Below, in pieces: positions 1 through 64,000 of a DNA stretch of 64,000 bases. Each line of letters starts with the position of its first letter. Positions within the stretch are counted from its first letter, which is position 1. A model generated the notes under the pieces. It ran no database searches, was not told the DNA's origin, and saw only the letters and a list, made by a program, of their open reading frames with translations. The stretch covers positions 79,873,785 to 79,937,784 of the forward strand of contig JALGQZ010000002.1 in assembly GCA_023105745.1 (NCBI GenBank). The letters run 5' to 3'. This DNA comes from Austropuccinia psidii (lineage: Eukaryota > Basidiomycota > Pucciniomycetes > Pucciniales > Sphaerophragmiaceae). Made by a program: the position numbers and the translations under genes.

Positions 1-323
1 TATATTAATTGAATATTTTTTTCTTTCATTTTAAAGTCAAAATAATTCTTATTTTTGAAATTGTTTTGGAAATCTTTTTCATTGAGGAATTTGGTTTAAT
101 TTTATACTGTTTTACACGTGGCTTTTTCACATCCAAAAACTTATAAAATTATTCTTTGAGTTACTCTAAATTAATTTTCATTCAAAATCTTAAATTTTAA
201 TTTTTTTCTTTAAAAAGAATAATTTTTTTTAATATTAACAAATAATAAAATTTATAAAAAATCTTTTAAAAATATCTTAAAACACAAAAATAATTTCTTT
301 TATCATATTTTTTTCTCTTTAAG
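1..323 (+). other. Element A leader: 3' part of predicted intron 1, ending in a splice acceptor
   Basis: Very AT-rich sequence homologous to the leader of C (about 52878-53203, inverted). It ends in a pyrimidine-rich run and AG (about 303-323), followed directly by TG and an open frame. B and J have the same AG/TG arrangement. I infer that this is the end of a first intron whose donor lies in the 5' LTR (see 7771-7786). Confidence 0.6.
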
Positions 324-1311
324 TGTCTTTAATCAAATACTGTGCAGCTGGTAACAGACTCAGTAAAAGATACATCAATAGTCCTGAATCTTCAGAAGCA
401 GAATCTGAAGACAGTATTGAGGTGCAGATTGCTAAAAGAGGCACCTTATTCAACTCAGAAAAAGCTAAATTACCACCAAAAGGTGTGTATTTTATCTTAT
501 ATTTTCACCTTTTATCTTTAAATTGACGTGAAAATGGTGCATACCAGAAATGGAAGCAACTATTCAGTCCAACCAGATGGATGTGGACAAGGAAGAGGCA
601 AGACCAAATCCAGAAGTGCCAAATATTCCACAAGAAAGACACATCTGGAGGATGCCAGAGTTGCCCCCCATTCCCCAAGGTCTGTACCAACAGATTTTGA
701 CGTGAATTCTGAGCCTGAACTGATTTATGGTAATATTTCCAGGGATGAACCACTTTCAGGTGGCAGAAATAGAAATATATCAATGCCAGTACAAAAACTG
801 GTTCAGAGCAGCCAAGGAAGAGGAGTGGGAAATCTGCCTAAGCCTTTGGCAGGGGGCCATGAACTCCTACTTACACATCAAGAGCTTTCTGGGTCAGGAG
901 AAGACCATAGAACTCTTAGGAGGATGGAGCCCCCTGTCTTGCAAAGACAAGGTCAAAAAGATAAAGAATTGGTTGAAGAACCAAAGTCTTTTATCCATAG
1001 ACCAGAAGAAAGAGTTGGAAATGACTCCAGCTTTGGAGACAGAGGCACCAGTGGCATCTACCAGCTCCAAACCAGCTCCAGAAGCATCCAAGGACAAGCC
1101 CAAAGGACCTCAAAAGAAACAGAGAGGTCCCAAGAACCATCAAGGCAAGGGCAAAGGCAAAGCCAATTGGCACAGACCTTACCCACAAGGGTACAGGATC
1201 CCCAAATTGGAACCTTCAGCCGTGGACAGTGTCTTCAATATGGCCAGAACTCTTATGGAATTCACAGCCAAGGAGCAGGAAAGGATGAACAGGACTTTTC
1301 CATGCAAATAA
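324..1311 (+). CDS. Element A ORF1: spliced upstream protein of unknown function (about 286 aa)
   Basis: Predicted exons are 324-482, 548-679 and 743-1311, after an exon outside the window that should supply the A of ATG. Introns 483-547 (65 nt) and 680-742 (63 nt) have GT-AG ends, phase 1, and remove in-frame stops. C has introns of identical length and J has the same positions and phases. The protein carries an acidic, proline-rich middle, a basic Lys/Pro-rich stretch (about residues 195-235) and a C-terminal block with RPYPQGYRIPK and FNMARTLMEF, clearly shared with J, which argues that this frame is translated. It ends at TAA 1309-1311, overlapping the first downstream Gag ATG (1302-1304). 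The function is unknown; it could be a matrix-like or accessory Gag protein. I recall similar proteins from basidiomycete elements but could not check. Confidence 0.7.
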
Positions 1312-4300
1312 CTGATGTACATAGAAGTATTAATGTAGAAATTGGCAAACTTGAGTCAAAGTTAAAGCAAATTACATTAGACATAAATAGTTTAAAGACA
1401 AATGACAAGAAACATTTTGAATGGCATCAGTTGACAACTGTCACCCTTGAGTCAATTGGCAATGCTTGTGAAAGAATTGAGAACCAATGTCAAACTCAGA
1501 ATAATGACACAGAAGATCTTTCCATTTTTAAAGTAAATGATAGACTTAAAACTCTTGAAGACCATGTCTTACAAATAGTTAAGAACACCAATCAATTTGC
1601 TATACATTTAGCAAAAAGTGACAGTGAAAGGCAAAAATTGAAGAATGAGATAATTGCAAGTGTGGAACAAATTCATAAGAATCATGAACCACATATGCCA
1701 AGACATTCTACAACTTTAACTGAAGAGAAACTCTCTGTTAAAGAAAGTCTTACACCATTCTTGGGAGAAAATGCCTACTCTGCAAAAGATATTCCAAAAA
1801 TAGAAGAATGGCCAACATTCTCTGGTGAAGGAGAATACAGCCATATTGAATTCATCAGGACTATTGATATGTTGCAAGCAGACTTTAATATACCTGATGA
1901 AATCATAGTGGGAAAATTACACTGTTTGTTTACCAGAACTGCAATGAAATGGTATTACAAAATGAGGATTGATCATGGTAAACATGACTGGTCTTGGTGG
2001 AAATCTGAAGTGATTACCAAATGGGCCAATAATTCTTGGAGGTTTAAAATGGAGAATGCTTTTGAAAGTGCCATTTTTAACTCAGAAAAAGACAAACCAC
2101 TTACTTGGTTCTTCAAACAAAAAGACAGACTATCTGCTTTACACCCAGATATGTCTGACACTATGATTAATATGAAAATATTAAGAAAGTGTGGAGGAGA
2201 ACTGGAACATTCTATCAAAAGCAGATGTGTGGAAACTTGTTCAACAGAGGACTACATTAATGCTATGGAAGATATCATTACCAGGACAAGAATTGGTAAG
2301 ACTTGGATTAAAAACCCAATAGAGTCCAAAATAGTCTCAAAGGTTCCTAGAGAGGAAAGAAGACCAGAAAGACCTGTCTTGAAGTGTCATAAATGTGGAA
2401 GTACTTCAAATTTAGCCAACACTTGTCCTAAGAAGACAAAAATCAATGAAGTTCAAGTCATTGAAGAAATTCAGTGTACTGAGGAGAAAGAGGAGTCTGA
2501 TCAAGATTCTGCAGTCTCTGAAGATACACCAGTGGAGGACTATCCCATTGAAAACATTTCAGCTTTCTTTGAGGTCACAGAAGTCCATACCCACTTGCCA
2601 CAGTACAGTGAAGATTGCTGCAACCTGATCAATATCCAAGATGCCAGAATGTGTAAAACAAAACCTGCTAGAGGAAAGGGTTATACTGCTGGGGCATCCT
2701 GTATCACATCAGTTCTGATGAGTGATATTGAAGCCAAAGTAAATTTGGATACAGGGGCATTTTGCACTTGTGTGGGCAAAGATTATCTCCAAATTATACT
2801 TCCTGAATGGAAAAACCATCTATTACCAATAGAAGGTGTACAATTCAGTAGTGCCAGTAACAATATGTACCCCCTGGGCATATTGGACACTAATATTGTA
2901 TTCCCACATCCAGCAGGAAGTGTAAGAATGAAGACTGAGATTGTAGTAATGGATAATTGTACATCTCAGCACATCATTCTTGGAAATGATTACTTGAATA
3001 TTTATGGTATAGATATAAATAACCATAAAGACAGATATTTCACAATTGGAGATAACAAAAGGCAAAAATTTGCTTTCTCCAATATGCCAAAACAGATATC
3101 TGTAGTATCTTCTGTCAAAGATACTTACAAAGATGAACTTGTGTCTAAACAACTTGTTGAAGCACAAATTAATCCATCATTGTCACCAAAGATGAGGAAT
3201 GAACTTATTGATGTATTATATACATACAATAATGCATTTGCATCTGATAATGAACCATTAGGCGCTATAAGGGGACATGAAATTGATATTACTCTTAATA
3301 TTGATAGACCATATCCTCCAGTACTTAGAAGACCAGCTTATCCAGCCAGTCCCAGAGCTAGAGAAGCCTTGGAAAAACATATCCAAGAGTTGATCCAACT
3401 TGGTGTGCTAAGGAAAGTAGGCCATAATGAGGAAGTTGAAGTGACAACACCTGTTATTATTGCATGGCATAATGATAAGTCAAGAATGGTTGGAGATTTT
3501 AGAGCTTTGAATACCTACACAGTTCCAGATGGGTATCCGATCCCTAGAATTCAAGAAACCTTGACTCAATTGTCTAAAGCCAAGTATATAACATCAATGG
3601 ATGCATTGAAAGGCTTCCATCAAAATGTTTTGACGCCTAAAGCTAAGAAATTACTTAGAATTATCACTCATTGTGGTATTTTTGAGTATCTTAGAATGCC
3701 ATTTGGCATTAAAAATGCTCCATCTCATTATCAAAGAATGATGAATACCATCTTCCCCACAGAATTGTCTGAAGGATGGCTTATAATTTATATTGATGAT
3801 ATTATTATATGTTCTGACTCATGGTCTTTGAACCTTGAAAGACTTGCAAGAGTACTTCATAAAGTTGCAGAAGTGAACATGAAAATTTCACTTAAGAAAT
3901 GCAATTTTGGTTTTTAAGAACTCAAAGCATTAGGACATGTTGTTTCTGGTTTGAGCTTGGGTATTGACAAGAATAAAGTAGCAGCAGTGTTACTTAAGCC
4001 AATACCCCAGAATAAAAAAGAAATGATGTCTTTTCTTGGATTTTCTAGTTACTATAGGCAACACTTGAAAGATTTTGCAATTCTAGCCAAGTCACTCTAT
4101 AGAATCTGTGATCAACAGACTGTATTTGAAATGACACAGGAAAGAATTAAAGCTTATGAGAAGATAAAGAAAGCCCTTACAGAAGCACCTTTACTCCTCA
4201 TGCCTGACTGGAATATTCCTTTTAAATTGTACATTGATGCATGTGGAGATGGATTAGGGGCAGCCCTACACCAAGTCCAAATTATTGATGACAAACCTAC

Positions 4301-6242
4301 AGAAGGACCAGTGTGTTATATCTCAAGACAAATCAAACCAACAGAAGCCAGATATGGTGCAAGCCAAATGGAGTGCTTATGTTTGGTATGGGCACTTGAG
4401 AAATTACACTATTACCTTGATGGCAGTGTTTTTGAAGTGATAACTGACTGTAATGCTGTAAAATCACTTCTTAACATGAAAACTCCCAACAGACATATGT
4501 TGAGATGGCAAATAGCCATTCAAGAATATAGAGGAAACATGACTATAGTTCATAAAGCAGGAAACATTTATAAAAATGCTGATGGACTTAGTAGATGGGC
4601 TTTAGCCAACACTCCTGATAACCCAGCTTATGTACCTTTGGAAGCTGAACCACAGATTCCAATTGAAGGAATCAACATAACTGATATTGGGACTGAATTC
4701 TTTGAAGAGGTCAGAGAGTCTTATAAACAAGACAAGAATTGCCATATCTTGACTTCTTTATTGGATAAAGACTGCAAAGACACATTTTTGGTTAATGCAC
4801 TAGATGAAGTTTGGAAAAATTCCTATTCTGAAGGAAGATTTCACTTGTTTGATGGGATTATTTACCATAGAACAAAACATTCTTGTGTGATGACACTGTG
4901 TAGTAGATTGCTTATCAATACCATTCTTCATGAATGCCATGATAGCATTTACTCTGGACACCTATCAGAAGACAGAACACTTGAAAAAGTGAAGAACTGT
5001 GCATGGTGGCCATCTTGGAGAAAGGAAACCATTGAATATTGCCATACCTGTGATAGATGCCAAAAAGCAAACAGGAGTACAGGCAAGAAATTTGGATTGA
5101 TGATCCATATTCAAGAACCAAAATCCCCTTGGGAAGTTGTTCACATGGATTGGGTCACAGCACTTCCTCCAAGTGGTGACAAAGGTTATAATGCTTGTTT
5201 AGTCATTGTAGACAGATATAGCAAAACTCCCATATTCTTACCATGTCATAAAGATGACACTGCTATGGATACAGCTCTTCTTCTATGGAGTAGAGTTATT
5301 TCTCATACAGGATTATTTAAGAATATCATAAGTGACAGAGATCCCAAGTTCACATCTGCACTTTGGACCAATCTTCATAGATTGTTTGGGACTAAGTTAT
5401 CATTCTCTACAGCATATCACCCTCAAACAGATGGGCTAGCAGAGAGGATGATTCAGACTTTAGAAGACATGATCAGGAGATTCTGTGCTTATGGATTAGA
5501 ATTCAAAGACTCAGATGGCTTTACCCATGACTGGTGCACTCTGATACCTGCATTAGAATTGGCATACAAGACATCAGTCCATTTTTCCACAGGACAAACT
5601 CCTGCTATGTTAGAGAAAGGATGGAATCCAAGACTCCCAGCAGACACACTGAGGAAAGACTTGATTGACATTCATCCTACAGCTTCCAGCTTCAAATTAA
5701 TGCTTGATAAAGTAAAACACCATGCAAAACAAAGTATGGATGATGCTTTCCATTATGCAAAACAGAAGTGGGACAAGAGTCATAAAGTACCAGACTTCAA
5801 AGTAGGGGACTTAGTTCTAGTTTCAACCTTGAATTTTAATAATATCAAAGGCCCAAAGAAACTTAAAGATTCTTATGTAGGACCTTTTGTTATTGTTGCT
5901 TTACATGGAACCAATGCAGTTCAAGTGGAATTGAGTGGTGAATTAGAAAATAAACACCCCACATTTCCAGTCAGCTTGATAAAACCTTATCAACCAGCTG
6001 ATAAAGAATTGTTTCCTTTAAGAAACCCAACTCCTTTAACTGTACCACCTGTGGAACAGAATGAAGACAAAAAGATAAAGAAAGTCATTAAAGAAAGGAA
6101 ACTTAGGGGTAAAAATCAAAGAGAATATCTTGTCAGATATAGAAATCCAGTACATGAAGATGAATGGATGGCAGAATCAGAAATACCTGACTCAGATAAA
6201 CTCTTAAGAAGATTTAGACATGAAAGAAGGCCACAAGCCTGA
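1302..6242 (+). pseudogene. Element A Gag-Pol polyprotein with a single premature stop
   Basis: Order: coiled-coil-like N-terminus, Gag capsid region (about 1780-2330), zinc knuckle (about 2384-2430), protease with LDTGA (about 2740), reverse transcriptase with YIDD (about 3790), RNase H (about 4230-4600), integrase with HHCC (about 4927-5060) and D-D-E motifs MDWVT, SDRDPKF and DGLAERM, then a chromo-like tail (about 6070-6230). TAA at 3915-3917 replaces a GAA codon kept in C and F, cutting the polyprotein in the RT thumb; the frame then stays open to 6242. The zinc knuckle reads CX2CX4NX4C, with Asn for the usual His kept in C. The frame is also open upstream from 528, overlapping ORF1. The ATG at 1302 is my choice because it meets the ORF1 stop; an N-terminal extension by frameshifting is possible. 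Confidence 0.9.
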
Positions 6243-6382
6243 ATATGTCTATAAATGTGCTTTAAATTACTTGATCTAAGTAATGTGAAGAGGTTGGACA
6301 GTGGACATTAACCGCCTTTGGGGCCTTATTCTTTTATCACTAATAAAATTGTAGTACAATTTTATTTTTTGGTGGGAGGGAA
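6243..6382 (+). promoter_or_regulatory. Element A 3' untranslated end with polypurine tract (6371-6382)
   Basis: The purine run GGTGGGAGGGAA directly precedes the 3' LTR. C has the identical run beside its 3' LTR (46830-46841, inverted). This is the expected primer site for plus-strand DNA synthesis. Confidence 0.85.
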
Positions 6383-7948
6383 TGTGAGCCTTGAGGTATA
6401 TTTTACATACCCAAATAGGCCACAATTATCTTAAAAAGAAATTTTGAATTATGCATAACTCATAAGTCATTCTTATATCCAAAATTCATCATTTTCAATT
6501 TCAGAAAAGATGAACAACTTTTTATTGAGTAAGTAAATCCATGGATTTAAGACCAGATTTGGATTCTACACAAAAATTCACCTAGGGTAGCTCCATAGAG
6601 TGAATAAGCTCAATTTAAGTATTTGAGGTGGTAAAATGGAAAATACTTCAATACCACATCATTAATACCACATAAAAGATCCGTGAAAATTTTTGTTTTT
6701 CTTGATTTTTAGCCAAAATAATGGGAAAGTGAGAAATCCCATGTTACATATACACTAAGAATAGTTTTATGCATGTTTTGAGCACTTAATATCATGGTAT
6801 TCTTACATGGACTTTTGGTACACCCATAGTGGATATCTCACTTTAAGCTTAAATTACTATTTTGACATAAAAATTAGGCAAGGGAGACAAAAGACATCAA
6901 AGAGAGCCAGGGTACCCAACTTCTGAGGCCTCAGAGGCATGGATAGCTCCAGAGCATGGATCCATGGCTCATCTTGGCCCAATTGGTAAACTAAAACTCT
7001 TTGGGAACTTGGTTACCAAGTTACACCTACTGTAATCATAAGAAAAATAGCAAATAACCTGCTATTTTGACGTGCCAAGGAGGTAATGAGCTACTTAGAC
7101 TCCAGTAACCACGTCAATTCTTGATGAATTTCCATGACTAGACCCTAAAAGAGTAATTAAAACCATTTTGGGATCCATATTCATTGATTTACCTCATAGC
7201 AACCAGCAAAATACTGCTATTTGCAATTCTACATAGAAATGAGGTAAAAACTTCAAAAATTCATTAAAAATACAATTCTTAATGAATCTTCCTGAAACCT
7301 TCAGGACCAATGAAGAACTGTATTATCTATGGTAAAACCAAAAAGAATTATGGTTTTACTAGTAAAATTAAAAGTTTTACTTACAGTCCATTTTTGACCA
7401 TTCTACGTGAAACACTGAATCTTCAAAAATTCACAGTAATTACAACCTGTGATGAAATTGGCAATAACATTGATAACTTTTAGAAATCAATGATTATTTT
7501 ATAATAAAAGAAGATTTACAGATGTTACTCCTTTTATTCTTAACCATATTGGGGTTGGTAGTCACGTAAAAGCATCAATTAAGTAATTATGATAATCTTA
7601 CATGACAACAGATGATGCAATCATTAATCCAAAAGGGTTTATTGTTTTCTCACTCACTGGTTTTTCAGTTTGCTCCATGGAACGCCTCTGTGAGCTGTTG
7701 TTGACTTAAAAGAAGCCTCTTCTTGCTGTTTTTTCCAATAATCATCTTATCAATTTATTAAATCATTATTACCAACAAGTAAGTATTAGTTAAAGCTATT
7801 CTTAAGTGTTTTAAATCTTTCAAAATCATCCAGAAAGACGTGAAATCATAGAATCCAACTATATATTGTTGTAATACTGTTATAAATCCTTTTGATCCCT
7901 TAAATCCACAATTCTACGTCAAATTTCTCTACTTTTATCTATCAATAA
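6383..7948 (+). repeat. Element A 3' LTR, left part
   Basis: It starts TGTGAGCCTTGAGG next to the purine tract and matches the complete solo LTR at 62074-63979. It stops where B is inserted and resumes after 17610. ACGT-core motifs recur (near 7068, 7110, 7405, 7565, 7848 and 7915); many are ATGT or ACAT in the older solo copy. Together with 17606-17967 the LTR is about 1.9 kb. Confidence 0.95.
7771..7786 (+). promoter_or_regulatory. Splice donor inside the lineage 1 LTR
   Basis: ACCAACAA followed by GTAAGT (GT at 7779-7780). The same donor is kept in both C LTRs (inverted, 53886-53891 and 45446-45451) and, as GTAAGT, in the 19597 solo LTR; the 62074 solo LTR has lost four bases of it. The preceding A would pair with the TG at the start of exon 2 to build ATG. 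This 3' LTR copy stands in for the 5' LTR, which is off the window. Confidence 0.6.
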
Positions 7949-9386
7949 TGTCAGGCTGAGTCTATGATAAAGGTGTATATGAGTATTTACAAGCTTCAAC
8001 TATGACTGTGACACGGTAAAAATGGTTTTAAAAGATGATAAGATTGATAATAAATGATATAATTTAAGATTTAAAGGGCTTTACTATAAAGATATAGTGG
8101 TGGTGAGCGCTGTTGAAAGCCCTGGGTGCAGCTTTACCTGTTGGATTACAATAATAAAGACTACAATACTTTAAATTAAGAGTATACCTGATTATTTAAC
8201 CAAGAGTAAAACTGTTTTTGACAGTTTACTACGTAGGTTATTCAAGAGCAGGATGAGGAAAGGTTTTTGGCTGTGAAAAGCCCTCCTTTTATCCTGAAAT
8301 TGAGGTGGAAAGGCTGCTAGACCTTTCCACGTAGAGGAAGTGAAGATTTTTCACTCTCCAGGACAGGCTTGTGGTTTGCAAACAGCCTGTATACCCTGTA
8401 TTGGGCTCAGATGTGGTTTTGAAACCACATCTGGGCAGTTTTCACCAATACAGGGTGAAAATTTTCATCTGGGGACCTCACAGCCTGATTCTGACGTGTA
8501 TGATGCGTAGAATGCTGTACAGAAGCTGTATGGGACCCCAGTATTGACTGACATATGAGGTATTGAAGTAAAAACATGCTTCTTCGTCTATTTGACACCT
8601 CATATTCATGGTTATGGGATATTATCCCATGGTAAGGCTGTATCTGACAGCAGGTGGGATTTTGACCTTAAAATGGTCATAACTCTGTCAGTTTTTGAGA
8701 TATCAAGCTCAACGTTGGTTCATTGAATAGCCCTGTATGGGCTCTACACAATGGTACCCAACTTGACATGGTTATCATTAAATATGACAAAGTTATCCCA
8801 CGTACAAGTATTTTTGTACATTGGCGTGGTCTGGTCAAAAGCTGTATTAAGCTTGTTTGGCCAATACCTTCTGTTGTAGTTGAGTTATGAGGAAATGGAT
8901 GGCACCATCAGATAGCCCTGATTGTGCTCTTTCCAAAAAGACCCCACTTTAGGTATCTCACACTAAAACTGTAAAAGTTAGATGAGAGGTGAATGTTTTG
9001 TTCACCCTTATTTGGTCTGAATTTGACCATAACTCAAGTAATACTGGTGCTGGCTCAGTGTGGCTGGTACCATTGGATAGCCCTGGCTTAGAGCTTCATT
9101 TTGAATACCCGTTTGATGGGATTAAGCCTCTTCTTCTATATTTTAGATGAGAGGTGAAAATTAAGGTTTATGCTCAGCAACAACTTTGAGCAAGAATAAC
9201 TTTGTTATTTCTTGTCCTATGGTGATGGGACTTATATTTTCAGGAAGAGGTGAGTTTCCTCTTTCTTTTGATACCTTTCGAGCTAATTTGGCTCAGTTCC
9301 ATGTTTTGGTGGTATTTTGGCTATACCATTGGTTTATGGTATTTTGGCTGTCATGCTTGTGCTCTGGTTTTGAGTCACAGGCTGAC
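7949..9386 (-). repeat. Element B 3' LTR
   Basis: Ends are TGTCAG and CTGACA. It contains a nested inverted repeat: an outer pair ACCCTGTATTGG / CCAATACAGGGT at 8393-8404 and 8445-8456, enclosing a perfect 12+2+12 hairpin at 8408-8433. The structure recurs in the other B LTR (about 16607-16670) and, weaker, in the solo LTR near 59950. Confidence 0.95.
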
Positions 9387-9411
9387 ATACCCTCCCTCTA
9401 AAAAAGGCTCA
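9387..9411 (-). promoter_or_regulatory. Element B polypurine tract
   Basis: On the minus strand a run TAGAGGGAGGGTA lies directly before the 3' LTR, the expected position for plus-strand priming. Confidence 0.75.
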
Positions 9412-12400
9412 TCATTGATGAGACTGTTCAGTCCTCCTAGAGGCTCTGAATCTCCTAAAATGGAGGTTCCCATCTGGTATGGCATCCTCTGCCAACCATT
9501 TGTCTTTGTCAGCTGTCTGGTTCTTGAATCTGACTAGATATTGTCTCTGATCCTTCCCATTGAGTCTGATTTTTCTTTCCCTGATGATTTTACTCACAGG
9601 TCCAGGAGAGTCTTCTACTTCCACTATTTCTGGTGGAGTGATGTTTTTCTTCCTAGAGGGGAATTTATACTCTTCTGTTTGGAAGTATGGTTTGACCAGG
9701 CTTACTGGAAAGACTGGGTGTTTCCTAGAAAACTCCTCAGTGAACTTGACCTCTACTGCATTCTTCCCTATCAACTTAATGATAGTGAAGGGCCCTACAA
9801 GTGAGTCTCTCATTTTCTTGGGTCCTTTGAGATTGTTAAAGTTTAGTGTAGACACTAACACCTGGTCCCCTTCCTTGAAGTCAGGTTCCATATGTGATTT
9901 GTCCCACCTCTGCTTATTATACTCTTTGGCCTCAGCTATGCATTTGGCAGCAGTATCACAGGCTTTCTTCCACATATCATGGAAGTCCTTGGCTGTGGGT
10001 GGATGGTCAGAAGATTTTTCTTCAAGTGATCCACAGGTAAAAGGGGATTCCACCCTTTCTCTACCAGTGCAGGTGTTTTTCCTGTGGTAGAGTGCTGGCT
10101 TGTATTATAAGCCAGTTGGACTGCTGGTAAGAGGGTGACCCAATCATGGGTATATCCCTCATGGTCCTTGTATTCCATGCCATAGGCACAGAACCTCCTG
10201 AGGATGTCCTCCATTGTTTGGATCATCCTCTCAGCTAGGCCATCTGTTTGTGGATGGTAAGCTGTGGAAAAAGCAAGCTTGGTGCCTAGCATGTCAAATA
10301 AATTGGTCCAAAATTCAGATGTGAATTTTGGGTCCCTGTCACTAATTATGATCTTAGGGACTCCACAGGTGGATATGATGTTATTCCAAAATAACAGAGC
10401 AGTGTCCATGGCTGTGTCCTCTTTATGGCATGGTAGACATCTCATGCTCTTGCTGAACCTATCTACTATGATTAGGCAGGCATTGTAGTTTTCTTTGCCT
10501 CCTGGGACAAGTCCTGTGACCCAGTCCATGTTGATGGTTTCCCATGGGTGTTTGGGTTCTTCTATGTGTTGAAGTAACCCATATTTCTTCCCATGTTTTC
10601 TATTTGCCTTTTGGCATCTTTCACAAGTGTTGATGTATTCACTCAACTCTTGCTCCCACTTGGGCCACCAAGCTGTGCTTGCTACCCTCTCTTTAGTCCT
10701 GTCTTCACTCATGTGTCCCATGTAGGGACAGTCATGGCATTCCTGCAGGATTAAAGAGATGTGGTCTCTGTCTATCACTGTGAGTGCACTGGTGTGCTTA
10801 TCTCTGTGATAAATCAGGCCATCTATAAGGAAGAATTTATTGTCCTTATAGGCCCTCAACCAGGGTTCCTCCAGCTGGGTTTCCAGTTCTGGGCTCCTGT
10901 ATTTTCGTTGAAGGAGTTGGAGTAGTATGCTACACTGTTTGTGTTTAGCATATGATTTCAGCACTGCATTGAAAAATTCATTGTGCAATTCTGAGGAACT
11001 TATTCCCAGTATGGGGGTTTCTGTCCCTTCTGAATCAGTGTTTCCACTGTCAAGGGTACCACTCCCTGGTGCCCATTCAGAGAATCTGAAGTTCTTTTTC
11101 CTATTTATTTCGATAAAATGGATAGGAATTTTTGCAGCAACTTCAGGGTCATAAGCTGGATTGCTTTTGACATTGTCCAGTGGCCATCTGCTAAGGCCAT
11201 CTGCATTGGTATGGCTTTTACCTTCCTTGTATATGATGGTCATGTTCCCTCTATACTCCTGGATGGCTATTTGCCATCTCAGCATGTGTCTATTAGTAGT
11301 CTTCATGTTTAGTAAAGACTTCAAGGCTGTGCAGTCTGTGTAGACTTCAAAGACTGCACCCTCCAAATAATAATGGAGTTTTTCTAGAGCCCAGACTAGA
11401 CATAGACATTCTGTCTGGGTGGCCCCATACCTGGCTTCTGAATCTTTCAGCTGCCTAGAGATGTAACATATTACACCTTCTCTTGGTTCACCATCCACAA
11501 TTTGTCTTTGGTGAAGGGCTGCTCCCAAGCCTTGGCTGCATGCTGCATCTATATATAACTTGAATGGTAGTTCAAAGTCAGGCAAGATGAGCACAGGTGC
11601 ATTTGTGAGTTCATATTTGATCCTCTCATATGCATCCCTCCTTTCCTTGGTTATTTCAAAAACTACATCCTTTGAGCATAACCTGTATAAACTACTAGTT
11701 ATGTGAGCAAAGTTTTTGATGTGGTTTCTATAGTAGCTAGCAAATCCAAGGAAAGATTGCATCTCTTTGATGTTCTTTGGTACTGGCTTTTGCAGTACTG
11801 CTGCTACTTTGTTCTGGTCAATTGCCAGACTAAGGCCTGAGACTTTGTGTCCTAGAGCTAGTAGCTCTTGTTGGCCAAAATTACACTTTTTAAGTGAAAT
11901 TTTCAGATTGATGGGTGTACATTTACTTAGCACTCTGTCTATGTATTGTACATGGTCTTCCCATGTCTCTGAGTATATAATGATATCATCAATATATACT
12001 ACCATCCAGCCTTCCATTATTTCTTCCTGAAATATGGTGTCCATCATCCTTTGGAAGTGGGCTGGTGCATTCTTGATGCCAAATGGCATCTTGGTGTACT
12101 CATATATGCCCATATGGCATATAATTCTGAGTAATTTCATGGAGTTTGGTTTAACTCCATTTTGGTGGAAGCCCTTCATACAATCCATCTTGGTTATGTA
12201 TTTGGCTTTGGCCAATTTATCCAAGGCATGAGGTATCCTTGGTATAGGATACCTGTCTGCTTTTGTGTAGTTGTTCAGGGCTCTGAAGTCTCCACACAAT
12301 CTAGACTTGCCATCATGCCAGGTGATCAGGACAGGAGTGGTGATTTCCACTATTTCATTATGTCCAATCTTCCTAATGACATCCATGTCCAGGAGTTCAT

Positions 12401-15218
12401 TGATATGTTTCTCAATCTCTTTCCTGGTCTCCAGACTTGCTGGGTAAGGAGGTCTCCTTAACATGGGTGGATAAGGCCTTTCTACATCCAGATATAGTTC
12501 TATATCATGGCCTTTGATCTTGCCTAATGGTTCTTCACCAATGGCAAATGCTGGTCTATTCTTCCTCAGCATCTTCAGTAAACTTAACTTTTGTTTACTG
12601 GTGAGGGTAGTGCTAAACTGTCCCTCTCTGAATTCTTTCAGAAGTTCTTCCAGTGGGTCCTGAGAAGATATCTGGTATATATCAAGAGAAAATTTCTTTT
12701 CCTTGTTAGTACCAATGGTAATATGCCTATTTTTACTATTGTAAATATCTATTCCATAAATCCTCTGGTAATCTGTTCCCAGTAAAAACCCTTGGATGTG
12801 GGCATTACCTTTTCTGTGGGGTATAATTATCTCTTTGATAATTGTCCCAATAGAGGTCATCTTTCCAGATGCACTCTTAAAGTTCTTTGCCCTGGTGGGC
12901 AAGAGTTCTTTTTCCCAGTTTGGGAAGTGGTTATCCAGATAATTTCTGGCCACTATGGAGCAGTGTGCTCCACTGTCAATGATCAGTGGATGCTGAGCAT
13001 TGTCAATACATACAGTCATTTTTGTGGCTGTTCCATGTATGTATGCCATTCCTTTGGTTGGTGTAACCAGGAATGTTTGTGCATCTTGTGTATGTTTACA
13101 CAAATTCTTGTTGTCAGTGTCTTGTGGCATGCCTGCTTCCAACTGTATATCCTGGATTTCTAGTGGGGTTTCCTCTTGGTATTCCACTAGAAATTCCTCT
13201 CTTGGGTCTTGATCCTCATCAGATGGTTCTCTAATGGCATCACCCATAGAGTCTGATTCAGAATCCTCTGTTGGAGGTTCTTCTTCAGGGACTTTTTCTA
13301 TAGCATAGACTTTCTTCTTTGCTTTTGGACAGTTGTTGGCATAGTGGTCTGTTGAACCACAATTGTGACAAGAATTCTTATTCTTTGCCACTTCTGCCAC
13401 TCTTTCTCTGGGTTTGTCTTTAAACTCCACCCTGAAAGGTTGTTTCTCTTTGAAACTACTGCTTCTATATGGGGTGAATTTCCCTATATTAGTCCTTTTC
13501 CTTATGTCTTGTAAGGTATTGGCTATATCATCTAGAGTGCAATTTTGGTTGCATCTGCACTTTACTGCATGCTCTAGTTCTCCTGGCAGTTGTGTCAGAA
13601 GTTTATGATTCCTCATTTGAATGTTCATTTGGGGATCAATGGCTTTAAGTCTTTTAGACTGTCTAAGACACCACTCATATGGATCTTTGTCCACAGAGTA
13701 TTTGTCATTTTCAAATGACATGGTCTTTTGCCATATCCAAGTTCCATTACTGTACTTTTGGATTATTTGACTCTTCCACCATGGCCAATTTCTTCTGCCA
13801 TGGATTTCTTTCATTTCAGTGTACCATATATTTGCATGACCTTTAAATGCAGTATTCAGTCTAGCAGTAATCCAGTAATCTGGTATGCTTGGTACATCAA
13901 TGAAGAGTCCATCAATATAATCTATGAGTTCCATATGATCATATTCTCCTGATCCAGAGAATTTGGGCCAGTTTGAGGCCTCAGGAAGCTGTTTCAAGGC
14001 TTCCTTCTCTGAATAAGACATGCCATCTCCATCCTGGTATTGTGATGGAGATCTTGCCTTATTCAACAACATGGCATCTGGTTTGATGTCATCTGGTTGA
14101 TATGGATTCTTCATAGCTTGGCCTTGTGGTTGGGGCTTTAAGCTATGGTAGGCATCAAACAATTTGTTGATGTCTTGGTTCAGACACTCCCTGTCCCTGC
14201 TACTATGGTGTTGTTCTTCAGAGACTTGATTCAGTCTCTTGTTGGTTTCTTCAGAGGCTTTGTTCAGTTGAGCATATCCTTCCTGAAGGTTTTTAACTAT
14301 CTGCTCCAATGAGGCTTGAGTTTTTCTCATCCTCTCTTGGGCAGCTGCAAATTCTGTAGCCTGCTTTGCAGATTGCTCATCATATTGGGACATTTGTAAC
14401 CACAGTGTGTCACTGTTGATGTTACTCTCAGATGTGATAATGTTATTTTCAGTCTGAGTGGGGGTAATGTTTCTATTACTAGGACTACTGATTCTAGAGT
14501 GGTTTACAACTACTTCTGGTTCTTGTGTACTTCTTTTACCAAATCTAACAGCTTCTGGATCATGGGGTCTGACTCTTTCCTCCTCTGGTTGAAGGAGGCT
14601 TTGTTCTTGCCCTTGTTGCCTTGTCTTCTCCTGGAAACTTCCTGGAATTGTGAAGAATGGTGACTCTTGGCCACTGATCTGCTGGTTTCTGAATGGTGTG
14701 AAGCCACTGGAGAGCTGATTTGGCATGCTCCTTGTGAACCTGAAGGAATCTGAGTAGGCCCTGTCTGGGTTAACTGTTCTTCTATAGCTTGGATAGTGGC
14801 TTGATTCTCCCTTATCCTCTGTGCCCTTGCCTCCAGGAGTCTGTGCTGCCTGGTAGGATTCCAACCCTTGGTGATTACCATAAGGTCTTTGAACTCTATC
14901 TCTTTGAGACAGATCTTCTGGCAACTTGATCCCAGTTCTTCCCAGTGAGTTGCTAGGTTGAACCTCTTGTTGTCCATGCTCCATTGAAACAAATCTTTGA
15001 GGAGTTGGTGGATTTGAAGAACTTAATCCATATACTTCCAGTCCTCTGGTTTGAGGTTTCTGTTGAACTGGAGTGTGAATGGCAAGTTTGATATTATCTC
15101 CCTCATTGTTTTGCCATCCACCACTGTGTCCAATGTGTCTTCTGGTTCTAGACATTCCTGCTCTATCCTCTGGCTGGTTCCTTTGGAAGCCAAGGTCTCT
15201 GAGGTATGCAGGGGACAT
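9412..15218 (-). pseudogene. Element B Gag-Pol polyprotein with one frameshift
   Basis: One frame runs unbroken for about 1,750 codons. It holds a Gag capsid region, a canonical zinc knuckle [14 protein letters not shown] (about 13370-13330), protease IDSGA (about 12985), reverse transcriptase YIDD (about 11995), RNase H, and integrase with HHCC and D-D-E (MDWVT, SDRDPKF, DGLAERM). A single-base indel near 10000 then shifts the integrase C-terminus into the frame that ends at 9412 with a chromo-like tail. Alignment with A places the shift just after an IHP motif. The first ATG in this frame is at 15216-15218, but the region to 14510 overlaps ORF1. The first Met after the ORF1 stop is at 14391-14393, so the true start is undecided. 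This is one of the two best-preserved elements here. Confidence 0.92.
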
Positions 15219-16116
15219 ATCAGTGTTTGCAAGCAGTCGAAAACTTTATGTTCTTAGGGTATTTAACTTTGACTGTGCCTTGTACAAATTTGTTATCTGC
15301 TGATTTGGGCAGTTTGCCTTTGGAGGTTACAACTGGGTTAATAATTGTAATCTTCCCTGTACAAGTGGTTAAGGTTGGTTTACCTTGTATTGAAGCAGAG
15401 TTTCGTGGTTTTCTACTCCTCTGAGTGGCTATTGGTGTCCACTTCTTGGCTGTAATGAGGCCTTCACTAAGCCTTTTTCCTTTACCCTTGCTGCCCTCTG
15501 GTTCTGAGGGTGTCACTGGTGTGTTGGCCTGTGACTGGGTTTCAAGTGGGATGTAGTTTTCTTCCACTGAATCAAAACAGGAAAAAGAGGGCTTATGTCA
15601 GTTAAGACTTCTTAAAAGGCTGGTTTTGCACGTCTAAGAATGGCCTCTGGGCTTGTATATTATTACAATATTCCCTTGTATAATGACAGTGTAATTGAAT
15701 TAACAATTTCACGTCAAAAATACAGCTTATGGTGCCCTGTCACACTGTTTGTGTGCCAGTATCCCACAGATACACTTGTGGTTTTCAAGTGTATTCTGTA
15801 CAAGTGGTTTTGTATAAGTGTTATTGAGTCAACAATACACTTAATCCACGCCTCAACTGATGGTTTTTCAGTCAGAGGTGTCCTTATTCAGTCAAGAATA
15901 CAGGACTTATTAATGGCTGATGTGTTTTTATATACAAAACACGCCAAAAAATAATTATTTTCAGTGGGTATTAGCCACGTGAAAACACCTCTTTTATAAT
16001 ATGAGTATATAAAAAAAGGATAAAAATATATAAAATATATATATTTAAATGGAAATTACGCGTAAAAAAGATAAAACAATGTGTTAATAAGTCATAAAAA
16101 AGAGAAAAGACTTACT
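14510..16116 (-). pseudogene. Element B ORF1: spliced upstream protein, start codon split by intron 1
   Basis: The predicted start is A at 16116 joined to TG at 15566-15565, giving ATGGAAGAA. The next exon stays open to 15220 (about 115 codons; basic, Ser/Pro-rich). A second stretch, 15190-14510, in another frame, follows an acceptor-like TACCTCAG, reaches a helical segment and ends in Lys/Gln-rich sequence at TAG 14510-14512; one TAA (15023-15025) interrupts it. GWNPT in B may correspond to GWSPL in ORF1 of A. I could not find the donor joining the two stretches in the phase seen in A and J, so the middle of the model is open. Function unknown. Confidence 0.5.
15567..16115 (-). other. Element B predicted intron 1 (549 nt)
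   Basis: Donor CAA/GTAAGT has its GT at 16115-16114; the acceptor is TTTTGATTCAG ending at 15567. The donor lies about 30 nt past the primer binding site, so splicing would leave the binding site in exon 1 and remove the AT-rich leader. The joined exons create an ATG absent from unspliced RNA. Confidence 0.65.
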
Positions 16117-16146
16117 TGTAAGGTCCAAAAAAGTTAAAAAAAACAC

Positions 16147-16159
16147 GGCCAGGCCCCCA
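16147..16159 (-). promoter_or_regulatory. Element B primer binding site
   Basis: On the minus strand TGGGGGCCTGGCC begins 3 nt after the 5' LTR. C carries close variants at the same place (TGGGGACCTGGCC and TGGGGGCCTGGCG). A leading TGG fits pairing with a tRNA CCA end; I cannot name the tRNA. Confidence 0.7.
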
Positions 16160-16162
16160 AAA

Positions 16163-17605
16163 TGTCAGGCTGAGTCTATGATAAAGGTGTATATGAGTAT
16201 TTACAAGCTTCAACTATGACTGTGACACGGTAAAAATGGTTTTAAAAGATGATAAGATTGATAATAAATGATATAATTTAAGATTTAAAGGGCTTTACTA
16301 TAAAGATATAGTGGTGGTGAGCACAGGCTGTTGAAAGCCCTGGGTGCAGCTTTACCTGTTGGATTACAATAATAAAGAGTACAATACTTTAAATTAAGAG
16401 TATACCTGATTATTTAACCAAGAGTAAAACTTTTTTTGACAGTTTACTACGTAGGTTATTCAAGAGCAGGATGAGGAAAGGTTTTTGGCTGTGAAAAGCC
16501 CTCCTTTTATCCTGAAATTGAGGTGGAAAGGCTGCTAGACCTTTCCACGTAGAGGAAGTGAAGATTTTTCACTCTCCAGGACAGGCTTGTGGTTTGCAAA
16601 CAGCCTGTATACCCTGTATTGGGCTCAGATGTGGTTTTGAAACCACATCTGGGCAGTTTTCACCAATACAGGGTGAAAATTTTCATCTGGGGACCTCACA
16701 GCCTGATTCTGACGTGTATGATGCGTAGAATGCTGTACAGAAGCTGTATGGGACCCCAGTATTGACTGACATATGAGGTATTGAAGTAAAAACATGCTTC
16801 TTTGTCTATTTGACACCTCATATTCATGGTTATGGGATATTATCCCATGGTAAGGCTGTATCTGACAGCAGGTGGGATTTTGACCTTAAAATGGTCATAA
16901 CTCTTTCAGTTTTTGAGATATCAAGCTCAACGTTGGTTCATTGAATAGCCCTGTATGAGCCCTACACAATGGTACCCAGTTTGACATGGTTATCATTAAA
17001 TATGACAAAGTTATCCCATGTACAAGTATTTTTGTACATTGGCGTGGTCTGGTCAAAAGCTGTATTAAGCTTGTTTGGCCAATAACTTCTGTTGTAGTTG
17101 AGTTATGAGGAAATGGATGGCACCATCAGATAGCCCTGATTGTTCTCTTTCCAAAAAGACCCCACTTTAGGTATCTCACACTAAAACTGTAAAAGTTAGA
17201 TGAGAGGTGAATGTTTTGTTCACCCTTATTTGGTCTGAATTTGACCATAACTCAAGTAATACTGGTGCTGGCTCATTTTGGCTGGTACCATTGGATAGCC
17301 CTGGCTTAGAGCTTCATTTTGAATACCCATTTGATGGGGTTAAGCCTCTCCTTCTAGATTTTAGATGAGAGGTGAAAATTAAGGTTTATGCTCAGCAATA
17401 ACTTTGAGCAGGAATAACTTTGTTATTTCTTGTCCTATGGTGATGGGACTTATATTTTCAGGAAGAGGTGAGTTTCCTCTTTCTTTTGATACCTTTTGAG
17501 CCAATTTGGCTCAGCTCCATGTTTTGGTGGTATTTTGGCTATACCATTGGTTTATGGTATTTTGGCTGTCATGCTTGTGCTCTGGTTTTGAGTCACAGGC
17601 TGACA
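16163..17605 (-). repeat. Element B 5' LTR
   Basis: Matches 7949-9386 with about 25 substitutions and a small indel near 16322. Several differences are CpG against TpG or CpA, for example near 8584, 8799 and 9109 of the other copy. Confidence 0.95.
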
Positions 17606-17967
17606 AATAAGTTCTTTGGAGTATTAGTGAGTCATTTATCTTTAATTCTTAAAGTTTTTCTCTAGTAATAGTTTTCTTCAAGAATTATCTTTATAATTAT
17701 TCTTGTAAAAGATAATTATATATTAAAATAATTTTATTATTTTAATAAAAGAAGTTTTTATTATTAAATTCTTCTTGTAATTGATTCTTGTAGACAATTA
17801 CTGCTCACAGTTATATTCACTAGTAGTGTATAACACGTGAAAGAAATAATTTTATAATTATTTAATTGTGGTTATAATAATTTTTTTATTATTATATTTC
17901 ATAAGAACAGACATAGTACTGTTGATCAATAGTAATATTATCATCAGTTTCATAGTCACATCTTACA
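17606..17967 (+). repeat. Element A 3' LTR, right part
   Basis: It begins with the duplicated AATAA, continues the lineage 1 LTR with a gap-free match to 63620-63979, and ends in CATCTTACA. Confidence 0.95.
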
Positions 17968-19423
17968 AAATTGGCCATTGTCATGTTTTATGGCCTTAAT
18001 GGTCATTTTATCATCTGAGGCCAACTGGGCCCCTTCACCATCATCAAGCCATTATAGGCTTTCTCTTTGCTTTTGGGCAACTTGGGTATTTTCCATACAA
18101 CAGGGAAAATACAGCCCAAAAGCCTGTATTTGGATTTTTAAGCTTTAAATACAGTTTGTGCACTTTGATGCATTTTGCGCATTTGGCTTTATTAAGCCAT
18201 TTAGGCCATATTTCTCATGTATTATGTGAAATATGCCCAAAAGGCCATATCAGGCCTTTTGGGGCTTAGCTACCAGGCTTGTGCATTTTGTGCATTTTGT
18301 GCACTTTTGCACATTTCTGCACACTTTGACCCAAATACAGTTTTAAAGATGTATTAGCTGTATTTGGCCAAAAACCCAAAAATGGCCAAATCACTCAAAA
18401 GACACTTTCTCACCTCTGAATCCTTCCAAACCCAAATTTCATTCATATCCTCCTGACATCATCTCAAAAGCCTTTTGGCCCATTTCAACCTTCAATAACC
18501 AAAAGTGCCATATATGGTGTTATGCACCCTTATGCATCTTTTTTCAGCAGCAATCTAATGGTGGCAATTTCAAATGGTTATTTCAACTTTTCAACAGGTC
18601 ATAAAGGCACACCTTCCAGAGGATTCATCAAGGCTCAAGGGCAAGTGTCACAATCTCAGATACCAATGACACCATCAAGCAATCAATGGTTATTCTCACT
18701 CACAGTATTCCTCCAAGGGAATATTGGCTGTTCATTCTCAAGGGATATTCCAGAGGCAGTTATCAAACCAGTAGTCAAGTGTCAATGCTCCATCAATCCT
18801 ACTTGGCAACCACATTCATTTCAATACAGTTTGGATTCAACAAGACCTGTGTTTCAATCATACATCATGGGACAATCATTTAACACAGTTCATTTCCCAA
18901 TCTGGAAAGGTATGCACTCCATCAGACAATCAATACAGCTTCAAGGATTCAATACAGACCAGCTGTCAGCCTGAAGGAGTCAAGCTCTCAACCTTTTACA
19001 TATACCAGCCTCCTTTGACCCTGGGGGGCTTTCCCCCAGTTAATTAATATATTTTGATTTTATTTTATATTTATTTATCTTATCATTTTTGTTAAGTTAA
19101 TACTGATATTATCAGGTCAGTCATTTAGCACCTTTTCTCCTTTCTTTCTTTGCCTGTCAATGGATATTTGGTGGTAATATCCTTACTAATCCCATTGTTC
19201 ATTTTGGCAGGTTGAAACAGTGATTAAGGACTTACTTGGTTGGCTCCTTGGCCAATTGGCTTCCCATTTCTCTTATTGCATGTCATCTTTGTACTTGTAT
19301 TCTTCTTAGAAAAATTCAATTGTTTATTTTTATTTTGTTTATTCTTTGGAGTCTTCCAAGTGAGCTCCCTTATTGCTGAGTGCCAGGCCACTCTTGTTTT
19401 TCTGTCCAAGAGCCCCTGTGACA
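17968..19423 (+). repeat. LTR G: right part of a lineage 3 LTR, entered by A
   Basis: It ends in GAGCCCCTGTGACA like the D and E LTRs. It carries the CTGGGGGG...CCCCCAG hairpin (about 19021-19040), the AGTTAATTAATATA sequence next to it, and a GTGAGC donor-like site at 19360-19365. The left part holds repeated GCGCA and GTGCA runs and CTGTATT motifs. Position 19424-19428 (CTGGG) is the likely right target-site copy in F gag. Whether G was a solo LTR or part of a full element cannot be told. Open frames inside it, such as 18522-18974, look like chance. Confidence 0.85.
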
Positions 19424-19596
19424 CTGGGTAAGGAGAAGACCATAGAACTCTTAGGAGGGTGGAGCCCATTTCCTTGCAAAGAAAAGGTCAAAAAGACAAA
19501 GAGAAGGTTGAAGAACCAAAGTATTTTATCTGTAGACCACAAGAAGGAATTGGAAATTACCCCAGCTTTGGAAGAAGGTCCAGTGGCTTCTACCAG
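19424..19596 (+). pseudogene. Element F: gag/ORF1 fragment left of the solo LTR
   Basis: About 170 bases align with element A from near 887 to 1060 (the AAGACCATAGAACTCTTAGG region) at high identity with scattered differences. The fragment is bounded on the left by LTR G, with CTGGG shared with the A sequence, and on the right by ACCAG, the target site of the solo LTR. It continues at 40717. Confidence 0.85.
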
Positions 19597-20256
19597 TGTA
19601 AGATGTGTCTATGAAACTGTTGATAATATTACTATTAATCAACAGTAATATGACTGTTCTTATGAAATATGATAATAAAAAATTATTATAACCACAATTA
19701 AATAATCAAGGAATTATTTCTTTTACGTGTTATACACTACTAGTGATTATAACAGTAAGCAGTAATTGTCTATAAGAATCAATTACAAGAAGAATTTAAC
19801 AATAACAAATTATTTTTATTAAAATAATAAAATTATTTTAATATATAATTATCTTTTACAAGAATAATTAGAAAGATAACTCTTGAAGAAAACTATTACT
19901 AGAGAAAAACTTTAATAATTAAGATAAATCACTCACTATTAATCCAATGAACCTTTTAGAAGATAATAGTTGAGAGATTTGACATAGAATTGTGGATTTT
20001 GATCAATCAAGATTGATTTATTACAGTATTACAACAATATATAGTTGATTTTGATTATTTCAAGTCTTTATGATTGATTCCTGAAAGAATAAAACATTTA
20101 AGCAAGGTTTTAACTAATACTTACTTGGGGGTACCAAAGGTATAATTGAATAATGTGATTATTTGAAAAAAACAGCAAGAGGCAGCCTCTTTTAAGTCTA
20201 AGACAGCTCACAGAGGCGTGCCATAGAGAAAAATGAAAAACCAGTGAGTGAGAAAA
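19597..20256 (-). repeat. Lineage 1 solo LTR, left part (minus orientation)
   Basis: It starts TGTAAGATGTG, the inverted end of the lineage 1 LTR, directly after ACCAG (19592-19596). It is split by D and resumes at 39465. The GTAAGT donor is kept (inverted, 20120-20124). No internal region belongs to it, so it is a solo LTR left by LTR-LTR recombination. Confidence 0.9.
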
Positions 20257-20959
20257 TGTCACAGCCAAGGAGGCAGGGGCATTACCAATCATCTTCAACA
20301 ATCATTACCTCATTGATACCCTTCAAAACCCAATCAGCAACAATCATTATTTCATGGATACCCTTCAAAACCCAATCAGCAAGGGGGTTTCATTCTACAT
20401 TCTCCAAATACAGTTTTCAGACCTCAATACAGTTTCATACAGGCAAGACCCAAATACAGGCGCAAATACCTGTATTGACTGTATAACCTGTATTGGATTC
20501 ATCAATACAGGATTCAATCCCACATACAGGCCAGTATCTCAACACTCAAACTCCAAGGCTGGTATTTCTCACATATACCAGCCCCTCTTCATCCGCCTGG
20601 GGGTTTTTCCCCCAGTTAATTAAGATATTGGATTTATTATTTAATATTATTTGATTATTTATTAAGTTAGTCTTTGCCTTCCCTCACCTGTTCAGTAGAG
20701 TCCTGGTGGCCGTATCCTTTATTAATCCTTTTCTCTTTTCTGAACAGGCTGAAACAGTGGTACAGGATTATTTGTGGTTGGCTCTTTATTATTGCTTTTG
20801 TTTTGTCTCTCTTATCTTTTATGCTTATTATTTTATGACTAGGAATTTATCCTCTTACTCCATTACTCTTATCATTTGAGTATTTCTTCTGAGCCCTCCA
20901 TAAGTAAGTCTGTTCACTCAGTGCCAGGCCCTCTTCATTTTAGAAGAGCCCCTGTGACA
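20257..20959 (+). repeat. Element D 5' LTR (703 bp)
   Basis: It begins TGTCACAGCC and ends CCCCTGTGACA. Inside are clustered AATACAGG/CCTGTATT motifs (20395-20530), a TATA-like CATATACC (about 20571), a CTGGGGG-TTTTT-CCCCCAG hairpin (about 20597-20615), and a GTAAGT donor-like site (20904-20909). It is 76 bp shorter than the 3' LTR through deletions among short direct repeats. Confidence 0.93.
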
Positions 20960-21733
20960 TTATTTTAATTAACTCATAATTGCTTCTTTTCCTTTCACTC
21001 ATTTTATTCATTTATCTCATTCTTAAATTATGATTTTTTCATGATTTTATGACTTTTTATGATTTTTATGATTTTTCTCTCTTATCAATTTTCATCTCAT
21101 TCATTTTATTCAAATGAAAATTGATTCTCTTCCTCATTTCAAAAATTCTGCTGACCATTTCACTTTATTCTTTATCATTCTAATTTCTCTTTTGTCTGAA
21201 TTCAGGTTTTTATCAGGTTATTTGAGTGGAATTATTTGGGTTAATTGATTCATCATTCAGGGGCTTTATTGATTTGGGGTATTCAGTGATTTTGGTTTTG
21301 AAATTTCTCAAGATTATTGATTGATTGATTGATTCCTCAAGACATTGATTTCACCTCAAGATTTTGAATTGACCTGATTGATTTGATTTGATTTGATTCT
21401 TCAAGATACCTGATTTATCCTCAAGATTTGATTTGATTTATTGATTTGAATTTGATTCCTCAAGAAAATTGAATTGATTTTTGAAGATATTGATTGAATT
21501 CCTGAAGACTTAATTGATTTGATTTTGATTGACTTGATTTGACTTATTGATTGAAATTGATCATTCATAAGAATTTGACTTTGTCATCTTCACTCTTCAA
21601 GATTTATTCATATTGATTCACTTCAAGACTATTGATTGATTTCTCAAGTTCATCAATATTCTCATTTGATTGTTTTGGTCAAGCCTTATTTTATTCAAAG
21701 TATCATCAAGTTTTTATTCATTCTTCTTTCATA
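20960..21733 (+). promoter_or_regulatory. Element D leader: self-primer binding site and TTGATT/CTCAAGA repeats
   Basis: TATTTTAATTAACT (20961-20974), one base past the LTR, is the exact complement of AGTTAATTAAAATA in the D 3' LTR (39093-39106) and has one mismatch to the 5' LTR (20614-20627). From about 21250 to 21650 the leader is a degenerate tandem array of TTGATT and CTCAAGA units, also present in E and H. A cluster of short ATG-stop frames lies near 21045-21080. No gene is seen. Confidence 0.7.
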
Positions 21734-23091
21734 ATGCCAGTTAAGCATAGCCCACCAGCCAATAATACAAGATCCCAGAGACATCAAGCTGTTCTCACTC
21801 CTACACCAAGGGCTCCTCTTGACCGCACACCATCAGTTCATCAACTGAGTGCAAATTTGGACAGAGTACCACAAATGGAAGGAGCAGCACCCTCCAGAAG
21901 AGGAGGTGTGAAGTCTAGAAGATCAAGATCATTCTCTGGACTATTGGGTGGTTATCCTGGTGTTTCTCAAGGGCCTAGAAGTAGATTGGGGGAAGCTGAA
22001 GATGAGGAGGGGGAGGAGTCTGTGGAAGAGGAAGAATCGGAGGAGACTGAAGTGGCAGCTGCCTTGGCAGGTGCTCCTGAAGCTCCTGAGGCTCCAAATC
22101 TAGCCCTTTCTAATCAACTTCTGTCTCTCAAGCTGAACCAAATTTCCTCAAGATGATGGAGCAAATGACTCAGTTTATGGGACAACTCACTCAAGCAGTT
22201 TCCCCAAGGGACACTTCAAAAGTCCCTGCATTCAAGACTCCATCAATGAAGGCACCTGATTCTTTTGATGGTACTAAAGCTCATAAATTGAGAGGATTCA
22301 TTCAATCCTGTCAATTAATCTTTCATAATGACCCAGCAAACTTCTTCTCTGACAGGAAGAAGGTGCTTTACTCAACTTCTTTTCTTACTGGTAGAGCTGG
22401 CAAATGGATTGAACCTTACCTCTCAAATATCTTCAATGAAGACCCTTCTTATCTCCTCAATAACTGGCAGTTATTTGAAACCCAGTTATTCACTCTGTTT
22501 GGTGATCCCAATGAAGTCAGAAAAGCTGAACAAGAGTTGGATAATTTGAGGATGAGGGAAAGTGGTCAAGTTTCCTTGTACATAGCTGATTTCAGAAGTT
22601 TAATGTCAAGAATTGGAGACTGGGGGGAAAGGGCCTATATTCATGTGTATAGAAGAGGCTTGGCATCAAGATTGTTGGACCAATTGGCTTCTCACCCTGG
22701 AACTTTTGATAGCCTTCAAGAACTCATGGATATCACCTTGGAATTAGATACCAGGTACCATGAGAGGCAGAAGGAAAAGGGAAGTCATCAAGAGAAGAAG
22801 CCTCCAATCAGTGAATCCAACTCCTCCAAGCCCCCTCAAAATTCATCATCACAGAAGCCTTATCACAAGAAGAATTAGAAGGGGAAGAATTTTCAAGTGT
22901 CCAAAGACAAGCCTCATGCTGCTCTCCTCAATAAGGACAACAAATTAATTGGTTCTGAAAAGGAGAGGAGGATTAAAGAAGGCTTGTGCAATTATTGTGG
23001 TGGTAAACACCCATTTGAAAAATGTTTCAAGAGGCCTGAAAATAGGCAAGGGTCATCAAAAGGCTTCCCTAGCAAGCAGGGAAAAGCCTGA
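21734..23091 (+). pseudogene. Element D gag, broken
   Basis: The start ATG 21734-21736 (MPVKHSPP) corresponds to that of E and H. A Pro/Arg-rich and then acidic N-terminus leads to the capsid region (about 22240-22700, with SFDGTKAHKLRGFIQSCQ) and a zinc knuckle CX2CX3HX4C (about 22987-23025). It is broken by a frameshift near 22110-22150 and by TAG 22876-22878 where H reads a Lys codon. It ends with TGA 23089-23091, just after a GGGAAAA heptamer. Confidence 0.88.
23079..23085 (+). promoter_or_regulatory. Putative -1 ribosomal frameshift site, element D
   Basis: G GGA AAA in the gag frame, two codons before the gag stop, fits the X XXY YYZ rule. After a -1 slip the frame runs open into pol. 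E and H have the same heptamer at the same place. Confidence 0.65.
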
Positions 23092-24130
23092 GTGGGAATC
23101 ATGATATGTTCAATGGTTCTCACTTATTTCCTTCAAGAGCACACTTGTGCACTCTGAATACTAGTGTCAAGAAATCTTTAAAATTTCTTATTTTTTCTTC
23201 AATATCTGATATTTTTTATAGTATTCTCATTGATTCTGGTGCTACAAACTCCTTTATTGCAAAGAATTTTGTTCTCAAGTACTCATTGACCATGTCAGAG
23301 CTCCCTGAAAAGATTCCTCTTTTCATTCTGGATTCTAATGAATCCACTTCCCTGTTCATCACCCATTATACCAAGTGGGTTGTTGATTTACCTTCCTTCC
23401 CAAGCTTTGAATGGGATTTCTTTATCATAGATTCACCCAAGGGAGAAGACCTAATATTGGGCTATGATTTTCTTTACCATTTCAATCCCATTATTGATTG
23501 GAAAAATGGATTGATCACCTATGATTCTAGTCATAAGGATTCTAGTGGTATTATTTCTTCTACTAGTAATGACTTATCCACTGCTGTCAACAGTGTTGCT
23601 CTGGTTGGTGAACTTAAGACACCTTCCTTTCCTCCTTCTGTCCATAACCCCTCCACTTTTCCCTCTCAGTCATTACTTCCATTAAGAGATGAAGTCTTCA
23701 AAGAGATAAAAGATGTTGGAGAAGATGTTGCTATATCTTCACTTCATCTATTTCAAGGGGATATGGACCTTCCTCCTTTATCTTTTCATGCCTCCCTGGA
23801 GGAGCAGTGGGATGAGGAGGAAGAGCCAGAAGAGATTGAAACTGTGCTTAAGGTAGTCCCTCCTGTTTATCACAAATATTTGGATGTATTCTCCAAAGTC
23901 AAAGCAGAGAAACTTCCTCCACACCGTGCCTGTGATCATCATATTGAACTGGAGGGTCTTCTACCTCCAGTTGGTGTTATCTACTCTTTATCAAAGAATG
24001 AGTCAGAAACACTGCGGGCCTACATTTCAGAGAATGTAGAGAAAGGTTTCATCAGACCAAGCTCCTCCTCAACAGGAGCACCTGTCCTTTTTGTTAAGAA
24101 AAAGGATGTTGGTCTTTGTTTGTGTGTTGA
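23083..24130 (+). pseudogene. Element D pol, part 1: protease and start of reverse transcriptase
   Basis: This is the -1 frame after the heptamer. It holds protease LIDSGATNSFIAK (about 23230), a spacer rich in Ser and acidic residues, and the RT entry with the [12 protein letters not shown] and [15 protein letters not shown] motifs (about 23925-24110). It stops at the E insertion inside the VDYRKLN-type motif and resumes at 34149 after the GTTGA duplication. The segment itself has no stop; reading into E adds unrelated residues. Confidence 0.9.
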
Positions 24131-25840
24131 TGTCACAGGGGCTCTTGGAAGAAGAGGGCCTGGCACTCAGGAATCAAGAACTCACTTGGAGGGCTCCAAA
24201 GATAAAAGAATAATAAGAATGAATTTTCTCTAAGAAAGAATATGGGAGAGAACAAGTATGCCAAAAGATGAGATAAGAAAAAGATGAAGCCAATGGCCAA
24301 AGATAATAAAGAAGCCAAAAGCCAAGAAGCCAACCAGGTGAATCCTCAATTCACTGTTTCAACCTGCCAGAAAAGGAAATGGAATTAGTATAAGGATATG
24401 ACCACCAATATCCACTGGACAGGCGAGGAAATAAAAGAAAAAGGGTGCTGAATGACTGACTTAAGATTATCAGTATTAACTTTAATAAGGTAGAAGAAAA
24501 TAAGGATAAAAATAAATCCAATATATTAATTAACTGGGGAAAAAGTCCCCAGGTGCTGAAAGGTGGCCAGTATATGTGAAAAGCTGAAAGATTGATCCTG
24601 GAGTTGGATCACCGGCTGTATTGTCCAAATCGGGCCAATACAGTTCTGGCCATCTTGAATTTGAAACTGTGTGATTGAATTCCCACAGTAGAATATGAAT
24701 TGGCCCAATTGGGCCAAGTATGTACAGGTTGATTGATTACCGCCTGTATGAACCAATTGAGTTGTCCAAGAAGTATTGAAATACTTGATGCCTTGACAAC
24801 TGATTGAAAAGATGTAATACCTTTTGAGAATTGCCCTTAGAATAACCCTGAATGAAATTGCCAACCCAACTCCTGCTGAGCCAGGTGATTGGAGTCCTTG
24901 AATGGTCTTCTGATTGCCGCCATGGATTACCAAACTGATGAGTCCAAAGGTTCTCCTTCGAAATGGGCGTTGGATCTTGGTACCTTGAGTTAAGAAGGTT
25001 GATTTGGGTCCTGAAAACGTCACCATTGAATTGCTGAGAAAAAATGGTGCATAATGGTATATAACACCATATATGCACCACTCCTGCAACCTTGAGTACG
25101 AGGTGCATGGAGGAATGAAGCAATCCTCCCTTAAGTTGAGGGAAATGCTTTTTGAGATGATTTGGTGGCCTCTGGTGGTCGCCAGAGGCCATGACGGTGA
25201 AGTTGGTCCATGGTGGTCCAGGGCCAAAAATGGGTCCTACGGGATTTATGGCCAAAAATGGATCCAAGGTGTTTTTGGTCCAAGGGATTGGTGGCCAAAA
25301 ATGGCTCAGGTGGGCCCAATTGTGGTTTGGGACCCACCTGGCCTCGGGGGCTAGGTGGCTGCCCCCTTTGGCCCCTTTTGGCCTCATTGGATTAGGCCAA
25401 AAGGGGCCTAATCCGCCTACGGACCGCGGCCCACGGACCGTAGAAGCCGTGGGGGGCCTAAATGGCCCAAAAAGGCCATTTAGGCCAAAACCCCCATAAT
25501 GAAAGGGGTGGCCAGGAAACCAATGAAGGTGGCCATGGGGCCTGGAAGCTCCTAGAAGACAAAGGGACCCCCCAGGCCCAAAAACAGTGATGGAGGCCTG
25601 GGGGTTGGTGAGGTGGAAATTGGCCAAAAGGACCAATGACGCAGGATATGGCCTGAGGCCATAAAATATGATGGAGGCCATACGTGGCCAATGGAATGGG
25701 TTATGGTGTAAGAGCCATGGAACACCCAAAAGGGGTCAATTGGCCATAAATGATGTGACATGGCCAATTGGCCCCAACTTGGCTCCAGGTTGGATTGCCG
25801 CCGCCATCAAGGAGGAGGGTCAAAATATGTGGTTGTGACA
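24131..25840 (-). repeat. Element E 3' LTR
   Basis: On the element strand it starts TGTCACAACC and ends GAGCCCCTGTGACA. About 25140-25830 is GC-rich with many GGCC and GGCCAAAA motifs, including a 13-bp-stem palindrome at 25455-25486. It carries the CTGGGG...CCCCAG hairpin (about 24536-24556) next to AGTTAATTAATATA. Long open frames here (such as 24737-25729) are not conserved in the other LTR and are not called genes. Confidence 0.95.
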
Positions 25841-26641
25841 GTACCCCCCTACCTTGAATGGTGAGCTCCTGAGCACCAAGGTAAGGTAGAGGCCTGTTGA
25901 GGCTAATTAGATGGATTTGACGTAAGGATTCCAGAGGTATTGAATCTTGACAAGAAGAATTGAACTGATAAGCTTGTTGGCATATGAATTGAGGTTGACT
26001 TGATCTTCTCTTGACATTTGGCTTTGACAAAGTTGAAGACATGATTTTACATAAAGATTTTGGCGTTAAAGAGTTATAAGAAAAGAAATTTTAAAAGAAT
26101 ATAAAGAGTAAAAGAGAAAAGGAAACAGATATAAAGAGAGAAACAGAAAAAATAAAAAAAATGAAATTTGAGGAGGAATCCAATCTTCATCACGGATTAC
26201 GACAATTGATTTTGAAAGTGACCAAGGACCTGGATAAAGGAATTTGATGCCAGGTGCTCACAGAGTGGCCAAGGTGATGTTTTGACAGATTGTAGACCCC
26301 TCAGGGAAGTGCACACCAGGAGAGGAACTTACTTTTAGTAGTTGCCACTCCCGCCAGTGCCATAAATAAGAAAGATCTTGATAAATGAATGTGTTGAAAG
26401 AATAAAGTCTTGGGAGGGAGAATAAAAAAGGAATGGTCCATTTGCCCAAGTGTAAATGGCCATAAATTTGGAATTCGGATGTTGAAAGCCGGGCCAAGAA
26501 GTCTGTGTCCAAATTGAAAAGTGCTCACAGAGTGGCCAAGGTGATGCTTACAACAAAGAAGAGTAGAATACCCCTAAAGGTGCATACCAGGAGTGGGACT
26601 TACTTTTGGTAATTCCTCTGCCCACCAAGCACCATAAAAAT
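25841..26641 (-). promoter_or_regulatory. Element E 3' untranslated region with two repeat modules and polypurine tract
   Basis: Two related ~110-bp modules lie at about 26522-26636 and 26254-26366. Each holds AAAGTAAGT and a conserved CTCCTGG...TGCA stretch. D has two similar modules in the same place. The purine run AGGTAGGGGGG (about 25844-25854, inverted) beside the LTR is the polypurine tract. The part between about 26050 and 26200 is simple A-rich sequence. Confidence 0.75.
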
Positions 26642-29600
26642 TCAAGCCATTGAAGAATTGGGTCCTGGCTTGTCAGGATATAACGAATGAAAATCTTTGA
26701 CAAGTTCAGGACAATTCTTGAGGTTTTCAGCTGGTTCCCATGTGGATCCTTCTGAGTCTTGACTGAAACCTTTCCATTCCACCAGATACCATAATTTTCT
26801 TCTCTTGAGCTTTGAATCCAGTACTTGAGAGACTTCCCATTCCTCTTCTTCTTCAAAAATGATTGGCGGAGGAGGCTCTTGATGCCGATTTGGGATTGTT
26901 GATGTCTTGACTGGTTCCAAGAGTGAGATATGGAAGACTGGGTGGATGGATTTCCATTGAGATGGAAGCTTGAGGTGGTAAGCATGAGTACTGACTTTCT
27001 TCAAGATTGGAAAGGGACCCAACCATCTTTCAGACAGTTTCTTGGTGGGTCTAGTTGATTTGATATTCTTGGAAGAAAGCCATACCATGTCACCAGGATT
27101 GAAAACAGGTGGACTTGCTCTACTTTTATCTGCATACCTCTTAAACCGGTTTATGGAAGCTTCAAGTTCTCTCTTGACATCTTGCTGTACTGATTGGATT
27201 TTTGTTGATAACGTTCCAGCAGCAGTATCTTGAGTGATGTGAACTGAATCAAATTGAGGATCTCTTCCATAAACAGTGAAAAACGGTGATTGCTTGGTTG
27301 AAGAGTGGTCAGAGTTATTGTAGGCAAATTCAGCCAGAGGGAGCCAGGTGTTCCAATCATCTTGATTATAACCGACATACATCCGAAGATACTGTTCTAG
27401 TATCTGATTTACCCTCTCTGTCTGTCCATCAGTTTCTGGATGGTAAGCAGTTGACAAGTCTCTTGAAATCTTGAGCTGCTGACAAAGATTGGTCCAGAAG
27501 GAAGAAACAAAAAGGGGACCTCTATCACTGACAATGCTTGAAGGAAGGCCATGCTTTGAGAAGATATTCTTGATGAATAAATGGGCCAAATCCAAAGAAG
27601 TTATTGAAGACATTGTTGGAATAAAAACCGCCATTTTTGAGAATCTGTCCACTATGACAAGAATTGAGTCAAAAGAATTGGACAGGGGCAGTTGAGTGAT
27701 GAAATCCATTGAGAGACAAATCCAAGGACCATTTGGAATTGGAAGAGGTTTGAGGAGTCCAAACTTCTTATGGTGGATATTCTTGTTTCTTGAACACTGT
27801 TGACAGGATGATACATAATCCTTAATGAATTGAGTCATGCCGGACCAGTGGAAATCCCGCTTGACAAGTTTGAGAGTCTTCTCTTGGCCAGGGTGTCCAG
27901 CTAGAGGAGAGTCATGACGCTTTTGAAGAATGCTGAGTTGGATTGTGGGGTCATTTGGGACCACCACCCGATTTTTGAAGAGGAGTCGAGAGAGTAATCC
28001 TGAATGGATTTACCTTTACCCAAATCTTAAAGGATACTTCTGTACTGAGGATCTTGCCATAATTTCTTCTGAATTGAATCAATCAAATTTGAAAAAGAAT
28101 CCACCTTGACTGCAAAAAACTTTGAGGGTTGAACTTCATCTTGCTTAATGAGTTGTTGAAAATTCATTGGATTCTTGCTGATGAAATCCTCCCCCCTCTC
28201 CGGATAGACGTCGTCCCAACGTGATAAGGCATCTGGAAGAGTTGCTAGGCGGCCAGGGCGGTAAGTGATTGAAAAATGAAATTCAGATAAGAATTCAGCC
28301 CAGCAGGCTTGACGGCAAGTGAGTACTTTTGAGGACATGAAGTATTGAAGGGAACTGTGATCGGTGAGAACTTCAAAAGGAGAGGACAGAGAAAGAAGAA
28401 AAGCCCTCCAGCGCTTGAGAGCCCAGACTATACCAAGGAGTTCCTTGTCATGAATTTCATAGTTGATTTCTGCTGGAATAAGCTTGCGGCTGTCAAATGC
28501 AATGGGATCTTTTCCTGAGTCAGAGACCTGACTCAGTACAGCACCCAAAGCATAATCGGATGCATCGGTCTCTACAATGGTGGGTAGAGAAGGATTGAAG
28601 TGGGAAAGGACTGGAGCGGTAGTGAAGGCCTCTTTGAGTTGATGAAACTGGCTAAGAGCTTCCTCATTGAGGGGGAAACAGGAATCTTTCTTGAGGAAAC
28701 TGGTGAGTGAACTGATTTTCTTTGAATAATTCTTGATGAAACGGCGGTAGAAGTTGGCAAAGCCAAGGAAGGATTGAAGAGCCTTGAGGTTTCTTGGAGG
28801 AGGCCAATTAAGGATCTGCTGGACTTTTTCTTGGTCCATCTTGAGGCCTTCAGAAGAAACAACATAACCAAGATATTCTACACTAGAAACATGAAAAAGG
28901 CATTTAGAAGCCTTGGCAAAAAGGTTATTGGCTCTGAGTCTGGAAAGAACAGTGGACACATGGGTGACATGTTCTTCCTCAGATTTGGAAAAGAACATAA
29001 TGTCATCCAAATAAACCACAACAAAAACATCAAGAAGATCTTGGAATATATCATTGACAAGATTCTGAAAAGAGGCAGGAGCATTGGTGAGCCCAAATGG
29101 CATAACCAAGTACTCAAAACTGCCATATTTAGTTCTGAAGCATGTCAAATGTTCATCAACCTCCTTGATTCTGAGCAGGTTATATGCACCACGCAAATCA
29201 ATCTTGGAGAATATAGAAGAACCATTAAAGACATTAAGAAGCTGGTTCATAGGAGGAACAGGATATTTGTTCTTCCTAGTGACAGCATTGAGTTTGCGGT
29301 AATCAACACACAAACGGAGGCCACCATCTTTCTTTTTAACAAAGAGGACAGGTGCTCCTGTTGAGGAGGAGCTTGGCCGGATGAAACCTTTCTCTACATT
29401 CTCTGAAATGTAGGCCCTGAGTGTATCTGACTCTTGTTTGGATAAAGAGTAGATCACCCCAACTGGAGGTAGAGACCCCTCCAGTTCGATATGATGATCA
29501 CAGGCACGGTGAGGAGGAAGTTTCTCTGCCTTCACCTTGGAGAATACATCCAAGTATTGGTGATAAACAGAGGGAACAACCTTCATCACGGTTTCTACTT

Positions 29601-30352
29601 CTTCTGGCTCTTCCTCTTCATCCCACAACTCCTCCAGGGAGTCATGATAAGATGAAGGAGGAAGGTCCATATTCCCAAAGAAGAGATGAAGTGAAGATAC
29701 AGAATTATCTTCCCCAACATCTTGAATCTCTTTGAAGACTTCATATCCAGATGATGGTAATGACAGATGGGAATTAAGGGAAGGAATATGGACAGAAGAT
29801 GGAACTGATGGTGTTCTAGAATCACCAACCAGAGCTGCACATGATTTGGCAGAAGAAGAGTCATTACGGAAGGAATTGGAAGGATCAGAATAGTCCTTTT
29901 GATAAGTATTAAAGGTGATCAGCCCTTGCCTCCAATCAATAGAAGGATTAAAATGATTGAGAAAGTCAAAGCCCAATATGAGGTCTTCTCCCTTGGGAGT
30001 ATCAATGACTAAAAAATCCCATTCAAAGCTTGGGAAGGAAGGGAGCTCAACCATATATTTAGTATGGTGAGTCACAAATAAGGAAGGGGACTCAGAGGAG
30101 TCCAAAATGATAAGAGGAATCTTCTCTGGAAGTTCTGACGTAGTCAATGAGTACTTGTGAACAAACTGCTTTGCAATGAATGAGTGTGTAGCACCAGAAT
30201 CAATGAGAATACTGTAAAAAACATCAGAAAGAGAAGAGAAAACAAAGAATTTGAGAGAATTCTTGACACCAGTATTCAGAATGCACAATTGTGCTCTGGA
30301 AGGGAAACTGTGAAGACCATTGAACACAACATGATCTTCACTCAGGCTTTTC
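26642..30352 (-). pseudogene. Element E pol: protease, RT, RNase H, integrase, chromodomain
   Basis: It runs in the -1 frame from the heptamer. Domains are protease [13 protein letters not shown] (about 30210), RT with YLDDIMFFS (about 29010), RNase H with [11 protein letters not shown] (about 28560), integrase with zinc finger (about 27910-27790) and D-D-E motifs [15 protein letters not shown] and DGQTERVNQ, and a C-terminal chromodomain (about 26850-26690, WEVSQVLDSK, WYLVEWKGF and STWEPAENL). The pol frame of E has no ATG at the position where D has one, which favours frameshifting over reinitiation. Two lesions lie between RNase H and integrase: TAA (about 28027) for a Lys codon of D, and a 16-base deletion near 27985. 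Apart from these the protein looks complete. Confidence 0.93.
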
Positions 30353-31679
30353 CCTGGCTGGGAAAACTGCCTGACGGTTGGGTAAGCTTGTTTTGAGGCC
30401 TTTTGACACAGGACTCAAGACTATGCTTCCCACCACAATAGGTACACAAACCCTCCTTGATTCTTCTTTCCTTTTCAGAACCTTTCAACTTGAAGTCCTT
30501 ATTCAACAATGAAGAATGGGGCTTGTCCCGCTTTTGAGAATGAAATTTCTTCTTTGGTCTTGAACTTGAAGAGACTTGATGATGAGAAGAGTAAGATTTT
30601 GAGGCTTCAGGCTTCTTCTCTTGATGATGATTCTTTTCCTTCTGCCTCTCATGGTACCTGGTATCAAGTTCCAGGCTGACATCCATTAAGTCCTGAAGAG
30701 AATCAGTGTTTGAAGGATGGGAGGCCAATTGATCCAGAATCCTGGAGGCCAAGCCCTTCCTGAAATGATGAATAAGAGCCCTTTCACCCCAATCCCCAAT
30801 TCTTGAAATCAAACTCCTGAAATCGGCAATATACAAAGCAACATGCCCACCTTCTTTCATCCTAAGGCCATCCAATTCAGCTTCTGCTTTTCTAACTTCA
30901 TTTGGGTCTCCAAATAAAGTGAACAATTGGGATTCAAATAATGGCCAGGAATTGAGGAGATAATTTGAGTCTTGATTATTGAGGTTGGAAAGATAAGGCT
31001 CAATCCATTTTGCAGCCCTGCCAACTAAGAATGAAGTGGCATAAAGAACCTTCTTTCTGTCTTGAGAGAAGTTTGCCAGATCATTATGAAAGATGAGTTG
31101 ACAAGATTGAATAAAGCTTCTGACTTTGAAGGGCTGAGTCCCATCAAAGCATTCTGGAGCCTTCATAGAGAGAGTCTTGAAGGCTGGTGGTCTTGATAAT
31201 TCAGAAGAAGAAGCTGCTTGCAGATTGGCCATAATCTGAGTCATTTGTTGCATAATGGCCAATAAAGACGGTTCAGACTGATGAGAGGCAGGCTGATCAG
31301 ACTGGGCTAGAGTTGGTCCTCTGGTGCCCTCAGATGCTCCCACAGGAGCAGGAGCAGCCTCAGTGCCATTAGACTCTTCCTCTTCCACAGAATTCTCCTC
31401 CTCCTCTTCACCATCTTCACCTTGAACCTTGGGACTGGTTCTTGAAAATCCTGGGAATCCGCCAACCACTCCTGATAAAGACATTGATCTTCTTGGCCCT
31501 CTTCCTTCCTTCCTGGATGGTGCTGCTCCTTCCATAATGGGTCCTCTGTCCAATCTGGCCCTCAGTTGAGAAACTGCTGGGGTACCGTCAAGAGGAGCCC
31601 TTGGGGTTGGAGTCAGAACAGCTTGAGCTCTGGCCTGAGATCTAGTCTGTCTTGCTGGAGGTGAATGTTGAACTGGCAT
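30342..31679 (-). CDS. Element E Gag (445 aa), intact
   Basis: ATG at 31679-31677 begins MPVQHSPP, as in H, and is preferred over an upstream in-frame start in the leader. A Pro/Arg-rich N-terminus and an acidic Glu/Ser tract (about residues 105-130) are followed by the capsid region ([46 protein letters not shown]) and one zinc knuckle [13 protein letters not shown] (CX2CX3HX4C). It forms the particle shell and binds RNA. It ends QGKA and TGA 30344-30342, two codons past GGGAAAA. This is the only uninterrupted gag of the lineage here. Confidence 0.93.
30348..30354 (-). promoter_or_regulatory. Putative -1 ribosomal frameshift site, element E
   Basis: The heptamer GGGAAAA is read G GGA AAA in the gag frame. 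The -1 frame is open from here into protease and contains no ATG at the pol start. Confidence 0.68.
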
Positions 31680-32436
31680 GATTTCAGGAATAATCAACCA
31701 AAATAAATGAAATAAAATCAAAATTTTCTTGAAGTACAAAATCAACAATCAAATCTTGAGGAAATTGGATAATCAATGAATCAAAATTCCTCAAATACGT
31801 CAATCAATCAAATCAAATGAGTCTTGAAGTAAAAATCAATATCAATGAGAATCTTGAAGTCAATAAAACAATCAATCAAACAATCAAAATCAAATCAAAT
31901 CAAAATCTTGCAGAAAAAATCAATCAATCAAAATGAATTCTTGAGTCAAAATCAATTTATGTCAAAAATCTTGATGTGAATAATCAGCAAAATCAATAAA
32001 ATCTTCAGGTAAATCAATTCTCTTGAGGTCAATTTCAATTATGTCAAATTAGTCAATCAAATCAATTTTCAAGTGAATTCTTCCAAAAAATCAAAAATTC
32101 TTGAGGAATAAATCAAAGTGAATCCTGATATGAAGAACGTGTCTGAATAACCTGATGAATAACTTGAGAACCAAAGATAAAAAATGCCTGAATTATGGAT
32201 AAAAATAGATTGATTAAGATTGAGAATGAGATTGAAAAGATAACAAAAAATAAAAAATGGGTCAGCCTTCAATTTTCAGAATGAAGAATGAATGAGAGAA
32301 AATTGAGAGGTGACGAAGAATCATAAGATCATAAAACGTTAAAGAATCATAATTTTGATGAAATGAATGAATGAATTTAAAATAAAAGAATAAAAGAATG
32401 AATTAATGAAGAAGAATTATGAGTTAATTAATATAA
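31680..32436 (-). promoter_or_regulatory. Element E leader: self-primer binding site and TTGATT repeats
   Basis: AGTTAATTAATATA at 32422-32435 (plus strand) lies one base inside the 5' LTR. It is identical to the LTR sequence just past the hairpin (element-strand AGTTAATTAATATA, 32841-32828), so the leader can pair with its own transcript. About 31745-32100 is the TTGATT/CTCAAGA array seen in D and H. No gene is seen. Confidence 0.7.
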
Positions 32437-34148
32437 TGTCACAGGGGCTCTTGGAAGAAGAGGGCCTGGCACTCAGGAATCAAGAACTCACTTGGAGGGC
32501 TCCAAAGATAAAACAATAATAAGAATGAATTTTCTCTAAGAAAGAATATGGGAGAGAACAAGTATGCCAAAAGATGAGATAAGAAAAAGATGAAGCCAAT
32601 GGCCAAAGATAATAAAGAAGCCAAAAGCCAAGAAGCCAACCAGGTGAATCCTCAATTCACTGTTTCAACCTGCCAGAAAAGGAAATGGAATTAGTATAAG
32701 GATATGACCACCAATATCCACTGGACAGGCGAGGAAATAAAAGAAAAAGGGTGCTGAATGACTGACTTAAGATTATCAGTATTAACTGTAATAAGGTAAA
32801 AGAAAATAAGGATAAAAATAAATCCAATATATTAATTAACTGGGGAAAAAGTCCCCAGGTGCTGAAAGGTGGCCAGTATATGTGAAAAGCTGAAAGATTG
32901 ATCCTGGAGTTGGATCACCGGCTGTATTGTCCAAATCGGGCCAATACAGTTCTGGCCATCTTGAATTTGAAACTGTGTGATTGAATTCCCACAGTAGAAT
33001 ATGAATTGGCCCAATTGGGCCAAGTACGTACAGGTTGATTGATTACCGCCTGTATGAACCAATTGCGTTGTCCAAGAAGTATTGAAATACTTGATGCCTT
33101 GACAACTGATTGAAAAGATGTAATACCTTTTGAGAATTGCCCTTAGAATAACCCTGAATGAAATTGCCAACCCAACTCCTGCTGAGCCAGGTGATTGGAG
33201 TCCTTGAATGGTCTTCTGATTGCCGCCATGGATTACCAAACTGATGAGTCCAAAGGTTCTCCTTCGAAATGGGCGTTGGATCTTGGTACCTTGAGTTAAG
33301 AAGGTTGATTTGGGTCCTGAAAACGTCACCATTGAATTGCTGAGCAAAAATGGTGCATAATGGTATATAACACCATATATGCACCACTCCTGCAACCTTG
33401 AGTACGAGGTGCATGGAGGAATGAAGCAATCCTCCCTTAAGTTGAGGGAAATGCTTTTTGAGATGATTTGGTGGCCTCTGGTGGTCGCCAGAGGCCATGA
33501 CGGTGAAGTTGGTCCATGGTGGTCCAGGGCCGAAAATGGGTCCTACGGGATTTATGGCCAAAAATGGATCCAAGGTGTTTTTGGTCCAAGGGATTGGTGG
33601 CCAAAAATGGCTCAGGTGGGCCCAATTGTGGTTTGGGACCCACCTGGCCTTGGGGGCTAGGTGGCTGCCCCCTTTGGCCCCTTTTGGCCTCATTGGATTA
33701 GGCCAAAAGGGGCCTAATCCGCCTACGGCCCACGGACCGTGGACCGCGTATTACGGCCCACGGACCGTAGAAGCCGTGGGGGGCCTAAATGGCCTTTTTG
33801 GGCCATTTAGGCCAAAACCCCCATAATGAAAGGGGTGGCCAGGAAACCAATGAAGGTGGCCATGGGGCCTGGAAGCTCCTAGAAGACAATGGGACCCCCC
33901 AGGCCCAAAAACAGTGATAGAGGCCTGGGGGTTGGTGAGGTGGAAATTGGCCAAAAGGACCAATGACGCAGGATATGGCCTGAGGCCATACGTGGCCAAT
34001 GGAATGGGTTATGGCGTAAGAGCCATGGAACACCCAAAAGGGGTCAATTGGCCATAAATGATGTGACATGGCCAATTGGCCCCAACTTGGCTCCAGGTTG
34101 GATTGCCGCCGCCATCAAGGAGGAGGGTCAAAATACGTGGTTGTGACA
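32437..34148 (-). repeat. Element E 5' LTR
   Basis: Nearly identical to 24131-25840. Differences include a ~20-bp insertion in the CGGACCG-rich part (about 33726-33766), a 19-bp gap near 33986, and an inverted 6-base loop in the palindrome at 33782-33813. A GTGAGT donor-like site lies at 32491-32486 on the element strand. Confidence 0.95.
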
Positions 34149-36829
34149 GTTGACTACCACAAACTTAATTCTGTCACTAGGAAGAACAGGTATCCTGTTC
34201 CTCCAATGAATCAGATTCTTACCGTCTTGAATGGTGCCACTATCTTCTCCAAGATAGATCTGCGTGGTGCTTATAATCTCCTGAGAATTAAAGAGGGGGA
34301 TGAGCATTTAACTGCCTTTAGAACCAAATATGGTAGTTGTGAGTATTTGGTTATGCCATTTGGCTTAACCAATGCTCCAGCTTCATTCCAAAATCTGGTG
34401 AATGATATCTTTGCAGATTATTTGGACATTTTTGTTGTAGTGTACTTAGATGATATTATGGTCTTCTCTAGCTCTTTGGATGAACATGTTAAACATGTGG
34501 CCTCTGTTCTCCAAAAACTGAGAGACAATAATTTGTTTGCTAAAGCCTCCAAGTGTGTATTCCATGCCTCAAGTGTGGAATACTTGGGCTATGTTGTTTC
34601 AAGTGATGGCCTCAAGATGGATTCTTCAAAAGTTCAACAAATCCTCAATTGGCCTCAGCCCAAAAACATAAAGGCCCTCCAATCTTTCCTTGGCTTTGCC
34701 AACTTTTATCGTCGTTTCATTAAAAATTATTCCAAAAAAATCTCTGCTCTCACTTCCCTCCTTAAAAAAGATTCTCCCTTTATCTTCAATGAGGGAGCTC
34801 TTAGTCAGTTTCAAATACTCAAAGAAGCTTTCACCACTGCTCCTATTCTCTCTCATTTTAATCCTTCTCTACCAACTATTGTAGAGACTGATGCTTCTGA
34901 TTATGCCTTGGGTGCTGTACTGAGTCAGGTGAATGACTCAGGAAAGCATCCCATTGCATTTGATAGTCGCAAGCTCTTACCAGCTGAACTCAACTATGAA
35001 ATTCATGACAAGGAACTCCTTGGCATAGTTTGGGCCCTCAAGCGCTGGAGAGCTTTTCTCCTTTCTCTTTCTGATTCCTTTGAGGTCTTGACAGACCATT
35101 GTTCCCTTCAGTATTTTATGTCCTCTAAATTCCTTACTTGTTGTCAATCCCGTTGGGCAGAATTTCTATCTGAATTTCACTTTATCATCACTTACCGCCC
35201 AGGCAGGCTGGCCACTTTACCAGATGCCTTGTCACGTTGGGACGACGTGTACCCAGAGAGGGGGGTGGATTTCATCAGCAAGAATCCTCAAAATTTTCAT
35301 CAAGTTCTCATGCAAAATGAAATTCAAGAGTCAAGATTCTTCTCAATTAAAGTTGATGTTTTTTCAGATGTAGTTGATCAAATTCAAAGACAAGTATGGC
35401 AAGACAAAGATTATAAGGAAATCCTCAAGAAATTAGCAAGAGGAGAATCAGTCCCAGACTATTCTCTTGAACCTCAAGCAAAATTATTATTGTTCAAAGA
35501 TAGAGTAGTCATTCCAAGCAATCATGAAATTCAATTGGACATTCTTCAAAAGCGTCATGACTCACCGTTGGCTGGCCATCCTGGCCAGGAGAAGACCCTC
35601 AAGCTCATCAAGAGGGATTTTTATTGGGCTGGCATGAATCAAACCATCAAGGACTATGTGTCCTCATGTCAGCAATGTTCAAGAAACAAGAACATCCACC
35701 ATAAGAAGTTGGATTACTCAAGCCTCTTCAAATTCCATCTGGTCCTTCAAATTCCTTATCAATGGACTTTATCACCCAATTGCCCTTGTCAAGCAACTTT
35801 GATTCAATTTTAGTAGTTGTAGACAGATTTTCAAAAATGGCAATATTTATTCCAACTTATTCAACAATCACTGCTTTGGATTTAGCTCAAATATTCATTA
35901 ATCATGTCTTTTCCAAACATGGTCTTCCTATCAGTATTGTGAGTGATAGAGGTTCATTATTTGTTTCATCATTTTTGACTCAATTGTGTCAGCAGCTCAA
36001 GATATGAAGAGATCTTTCAACTGCCTTTCACCCTGAAACAGCTGGACAGACAGAGAGGGTAAATCAGATTCTAGAACAGTATCTTCGGATGTATGTCAGT
36101 TACCATCAAGATGACTGGCACACCTGGCTCCCTCTGGCTGAATTTGCCTATAATAATGCAGAACATTCATCAACAAAACAGTCTCCATTTTTCACTATTT
36201 ATGGAAGAAATCCCAGCTTTGATTCAATTCACATTTCTCAAGATACACCTGCTGGAAAGTTATCATCAAAACTCCAATCAGTACAGCAAGTTGTTAAAGA
36301 AGAATTAGAGTCAGCAATAAAGCGTTTTAAGAAGTATTCAGATAGAAATAGAGCAATTCCACCTGATTTCCAACCTGGGGACAAAGTATGGCTAGCTTCC
36401 AAGAACATCAAGACAACAAGACCCACCAAAAAGCTTTCAGAAAGATGGTTGGGACCCTTTGAAGTTCTCAAGAAGATTGGCAGCCATGCATATCACCTCA
36501 AGTTGCCTCAACAATGGAAGTCAGTTCACCATCTCTTCCATGTGTCCTTGTTATAACCAGTAAAGCAATCAACTATCCCAAATCGACACCAATTGCCACC
36601 ACCTCCAGTAATAGTGGAAGAGCAAGAAGAATGGGAAGTGGCTCAGGTTCTGGACTCAAAACTCAAGAGAGGTTCATTATGGTATTTAGTGGAGTGGAAA
36701 GGATTCAATGAAGACCCAGAAAGAACAACTTGGGAACCAGCTTCCAATCTTACCAACTCCCCAGACCTTGTCAAGGATTTTCACACTTTGTATCCAGACA
36801 AGCCTGGCCCAAATGCCTCAAGAGTTTGA
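34149..36829 (+). pseudogene. Element D pol, part 2: RT, RNase H, integrase, chromodomain
   Basis: It continues the RT at VDYHKLN after the E insertion. Motifs are YLDDIMVFS (about 34445), RNase [12 protein letters not shown] (about 34890), integrase zinc finger (about 35545-35690), MDFITQLP (about 35762), SDRGSLF and GQTERVNQ (about 36045), and a chromodomain (about 36620-36790: WEVAQVLDSK, WYLVEWKGF, TTWEPASNL). Lesions: a +1 insertion near 35710, TGA at about 36005 for a Ser codon, and TAA at about 36554 for Glu in SLLEPVK. The last segment is open to 36829. The order and tail match E closely, so both belong to one chromovirus lineage. Confidence 0.92.
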
Positions 36830-38685
36830 TTTATGGTGCTTGGTGGGGATTGGAGTTTATGAAAGTAAGTTCCTCTCCTGGCATGCACCTTTAAGGGGGT
36901 ATTCTACCCAAATTTGTTGTAAGCATCACCTTGGCCACTTTGTGAGCACTTGTCAATTCTCTTGACAGGTTCAGAAGACCTTGCAACATCATACCCTCAA
37001 GATTTGGACCTTTCATCAAGATATGGCCCAATCTTTCTCTTATTTTCTTTTCTTTCTTTAATCATGCCATAAATTATCTTTCAAGACATTCATTACCACA
37101 ATTCATGTTATGGCATAATTTCTTTTTCATTTAGGGTGCTTGGTGGGGAGTGGAAGTTATGAAAGTAAGTTCCATCTCCTGGTATGCATCCCTGAGGGGT
37201 CTACTTCTTGTAAAACATTACCTTGGCCACACTGTGAGCATCAAATGCTTGATTTTATCTTTCAGAACATTTTGGCCAAAATCAAGAAATTCACCACAAG
37301 AAGGACAACCCTCAGGCATTTCTTATTTCTTTCTTTACTCTCTTTTTCTCTCAATTCTTTTTCATTTTTAGTTTTTATTTTCATTTTCTTTACTTGTATC
37401 TTTTATTTTTATTTTTATTTTTATTTTTAGTTTCATTTTTATTTCTTATTTCAAAGAGCAGTAGTCATCACTCCCATATCACGTTTGGGGAGTAAATTCA
37501 TTCAATAATCAAAGAGCAAAACACTAGTAATGGTAAAGACCACCTACAGATACCCCTCATCAAAACTTCTTCAAGTCAGCCTTAAACTCATTCCTTAAGA
37601 TCAAAATTGAAAGCCAAAAACCCAATCAGCAAGGCATCTATGGCAATTGACCATTCAAGGAGGAGATAAGAAGAAAGACATTCAGGAAGAAATCAAGATC
37701 AAAAGGAAAACCCTGCTTCAAATGGCCCAATTGGCCAATTTCATGAATTTATGCACTTTGGCACAAATGGCCATATCAAACCTCAAAACTTTAAAATAGC
37801 TCAGTTTTAACATTTTTCATCAAAATATGCTTAATTAGTCATATTGGCAAATTTGCGCATTTTTGCGCATTTGCACACTTTTGCGCACTTTTGCGCAAAA
37901 GGCCTGTTTATCTTTTCAAAAGTCTTCAAAAGTCCTTTTTGGCCAATTTCATCATAATTGCGCATTTGCGCAAAAATGCGCAAAATGGCCAGAACACCTT
38001 GGAGGCCATTTTTCCATCATTTATCAACTTTTTCATCTTTTTCACTAATATATATGCCATTATGGCATATATGCGCATTTTTGCGCATTTTGCGCAAAAA
38101 TACGCAAAATGGCCAGAACACCCTATAAGGCCAATTTTTCATCATAAATCAAGTTTTTCAATTTTTTCACCATTATATGCCATTATGGCATATATGCGCA
38201 TTTGCGCACTTTGCGCATTTTTGCGCAAATTGGCCAAAATCCCCTTCAATCACAAAATCAAGGATTTTGGCCAGGACTTCTGAAATGGTCCAAAACCTCA
38301 AGTATTGGCCACTTCATGCCAACACTGTCAAGACTCAAAATTATGATGAAATCAGGTGTTCTTGGGACATAAACCCAGGTCACCCCCTTTTCAAAAGCCA
38401 TGAGGACTCAAGAAAAGTTTAGTGAAGACACTCAAGACAAGAATGAACATTATTTTAAAAGAATGAAGGCATTTTGAAGGAAAAGAGGGAATTCAGAATC
38501 AAGATCAAGGGGAAGATACCCACAAATGATTAAATGAAGATTTTGTTTGAGCATTGATTAAAGAAGAAAGTTTAATGGGATACATTCAAGGAATTTGGGA
38601 AAGAACTGTATGTATTGATTGCAAGCTCATCAAAACTCACTATACTTATGGTGCTCAGAGCTCACCACTTTCAAGAGGGGGATCA
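36830..38685 (+). promoter_or_regulatory. Element D long 3' untranslated region: repeat modules and palindromic tandem repeats
   Basis: Two modules at 36836-36949 and 37136-37240 share GGTGCTTGGTGGGGA, GAAAGTAAGT and CTCCTGG with the two modules of E. A T-rich run fills 37320-37450. About 37850-38235 holds about two and a half ~120-bp tandem units, each with a near-palindrome ATATGCCATTATGGCATAT and TTGCGCA palindromes; related GCGCA runs occur in LTR G. The purine run AAGAGGGGGATCA ends at the 3' LTR. I see no convincing gene. Confidence 0.75.
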
Positions 38686-39464
38686 TGTCACAGCCAAGGA
38701 GGCAGGGGCATTACCAATCATCTTCAACAATCATTACCTCATTGATACCCTTCAAAACCCAATCAGCAACAATCATTATATCATGGATACCCTTCAAAAC
38801 CCAATCAGCAAGGGGGTTTCATTCTACATTCTCCAAATACAGTTTTCAGACCTCAATACAGTTTCATACAGGCAAGACCGAAATACAGGATTCACCAAAT
38901 ACAGGCCTTTCATCAATACAGGCGCAAATACCTGTATTGACTGTATAACCTGTATTGGATTCACCAATACAGGATTCAATACCACATACAACTTCTTCCA
39001 GCATACAGGCCAGTATCTCAACACTCAAGCTCCAAGGCTGGTATTTCTCACATATACCAGCCCCTCTTCATCCGCCTGGGGGTTTTTCCCCCAGTTAATT
39101 AAAATATTGGATTTATTATTTAATATTATTTTATTTCTCATTTAAGAAATATTATTTTATTATTTATTAAGTTAGTCTTTGCCTTCCCTCACCTGTTCAG
39201 TAGAGTCCTGGTGGCCATATCCTTTATTAATCCTTTTCTCTTTTCTAAACAGGTTGAAACAGTGGTACAGGATTATTTGTGGTTGGCTCTTTATTATTGC
39301 TTTTGTTTTGTCTCTCTTATCTTTTATGCTTATTATTTTATGACTAGGAATTTATCCTCTTACTCCATTACTCTTATCATTTGAGTATTTCTTCTGAGCC
39401 CTCCATAAGTAAGTCTGTTCACTGAGTGCCAGGCCCTCTTCATTTTAGAAGAGCCCCTGTGACA
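38686..39464 (+). repeat. Element D 3' LTR (779 bp)
   Basis: Same ends and internal features as the 5' LTR but with three extra segments (33, about 17 and about 26 bp), the first carrying additional AATACAGG motifs. AGTTAATTAAAATA at 39093-39106 matches the primer binding site exactly. Confidence 0.94.
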
Positions 39465-40716
39465 GAAAACAATACACCATTTTGGTTTATTGATTGCATT
39501 ATCTGTTGTCACGTAAGATTATCATAATTACTTAATTGAGGTTTTTATGTGACTACCAACCCATTTATGGTTAATAATAAAAGGAGTAACAACTGTAAAT
39601 CTTCTTTTATTCCAAAATAATAATTGATTTCTCAAAGCCATCAATGATGTTGGAAATTTCATCACAGAATATATTTTCTGTAAATTTTTAAAGATTCTGT
39701 GTTTCATGTGGAATCGTCAAAAATGGACTTTAAGTAAAACTTTGAATTTTATATAAAAAGGATAATTCTCTTTGGTTTTAATATGAATTATAAAGCTCTT
39801 AATTGGTCCTGAAAGCTTAAGAAATATTCATTAAGAATTATATTTTTAATGAATTTTTGAAGTTTTTACCTTGTTTCTATGTAGAATTGCAAATAGAAGT
39901 ATATGGCTGGTTGCTATGAGGTAAATCAATGGATAATAGTCCAAAAAGGGTTTCAATCACTCTTTTGGGGTTAATCCATGAAAAGGAATTGATAATTGAC
40001 ATGGTTACAGGAGTCTGAGTTGCTCTTTACCTTCTTGGCACATCATAATAGCAGGTTATTTGCTATTCTCTTATGATTTACTGAAGTTGTGACATGGTAA
40101 CCAAGTTCACAAAAGGATTTAGTTTACTCATTATGCCAAGATCAGCCATGGATCCAAGATTTTGAGCTGTCCATGCCTCACAGGCCTCAGAAGCTGGGTA
40201 CCCTGGCTCTCTTTGATGTCTTTTGTCCCCCTTGACTATTTTTCATATCAAAATAGAAATTCAAGCTTAAAGTGAGAAATACACTACAGGTGTACCAAAA
40301 GTGCATGTAACAATACCATAATATTAGGTGCCACAAACATGCATAACATTATTCTTGGTGTATATGTAACATGGGATTTCTGACATTCCCATTAATTTGG
40401 CATGAAATTGAGAAAAACAAATATTTTCATGGATCTTTTCTGTGGTATTGAAGTATTTTCCTTATTACCACCTCAAAGAGTTGATTTGAGCTTATTCACT
40501 CTATGGAGCTACCCTAGGTGCAATTTTGTGTAGAATCCAAATCTGGCCTTCAATCCATGGATTTACCTACTCAATAAAAAGCTCTTCATCTTCTCTGAAA
40601 TAAAAAATTATGAATTTTGAATATATGCATGCCTTATGTGTTATGCATAGTTCAGACTTTATTCTTAAGGTAATTGTGGCCTATTTGGGTATGTAAAATA
40701 TACCCCAAGGCTGAAA
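39465..40716 (-). repeat. Lineage 1 solo LTR, right part
   Basis: It starts with the duplicated GAAAA and continues the inverted LTR to CCAAGGCT, where the terminal CACA has decayed to GAAA. ACCAG follows (40717-40721), matching 19592-19596. Confidence 0.9.
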
Positions 40717-43700
40717 ACCAGCCCCAACCTAGCTCCAGAAGCATCCAAAGAGAAGCCCAAAGGATCTCAGAAGAAGAGGAAAGGTCCCAAGGACTATCAG
40801 GGAAAGGGAAACGGCAAAGCAAATTGGCACGGCATCCCCAAATTTCAGCCTTCAGCCATGGACAGTATCTTGAATATGGCCAGGACTCTCATGGAATTCA
40901 CAGCCAAAGAGCAGGAAAGGATGAACAGGACTTTTACATGCAAATAATAGATAAAATACAATTTGTTAAATCTAGTATTGATGTAGAACTTGGAAAATTT
41001 GATGCAAATTTAAATAAAATAACATAAGATATAAGTTAATTAAAAAGAAATGACAAGAATTCTACTGAGTGGTATAAGTTAAAAAATGTCAGACTTGATT
41101 CAATTACCAATACATGTGACAGAATTGAAAGTAAATGTCAAGCCCAAAATGATGAAATGGAAGATTTTTCCCTTTTAAACATCAATAATCAACTTAGAAT
41201 TCTAAAAGATCATGTTTTGGAAATAATCAATAATAACAATCAGTTTGCCACACATTTGGCAAAAAGTGACAGTGAAAGGCGGAAGTTACAGAATGAGATC
41301 AATCCAAATGTGGAGCAAATTCATAAGGATTATGAACCACATATCCCAAGAAATTATACACCTTTGACTGAAGAAAACCTTTCTGTAAAAGGAAGTTTGA
41401 CCCCATTTTTAGAAGAAAATCCTATCAGTGCAAAAGATATTCCCACAATGGAATAATGGCCAATATTCTCTGGTGAAGGAGAATAAAATCATATTGAGTT
41501 CATCAGAACAATTGATATGTTTCAAGAAGATTTTCACATACCTGACTGAATCATAGTAGGCAAGCTACACTCTTTGCTTACCAGAACTGCAAAGAAATGG
41601 CATTACAAAATGAGACTAGATCATGGTAAACATGATTGGCCTTGGTGGAAATGTGAAATAATTACCAAATGGGCTAACAATTCTTGGAGATTTAAAACGG
41701 AAAAAGCTTCTGAAAGTACAATTTTCAACTCAGAAAAGTATAAACCACTTGGTTCCTCAAACAGAAAGACAGATTAACTGCCTTACACCCAGATATGTCT
41801 GACTCTATGACTAATATGAAGATATTAAGAAAATGTGGAGGAGAACTAGAACATTCTATAAAGTGCAGATGTGTAGAACCCTGTTCAAAAGAGGACTACA
41901 TCAATGCCATGGAAGATGTCATTACTAGAACAAGAATCGGTAAAACCTGGAATAGAGTCCCTATGGAATCCAAAATGGTCTCCAAAACTTCCAGAGAAGA
42001 GAAGAGGCCTGAAAGACCTGTCTTGAAGTGTAATAGATGTGGAAGCACTTCACAATTGGCCAACATTTGCACCAAAAAGACAAAGATTAATGAAGTTCAA
42101 GTCATTGAAGAAGTTCAGTGTACTAAAGAGAAAGAAGAATCTGACCTAGATTCTGCAGTCTCTGAGGATACACCAGTAGAGGACTATCTCATTGAAAACA
42201 TTACAGATTTCTTTGAGGTCACAGAAGTCCATACTCACTTTCCTCAGTAAAGTGAGGATTTTCATAACCTAATCAATATTCAGGATGTCAGAATGTGTAA
42301 AACCAAACCTGCTAGAGCCAAAGGATACACTTCTGGAGCATCTTGTATCACATCAATCCTGATGAATGATATTGAAGCCAAAGTAAATTTGGATACAGGG
42401 GCATTTTTTGCTTGTGTAGGTAAATATTATCTTCAAGCCATACTCCCAGAATTGAAAAACCATCTATTACCAACAGGGGGTGTACAATTTAGTAGTGCTA
42501 GTATTAATATGTACCCTTTAGGCATATTGGACACTAATCTTGTATTTCCACTCCCAACAGGAAGTGTAAGAATGAAAACTCAGATAGTAGTAATGGGAAA
42601 TTGCACATCTCAGCATATAATTCTTGGAAATTATTACTTGAATATTTATGGTATTGACATCAATAACCATAAAGACAGATATTTCACAATTGGAGAAAAT
42701 AAAAGAAAAATATTTTCCTTTTCCAATATGCCAAAGCAAATATCTGTAATATCTTCTATTAAAGATACTTATAAACAAGAATTTGTGGCTAATCAACTTG
42801 TTGAAGCACAAATTAATCCATCATTATCACCAAAGATGAGGCATGACCTTATTGATGTGTTATACACATATAAGAATGCCTTTGCTTCTGATAATGAACC
42901 ATCAGGCGCTATTAAAGGTCATGAAGTTGATATTACTCTTAATATTGACAGACCATACCCTCCAGTACTTAGAATACCAGCTTATCCAGCCAGTCCCAGA
43001 GCTAGAGAAGCCTTCAAAAAACATATCCAAGAATTGATCCAACTGGGTGTACTAAGGAATGTAGGCCATAATAAAGAAGTTGAAGTGACAACACCTTCTA
43101 TTATTGCTTTGCATAATGATAAATAAAGAATTGTTGGAGATTTCAGAGCATTGAACACCTACACAGTTCTAGATAGGTATCCAATTCCTAGAATTCAAAA
43201 CACCTTTACTCAACTATATAACATCAATGGATGCATTAAAAGGCTTTCATCAGAATGTTTTGACACCCAAAACTAAGAAATTACTTAGAATTATCACTCA
43301 CTGTGGTATTTATGAGTATCCTAGAATGCCATTTGGACTTAAAAATGCACAATCCTATTATTACAGAATGATAAATACCATATTGCCCATAGAATTATTT
43401 GAAGGATGGCTAATCATTTATATTGATGATATTATTATATGTTCTGACTCATGGTCTTTTCACCTTGAAAGACTTGCAAGAGTACTTGATAAAGTTACAG
43501 GAGTGAATATGAATATTTCACTCAAGAAATGTAATTTTGGCTTTGAAGAACTTAAAACTTTAGGACATATTGTATCTGGTTTACGCTTGGATATTGAAAA
43601 AAATAAAGTAGCAGCAGTGTTACCCAAGCCAATACCCCAGAATAAGAAAGAAATGCTGTCTTTTCTTGGCTTTTCCAGCTATTACAAGAAAAAACTGAAA

Positions 43701-44927
43701 GACTTTGCAATTCTAGCCAAGTCACTCTATAGTTTCTGTGATCCACAAACAGTATTTGAGATGACACAGGATAGAATCTCCCCATACTTGTCTGCAGTAT
43801 ATCTTTTAAATTGTACATTGATTCATGTGGAGATGGATTAGGGGCATGCCTAAATCAAGTCCAAATTATTGGTGATAAACCTACAGAGGGACCAGTTTGT
43901 TACATCTCAAGAAAAATCAAACCAACAGAAGCCAGATATGGTGAAAGCCAGATGGAGTTCTTATGTTTGGTATGGGCACTTGAGAAATTACACTATTATC
44001 TTGATGGCAGTGGCTTTGAAGTAATAACTGACTGTAATGCTGTGAAATCACTTCTTAACATGAAAACTCCCAACAGACATATGTTGAGATGGCAAATAGC
44101 CATTCAAGAATATGAAGGTAACATGACTATAGTTCATAAAGCAGGAAGCATTCACAAGAATACTGATGGACATAGCAGGTGGGCATTAGCCAATACTACT
44201 GATAGCCCAGCTTATGTACCTTTGGAAGCAGAACCACAGATTCCAATTGAAGGAATTAACATAACTGATATTGGGACTGAATTCTTTGAAGAAGTCAGAG
44301 AATATTATAGGCAAGACAAGAATTGCCATATCTTGACTTCCTTATTAGATAAGGACTGCAAAGATACATCTTTACTCAATTCACTGGATGAAGTCTGGAA
44401 GACTTCCCATTCTGAAGGAAGATTTCACTTGGTTTATGGGATAATTTACCACAGAACCAAACATTCTTGTGTAATGGCATTGTGTAGCAGATTGTTTATC
44501 AATACCATGATATCATCTACTCTGGACACCTGTCTGAAGCCAGAACACTTGAAAAAGTGAAGAACTGTGCATGGTGGCCATCTTGAAGAAAAGAAACCAT
44601 TGAATATCTTCATACCTTTGATAGATGCCAAAAAGAAAACAGGAGTACAGGCAAACAATTTGGACTAATAATTCATATTCAAGAACCAAAAGCCCCTTGG
44701 GAAGTTGTTCAGATGTATTGGGTCACAGAACTTCCTCCAAGTGGTGAAAGAGGTTATAATGCTTGTTTAGTCATTGTAGACAGATATACCAAAACTCCCA
44801 TATTCTTACCATGTCATAAAGATGACACTGCTATGGACACAGGCCTTCTTCTATGGAGTAGAGGTATTTCTCATACAGGGTTATTCAAGAATATTATAAG
44901 TGACAGAGATCCCAAATTCACATCTAC
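40717..44927 (+). pseudogene. Element F: decayed lineage 1 Gag-Pol
   Basis: It aligns with A from about 1067 to 5354. ORF1 end with ATGCAAATAA (about 40936-40948), capsid, zinc knuckle CNRCGSTSQLANIC (His replaced by Gln), protease [20 protein letters not shown] (about 43420), RNase H and the first integrase motifs are recognisable. It is broken by many stops and shifts (for example near 41455, 41546, 42248, 43123, 43790 and 44558), and part of the zinc finger region is lost. It ends within [10 protein letters not shown] at 44927, where the LTR of C begins; the rest of integrase is missing from the window. Together with 19424-19596 it forms the oldest plus-strand element. Confidence 0.9.
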
Positions 44928-46829
44928 TGTAAGATGTGACTATGAAACTGATGATAATATTACTATTAATTAACAGTACTATGTCTGTTCTTATGAAATA
45001 TAATAATAAAAAATCATTATAACCACAATTAAATAATTAAAAATTATTTCTTTCACGTGTTAAACACGCCTAGTGATTTTAACAGTGAGCAAGTAATTGT
45101 CTACAAGAATCAATTACAAGAAGATTTTAATAATAAAAACTTCTTTTATTAAAATAAAAAATTATTTTAATATATAACTATCTTTTGCAAGAATAATTAT
45201 AATGGTAATTCTTGAAGAAAACTAATTTTAGAGAAAAACTTTAAGAATTAAAAAAAATCACTCACTAATATTCCAATGAACTTATTGAAAGATAAGGTAG
45301 AGAGATTTGACGTAGAATTGTGGATTTAAGGATCAAAATGGATTTAAAACAGTATTACAACAATATATAGTTGGATTCTATGATTTCACGTCTTTCTGCT
45401 TGATTCTGAAAGATATAAAACACTTAAGAATAGCTGTAGCTAATACTTACTTGTTGGTAATGATGGTTTAAATAATAATAAGATGATGATGATGTGGAAA
45501 AAACAGCAAGAAGAGGCTTCTTTTGAGTCAACAACAGCTCACAGAGGCGTGCCATGGAGCAAACTAAAAAACCAGTGAGTGTGAGAACAATAAACCTTTT
45601 TGGATTATTGATTGCATCATCTGTTGTCACGTAAGATTATCATAATTACTTAATTGATGCTTTTACGTGACTACCAACCCCAATATGGTTAAGAATAAAA
45701 GGAGTAACATCTGTAAATCTTCTTTTATTCCAAAATAATCATTGATTTCCCAAATTTATAAATGTTATTGCCAATTTCATCACAGGATGTAATTACTGTG
45801 AATTTTTGAAGATTCAGTGTTTCACGTAGAATAGTCAAAAATGGACTGTAAGTAAAACTGGAATTCTTTTTGGTTGTACAATAGATAATACAGTTCTCCA
45901 TTAGTCCTGAAGGTTTCAGAAAGATTCATTAAGAATTGTATTTTTAATGAAGTTTTGAAGTTTTTACCTCATTTCTACGTAGAATTGCAAATATCAGTGT
46001 TTCACTGGTTGCTATGAGGTAAATCAATGGATACAAGTCCAAAAAGGGTCTTAATTACTCTCTTGGGGTTTATCCATGGAAAGTCATTAAGAATTGATGT
46101 GCTTACAGGAGTCTAAGTAGCTCTTTACCTCCTTGGCACGTCAAAATAGCAGGTTATTTGCTATTTTCTTAAGATTTTACAGTAGTTGTGACATGATAAC
46201 CAAGTTGCCAAAAGGTTCTCGTTTACCAATTAGGCCAAGATCAGCCATGGATCCAAGTTTGGGAGCTGTCCACGCCTCTGAGGCCTCAGAAGCTGGGTAC
46301 CCTGGCTCTCTTTGATGTCTTTTGTCCCCCTTGCCTATTTTTCACGTCAAAATAGAAATTTAAGCTTAAAGTGAGATATCCACTAGGGGTGTACCAAAAG
46401 TCTATGTAAGCATACCATGATATTAAGTGCTCAAAACATGCATAACACTATTCTTAGTGTATGTGTAATATGGGATTTCTCACATTCCCATTATTTTGGC
46501 GCGAATTTAAGAAAAACAAAATTCTTCACGGATCTTTTATGTGGTATTGATGATGCGGTATTGAAGTATTTTCCATTTTACCACCTCAAAGAGTTACTTT
46601 GAGCTTATTCACTCTATGGAGCTACCCTAGGTGGATTTTAGTGTAAAATCCAAATCTGGCCTTAAATCAATGGATTTACTTACTAAATAAAAAGTTATCC
46701 ATCTTTTCTGAAATCAAAAATGATGAATTTTGGATATATACATGACTTATGAGTTATGCATAATTCAAAATTTCTTTTTAAGATAATTGTGGCCTATTTG
46801 GGTATGTAAAATATACCTCAAGGCTCACA
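44928..46829 (-). repeat. Element C 3' LTR
   Basis: TGTAAGATGTG to AAGGCTCACA, 1,902 bp, inverted lineage 1 LTR. The donor-like GTAAGT is kept (45450-45445 inverted). Confidence 0.94.
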
Positions 46830-46973
46830 TTCCCTCCCACCAAAAAATAAAATTGTACTACAATTTTATCAATGATAGAAATAATAAAAAGCCCCAAAGG
46901 GGGGTTAATGTCCACTGTCCAACCTCTTTACATTACTCAGATCAAGGAATTCAAAGCACATTTATAGACATAT
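46830..46973 (-). promoter_or_regulatory. Element C 3' end with polypurine tract
   Basis: TTCCCTCCCACC at 46830-46841 is the inverted purine tract, identical to that of A. The rest is an untranslated tail. Confidence 0.85.
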
Positions 46974-49900
46974 TCAGGTTTGTGGCCTTCTTTCATGTCT
47001 AAATCTTCTCAAGAGGTTATCTGAGTCAGGTATATCTGATTCTGCCAGCCATTCATCTTCATGCACTGGAGTTCTATATCTAACAAGATATTGTCTCTGA
47101 TTTTTACCCCTAAGTCTCCCTTCTTTAATCACTTTCTTTATATTTTTGTCTTCATTCTGTTCCACTGGTGGTACAGTTAAAGGAGTTGGGTTCCTTAGAG
47201 GAAAAAATTCTTTATCAGCTGGTTGTTAAGGCTTTATCAAGCTGACTGGAAAAGTGGGGTGTTTATTTTCCAATTCACCACTCAATCCCACTTGAACTGC
47301 ATTGGTTCCATGTAAGGCAACAATAACAAAAGGTCCTACATAAGAATCTTTAAGTTTCTTTGGGCCTTTGATATTATTAAAATTCAAGGTTGAAGCTAGA
47401 ACTAAGTCCCCTACTTTGAAGTCTGGTACTTTATGACTCTTGTCCCACTTCTGTTTTGCATAATCAAAAGCATCATCCATACTTTGTTTTGCATGATGTT
47501 TTACTTTATCAAGCATTATCTTGAAGCTGGAAGCTGTAGGATAAATGTCAATCAAGTCTTTCCTCAGTGTGTCTGCTGGGAGTCTTGGATTCCATCCTTT
47601 TTCTAACATAGCAGGAGTTTGTCCTGTGGAAGAATGGACTGATGTCTTGTATGCCAATTCTAATGCAGGTATCAGAGTGCACCAGTCATGGGTAAAGCCA
47701 TCTGAGTCTTTGAATTCTAACCTATAAGCACAAAATCTCCTGATCATGTCTTCTAAAGTTTGAATCATCCTCTCTGCTAGCCCATCTGTTTGAGGGTGAT
47801 ATGCTGTAGAGAATGATAACTTAGTCCCAAACAATCTATGAAGATTGGTCCAAAGTGGATATGTGAACTCGGGATCTCTGTCACTTATGATATTCTTAAA
47901 TAATCCTGTATGAGAAATAACTCTACTCCATAGAAGAAGAGCTGTGTCCATAGCAGTGTCATCTTTATGACATGGTAAGAATATGGGAGTCTTGCTATAT
48001 CTGTCTACAATGACTAAAAAATCATTATAACTTTTGTCACCACTTGGAGGAAGTGCTGTGACCCAATCCATGTGAACAAATTCCCATGGGGATTTTGGTT
48101 CTTGAATATGGATCATCAGTCCAAATTTCTTGCCTGTACTCCTGTTTGCTTTTTGGCATCTGTCACAGGTATGGCAATATTCAATGGTTTCTTTTCTCCA
48201 AGATGGCCACCATGCACAGTTCTTTACTTTTTCAAGTGTTCTGTCCTCTGACAGGGGTCCAGAGTAGATGCTATCATGGCATTCATGAAGAATTGTATTG
48301 ATAAGCAATCTGCTGCATAATGTCATTACACAAGAATGTTTGGTTCTGTGGTAAATAATCCCATCAAACAAGTGAAATCTCCCTTCAGAATAGGAATTTA
48401 TCCAAACTTCATCTAGTGCATTGACCAAAGATGTATCTTTGCAGTCTTTATCTAACAAAGAAGTCAAGATATGGCAATTCTTGTCTTGCTTAGAAGATTC
48501 TCTGACCTCTTCAAAGAATTCAGTCCCAATATCAGTTATATTAATCCCTTCAATTGGAATCTGTGGTTCAGCTTCCAAGGGTACATAAGCTGGGTTATCA
48601 GGAGTGTTGGCTAATGCCCACCTGCTAAGTCCATCAGCATTCTTGTGAATGTTTCCTGCTTTGTGGACTATACTCATGTTTCCTCTATATTCCTGAATGG
48701 CTATTTGCCATCTCAACATGTGTCTGTTGGGAGTTTTCATGTTAAGAAGTGATTTCACACCATTACAGTCAGTTATCACTTCAAAAACACTGCCATCAAG
48801 ATAATAGTGTAATTTCTCAAGTGCTCATAACAAACATAAGCACTCCATTTGGCTTGCACCATATCTGGCTTCTGTTGGTTTGATTTGCCTTGAGATGTAA
48901 CAAACTGGTCCTTCTGTAGGTTTGTCATCAATAATTTGGACTTGATGTAGGGCTGCCCCTAATCCATCTCCACATGCATCAATGTACAATTTAAAAGGAA
49001 TATTCCAGTCAGGCATGAGGAGTAAAGGTGCTTCTGTAAGGGCTCTCCTTATCTTCTCATAAGCTTTAACTGTCTCCTGTGTCATCTCAAATACAGTCTG
49101 TTGATCACAGATTCTATAAAGTGACTTGGCTAGAATTGCAAAGTCTTTCAAGTGTTGCCTATAATAACTGGCAAACCCAAGAAAAGACATCATTTCTTTT
49201 TTATTCTGGGGTATTGGCTTAAGTAACACTGCTGCTACTTTGTTTTTGTCAATACCCAAGCTTAAACCAGAAACAATATGTCCCAATGTTTTGAGTTCTT
49301 CAAACCCAAAATTGCATTTCTTAAGTGAAATTTTCATGTTCACTTCTGCAACTTTGTGAAGGACTCTTGCAAGTCTTTCAAGGTGCAAAGACCATGAATC
49401 AGAACATATGATAATATCATCAATATAAATGATAAGCCATCCTTCAGACAATTCTGTGGGAAAGATTTTGTTCATCATTCTTTGATAATGGGATGGAGCA
49501 TTTTTAATGCCAAATGGCATTCTAAGATACTCATAAATACCACAGTGAGTGATACTTCTAAGTAATTTCTTAGCTTTAGGCGTCAAAAAATTCTGATGGA
49601 AACCTTTAAATGCATCCATTGATGTTATGTACTTGGCTTTAGACAATTGAGTCAAGGTTTCTTGAGCTCTAGGGATTGGATACCTATCTGGAACTGTGTA
49701 GGTATTCAATGCTCTGAAATCTCCAACCATTCTTGACTTATCATTATGCCAGGCAATAATAACAGGTGTTGTCACTTCAACTTCCTCATTATGGCCTACT
49801 TTTCTTAGTACCGCAAGTTGGATTAACTCTTGGATATGTTTTTCCAAGGCTTCTCTAGCTCTGGGACTGGCTGGATAAGCTGGTCTTCTAAGTACTGGAG

Positions 49901-51914
49901 GATATGGCCTGTCAATATTAAGAGTAATATCAACTTCATGTCCCCTTATAGCACCTAATGGTTCAGTATCAGAGGCAAATGCATTATTGTATGTGTATAA
50001 CACATTAATAAGTTCATTCCTCATCTTTGGTGACAAAGATGGATTAATTTGTGCTCCAACAAGTTGATTAGACACAAATTTATCTTTGTAAGTATCCTTT
50101 ACAGAAGATAATACAGATATTTGTTTTGGAATATTGGAAAAAGCAAATTTTTGTCTTTTGTTATCCCCAATTGTGAAATATCTGTCTTTATGGTTATTTA
50201 TGTCAATACCATAGATATTCAAGTAATCATTTCCAAGAATGATGTGCTGAGATGTGCAATTATCCATTACAACAATCTCAGTTTTCATCCTTACACTTCC
50301 TGCTGGGTGTGGAAATACAAGATTAGTGTCTAATATACCCAAGGGGTACATATTGTTACTGGAACTACTAAATTTCACACCTTCTATTGGTAATAGATGG
50401 TTTTTCCATTCAGGAAGTATAATCTGGAGATAATCCTTGCCCACACAAGTGCAAAATGCTCCTGTATCCAAATTTACTTTGGCTTCAATATCATTAATCA
50501 AAACTGATGTGATACAGGATGCTCCAGCAGTGTAACCATTTCCTCTAGCAGGTTTTGTTTTACAAATTCTGGCATCTTGGATATTGATCAGGTTTCAGCA
50601 ATCCTCACTGTACTGTGGCAAGTGGGTATGGACTTCTGTGACCTCAAAGAAAGCTGTAATGTTTTCAATGGGATAGTCCTCCACTGGTGTATCTTCAGAG
50701 ACTGCAGAATCTTGATCAGACTCTTCTTTCTCCTCAGTACAGTGAATTTCTTCAATGACCTGAACTTCATTGATTTTTGTCTTTTTGGTGCAAGTGTTTG
50801 CTAAATGTGAAGTACTTCCACATTCATGACACTTCAAGACAGGTCTTTCTGGTCTTTTATCCTCTCTGGGAATCTTTGGGATCATCTTGGATTCCATAGG
50901 GATTCTAGTCCAAGTTTTACCAATTCTTGTTCTGGTAATGATATCTTCCATTACATTAATGTAGTCCTCTGTTGAACAGGGTTCTACACATCTGCTTTTG
51001 ATAGCATGTTCCAGTTCTCCTCCACACTTTCTTAATATCTTCATATTAATCATAGTGTCAGACATATCTGGGTGTAAAGCAGATAATCTGTCTTTTTGTT
51101 TGAAGAACCAAGTAAGTGCTTTATCTTTCTCTGAGTTAAAAATGGCACTTACAAAAGAATTTTCCATTTTAAACCTCCAAGAATTGTTGGCCCATTTGGT
51201 AATCACTTCAGATTTCCACCAAGACCAATCATGTTTTCCATGATCCATCCTCATCTTGTAATACCATTTCTTTGCAGTCCTGGTAAACAGAGAGTGTAAC
51301 TTCCCCACTATGATTTCATCAGGTATATTAAAGTCTTCTTGTAACATATAAATAGTTCTGATGAACTCAATATGGTTATATTCTCCTTCACCAGAGAATG
51401 TTGGCCATTCTTCTAATTTGGGAATATCTTTGACAGAGACAACATTTTCTCCTAGAAGTGGGGTAAGACTTCCTTTAACGGAACATTTTTCTTCAGTTAA
51501 AGGTGTAGAATGTCTTGGCATATGTGGTTCATAATTCGTATTAATTTGTTCTACATTTGCAATGATTTCATTCTTTAACTTCTGCCTTTCACTGTCACTT
51601 TTTGCTAAATGTGTAGCAAATTGATTAGTTTTTTCAACTATCTTCAAGACATGCTCTTGTAGAATCTTAAGTTGATCATTCATTTTAAAAATACAAAGAT
51701 CTCCCATTTCATCATTCTGAATCTGACATGTAGTCTCAATTCTGCTACAAGCATTGCTAATTTAATCAAATTTGGCATTTGTTAATTCATACCATTCAGT
51801 ATATTCCTTGTCATGTTTTTTCAATTCATTAATCTCTCATGTAATTTTAGTTAACTTTGAATCAAGTTTACCACTTTCTACATTAATACTACTTTGTACA
51901 TGATTTATTTGCAT
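46974..51914 (-). pseudogene. Element C Gag-Pol with several premature stops
   Basis: The frame is the same as in A throughout, starting at ATG 51914-51912 in ATGCAAATAA. Canonical zinc knuckle CHECGSTSHLANTC (about 50835), protease LDTGAFC (about 50465), [14 protein letters not shown] (about 49420), RNase H, integrase HHCC and D-D-E motifs and the chromo-like tail are all present. Stops seen: about 51837, about 50595 (TGC to TGA), about 48825 (TGG to TGA), about 47226 (TAT to TAA). The Glu codon mutated in A is intact here. One stretch of 558 codons and another of 517 are open, so decay is moderate. Confidence 0.92.
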
Positions 51915-52877
51915 GGAAAGGTCCTGTTCATCCTTTCCTGCTCCTTGGCTGTGAATTCCATGAGAGTTCTGGCCATATTGAATACATTGTCCATGGCTGA
52001 AGGCTCCAATTTGGGGATCCTGTACCCTTGTGGGTAAGGTCTGTGCCAATTGGCTTTGCCTTTGCCCTTGCCTTGATGGTTCTTGGGACCTCTCTGCTTC
52101 TTCTGAGGTCCTTTGGGCTTGTCTTTGGACACCTCTGGAGCTGGTTTGGAGCTGGTAGACGCCACTGGGGCCTCTGTCTCCAAAGCTGGAGTCATTTCAA
52201 GTTCCTTCTTCTGGTCTATGGATAAAAGACTTTGGTTCTTCAACCAATTCTTTATCTTTTTGACCTTGTCTTTGCAAGACAGGGGGCTCCATCCTCCTAA
52301 CAGCTCTATGATCTTCTCCTGACCCAGAAAGCTCTTGATGTGTAAGTAGGAGTTCATGGCCCCCTGCCAAAGGCTTGGGCATATTTCCCACTCCTCTTCT
52401 TTGGCTTCTCTGAACCAATTTTTGTACTGGCATTGATATATTTCTATTGCTACCACTTGAAAATGGTTCAGACCTGGAAATATGGTCATGAATCAGTTCA
52501 GGCTCAGAATTAACATCAAAATCTGTTGGTACAGACCTTGGGGAATGGGGGGCAACTCTGGCATCCTCCAAATGTGTCTTTCTTGTGGAAGACTTGGCAA
52601 TCCTGGATTTGGTCTTGCCTCTTCCTTGTCCACATCCATCTGGTTGGACTGAATAGTTGCTTCCATTTCTGGTATGCACCATTTTCATGTCAATTTAAAG
52701 ATAAAAGGTGAAAATATAAGATAAAATACACACCTTTTGGTGGTAATTTAGCTTTTTCTGAGTTAAATAAGGTGCCTCTTTTAGCAATTTTCACCTCAAT
52801 ACTGTCTTCAGATTCTGGACTAGTGATATATCTTTTACTGAGTCTGTTGCCAGCTGCACAGTATTTGATTAAAGAAA
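51905..52877 (-). pseudogene. Element C ORF1, start codon lost
   Basis: Exons 52877-52734, 52668-52537 and 52473-51905 mirror A. The introns are again 65 and 63 nt, with the same GTGTGT and GTCTGT donors and the same ACCAG and TTTCCAG acceptors. The whole spliced frame is open and about 90% identical to A by eye, including RPYPQGYRIPK and FNMARTLMEF. The exon 2 start reads TT instead of TG, so splicing to an exon ending in A would give ATT, not ATG. The function is unknown. Confidence 0.65.
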
Positions 52878-53365
52878 CTAGAAAATTATAAAAGAGAAAA
52901 AATTATTTTTTATACTTTTTTAAAATATTTTTAAAGATTTTTTATAAGTTTTATATTCTTTAATATTAAAAAAATTATTCTTTTTGGAGAAAAAAAATCA
53001 AAATTTAAGATTTTGAATGAAAATTAATTCAGATTAACTCAAAGAATAATTTTATAAGCTTTTGGATGTGAAAAAGCCACATGTAAAAACAGTATAAAAT
53101 TAAACCAAATTCCTCAATGAACAGGATTTTCAAAACAATTTCAAAAATAAGGATTATTTTATCTTCAAAATGAAAGAAAAGATTATTAAATTAATATATT
53201 CTAAACCTTAAAAATATTTTGATTAAGGGTACAAGTTTCAAAAAACATGGCCAGGTCCCCAAATGTAAGATTTGGTAGGTATGGTGGTTTTTTAGAACAC
53301 AAAAATGAAGTCTAGAATATGATTATATCCAAAACTCTGGTTACAATCACCGCCAGGCCCCCAAA
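52878..53365 (-). other. Element C leader with two primer-binding-site copies and a 102-bp extra segment
   Basis: TGGGGACCTGGCC (about 53250-53262) is followed by an LTR-like end TGTAAGAT (53264-53271, plus strand). About 90 bp of unrelated sequence comes next, then a second site TGGGGGCCTGGCG (about 53352-53364) against the real 5' LTR. The rest is AT-rich leader shared with A. No gene is seen. Confidence 0.75.
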
Positions 53366-55268
53366 TGAAAGATGTGACTATGAAGCTGATGATAATATTA
53401 CTATTAATCAACAGTACTATGTCTGTTCTTATGTAATATAATAATAAAATATTATTATAACCACAATTAAATCATGAAAAATCATTTCTTTCATGTGTTA
53501 AGCACTACTAGTGATTTTAACAGTGAGCAAGTAATTGTCTACAAGAATAAATTACAAGAAGATTTTAATAATAAAAACTTCTTTTATTAAAATAATAAAA
53601 TTATTTTAATATATAATTATCTTTTGCAAGAATATGTATAATGGTAATTCTTGAAGAAAACTAATTTTAGAGAAAAACTTTAAGAATTAAAAATAAATCA
53701 CTCACTAATATTCCAAAGAACTTATTGAAAGATAAGGTAGAGAGATTTGATGTAGAATTGTGGATTTAAGGATCAAAATGGATTTAAAACAGTATTACAA
53801 CAATATATAGTTGGATTCTATGATTTCACGTCTTTCTGGTTGATTCTGAAAGCTTTAAAACACTTAAGAATAGCTGTAACTAATACTTACTTGTTGGTAA
53901 TAATGGTTTAAATGATAATAAGATGATGATTTGGAAAAAACAGCAAGAGGAGGCCTGTTTTAAGTCAACAACAGCTCACAGAGGCGTGCCATGGAGCAAA
54001 CTGAAAAACCAGTGAGTGAGAGAACAATAAACCTTTTTGTATTATTGATTGCATCATCTGTTGTCACGTAAGATTATCATAATTACTTAATTGATGCTTT
54101 TACGTGACTACCAACCCCAATATGGTTAAGAATAAAAGGAGTAACATCTGTAAATCTTCTTTTATTCCCAAATAATCATTGATTTCTCAAAGTTATCAAT
54201 GTTATTGCCAACTTCATCACAGAATGTAATTACTGTGAATTTTTGAAGATTCAGTGTTTCATGTAGAATGGTCAAAAGGGGACTGTAAGTTAAACTTTTA
54301 ATTTTACTAGTAAAAATGTAATTATTTTTGGTTGTACCATAGATATTAATGTTCTCCATTAGTACTGAAAGTTTCAGAAAGATTCATTAAGAATTGTATT
54401 TTTAATGAATTCTTGAAGGTTTTACCTCATTTCTACGTAGAATTGCAAATATCAGTGTTTCACTGGTTGCTATGAGGTAAATCAATGGATACAAGTCCAA
54501 AAAGGGTTTTAATTACTCTCTTGGGGTTTATCCATGGAAAGTCATTAAGAATTGACGTGGTTACACTAGTCTAAGTAGCTCTTTACCTCCTTGGCACGTC
54601 AAAATAGCAGGTTATTTGCTATTTTCTTAAGATTTACAGTAGTTGTGACATGGTAACCAAGTTCCCAAAAGGTTCTAGTTTACCAATTAGGCCAAGATCA
54701 GCCATGGATCCAGGTTTTGGAGCTGTCCACGCCTCTGAGGCCTCAGAAGTTGGGTACCCTGGCTCTCTTTGATGTCTTTTGTCCCCCTTGCCTATTTTTC
54801 ACGTCAAAATAGTAATTTAAGCTTAGAGATATCCACTATGGGTGTACCAAAAGTCCATGTAAGAATACCATGATATTAAGTGCTCAAAACATGCATAACA
54901 CTATTCTTAGTGTATATGTAACATGGGATTTCTCACTTTCCCATTATTTCGGCGTGAAATTAAGAAAACCAAAAATTTTCACGGATCTTTTATGTGGTAT
55001 TGAAGTATTTTCCATTTTACCACCTCAAAGAGTTAATTCGAGCATATTCACTCTATGGAGCTACCCTAGGTGAATTTTAGTGTAAAATCCAAATCTGGCC
55101 TTAAATTCATGGATTTACTTACTCAATAAAAGGTTATTCATCTTTTCTGAAATCAAAAATGATGAAATTTGGATATATGCATGACTTATGAGTTATGCAT
55201 AATCAAAAATTTATTTTTAAGATAATTGTGGCCTATTTGGGTATGTAAAATGTACCTTAAGGCTCACA
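53366..55268 (-). repeat. Element C 5' LTR
   Basis: Starts TGAAAGATGTG (one change from TGTAAG) and ends GGCTCACA. The GTAAGT donor is at 53890-53885 on the element strand, with A at 53891 before it. Confidence 0.93.
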
Positions 55269-57266
55269 CAACATCTTCTCCAACATCTTTTATCTCTTTG
55301 AAGACTTCATCTCTTGATGGAAGTAATGACTGAGAGGGAATGATGGAAGGGATATGGACAGAAGGAGGAAGGGAAGGTGTCTTAAGTTCACCAACCAGAG
55401 CAACACTGTGGACAGCAGTGGCAAAGTCATTACTAGTAGAAGAAATAATACCACTAGAATCCTTATGACTAGAATCATAGGTGATCAATCCATTTTTTCA
55501 ATCAATAATGGGATTAAAATGGTAAAGAAAATCATAGCCCAATATTAGGTCTTCTCCCTTGGGTGAATCTATGATAAAGAAATCCCATTCAAAGCTTGGG
55601 AATGAGGGAAAGTCAACAGCTCACTTGGTATAATGGGTGATGAACAGGAACATGGATTCATTGGAATCCAAAATGAGAAGAGGAATCTTTCCAGGGAGCT
55701 CCGAAATGGTCAATGAGTACTTGAGAACAAAATTCTTTGCAATAAAAGAGTTTGTAGCACCAGAATCAATGAGAATACTATAAAAAATATCAGAGAGAGA
55801 AGAGAAAATAAGAAATTTTAAAGATCTCTTGACACTAGTTTTCAGATTGCACAATTGTGCTCTTGAAGGAAATAAGTGAGAACCATTTGACACATCATGA
55901 TTCCCACTCAGGCTTTTCCCTGCTTGCTAGGGAAGCCTTTTGATGACCCCTGCCTATTCTAAGGCCTCTTGAAGGGTTTTCCAATGGGTGCTTTCCACCA
56001 CAATAATTGCACAAGCCTTCTTTAATCCTCCTCTCCTTTTCAGAACCAATTAATTTTCCAGCCCTATTGAGGAGAGCAGCATGAGGCTTGTCTTTGGACA
56101 CTTGAAAAATCTTCCCCTTCTTATTCTTCCTGTGATAAGACCTCTTTGATGATGAACCTTTAGGGGGCTTGGAGAAGTTGGATCCACTGATTGGAGGCTT
56201 CCTCTCTTGATGACTACCCTTTTCCTTCTGCCTCTCATGGTATCTGGTATCTAATTCCAAAGTGTTGTCCATGAGTTCTTGAAGGCTATCAAAGTTTCCA
56301 GGGTGAGAAGCCAATCGGTCCAACAATCTTGATGCCAAGCCTCTCCTATACACATGAATGTATGCCTTTTCTCCCCAGTCTCCAATTATTGACATTAAGC
56401 TTCTGAAATATGCTATGTACAAGGAAACTTGACCACTTTCTTTCATGCTGAGATTTTCTAACTCTTGTTCAGCTTTCTTGACTTCATTAGGATCCACAAA
56501 CAGAGTGAATAACTTCGGTTTCAAACAATTGCCAGTTATTTAGGAGATAAGAAGGGTCTTCATTGGAGATATTTGAGAGATAAGGTTCAATCCATTTGCC
56601 ATCTTTACCAGTAAGAAAAGAAGTTCTGTACAAGACCTTCTTCCCGTCAGAGAAGAAGTTTGCTGGGTCATTATGGAAAATTAATTGACAAGATTGAATA
56701 AATCCTCTCAATTTATAAGCTTTAGTACCATCAAAGGAATCAGGTGCCTTCATTGATGGAGTCTTGAATGCTGGGGCTTTTGAAGTTTCCCCTGGGGCAA
56801 CTGCTTGAGTTAGTTGTCCCATGAATTGAGTCATCTTCTCTATAATTTTGAGAAAATTTGGTTCAGCTTGAGAGACAAGAGGTTGATTAGAAAGGGCTAG
56901 ATTTGGAGCTTCAGAAGTCTTGGGGGCACTTCCCAAGGAAGCTGCTACTTCAGTTTCTTCAGACTCCTCATCTTCCACAGACTCCTCCCCCTCTTCATTA
57001 TCAGCTTCCTCTGATCTTCTTCTAGGCCCTTGAAGAATTCTTGGATAGCCACCCAACAATCCAGAAAATTATCTTGATCTTCTTGATTTCACACCTCCTC
57101 TTCTGGAGGGTGCTGCTCCTTCCATTGGTGGTCCTCTGTTCAAATTTGCACTCAGTTGATGAACTGATGGTGTGTGGTAAAGAGGAGCCCTTGCTGTAGG
57201 ACTGAGAACAGCTTGATGTCTTTGAGATCTTGTATTCTTGGCTGGGGGGCTATGCTGAACTGGCAT
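55269..57266 (-). pseudogene. Element H: gag and start of pol, lineage 3, decayed and truncated
   Basis: Gag starts at ATG 57266-57264 (MPVQHSPP). TAA near 57069 replaces a Ser codon, a shift near 56500 breaks the capsid frame, and an indel near 55970 removes the last Cys of the zinc knuckle. GGGAAAA lies at 55920-55914, followed by an open -1 frame without ATG into protease (LIDSGATNSFIAK, about 55770). TGA near 55621 replaces the Trp of HYTKW. Pol is cut at 55269 inside GEDV by the LTR of C; the remaining pol, 3' region and 3' LTR of H are absent from the window. D is the closest relative. Confidence 0.9.
55914..55920 (-). promoter_or_regulatory. Putative -1 ribosomal frameshift site, element H
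   Basis: GGGAAAA followed by GCCTGA, as in D and E, in the same relation to pol. Confidence 0.55.
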
Positions 57267-58022
57267 TATTGAAGAAAGAAAATAAAACTTGATGATACTT
57301 GAGAATAAACAAGGCTTTACCAAAAACAATCAAATGAGAATCTTGATGAACTTGAGAAAGCAATCAATAGTCTTGAAGTGAATCAATAGGAATAAATCTT
57401 GAAAAGTGAAGATAACAAAGTCAAATTCTTATGAATAATCAATTTCAATTAATATGACAAATCAAGTCAATCAATAAATCAAATCAAATCAGTTGTGTCT
57501 TGAGGAATTCAATCAATATCTTCAAAATAAATTCAATTTTCTTGAGGAATCAAATTCAAATAAATCAATTATATCAAATCTTGCGGATAAATCAGCTATC
57601 TTGAGGAATCAAATCAGATCAATCAATTAAATCAAATCAGAGTCTTGAGGCAAAGTCAATTTATTGAATAATCAGATCAATCAATCAATAATTCTTGAGA
57701 ATTTCAAATCAATAATGATAACCCCATTTCAATAAACTCCTTCAACTATGAATCAATTAATCCCCAATTCCAATAAATTAAACCTGATAAAAGAACCTGA
57801 ACTCAGACAGAAAATGAAATAAAATTTGATTGAGAATTAAGAAGGAAATGAAATGGTCTGAAAGATTTTGAAATGAGAAAGAGAATCAACTTTAATTTGA
57901 ATGAAATGAATGAGATTAAAATTGATGAGAGATAATGAAATCATAAAAATCATAATTGAGAATGAGAGAAATGAATAAGAATGAATGAAAGAAAAGAAGC
58001 AATTATGAGTTAATTAAAATAA
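57267..58022 (-). promoter_or_regulatory. Element H leader: self-primer binding site and TTGATT repeats
   Basis: AGTTAATTAAAATA at 58008-58021 (plus strand), one base from the LTR, matches the H LTR sequence at 58354-58367 (inverted) with one mismatch. About 57340-57730 is the TTGATT/CTCAAGA array. No gene is seen. Confidence 0.65.
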
Positions 58023-58703
58023 TGTCACAAGGGCTCCTCTAAATGAAGAGGGCCTGGGACTCAGTGCACAGACTTACTTATGGAGGGCTCAGAATAAATA
58101 CTCAATTGATAATCGTAATGAAATAAGAGAATAAATTCCTAGTCATAAAATAATAAGCATTAAAAGATATGAGAGAAAAACAAAAGCAATAATAAAGAGC
58201 CAACCACAAATAATCCTGTATCACTTTTTCAACCTGTTCAGCAAAGAGAAAAGGATTAATAAAGGATATGACCACCAGGACTCTACTGAACAGGTGAGGG
58301 AAGGCAAAGACTAACTTAATAATCAATAAAATAATATTAAACAATAAATCAAATATTCTAATTAACTTGGGGAAAAACACCCAGGTGGGTGAAAGGGGGC
58401 TAGTATATGTGAAAAAGTGCCAGCCTGGAGTTTGAGTGTTGAGAAACCATGATTGTATGATTGAGAAACCTGTGTTTGAGATGTGAAACTATATTGGCGT
58501 ATCCAATACAGATATTTGAATCAATACAGGTATTTGCACCTGTATTGAAGGCAGGTCTGTATTTGGTGAATCCTGTATTTGGGATTTGCCTGTATTGAGC
58601 TGTATTTGGTAAATCTTTCATGAAACCCCTTGCTGATTAGGTGTTGGAAGATTTTCCATTAGCAATGAGTGGTCATGCCCTGCCTGTCTCCATGGCTGTG
58701 ACA
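58023..58703 (-). repeat. Element H 5' LTR (681 bp)
   Basis: TGTCACAAGGGCTC to GGCTGTGACA, inverted, most like the D LTR. It has the hairpin near 58375-58390, AATACAGG motifs at 58490-58610 and a GTAAGT donor-like site (58077-58072 on the element strand). CATTT (58704-58708) is the likely right target-site copy. Confidence 0.92.
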
Positions 58704-59007
58704 CATTTCTGGGCATAGTGCATTCAACCTTTCAGCTTATTTTAAGAACCAAGTAAAAGGTTTGTCCTTATTTGGATCAAAGAAGGAATATTCAAATGCA
58801 TTTGCTATTTTTACCTCCAGGAATAATTTGCCGATTTGGTGATTATTTTATTTTTCCCCCAAGACCAGGTATTTTTACCATTGGTTTGTCTTATGCTATA
58901 ATACCATATTTTTGCAGATTTTTCAAATAATGAATGTAATCTTGCAGTGATTAATTCATCTGGTATAGCATTATATTCTTGTAACATATCATTTGTTTCA
59001 ATTAATT
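58704..59007 (-). pseudogene. Element J: gag capsid fragment left of the solo LTR
   Basis: Aligns with the C capsid region near 51065-51370 (motifs KNTWSW, KIWYYS and ITARLHSLF). It is interrupted on the right by a lineage 2 solo LTR and on the left by H. Everything downstream in J (rest of Gag-Pol, 3' LTR) is missing. Confidence 0.85.
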
Positions 59008-60428
59008 TGTCAGGATGTGACTCAAAACCACAGCATAAGCATGACAGCCAAATACTATAAACCAATGGTAGAGCCAAGATACCACTAAAACATGGAGCTG
59101 AACCAAATAATCTAAAAAAGGATAAAAAGAAATAGGAAACTCACCTCTTTCCAAATATTCAAGTTCCACCATCATAGGACAAGGAATAACAAAGTTATTC
59201 CTGCTCAAAGTTGTTGCTGCGCATAAACCTTATTTTCCACCTCTCATCTGAAATCAATAGGAAGAACTTAACCCCATCAAATGGGTATTCAAAATGAATC
59301 TACAAGTCAGGTCTATCCAATGGTCCTAATGAAATTGAGCTAGCACCATAATTCCAGAAGTTTTGACCCAAATAAGGTCAAATAAGGGTGAATAAAATAT
59401 TCACCTCTCATCGAACCTCTACAGTTTTAGTGTGAGAGACCTGAAGTGGGGTCTTTTTAGAAAGAGCACAGCCAGGGCTATCTGATGGTGCCATCTATTT
59501 CCCCATATCCCATCTAGAGCAAAATTCATGAGGAAAACAAGTTCCATACAGAGTTTAAGCAAATCATACATAGGTACAAAAAGTCTTGTACATGCCATAC
59601 CTTTGCCATATTTAATGATAGCCATGTAAAGTGAGGTACCATTGTGTATACCACATCTAGGGCTACACAATGAACCAATTCTGAGCTTGATATCTCAAAA
59701 ACTGACAAAGGTATGGCAGCTTTAAGGTCAAAATCCCACAGTTAGACTAATACAGCCTTTCTGTGGGATATTCCCCCATAACTATGATTATGAGATGACA
59801 AACAGACAAAGAAGCCTGTTTATACCTCAATACCTCATAGTTTGGTCAATACTGGGGTCCTGTACAGGTTCTGTACAGCATTCTATGTGTCATACTTGTC
59901 AGAAGAGGGCTATGTGGTCCCCAAATGAAGATTTTTACCCTGTATTGGTGAAAACCTCCCAGATGTGGTTTCAAAGCCACATCTTAACCCAATACAGGCT
60001 ATACAGGATTTGTGAAAACCAAAATAAAGTTGTTGGAAGTCAAAAATCTTCACTTCCTCTACATGGAAAGGTCTACAAGCCTTTTGCACCTAGTTTTAGG
60101 ATAAAAAGGGGCCTTTTCTCCACCAGAAACGTTTTCCACATCCTTCTATTGAATTCCCACGTAGTAAGACTGTCATAGACAGTTACACTCCTGGAAAATA
60201 ATCAGGTATAATCATAAGCTTAATTATTGTAATCCAACAGGTAAAACTGCACCCAGGGCTTTCAACAGCACTCACCACCACTATTACTCAATAGTAAAGC
60301 ACTTAATACTCTATTCTAAACTTTTATTATCTATAATAAACACCTTTTAAATTATTCTTACTGTGTCACAGTCATAGTTAAAGCTGTAAATAGCCTTATT
60401 ACACCTTCATCATAGACTCAGCCTGACA
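59008..60428 (+). repeat. Lineage 2 solo LTR, orientation opposite to element B LTRs
   Basis: Starts TGTCAGGATGTGACTC and ends CTCAGCCTGACA, 1,421 bp, the reverse complement of 7949-9386 with many differences. J gag sits on both sides. The flanks TAATT (59003-59007) and GAATG (60429-60433) are only a partial duplication, in keeping with age. Open frames inside it are not conserved. Confidence 0.88.
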
Positions 60429-61805
60429 GAATGACATATGGTCATATTCACCTTCACCTGTGAATTTTGGCTATTCTTTTAAGTAAGGTGCTCCTTCATT
60501 AATAATTGGTTATGTGCTTGATCACTGAAATCTATCATGAATGGATTTGTTATTTCCTCTTGTGTCTTAACAGGACTTCTTATGTGAGACAATGGGGTTG
60601 ATAGCCTTGGAATATTTAAGTTAGCCTCATTTATTTTATCCATTTTTTCAGTAAGAAGTCTTATTTCACTCTAAATGTCATCCTTAAGATTCATTATTGC
60701 TTCATCACTCTTTTCTACATGATCTAGAAGTAATTTTTAATGTGATGAAGTTGTTTCTTCAAATTTCTCATCAGAGATACTCAATTTGTTTAAGTTTTCT
60801 GTTCAATTGTCAAGGATCACATCATAATTGATTGTTAAAGTTTTTTCTTTAATATCTTTTATGTATTTATACAGCTCTTGTTGTCCTTGTATTAATTTTT
60901 GAGTATTGTCAATTAAAATTTTTGGTTTATTATTTTCAACCATAAATTTAATGTTATCAATTTCTTTTTTTATTTTATACAAAAATTTTGGTTGAAGATG
61001 ATAAGCTGTTATTTATTTCTTGTAAGGATGATAGACTATTTTTAATGTCTTATAGAGGTAAGATACTATTTCTAATTTCAGTTAAAATATCTACAAAATC
61101 AGGAGACAAAGTTATTTCTCTGAGAAATGAGGTTGTCTCATTCTTTGTTCCTCTTTGTCCTTGAAATCCATAAAGGTTGTTGCCATGTTTAAAAAATTGT
61201 TCATGGAATATTTTTGGATTTTTGGTATCCTGTAACTTGGGGAATAGGGTTTCCTCCAATTCTTTTTCTTGCTCTTCTTCCCTTCTTGGGGAAGTTGGTT
61301 GCCTTGGGGCTTGCTGGTAGAAGCTACTGGGGCTTCTTCCTTGCTTTCCTCTTTCCTTTTGGTATTGTATTCCTTTATCTTCTTGATTTGAGGCTTGGAT
61401 GGTAGTGGATTCCATCCATTTGAGTATCTCACTATTTCCTCCTCTTTGAGGAATTTTTTGAGGATATGCCAGGAGTTCATCACTTCTTGGTGGATTTGTG
61501 GCAAAAAATTTCAATCTTCGTCCTTTCACACCATGTAATAATGCTTGTACTGGCTCATATAAATTTCTATTTGAGCCCTCTAAATGTGATTTGTCCCTGT
61601 TGGAGTTCCTCATACTCAGTTCCAATTATGGTTCAGAAATCATGGGTATATCTGGGACTTGCCTGTTGGATATGGCACTTCCTTGTGTGGATTCTGTTCC
61701 ACTGGGGATTTGGCCATTTCTTTTCCCTTTTGAGGGATCAACTCTACTTCTAAGTCCACCTCCATCTGATTTTATGGAGTATTGGAATCCTCTTTTAGTA
61801 GTCAT
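60429..61805 (-). pseudogene. Element J: Gag N-terminal region in the -1 frame, decayed
   Basis: It aligns with gag of A and C but is much more divergent. 60429-61049 holds the coiled-coil-like region with several stops. 61050-61625 is open for 191 codons and overlaps ORF1 exon 4. Upstream, ATG 61805-61803 (MTTKRGFQYS) aligns with the first codons of the A frame at 534, and a TAA near 61630 separates the parts. Because ORF1 is better conserved between A and J, the overlap may not all be translated as Gag. Confidence 0.6.
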
Positions 61806-62030
61806 AGTAAATATTTAAGAAAACAAAAGATTTCAGAACACAAAAAAATCTTTCATGGAAAACAAAAAGGAGATACTCACCTTGAGGGTCCTGAATAGTG
61901 AGTCCTGGAAAGAATAATTTCTCAGATTTCTTTGTCTTATTGACAATTGGTTTTGGAGAACTTGGACAAGTTTCTTCCACCAATCTTGCAACAGTGGTTT
62001 GATTATCCTCTGCTGGGTTGTCTGCAAACA
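61112..62030 (-). pseudogene. Element J ORF1, divergent homologue with conserved introns
   Basis: Exon 2 starts 62030 after CTGTCTTTTTAG, with TG first, as in A and B. It ends at 61881 with a strong donor GTGAGTATC, phase 1. Intron 61880-61792 is 89 nt. Exon 3 is 61791-61663. The next intron, 61662-61597 (66 nt), begins GCAAGT, a GC donor or a mutated GT. Exon 4 is 61596-61112. NQMEVD, GWNPLPSKPQIKKIK, EAPVASTS, YRIPKIQ and FLNMATTFMDF match ORF1 of A in this frame. Stops in exon 3 (CCA TAA) and early exon 4 (ATT TAG) show that it is dead. Its value is as an outgroup showing that intron positions and protein sequence were kept. Confidence 0.7.
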
Positions 62031-62073
62031 CTAAAAAGACAGATAAATAAAAGTATTTTTTTAATAGTGTTAT
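62031..62073 (-). other. Element J: end of predicted intron 1
   Basis: AT-rich sequence ending in a pyrimidine-rich acceptor. The solo LTR at 62074 interrupts this intron, and GTTAT is duplicated on its two sides. Confidence 0.6.
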
Positions 62074-63979
62074 TGTGAGCCTTGAGGTATATTTTACATA
62101 CCCAAATAGGTCACAATTATCTTAAAAAGAGATTTTGAATTATTCATAACTCATAAGTCATGCATATATCCAAAATTCATCATTTGTGATTTCAGAAAAG
62201 ATGAATAAATTTTTATCTAGTAAGTAAATCCATGTATTTAAGGCCAGATTTGGATTCTACACAAAAATTCACCGAGGGTAGCTCCATAGAGTGAATAAGC
62301 TCAAATTAACTCTTTGAGGTGGTAATATGGAAAATACTTCAATACCACATAAAAGATCCATGAAAATTTTTGTTTTTCTTAATTTCATGCCAAAATAATG
62401 GGAAAGTGAGAAATCCCATGTTACATATACACTAAGAATAGTGTTATGCATGGTTTGGGCACTTAATATCATGGTATGCTTAAATTGACTATTGGTACAC
62501 CCATAGTGGATATCTTTAAGCTTAATTTTCTATTTTGATGTGAAAAATAGGCAAGGGTGACAAAAGACATCAAAGAGAGCCAGGGTACCCAACTTCTGAG
62601 GCCTCAGAGGGGTGGACAGCTCCAAAGCTTGGATCTATGGCTGATCTTGGCCTAATTGGTAAACTAAAACCTTTTGGGAACTTGGTTACCATGTTACAAC
62701 TACAGTAAATCTTAAGAAAATAGCAAATAACCTGCTATTTTGATGTGCCAAGGAGGTAAAGAGCTCCTTAGACTCCTGTAACCATGTAAATTCTTAATAA
62801 TTTTCCATGGATAAACCCCAAAAAGAGTAATTAAAACCCTTTTTGGACCTTTATCCAGTTATTTACCTCATAGCAACCAGTTAAACACTGATATTTGCAA
62901 TTCTATGTAGAAATGAGGTAAAAACTTCAAAAATTCATTAAAAATACAATTCTTAATTGATCTCTCTGAAATGTTCACGACCAATGGAGAACTGTATTAT
63001 CTATGGTACAACCAAAAAGAATTACAGTCTTACTATTAAAATTTAAAGTTTCACCTACAGTGTATTTTTGACTATTCTATGTGAAACACCGAATCTTCAA
63101 AAATTCACTGTAATTACAACCTGTGATGAAATTGTCAATAACATTGATACCTTTGAGAAAGCAATTATTATTTTGGAATCAAAGAATATTTACAGATGTT
63201 ACTCCTTTTATTATTAACCCTATTGGGGTTGGTAGTCACATAAAAGCATCAAATAAGTAATTATGATAATCTTATGTGACAACAGATGATGCAATCAATA
63301 ATCAAAAAAGGTTTATTGTTTTCTCATTCACTGGATTTTCAGTTTGATCCATGGAACACCTCTGTGAGCTGTTGTTGACTTCAAAGAGGCCTCCTCTTGC
63401 TGTTTTTTCCACATGATCATCATCTTATTATCATTTGAATCATTGTTACCAACAAGTATTAGTTAAAGCTATTATTAAGTGTTTCAATTCTTTCAGAATC
63501 AATCAGAAAGACATGAAATCATAAAATCGAACTATATATTGTTGTAATACTGTTATCAATACATTTTGATCCCTTAAATCCACAATTCTACGTCAAATCT
63601 CTCTGTCTTATCTTTCAATAGGCTCTTTGGAATATTAGTGAGTGATTTATCCTTAACTCTTAAATTGTTTTCTCTCAATAATTAGTTTTCTTCAAGAATT
63701 ATGTTTATAATTATTCTTTCAAAAGATAATTATATATTAAAGTAATTTTATCATTTTAATAAAAGAAGTTTTATTATTCAAATCTTCTTGTAATTGATTC
63801 TTGTAAACAATTACTGCTAACTGTTAAAATCACTAGTAGTGTTTAACACATGAAAGAAATAATTCCATAATTATTTAATTGTGGTTATAATCATTTTTTC
63901 TTATTATATCTCTTAAGAACAGACATAGTACTGCTGATGAATAGTAATATTATTATTGGTTTCATAGTCACATCTTACA
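62074..63979 (+). repeat. Lineage 1 solo LTR, complete
   Basis: TGTGAGCC to CATCTTACA, 1,906 bp, with exact target-site duplication GTTAT (62069-62073 and 63980-63984). It served here as the reference for LTR boundaries. The donor motif has lost four bases (about 63453), and many ACGT motifs read ATGT or ACAT. Confidence 0.95.
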
Positions 63980-64000
63980 GTTATTTTTGATAAGATATGG
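63980..64000 (-). other. Element J leader, continuing beyond the window
   Basis: Starts with the duplicated GTTAT. It is presumed to be the J leader (intron 1) interrupted by the solo LTR; too short to say more. Confidence 0.5.

Follow-up and report, generated by a model that had tools for sequence, protein, structure and literature searches.

Three lineages of retroelements in the window

The window, the whole stretch of DNA analysed here, spans 64,000 nt of the Austropuccinia psidii assembly GCA_023105745.1 (contig JALGQZ010000002.1, positions 79,873,785–79,937,784, forward strand). We assigned its elements A and C to lineage 1, B (locus L029) to lineage 2 and J to a third, J-type lineage. 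A and B encode reverse transcriptase, RNase H and integrase in the gypsy order, and LTR pairs are present for A, B and C, as in Ty3/gypsy elements (Metaviridae). The two LTRs of A are 98.34% identical, the 5′ LTR lying outside the window. In B and C, the LTRs are directly followed by TGGGGGCCTGG, a putative primer-binding site to which no tRNA was matched. A Chromo domain after the integrase characterises the chromovirus branch; a Chromo match was obtained in A only, with 19.5 bits, below the cut-off of 25.1, and A also encodes a Tf2-1-like SH3 domain. A scan of viral contigs returned no match for the pol of A. An element of another family lies at 24130–34150; on translation of its 5′ end only, no A/TG exon of the kind described below was noticed. 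The long frames and the LTRs that carry relevant donors are as follows (a slash marks a splice junction):

A Gag-Pol frame, 534–6242, plus strand: interrupted by a single in-frame TAA at 3915–3917
A 3′ LTR, 6383–7947, plus strand: interrupted where B inserted; donor ACCAACAA/GTAAGT with the exon ending at 7778
B Gag-Pol frame, 9936–15218, minus strand: open as far as 9936
C 5′ LTR, 53366–55268, minus strand: donor ACCAACAA/GTAAGT with the exon ending at 53891

Donors and acceptors of a candidate split AUG

An earlier note on this DNA had proposed that the start codon of ORF1 exists only in spliced RNA, its A supplied by a donor and its TG by an acceptor. All three acceptors that it named were found, with first exon bases at 324 on the plus strand in A (...CTCTTTAAG/TGTCTTTAATC), 15566 on the minus strand in B (...TTGATTCAG/TGGAAGAA) and 62030 on the minus strand in J (...CTTTTTAG/TGTTTGCAG). 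The donors claimed for the first two lineages were also there. In B, CCTTACAA/GTAAGT (last exon base 16116) supplies the one GTAAGT present in the 800 nt before the TG, in agreement with its description as the sole strong donor, and the lineage-1 donor ACCAACAA/GTAAGT is present in both LTRs of C and in both LTRs of A. At the level of DNA, this is the arrangement of a splice-created AUG of the EBNA-LP type: an A-ending donor and an A/TG junction, with the AUG absent from the genomic sequence.

B exon 1 end, from the primer-binding-site region to the donor, 16116–16163, minus strand: last exon base A at 16116
B intron 0, 15567–16115, minus strand: 549 nt, with one ATG
C TT at the position of A's TG, 52876–52877, minus strand: in an older, decayed copy

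Candidate introns 0 measure 530–1,020 nt; fungal introns are usually shorter. Upstream of the first acceptor of A and of both acceptors of J, no consensus branch point was found. The leader and LTR of J contain no A-ending GTAAGT, GTGAGT or GTATGT, and the 400-nt stretch examined in 20 related copies likewise contains no A-ending donor. For two lineages, in which the anatomy is complete, a start codon confined to spliced RNA is the best reading, and for the third it is a possible one, although the frame that it opens is not the main ORF (see below).

The TT that was said to replace TG in C is indeed found at 52877. We rejected it as disproof of the pattern, because C is older and has decayed (LTRs 92.7% identical to each other, a Gag frame interrupted by stops, and five ATGs in intron 0 compared with none in A), and the change fits such decay.

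Within the same genome, all 25 lineage-1 copies and all 30 lineage-2 loci carry AG/TG. The last donor base is A in 25/25 and in all 28 lineage-2 donors found, the remaining two loci (L046 and L048) having no GTAAGT within 800 nt. The alignment of copies that had been suggested as a check on constraint therefore yielded an invariant donor A and TG, but the copies are young, mostly 97–98% identical to the query, so that the invariance of four bases says little by itself. With 205 of 888 intron 0 sites segregating, simple arithmetic gives a chance of about 0.35 for four invariant sites, and among 40 older J-type rows AG/TG is retained in 31 and TG in 35, about the same as neighbouring sites. Hence, we rejected invariance in young copies as proof.

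Gag-Pol has its own ATG behind an AUG-poor leader

A/TG had been read as the start of ORF1, an arrangement that would bar genomic RNA from serving as mRNA. Neither point was supported. Gag-Pol has its own ATG, at 534 in A, 15218 in B and 61805 in J, which led us to reject A/TG as its start, and Gag-Pol would come from unspliced RNA.

A Gag-Pol start codon, 534–536, plus strand: first ATG past the LTR donor in unspliced RNA
B Gag-Pol start codon, 15216–15218, minus strand: inside intron 1 of X, the protein described below
J Gag start codon, 61803–61805, minus strand: within the candidate intron that follows exon 2 of X

Upstream of the Gag ATG, the unspliced leader contains no ATG in 1,223 nt in A (15.8 expected) and one in 1,297 nt in B (16.4 expected); in each case, 0 of 1,000 shuffles were as low. 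ATG is the most depleted trinucleotide of the A leader. Between the TG and the Gag ATG, A and B contain no ATG in any frame, including the in-frame ATG inside exon 2 that the earlier note had allowed for as an alternative start. Upstream of the lineage-1 donor, the last ATG is about 100 nt away in most copies and 38–41 nt away in two; under the splice toggle proposed below, transcription must start downstream of it. A bacterial promoter scan yielded nothing useful, its models being bacterial and not meant for this organism.

The candidate split codon opens a frame overprinted on Gag

The frame opened by A/TG leads through further introns to a second protein, X, overprinted on Gag. In all three lineages, the Gag ATG falls within the next candidate intron of X.

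A exon 2 of X, 324–482, plus strand: TG at 324–325 completes the start codon; donor AAAG/GTGTGT after 482; third-position excess
A intron 1 of X, 483–547, plus strand: 65 nt, with acceptor CATACCAG; the Gag ATG lies inside
A exon 3 of X, 548–679, plus strand: overprinted on Gag
A intron 2 of X, 680–742, plus strand: 63 nt, GTCTGT...TTTCCAG; no stop in the Gag frame
A exon 4 of X, 743–1311, plus strand: stop TAA at 1309–1311; overprinted on Gag
B exon 2 of X, 15267–15566, minus strand: TG at 15566–15565
B intron 1 of X, 15199–15266, minus strand: contains the Gag ATG; GT donor lost in B
B exon 3 of X, 14510–15198, minus strand: overprinted on Gag; one premature stop in B
J exon 2 of X, 61881–62030, minus strand: TG at 62030–62029; donor CAAG/GTGAGT
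J exon 3 of X, beginning at 61791, minus strand: after the candidate intron that holds the Gag ATG

Spliced in silico, X comprises 286 amino acids in A, is open at full length (286 or 281 amino acids) in 23 of 25 lineage-1 copies, and comprises 333 amino acids in 26 of 30 lineage-2 loci. The intron 1 GT donor that B has lost is kept in 28 of those 30 loci. In their main form, the other donors of X end in G, unlike the A-ending donor of the start codon.

If intron 0 were removed and intron 1 kept, a short X would end beside the Gag ATG, and Gag could be made by termination–reinitiation, perhaps alongside the toggle. Each of the three lineages does have the read-through stop at the ATG of Gag: at 524–526 for an ATG at 534 in A and, as offsets from the TG, at 344 for an ATG at 348 in lineage-2 copy L040 and at 233 for an ATG at 225 in J. 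The nearly AUG-free unspliced leader, however, already makes the AUG of Gag the first one, and we consider this route unlikely.

Coding evidence for X

Several comparisons indicate that X is under constraint as a protein. Among 25 lineage-1 copies, exon 4 is interrupted by stops in 1 in the X frame and 6 in the Gag frame, with 9–11 in each for the third frame; between A and C, 22 of 32 exon 4 changes fall at third positions of X (p = 4.5 × 10⁻⁵). A versus J gives 66 of 153 identical residues (z 53.7) in the X frame and 49 of 147 (z 16.9) in the Gag frame. Segregating-site counts lend modest support to X in exon 2 (p = 0.043) and exon 4 (p = 0.011) and none in exon 3. Lineage-2 X has no recognisable similarity to lineage-1 X (z about 3), searches of Pfam and PDB with X returned nothing convincing, and its predicted structure (pLDDT 47) was too poor for a fold search.

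These data also bear on the reading that everything here is decayed repeat DNA whose patterns reflect the shared ancestry of copies. The copies are related, and frames are broken in C, J and B. However, X is better kept than Gag between diverged lineages, ATG is specifically the trinucleotide most depleted in the A leader, and two lineages have their donors in different positions. We find this reading barely credible.

Public gene models speak to where X begins. Of the four lineage-1 models found with exon 2, three begin exactly at codon 2 and all share the exon 2–exon 3 junction, the junction of A being found in P0053, P0070, P0074 and P0121. Of 188 lineage-2 models found, 120 were listed; among these, 19 start with codon 2, and 99 have V, L or M in that place, as would follow from NTG in the genomic sequence. 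The lineage-2 models look ab initio, because their upstream exons vary. A few lineage-1 models start at the Gag ATG and enter X through another junction.

X could instead be real but begin within exon 3, at an ordinary ATG that is in frame (550 in A), with exon 2 untranslated and AG/TG a chance occurrence. At least 76 of the 120 lineage-1 O181 models listed do start at this methionine, codon 55 of A and the first in frame past the junction, rather than at A/TG. By contrast, exon 2 itself shows a third-position excess and, in C and L014, a 15-nt length difference that keeps the frame. In L040, the sole lineage-2 copy examined in this respect, the first in-frame methionine is codon 136, yet the residues before it recur in the lineage-2 models listed. 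An exon 3 start therefore seems to us quite improbable. Initiation of exon 2 at a non-AUG codon on unspliced RNA, which would make a split AUG unnecessary, is highly unlikely: in B, the eleven codons ahead of the acceptor are open in this frame, but A-ending donors in both lineages and acceptors exactly at the TG would be left unexplained, and exons 3 and 4 are not reached in the X frame from unspliced RNA.

A proposed splice toggle

From the anatomy, the open frames of X, the constraint on it and the depletion of AUG observed here, we propose that Ty3/gypsy-type retrotransposons of A. psidii probably toggle by splicing between two overlapping proteins, Gag-Pol and X. Unspliced RNA would carry the primer-binding site and a leader of about 1.2 kb that is almost free of AUG, and a scanning ribosome would meet the Gag-Pol AUG first. 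Joining the A-ending donor, placed within the LTR in lineage 1 and just past the primer-binding site in lineage 2, to the AG/TG acceptor would create an AUG in good context (ACAAUG). A second, short intron would then take out the Gag AUG and join the frame to X, which overprints the N-terminal part of Gag. With a split AUG, X could start upstream of Gag while genomic RNA gains no AUG ahead of that of Gag; the split codon more likely serves to keep upstream AUGs off genomic RNA, and so to allow Gag synthesis from it, than to bar its translation.

If the toggle is real, it offers a simple way to place a gene upstream of Gag while sparing Gag translation from genomic RNA, and it adds an overprinted spliced gene to the Ty3/gypsy superfamily. 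It would also caution that gene finders can truncate genes with splice-made start codons. This superfamily makes up much of the gigabase-sized fungal genome, according to the 2021 genome paper, which also mentions RNA-seq at six time points (PMC8063080).

Relation to known systems

In Cer1, an LTR retrotransposon of C. elegans, the accessory protein CERV is encoded by several exons joined by splicing, which overlap gag and of which one is read in a different frame; GAG and POL are made from unspliced RNA (PMC10309623). X, spliced in silico, is likewise a multi-exon accessory frame that overlaps gag, partly in another frame. The two differ in that the predicted initiator ATG of CERV is preceded by an acceptor, whereas the AUG of X is itself split, and in that CERV shares peptides with GAG (PMC10309623), whereas the Gag AUG would be spliced out in the A. 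psidii elements. By analogy, we favour a role for X in regulating the element's own RNA, as CERV does for Cer1. A fuller version, which we hold tentatively and regard as rather doubtful, has a complete start-codon toggle in at least two and probably three diverged lineages, each RNA giving Gag-Pol or X, with X as a Rev- or CERV-like regulator that would set the unspliced share in a feedback circuit.

Among the titles and abstract openings listed from the open-licence PMC literature, none describes protein X or an LTR retrotransposon with a split AUG. A relative in having an AUG formed at an exon junction is EBNA-LP of Epstein–Barr virus, according to an excerpt of PMC12451641. EBNA-LP stems from a herpesvirus latency transcript, not from a retroelement. 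To our knowledge, neither Gag overprinting nor an AUG-free genomic leader has a role there. The A. psidii elements share LTRs, a PBS-like sequence, the order of reverse transcriptase, RNase H and integrase and, in A, the Tf2-1-like SH3 domain with chromovirus-type Ty3/gypsy elements, which are not known to have a spliced X gene and a split AUG as usual features. Regulatory genes of retroviruses, for instance Rex and Tax of HTLV, have frames reached by splicing, like X; unlike X, they lie near env and the 3′ end and use ordinary AUGs.

A predicted spliced frame overprinted on Gag

The window is made up of nested Ty3/gypsy-type LTR retrotransposons. Lineage 1 comprises A (forward strand) and C; lineages 2 and 3 are represented by B and J, respectively. 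An earlier note had proposed that splicing assembles the ORF1 start codon (A/TG, slash at the junction), and all of its splice-site coordinates proved correct on re-inspection. Joining A/TG in silico in A, whose predicted donor lies in its own 5′ LTR beyond the window, and removing two further introns yielded a single frame, open over 286 codons, that ends at 1311. The predicted start opens a long frame, but that of a second protein, X, since Gag-Pol begins at its own ATG.

483-547, + strand: predicted intron of X in A, canonical ends
680-742, + strand: predicted intron of X in A, canonical ends
534, + strand: ATG, start codon of A Gag-Pol, separate from A/TG

From exon 3 onward, X of A overlies Gag in a different frame. 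The Gag AUG begins 14 to 20 nt ahead of the intron-1 acceptor in A, B and J, and in each of the three lineages retention of intron 1 would end X next to the Gag ATG. In A, this stop and the Gag ATG both fall within 524-536, and likewise near 15218 in B and 61805 in J. The other X donors, in their main forms, end in G (AAAG/GTGTGT, CAAG/GTCTGT, AAAG/GTAAAT and CAAG/GTGAGT), so the A at the donor of intron 0, which runs from the LTR or leader to AG/TG, sits where a start codon requires A. The A Gag-Pol frame is interrupted by an in-frame TAA (3915-3917) despite 98.3% identical LTRs and an open X frame.

Conservation among genomic copies

Copies were sought in the organism's own 1.015-Gb assembly (84 contigs), whose size agrees with that of the published A. 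psidii genome, slightly more than 1 Gb (PMC8063080). The comparison of AG/TG across genomic copies, proposed in the earlier note, showed it throughout the lineage-1 and lineage-2 copies examined. Each of 25 lineage-1 copies scored, from 12,487 first-look candidates, had AG/TG and an LTR donor with a final A, the preceding letters differing (CAA, CAAA, CATA). Full-length spliced X was predicted in 23 (22 at 286 codons, one at 281), one of which (L016) has lost the AG of the intron-1 acceptor. Another lineage-1 copy, L023, carries different, ATG-free sequence (positions 1-600) upstream of a donor of the usual lineage-1 type, as though the 5′ LTR of this copy derived from another element.

For lineage 2, 40 of 2,467 candidates were scored and 30 cut out, B included. 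All 30 had AG/TG, and 28 had GTAAGT 532-550 nt upstream, preceded by A in 28/28; the intron-1 GT was retained in 28/30. X spans 333 codons in 26 loci and is broken in the remaining four, among them B, which has an intron-1 donor without GT and a premature stop in X. Of the lineage-2 matches, among them the L029-L058 loci, the 39 scored besides B share 96-99% identity with it, suggesting recent activity; many of the 39 cover 12 nt more than B.

The J type (J plus 39 copies, 86-89% identical to it) gave no sign of constraint on TG. The intron-1 GT was present in all 40 of these rows, the intron-1 AG in 37, TG in 35, the Gag ATG in 32 and AG/TG in 31. The TG majority fraction (0.938) was no better than its surroundings (~0.90-0.95), a pattern expected of older copies apparently degrading without selection; this family thus supports an ancestral pattern, not constraint.

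Selection on X

Comparison of A with C showed 3, 7 and 22 changes at X codon positions 1, 2 and 3, respectively, in exon 4, where Gag first positions are X third positions; 1, 1 and 5 in exon 2, plus a 15-nt indel; and 2, 2 and 1 in exon 3. Exon 2 differs by 4.9% between the two elements, the leader by 11.7%. Across the 25 lineage-1 copies, diversity by X codon position shows a third-position excess in exon 2 (.014/.022/.059) and exon 4 (.015/.014/.039), which is modest by segregating-site counts (p=0.043 and p=0.011, respectively); exon 3 showed no clear pattern (.027/.021/.031). In the Gag frame, intron 2 gave.015/.042/.085 (p=0.075 by site counts) and looks coding, so that RNA retaining intron 2 also seems to be read. 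When A and J are compared over one stretch of DNA, identity is higher in the X frame (66/153, z 53.7) than in the Gag frame (49/147, z 16.9); A and B show no clear similarity in either frame.

Public protein models

Of 864 candidate proteins, 524 matched X of A at E<=1e-3; the matches name Austropuccinia psidii MF-1, and the 120 listed were all named A. psidii predictions. Among these 120, at least 76 begin at an in-frame exon-3 Met downstream of A/TG, 6 lack an initial Met and a few begin at the Gag ATG. Residues 1-56 alone retrieved 4 proteins among 7 candidates; all four have the exon 2-exon 3 junction of A, and three begin exactly at codon 2. With residues 1-61 of lineage-2 X, 188 proteins were found. 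Among the 120 listed, codon 2 is the first residue in 19, V, L or M precedes it in 99 and W in one, and one model (P0234) starts further in and was left unanchored. The V and L are consistent with, though no proof of, NTG in the DNA.

An AUG-poor leader and a proposed splicing scheme

The A leader, taken from 100 nt before the donor through to the Gag ATG (1,223 nt), contains no ATG against 15.8 expected, which none of 1,000 dinucleotide shuffles reached. ATG was its most depleted trinucleotide among those with at least 8 expected, followed by GAT at 0.41 of expected. The B leader has one ATG in 1,297 nt (16.4 expected). Intron 0 of the 25 lineage-1 copies has 0-3 (8.0-12.7 expected); from TG to the Gag ATG there is no ATG in 19 copies and one in each of four, the Gag-ATG pattern being unrecognised in two. 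The LTR 110-590 nt before the donor holds 6-12 in 24/25 copies and none in L023, whose sequence differs there. Intron 0 of the older C has 5 (14.1 expected), and the J leader 5 in 504 nt. Given this depletion, the Gag AUG would be the first or near-first AUG of unspliced RNA, provided that transcription begins no more than ~100 nt from the lineage-1 donor.

Anatomy, copies, selection on X and the AUG-poor leader together fit one splicing scheme. Unspliced RNA would serve as both template and Gag-Pol mRNA. Removal of intron 0 would create an AUG in the context ACAAUG; A at -3 of a start codon is favourable. The donor of lineage 1 lies within the LTR, and its use would also drop the putative primer-binding site; that of lineage 2 follows this site. 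Removal of intron 1 would eliminate the Gag AUG. An unsplit X AUG would precede Gag on genomic RNA, which splitting it would avoid. The X stop a few bases from the Gag ATG leaves room for a second route, as this layout could permit termination-reinitiation when intron 1 is kept.

Pfam and PDB searches gave no convincing relative of X. Its structure model predicts four helices at low confidence, and the K-, G- and P-rich C-terminal part of A's X could suit RNA binding. By analogy with CERV, the spliced accessory protein of Cer1 from C. elegans, which is reported as needed for export of unspliced Cer1 RNA (PMC10309623), we tentatively favour a role for X in regulating the RNA of its own element. 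Cer1 already provides an example of a spliced accessory protein, a kind here predicted from DNA for X, and an AUG generated by splicing is described for EBNA-LP of Epstein-Barr virus (PMC12451641). In the literature searched, no report combined the two in LTR retrotransposons; the predicted combination appears to be new, each part having been known before.

Other elements of the window

At 24130-34150 lies an element of a different LTR family, with end repeats 96.7% identical and a Gag-like frame on the - strand; no A/TG exon was noticed on translating its 5′ end. After the 5′ LTR of C (53240-53370, - strand), two stretches resembling a primer-binding site, TTTGGGGGCCTGG and TTTGGGGACCTGG, stand ~110 nt apart, as if the leader were partly duplicated. 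A lone lineage-1 LTR (62074-63979) lies within the J leader, with GTTAT at either side, arranged as a target-site repeat would be.
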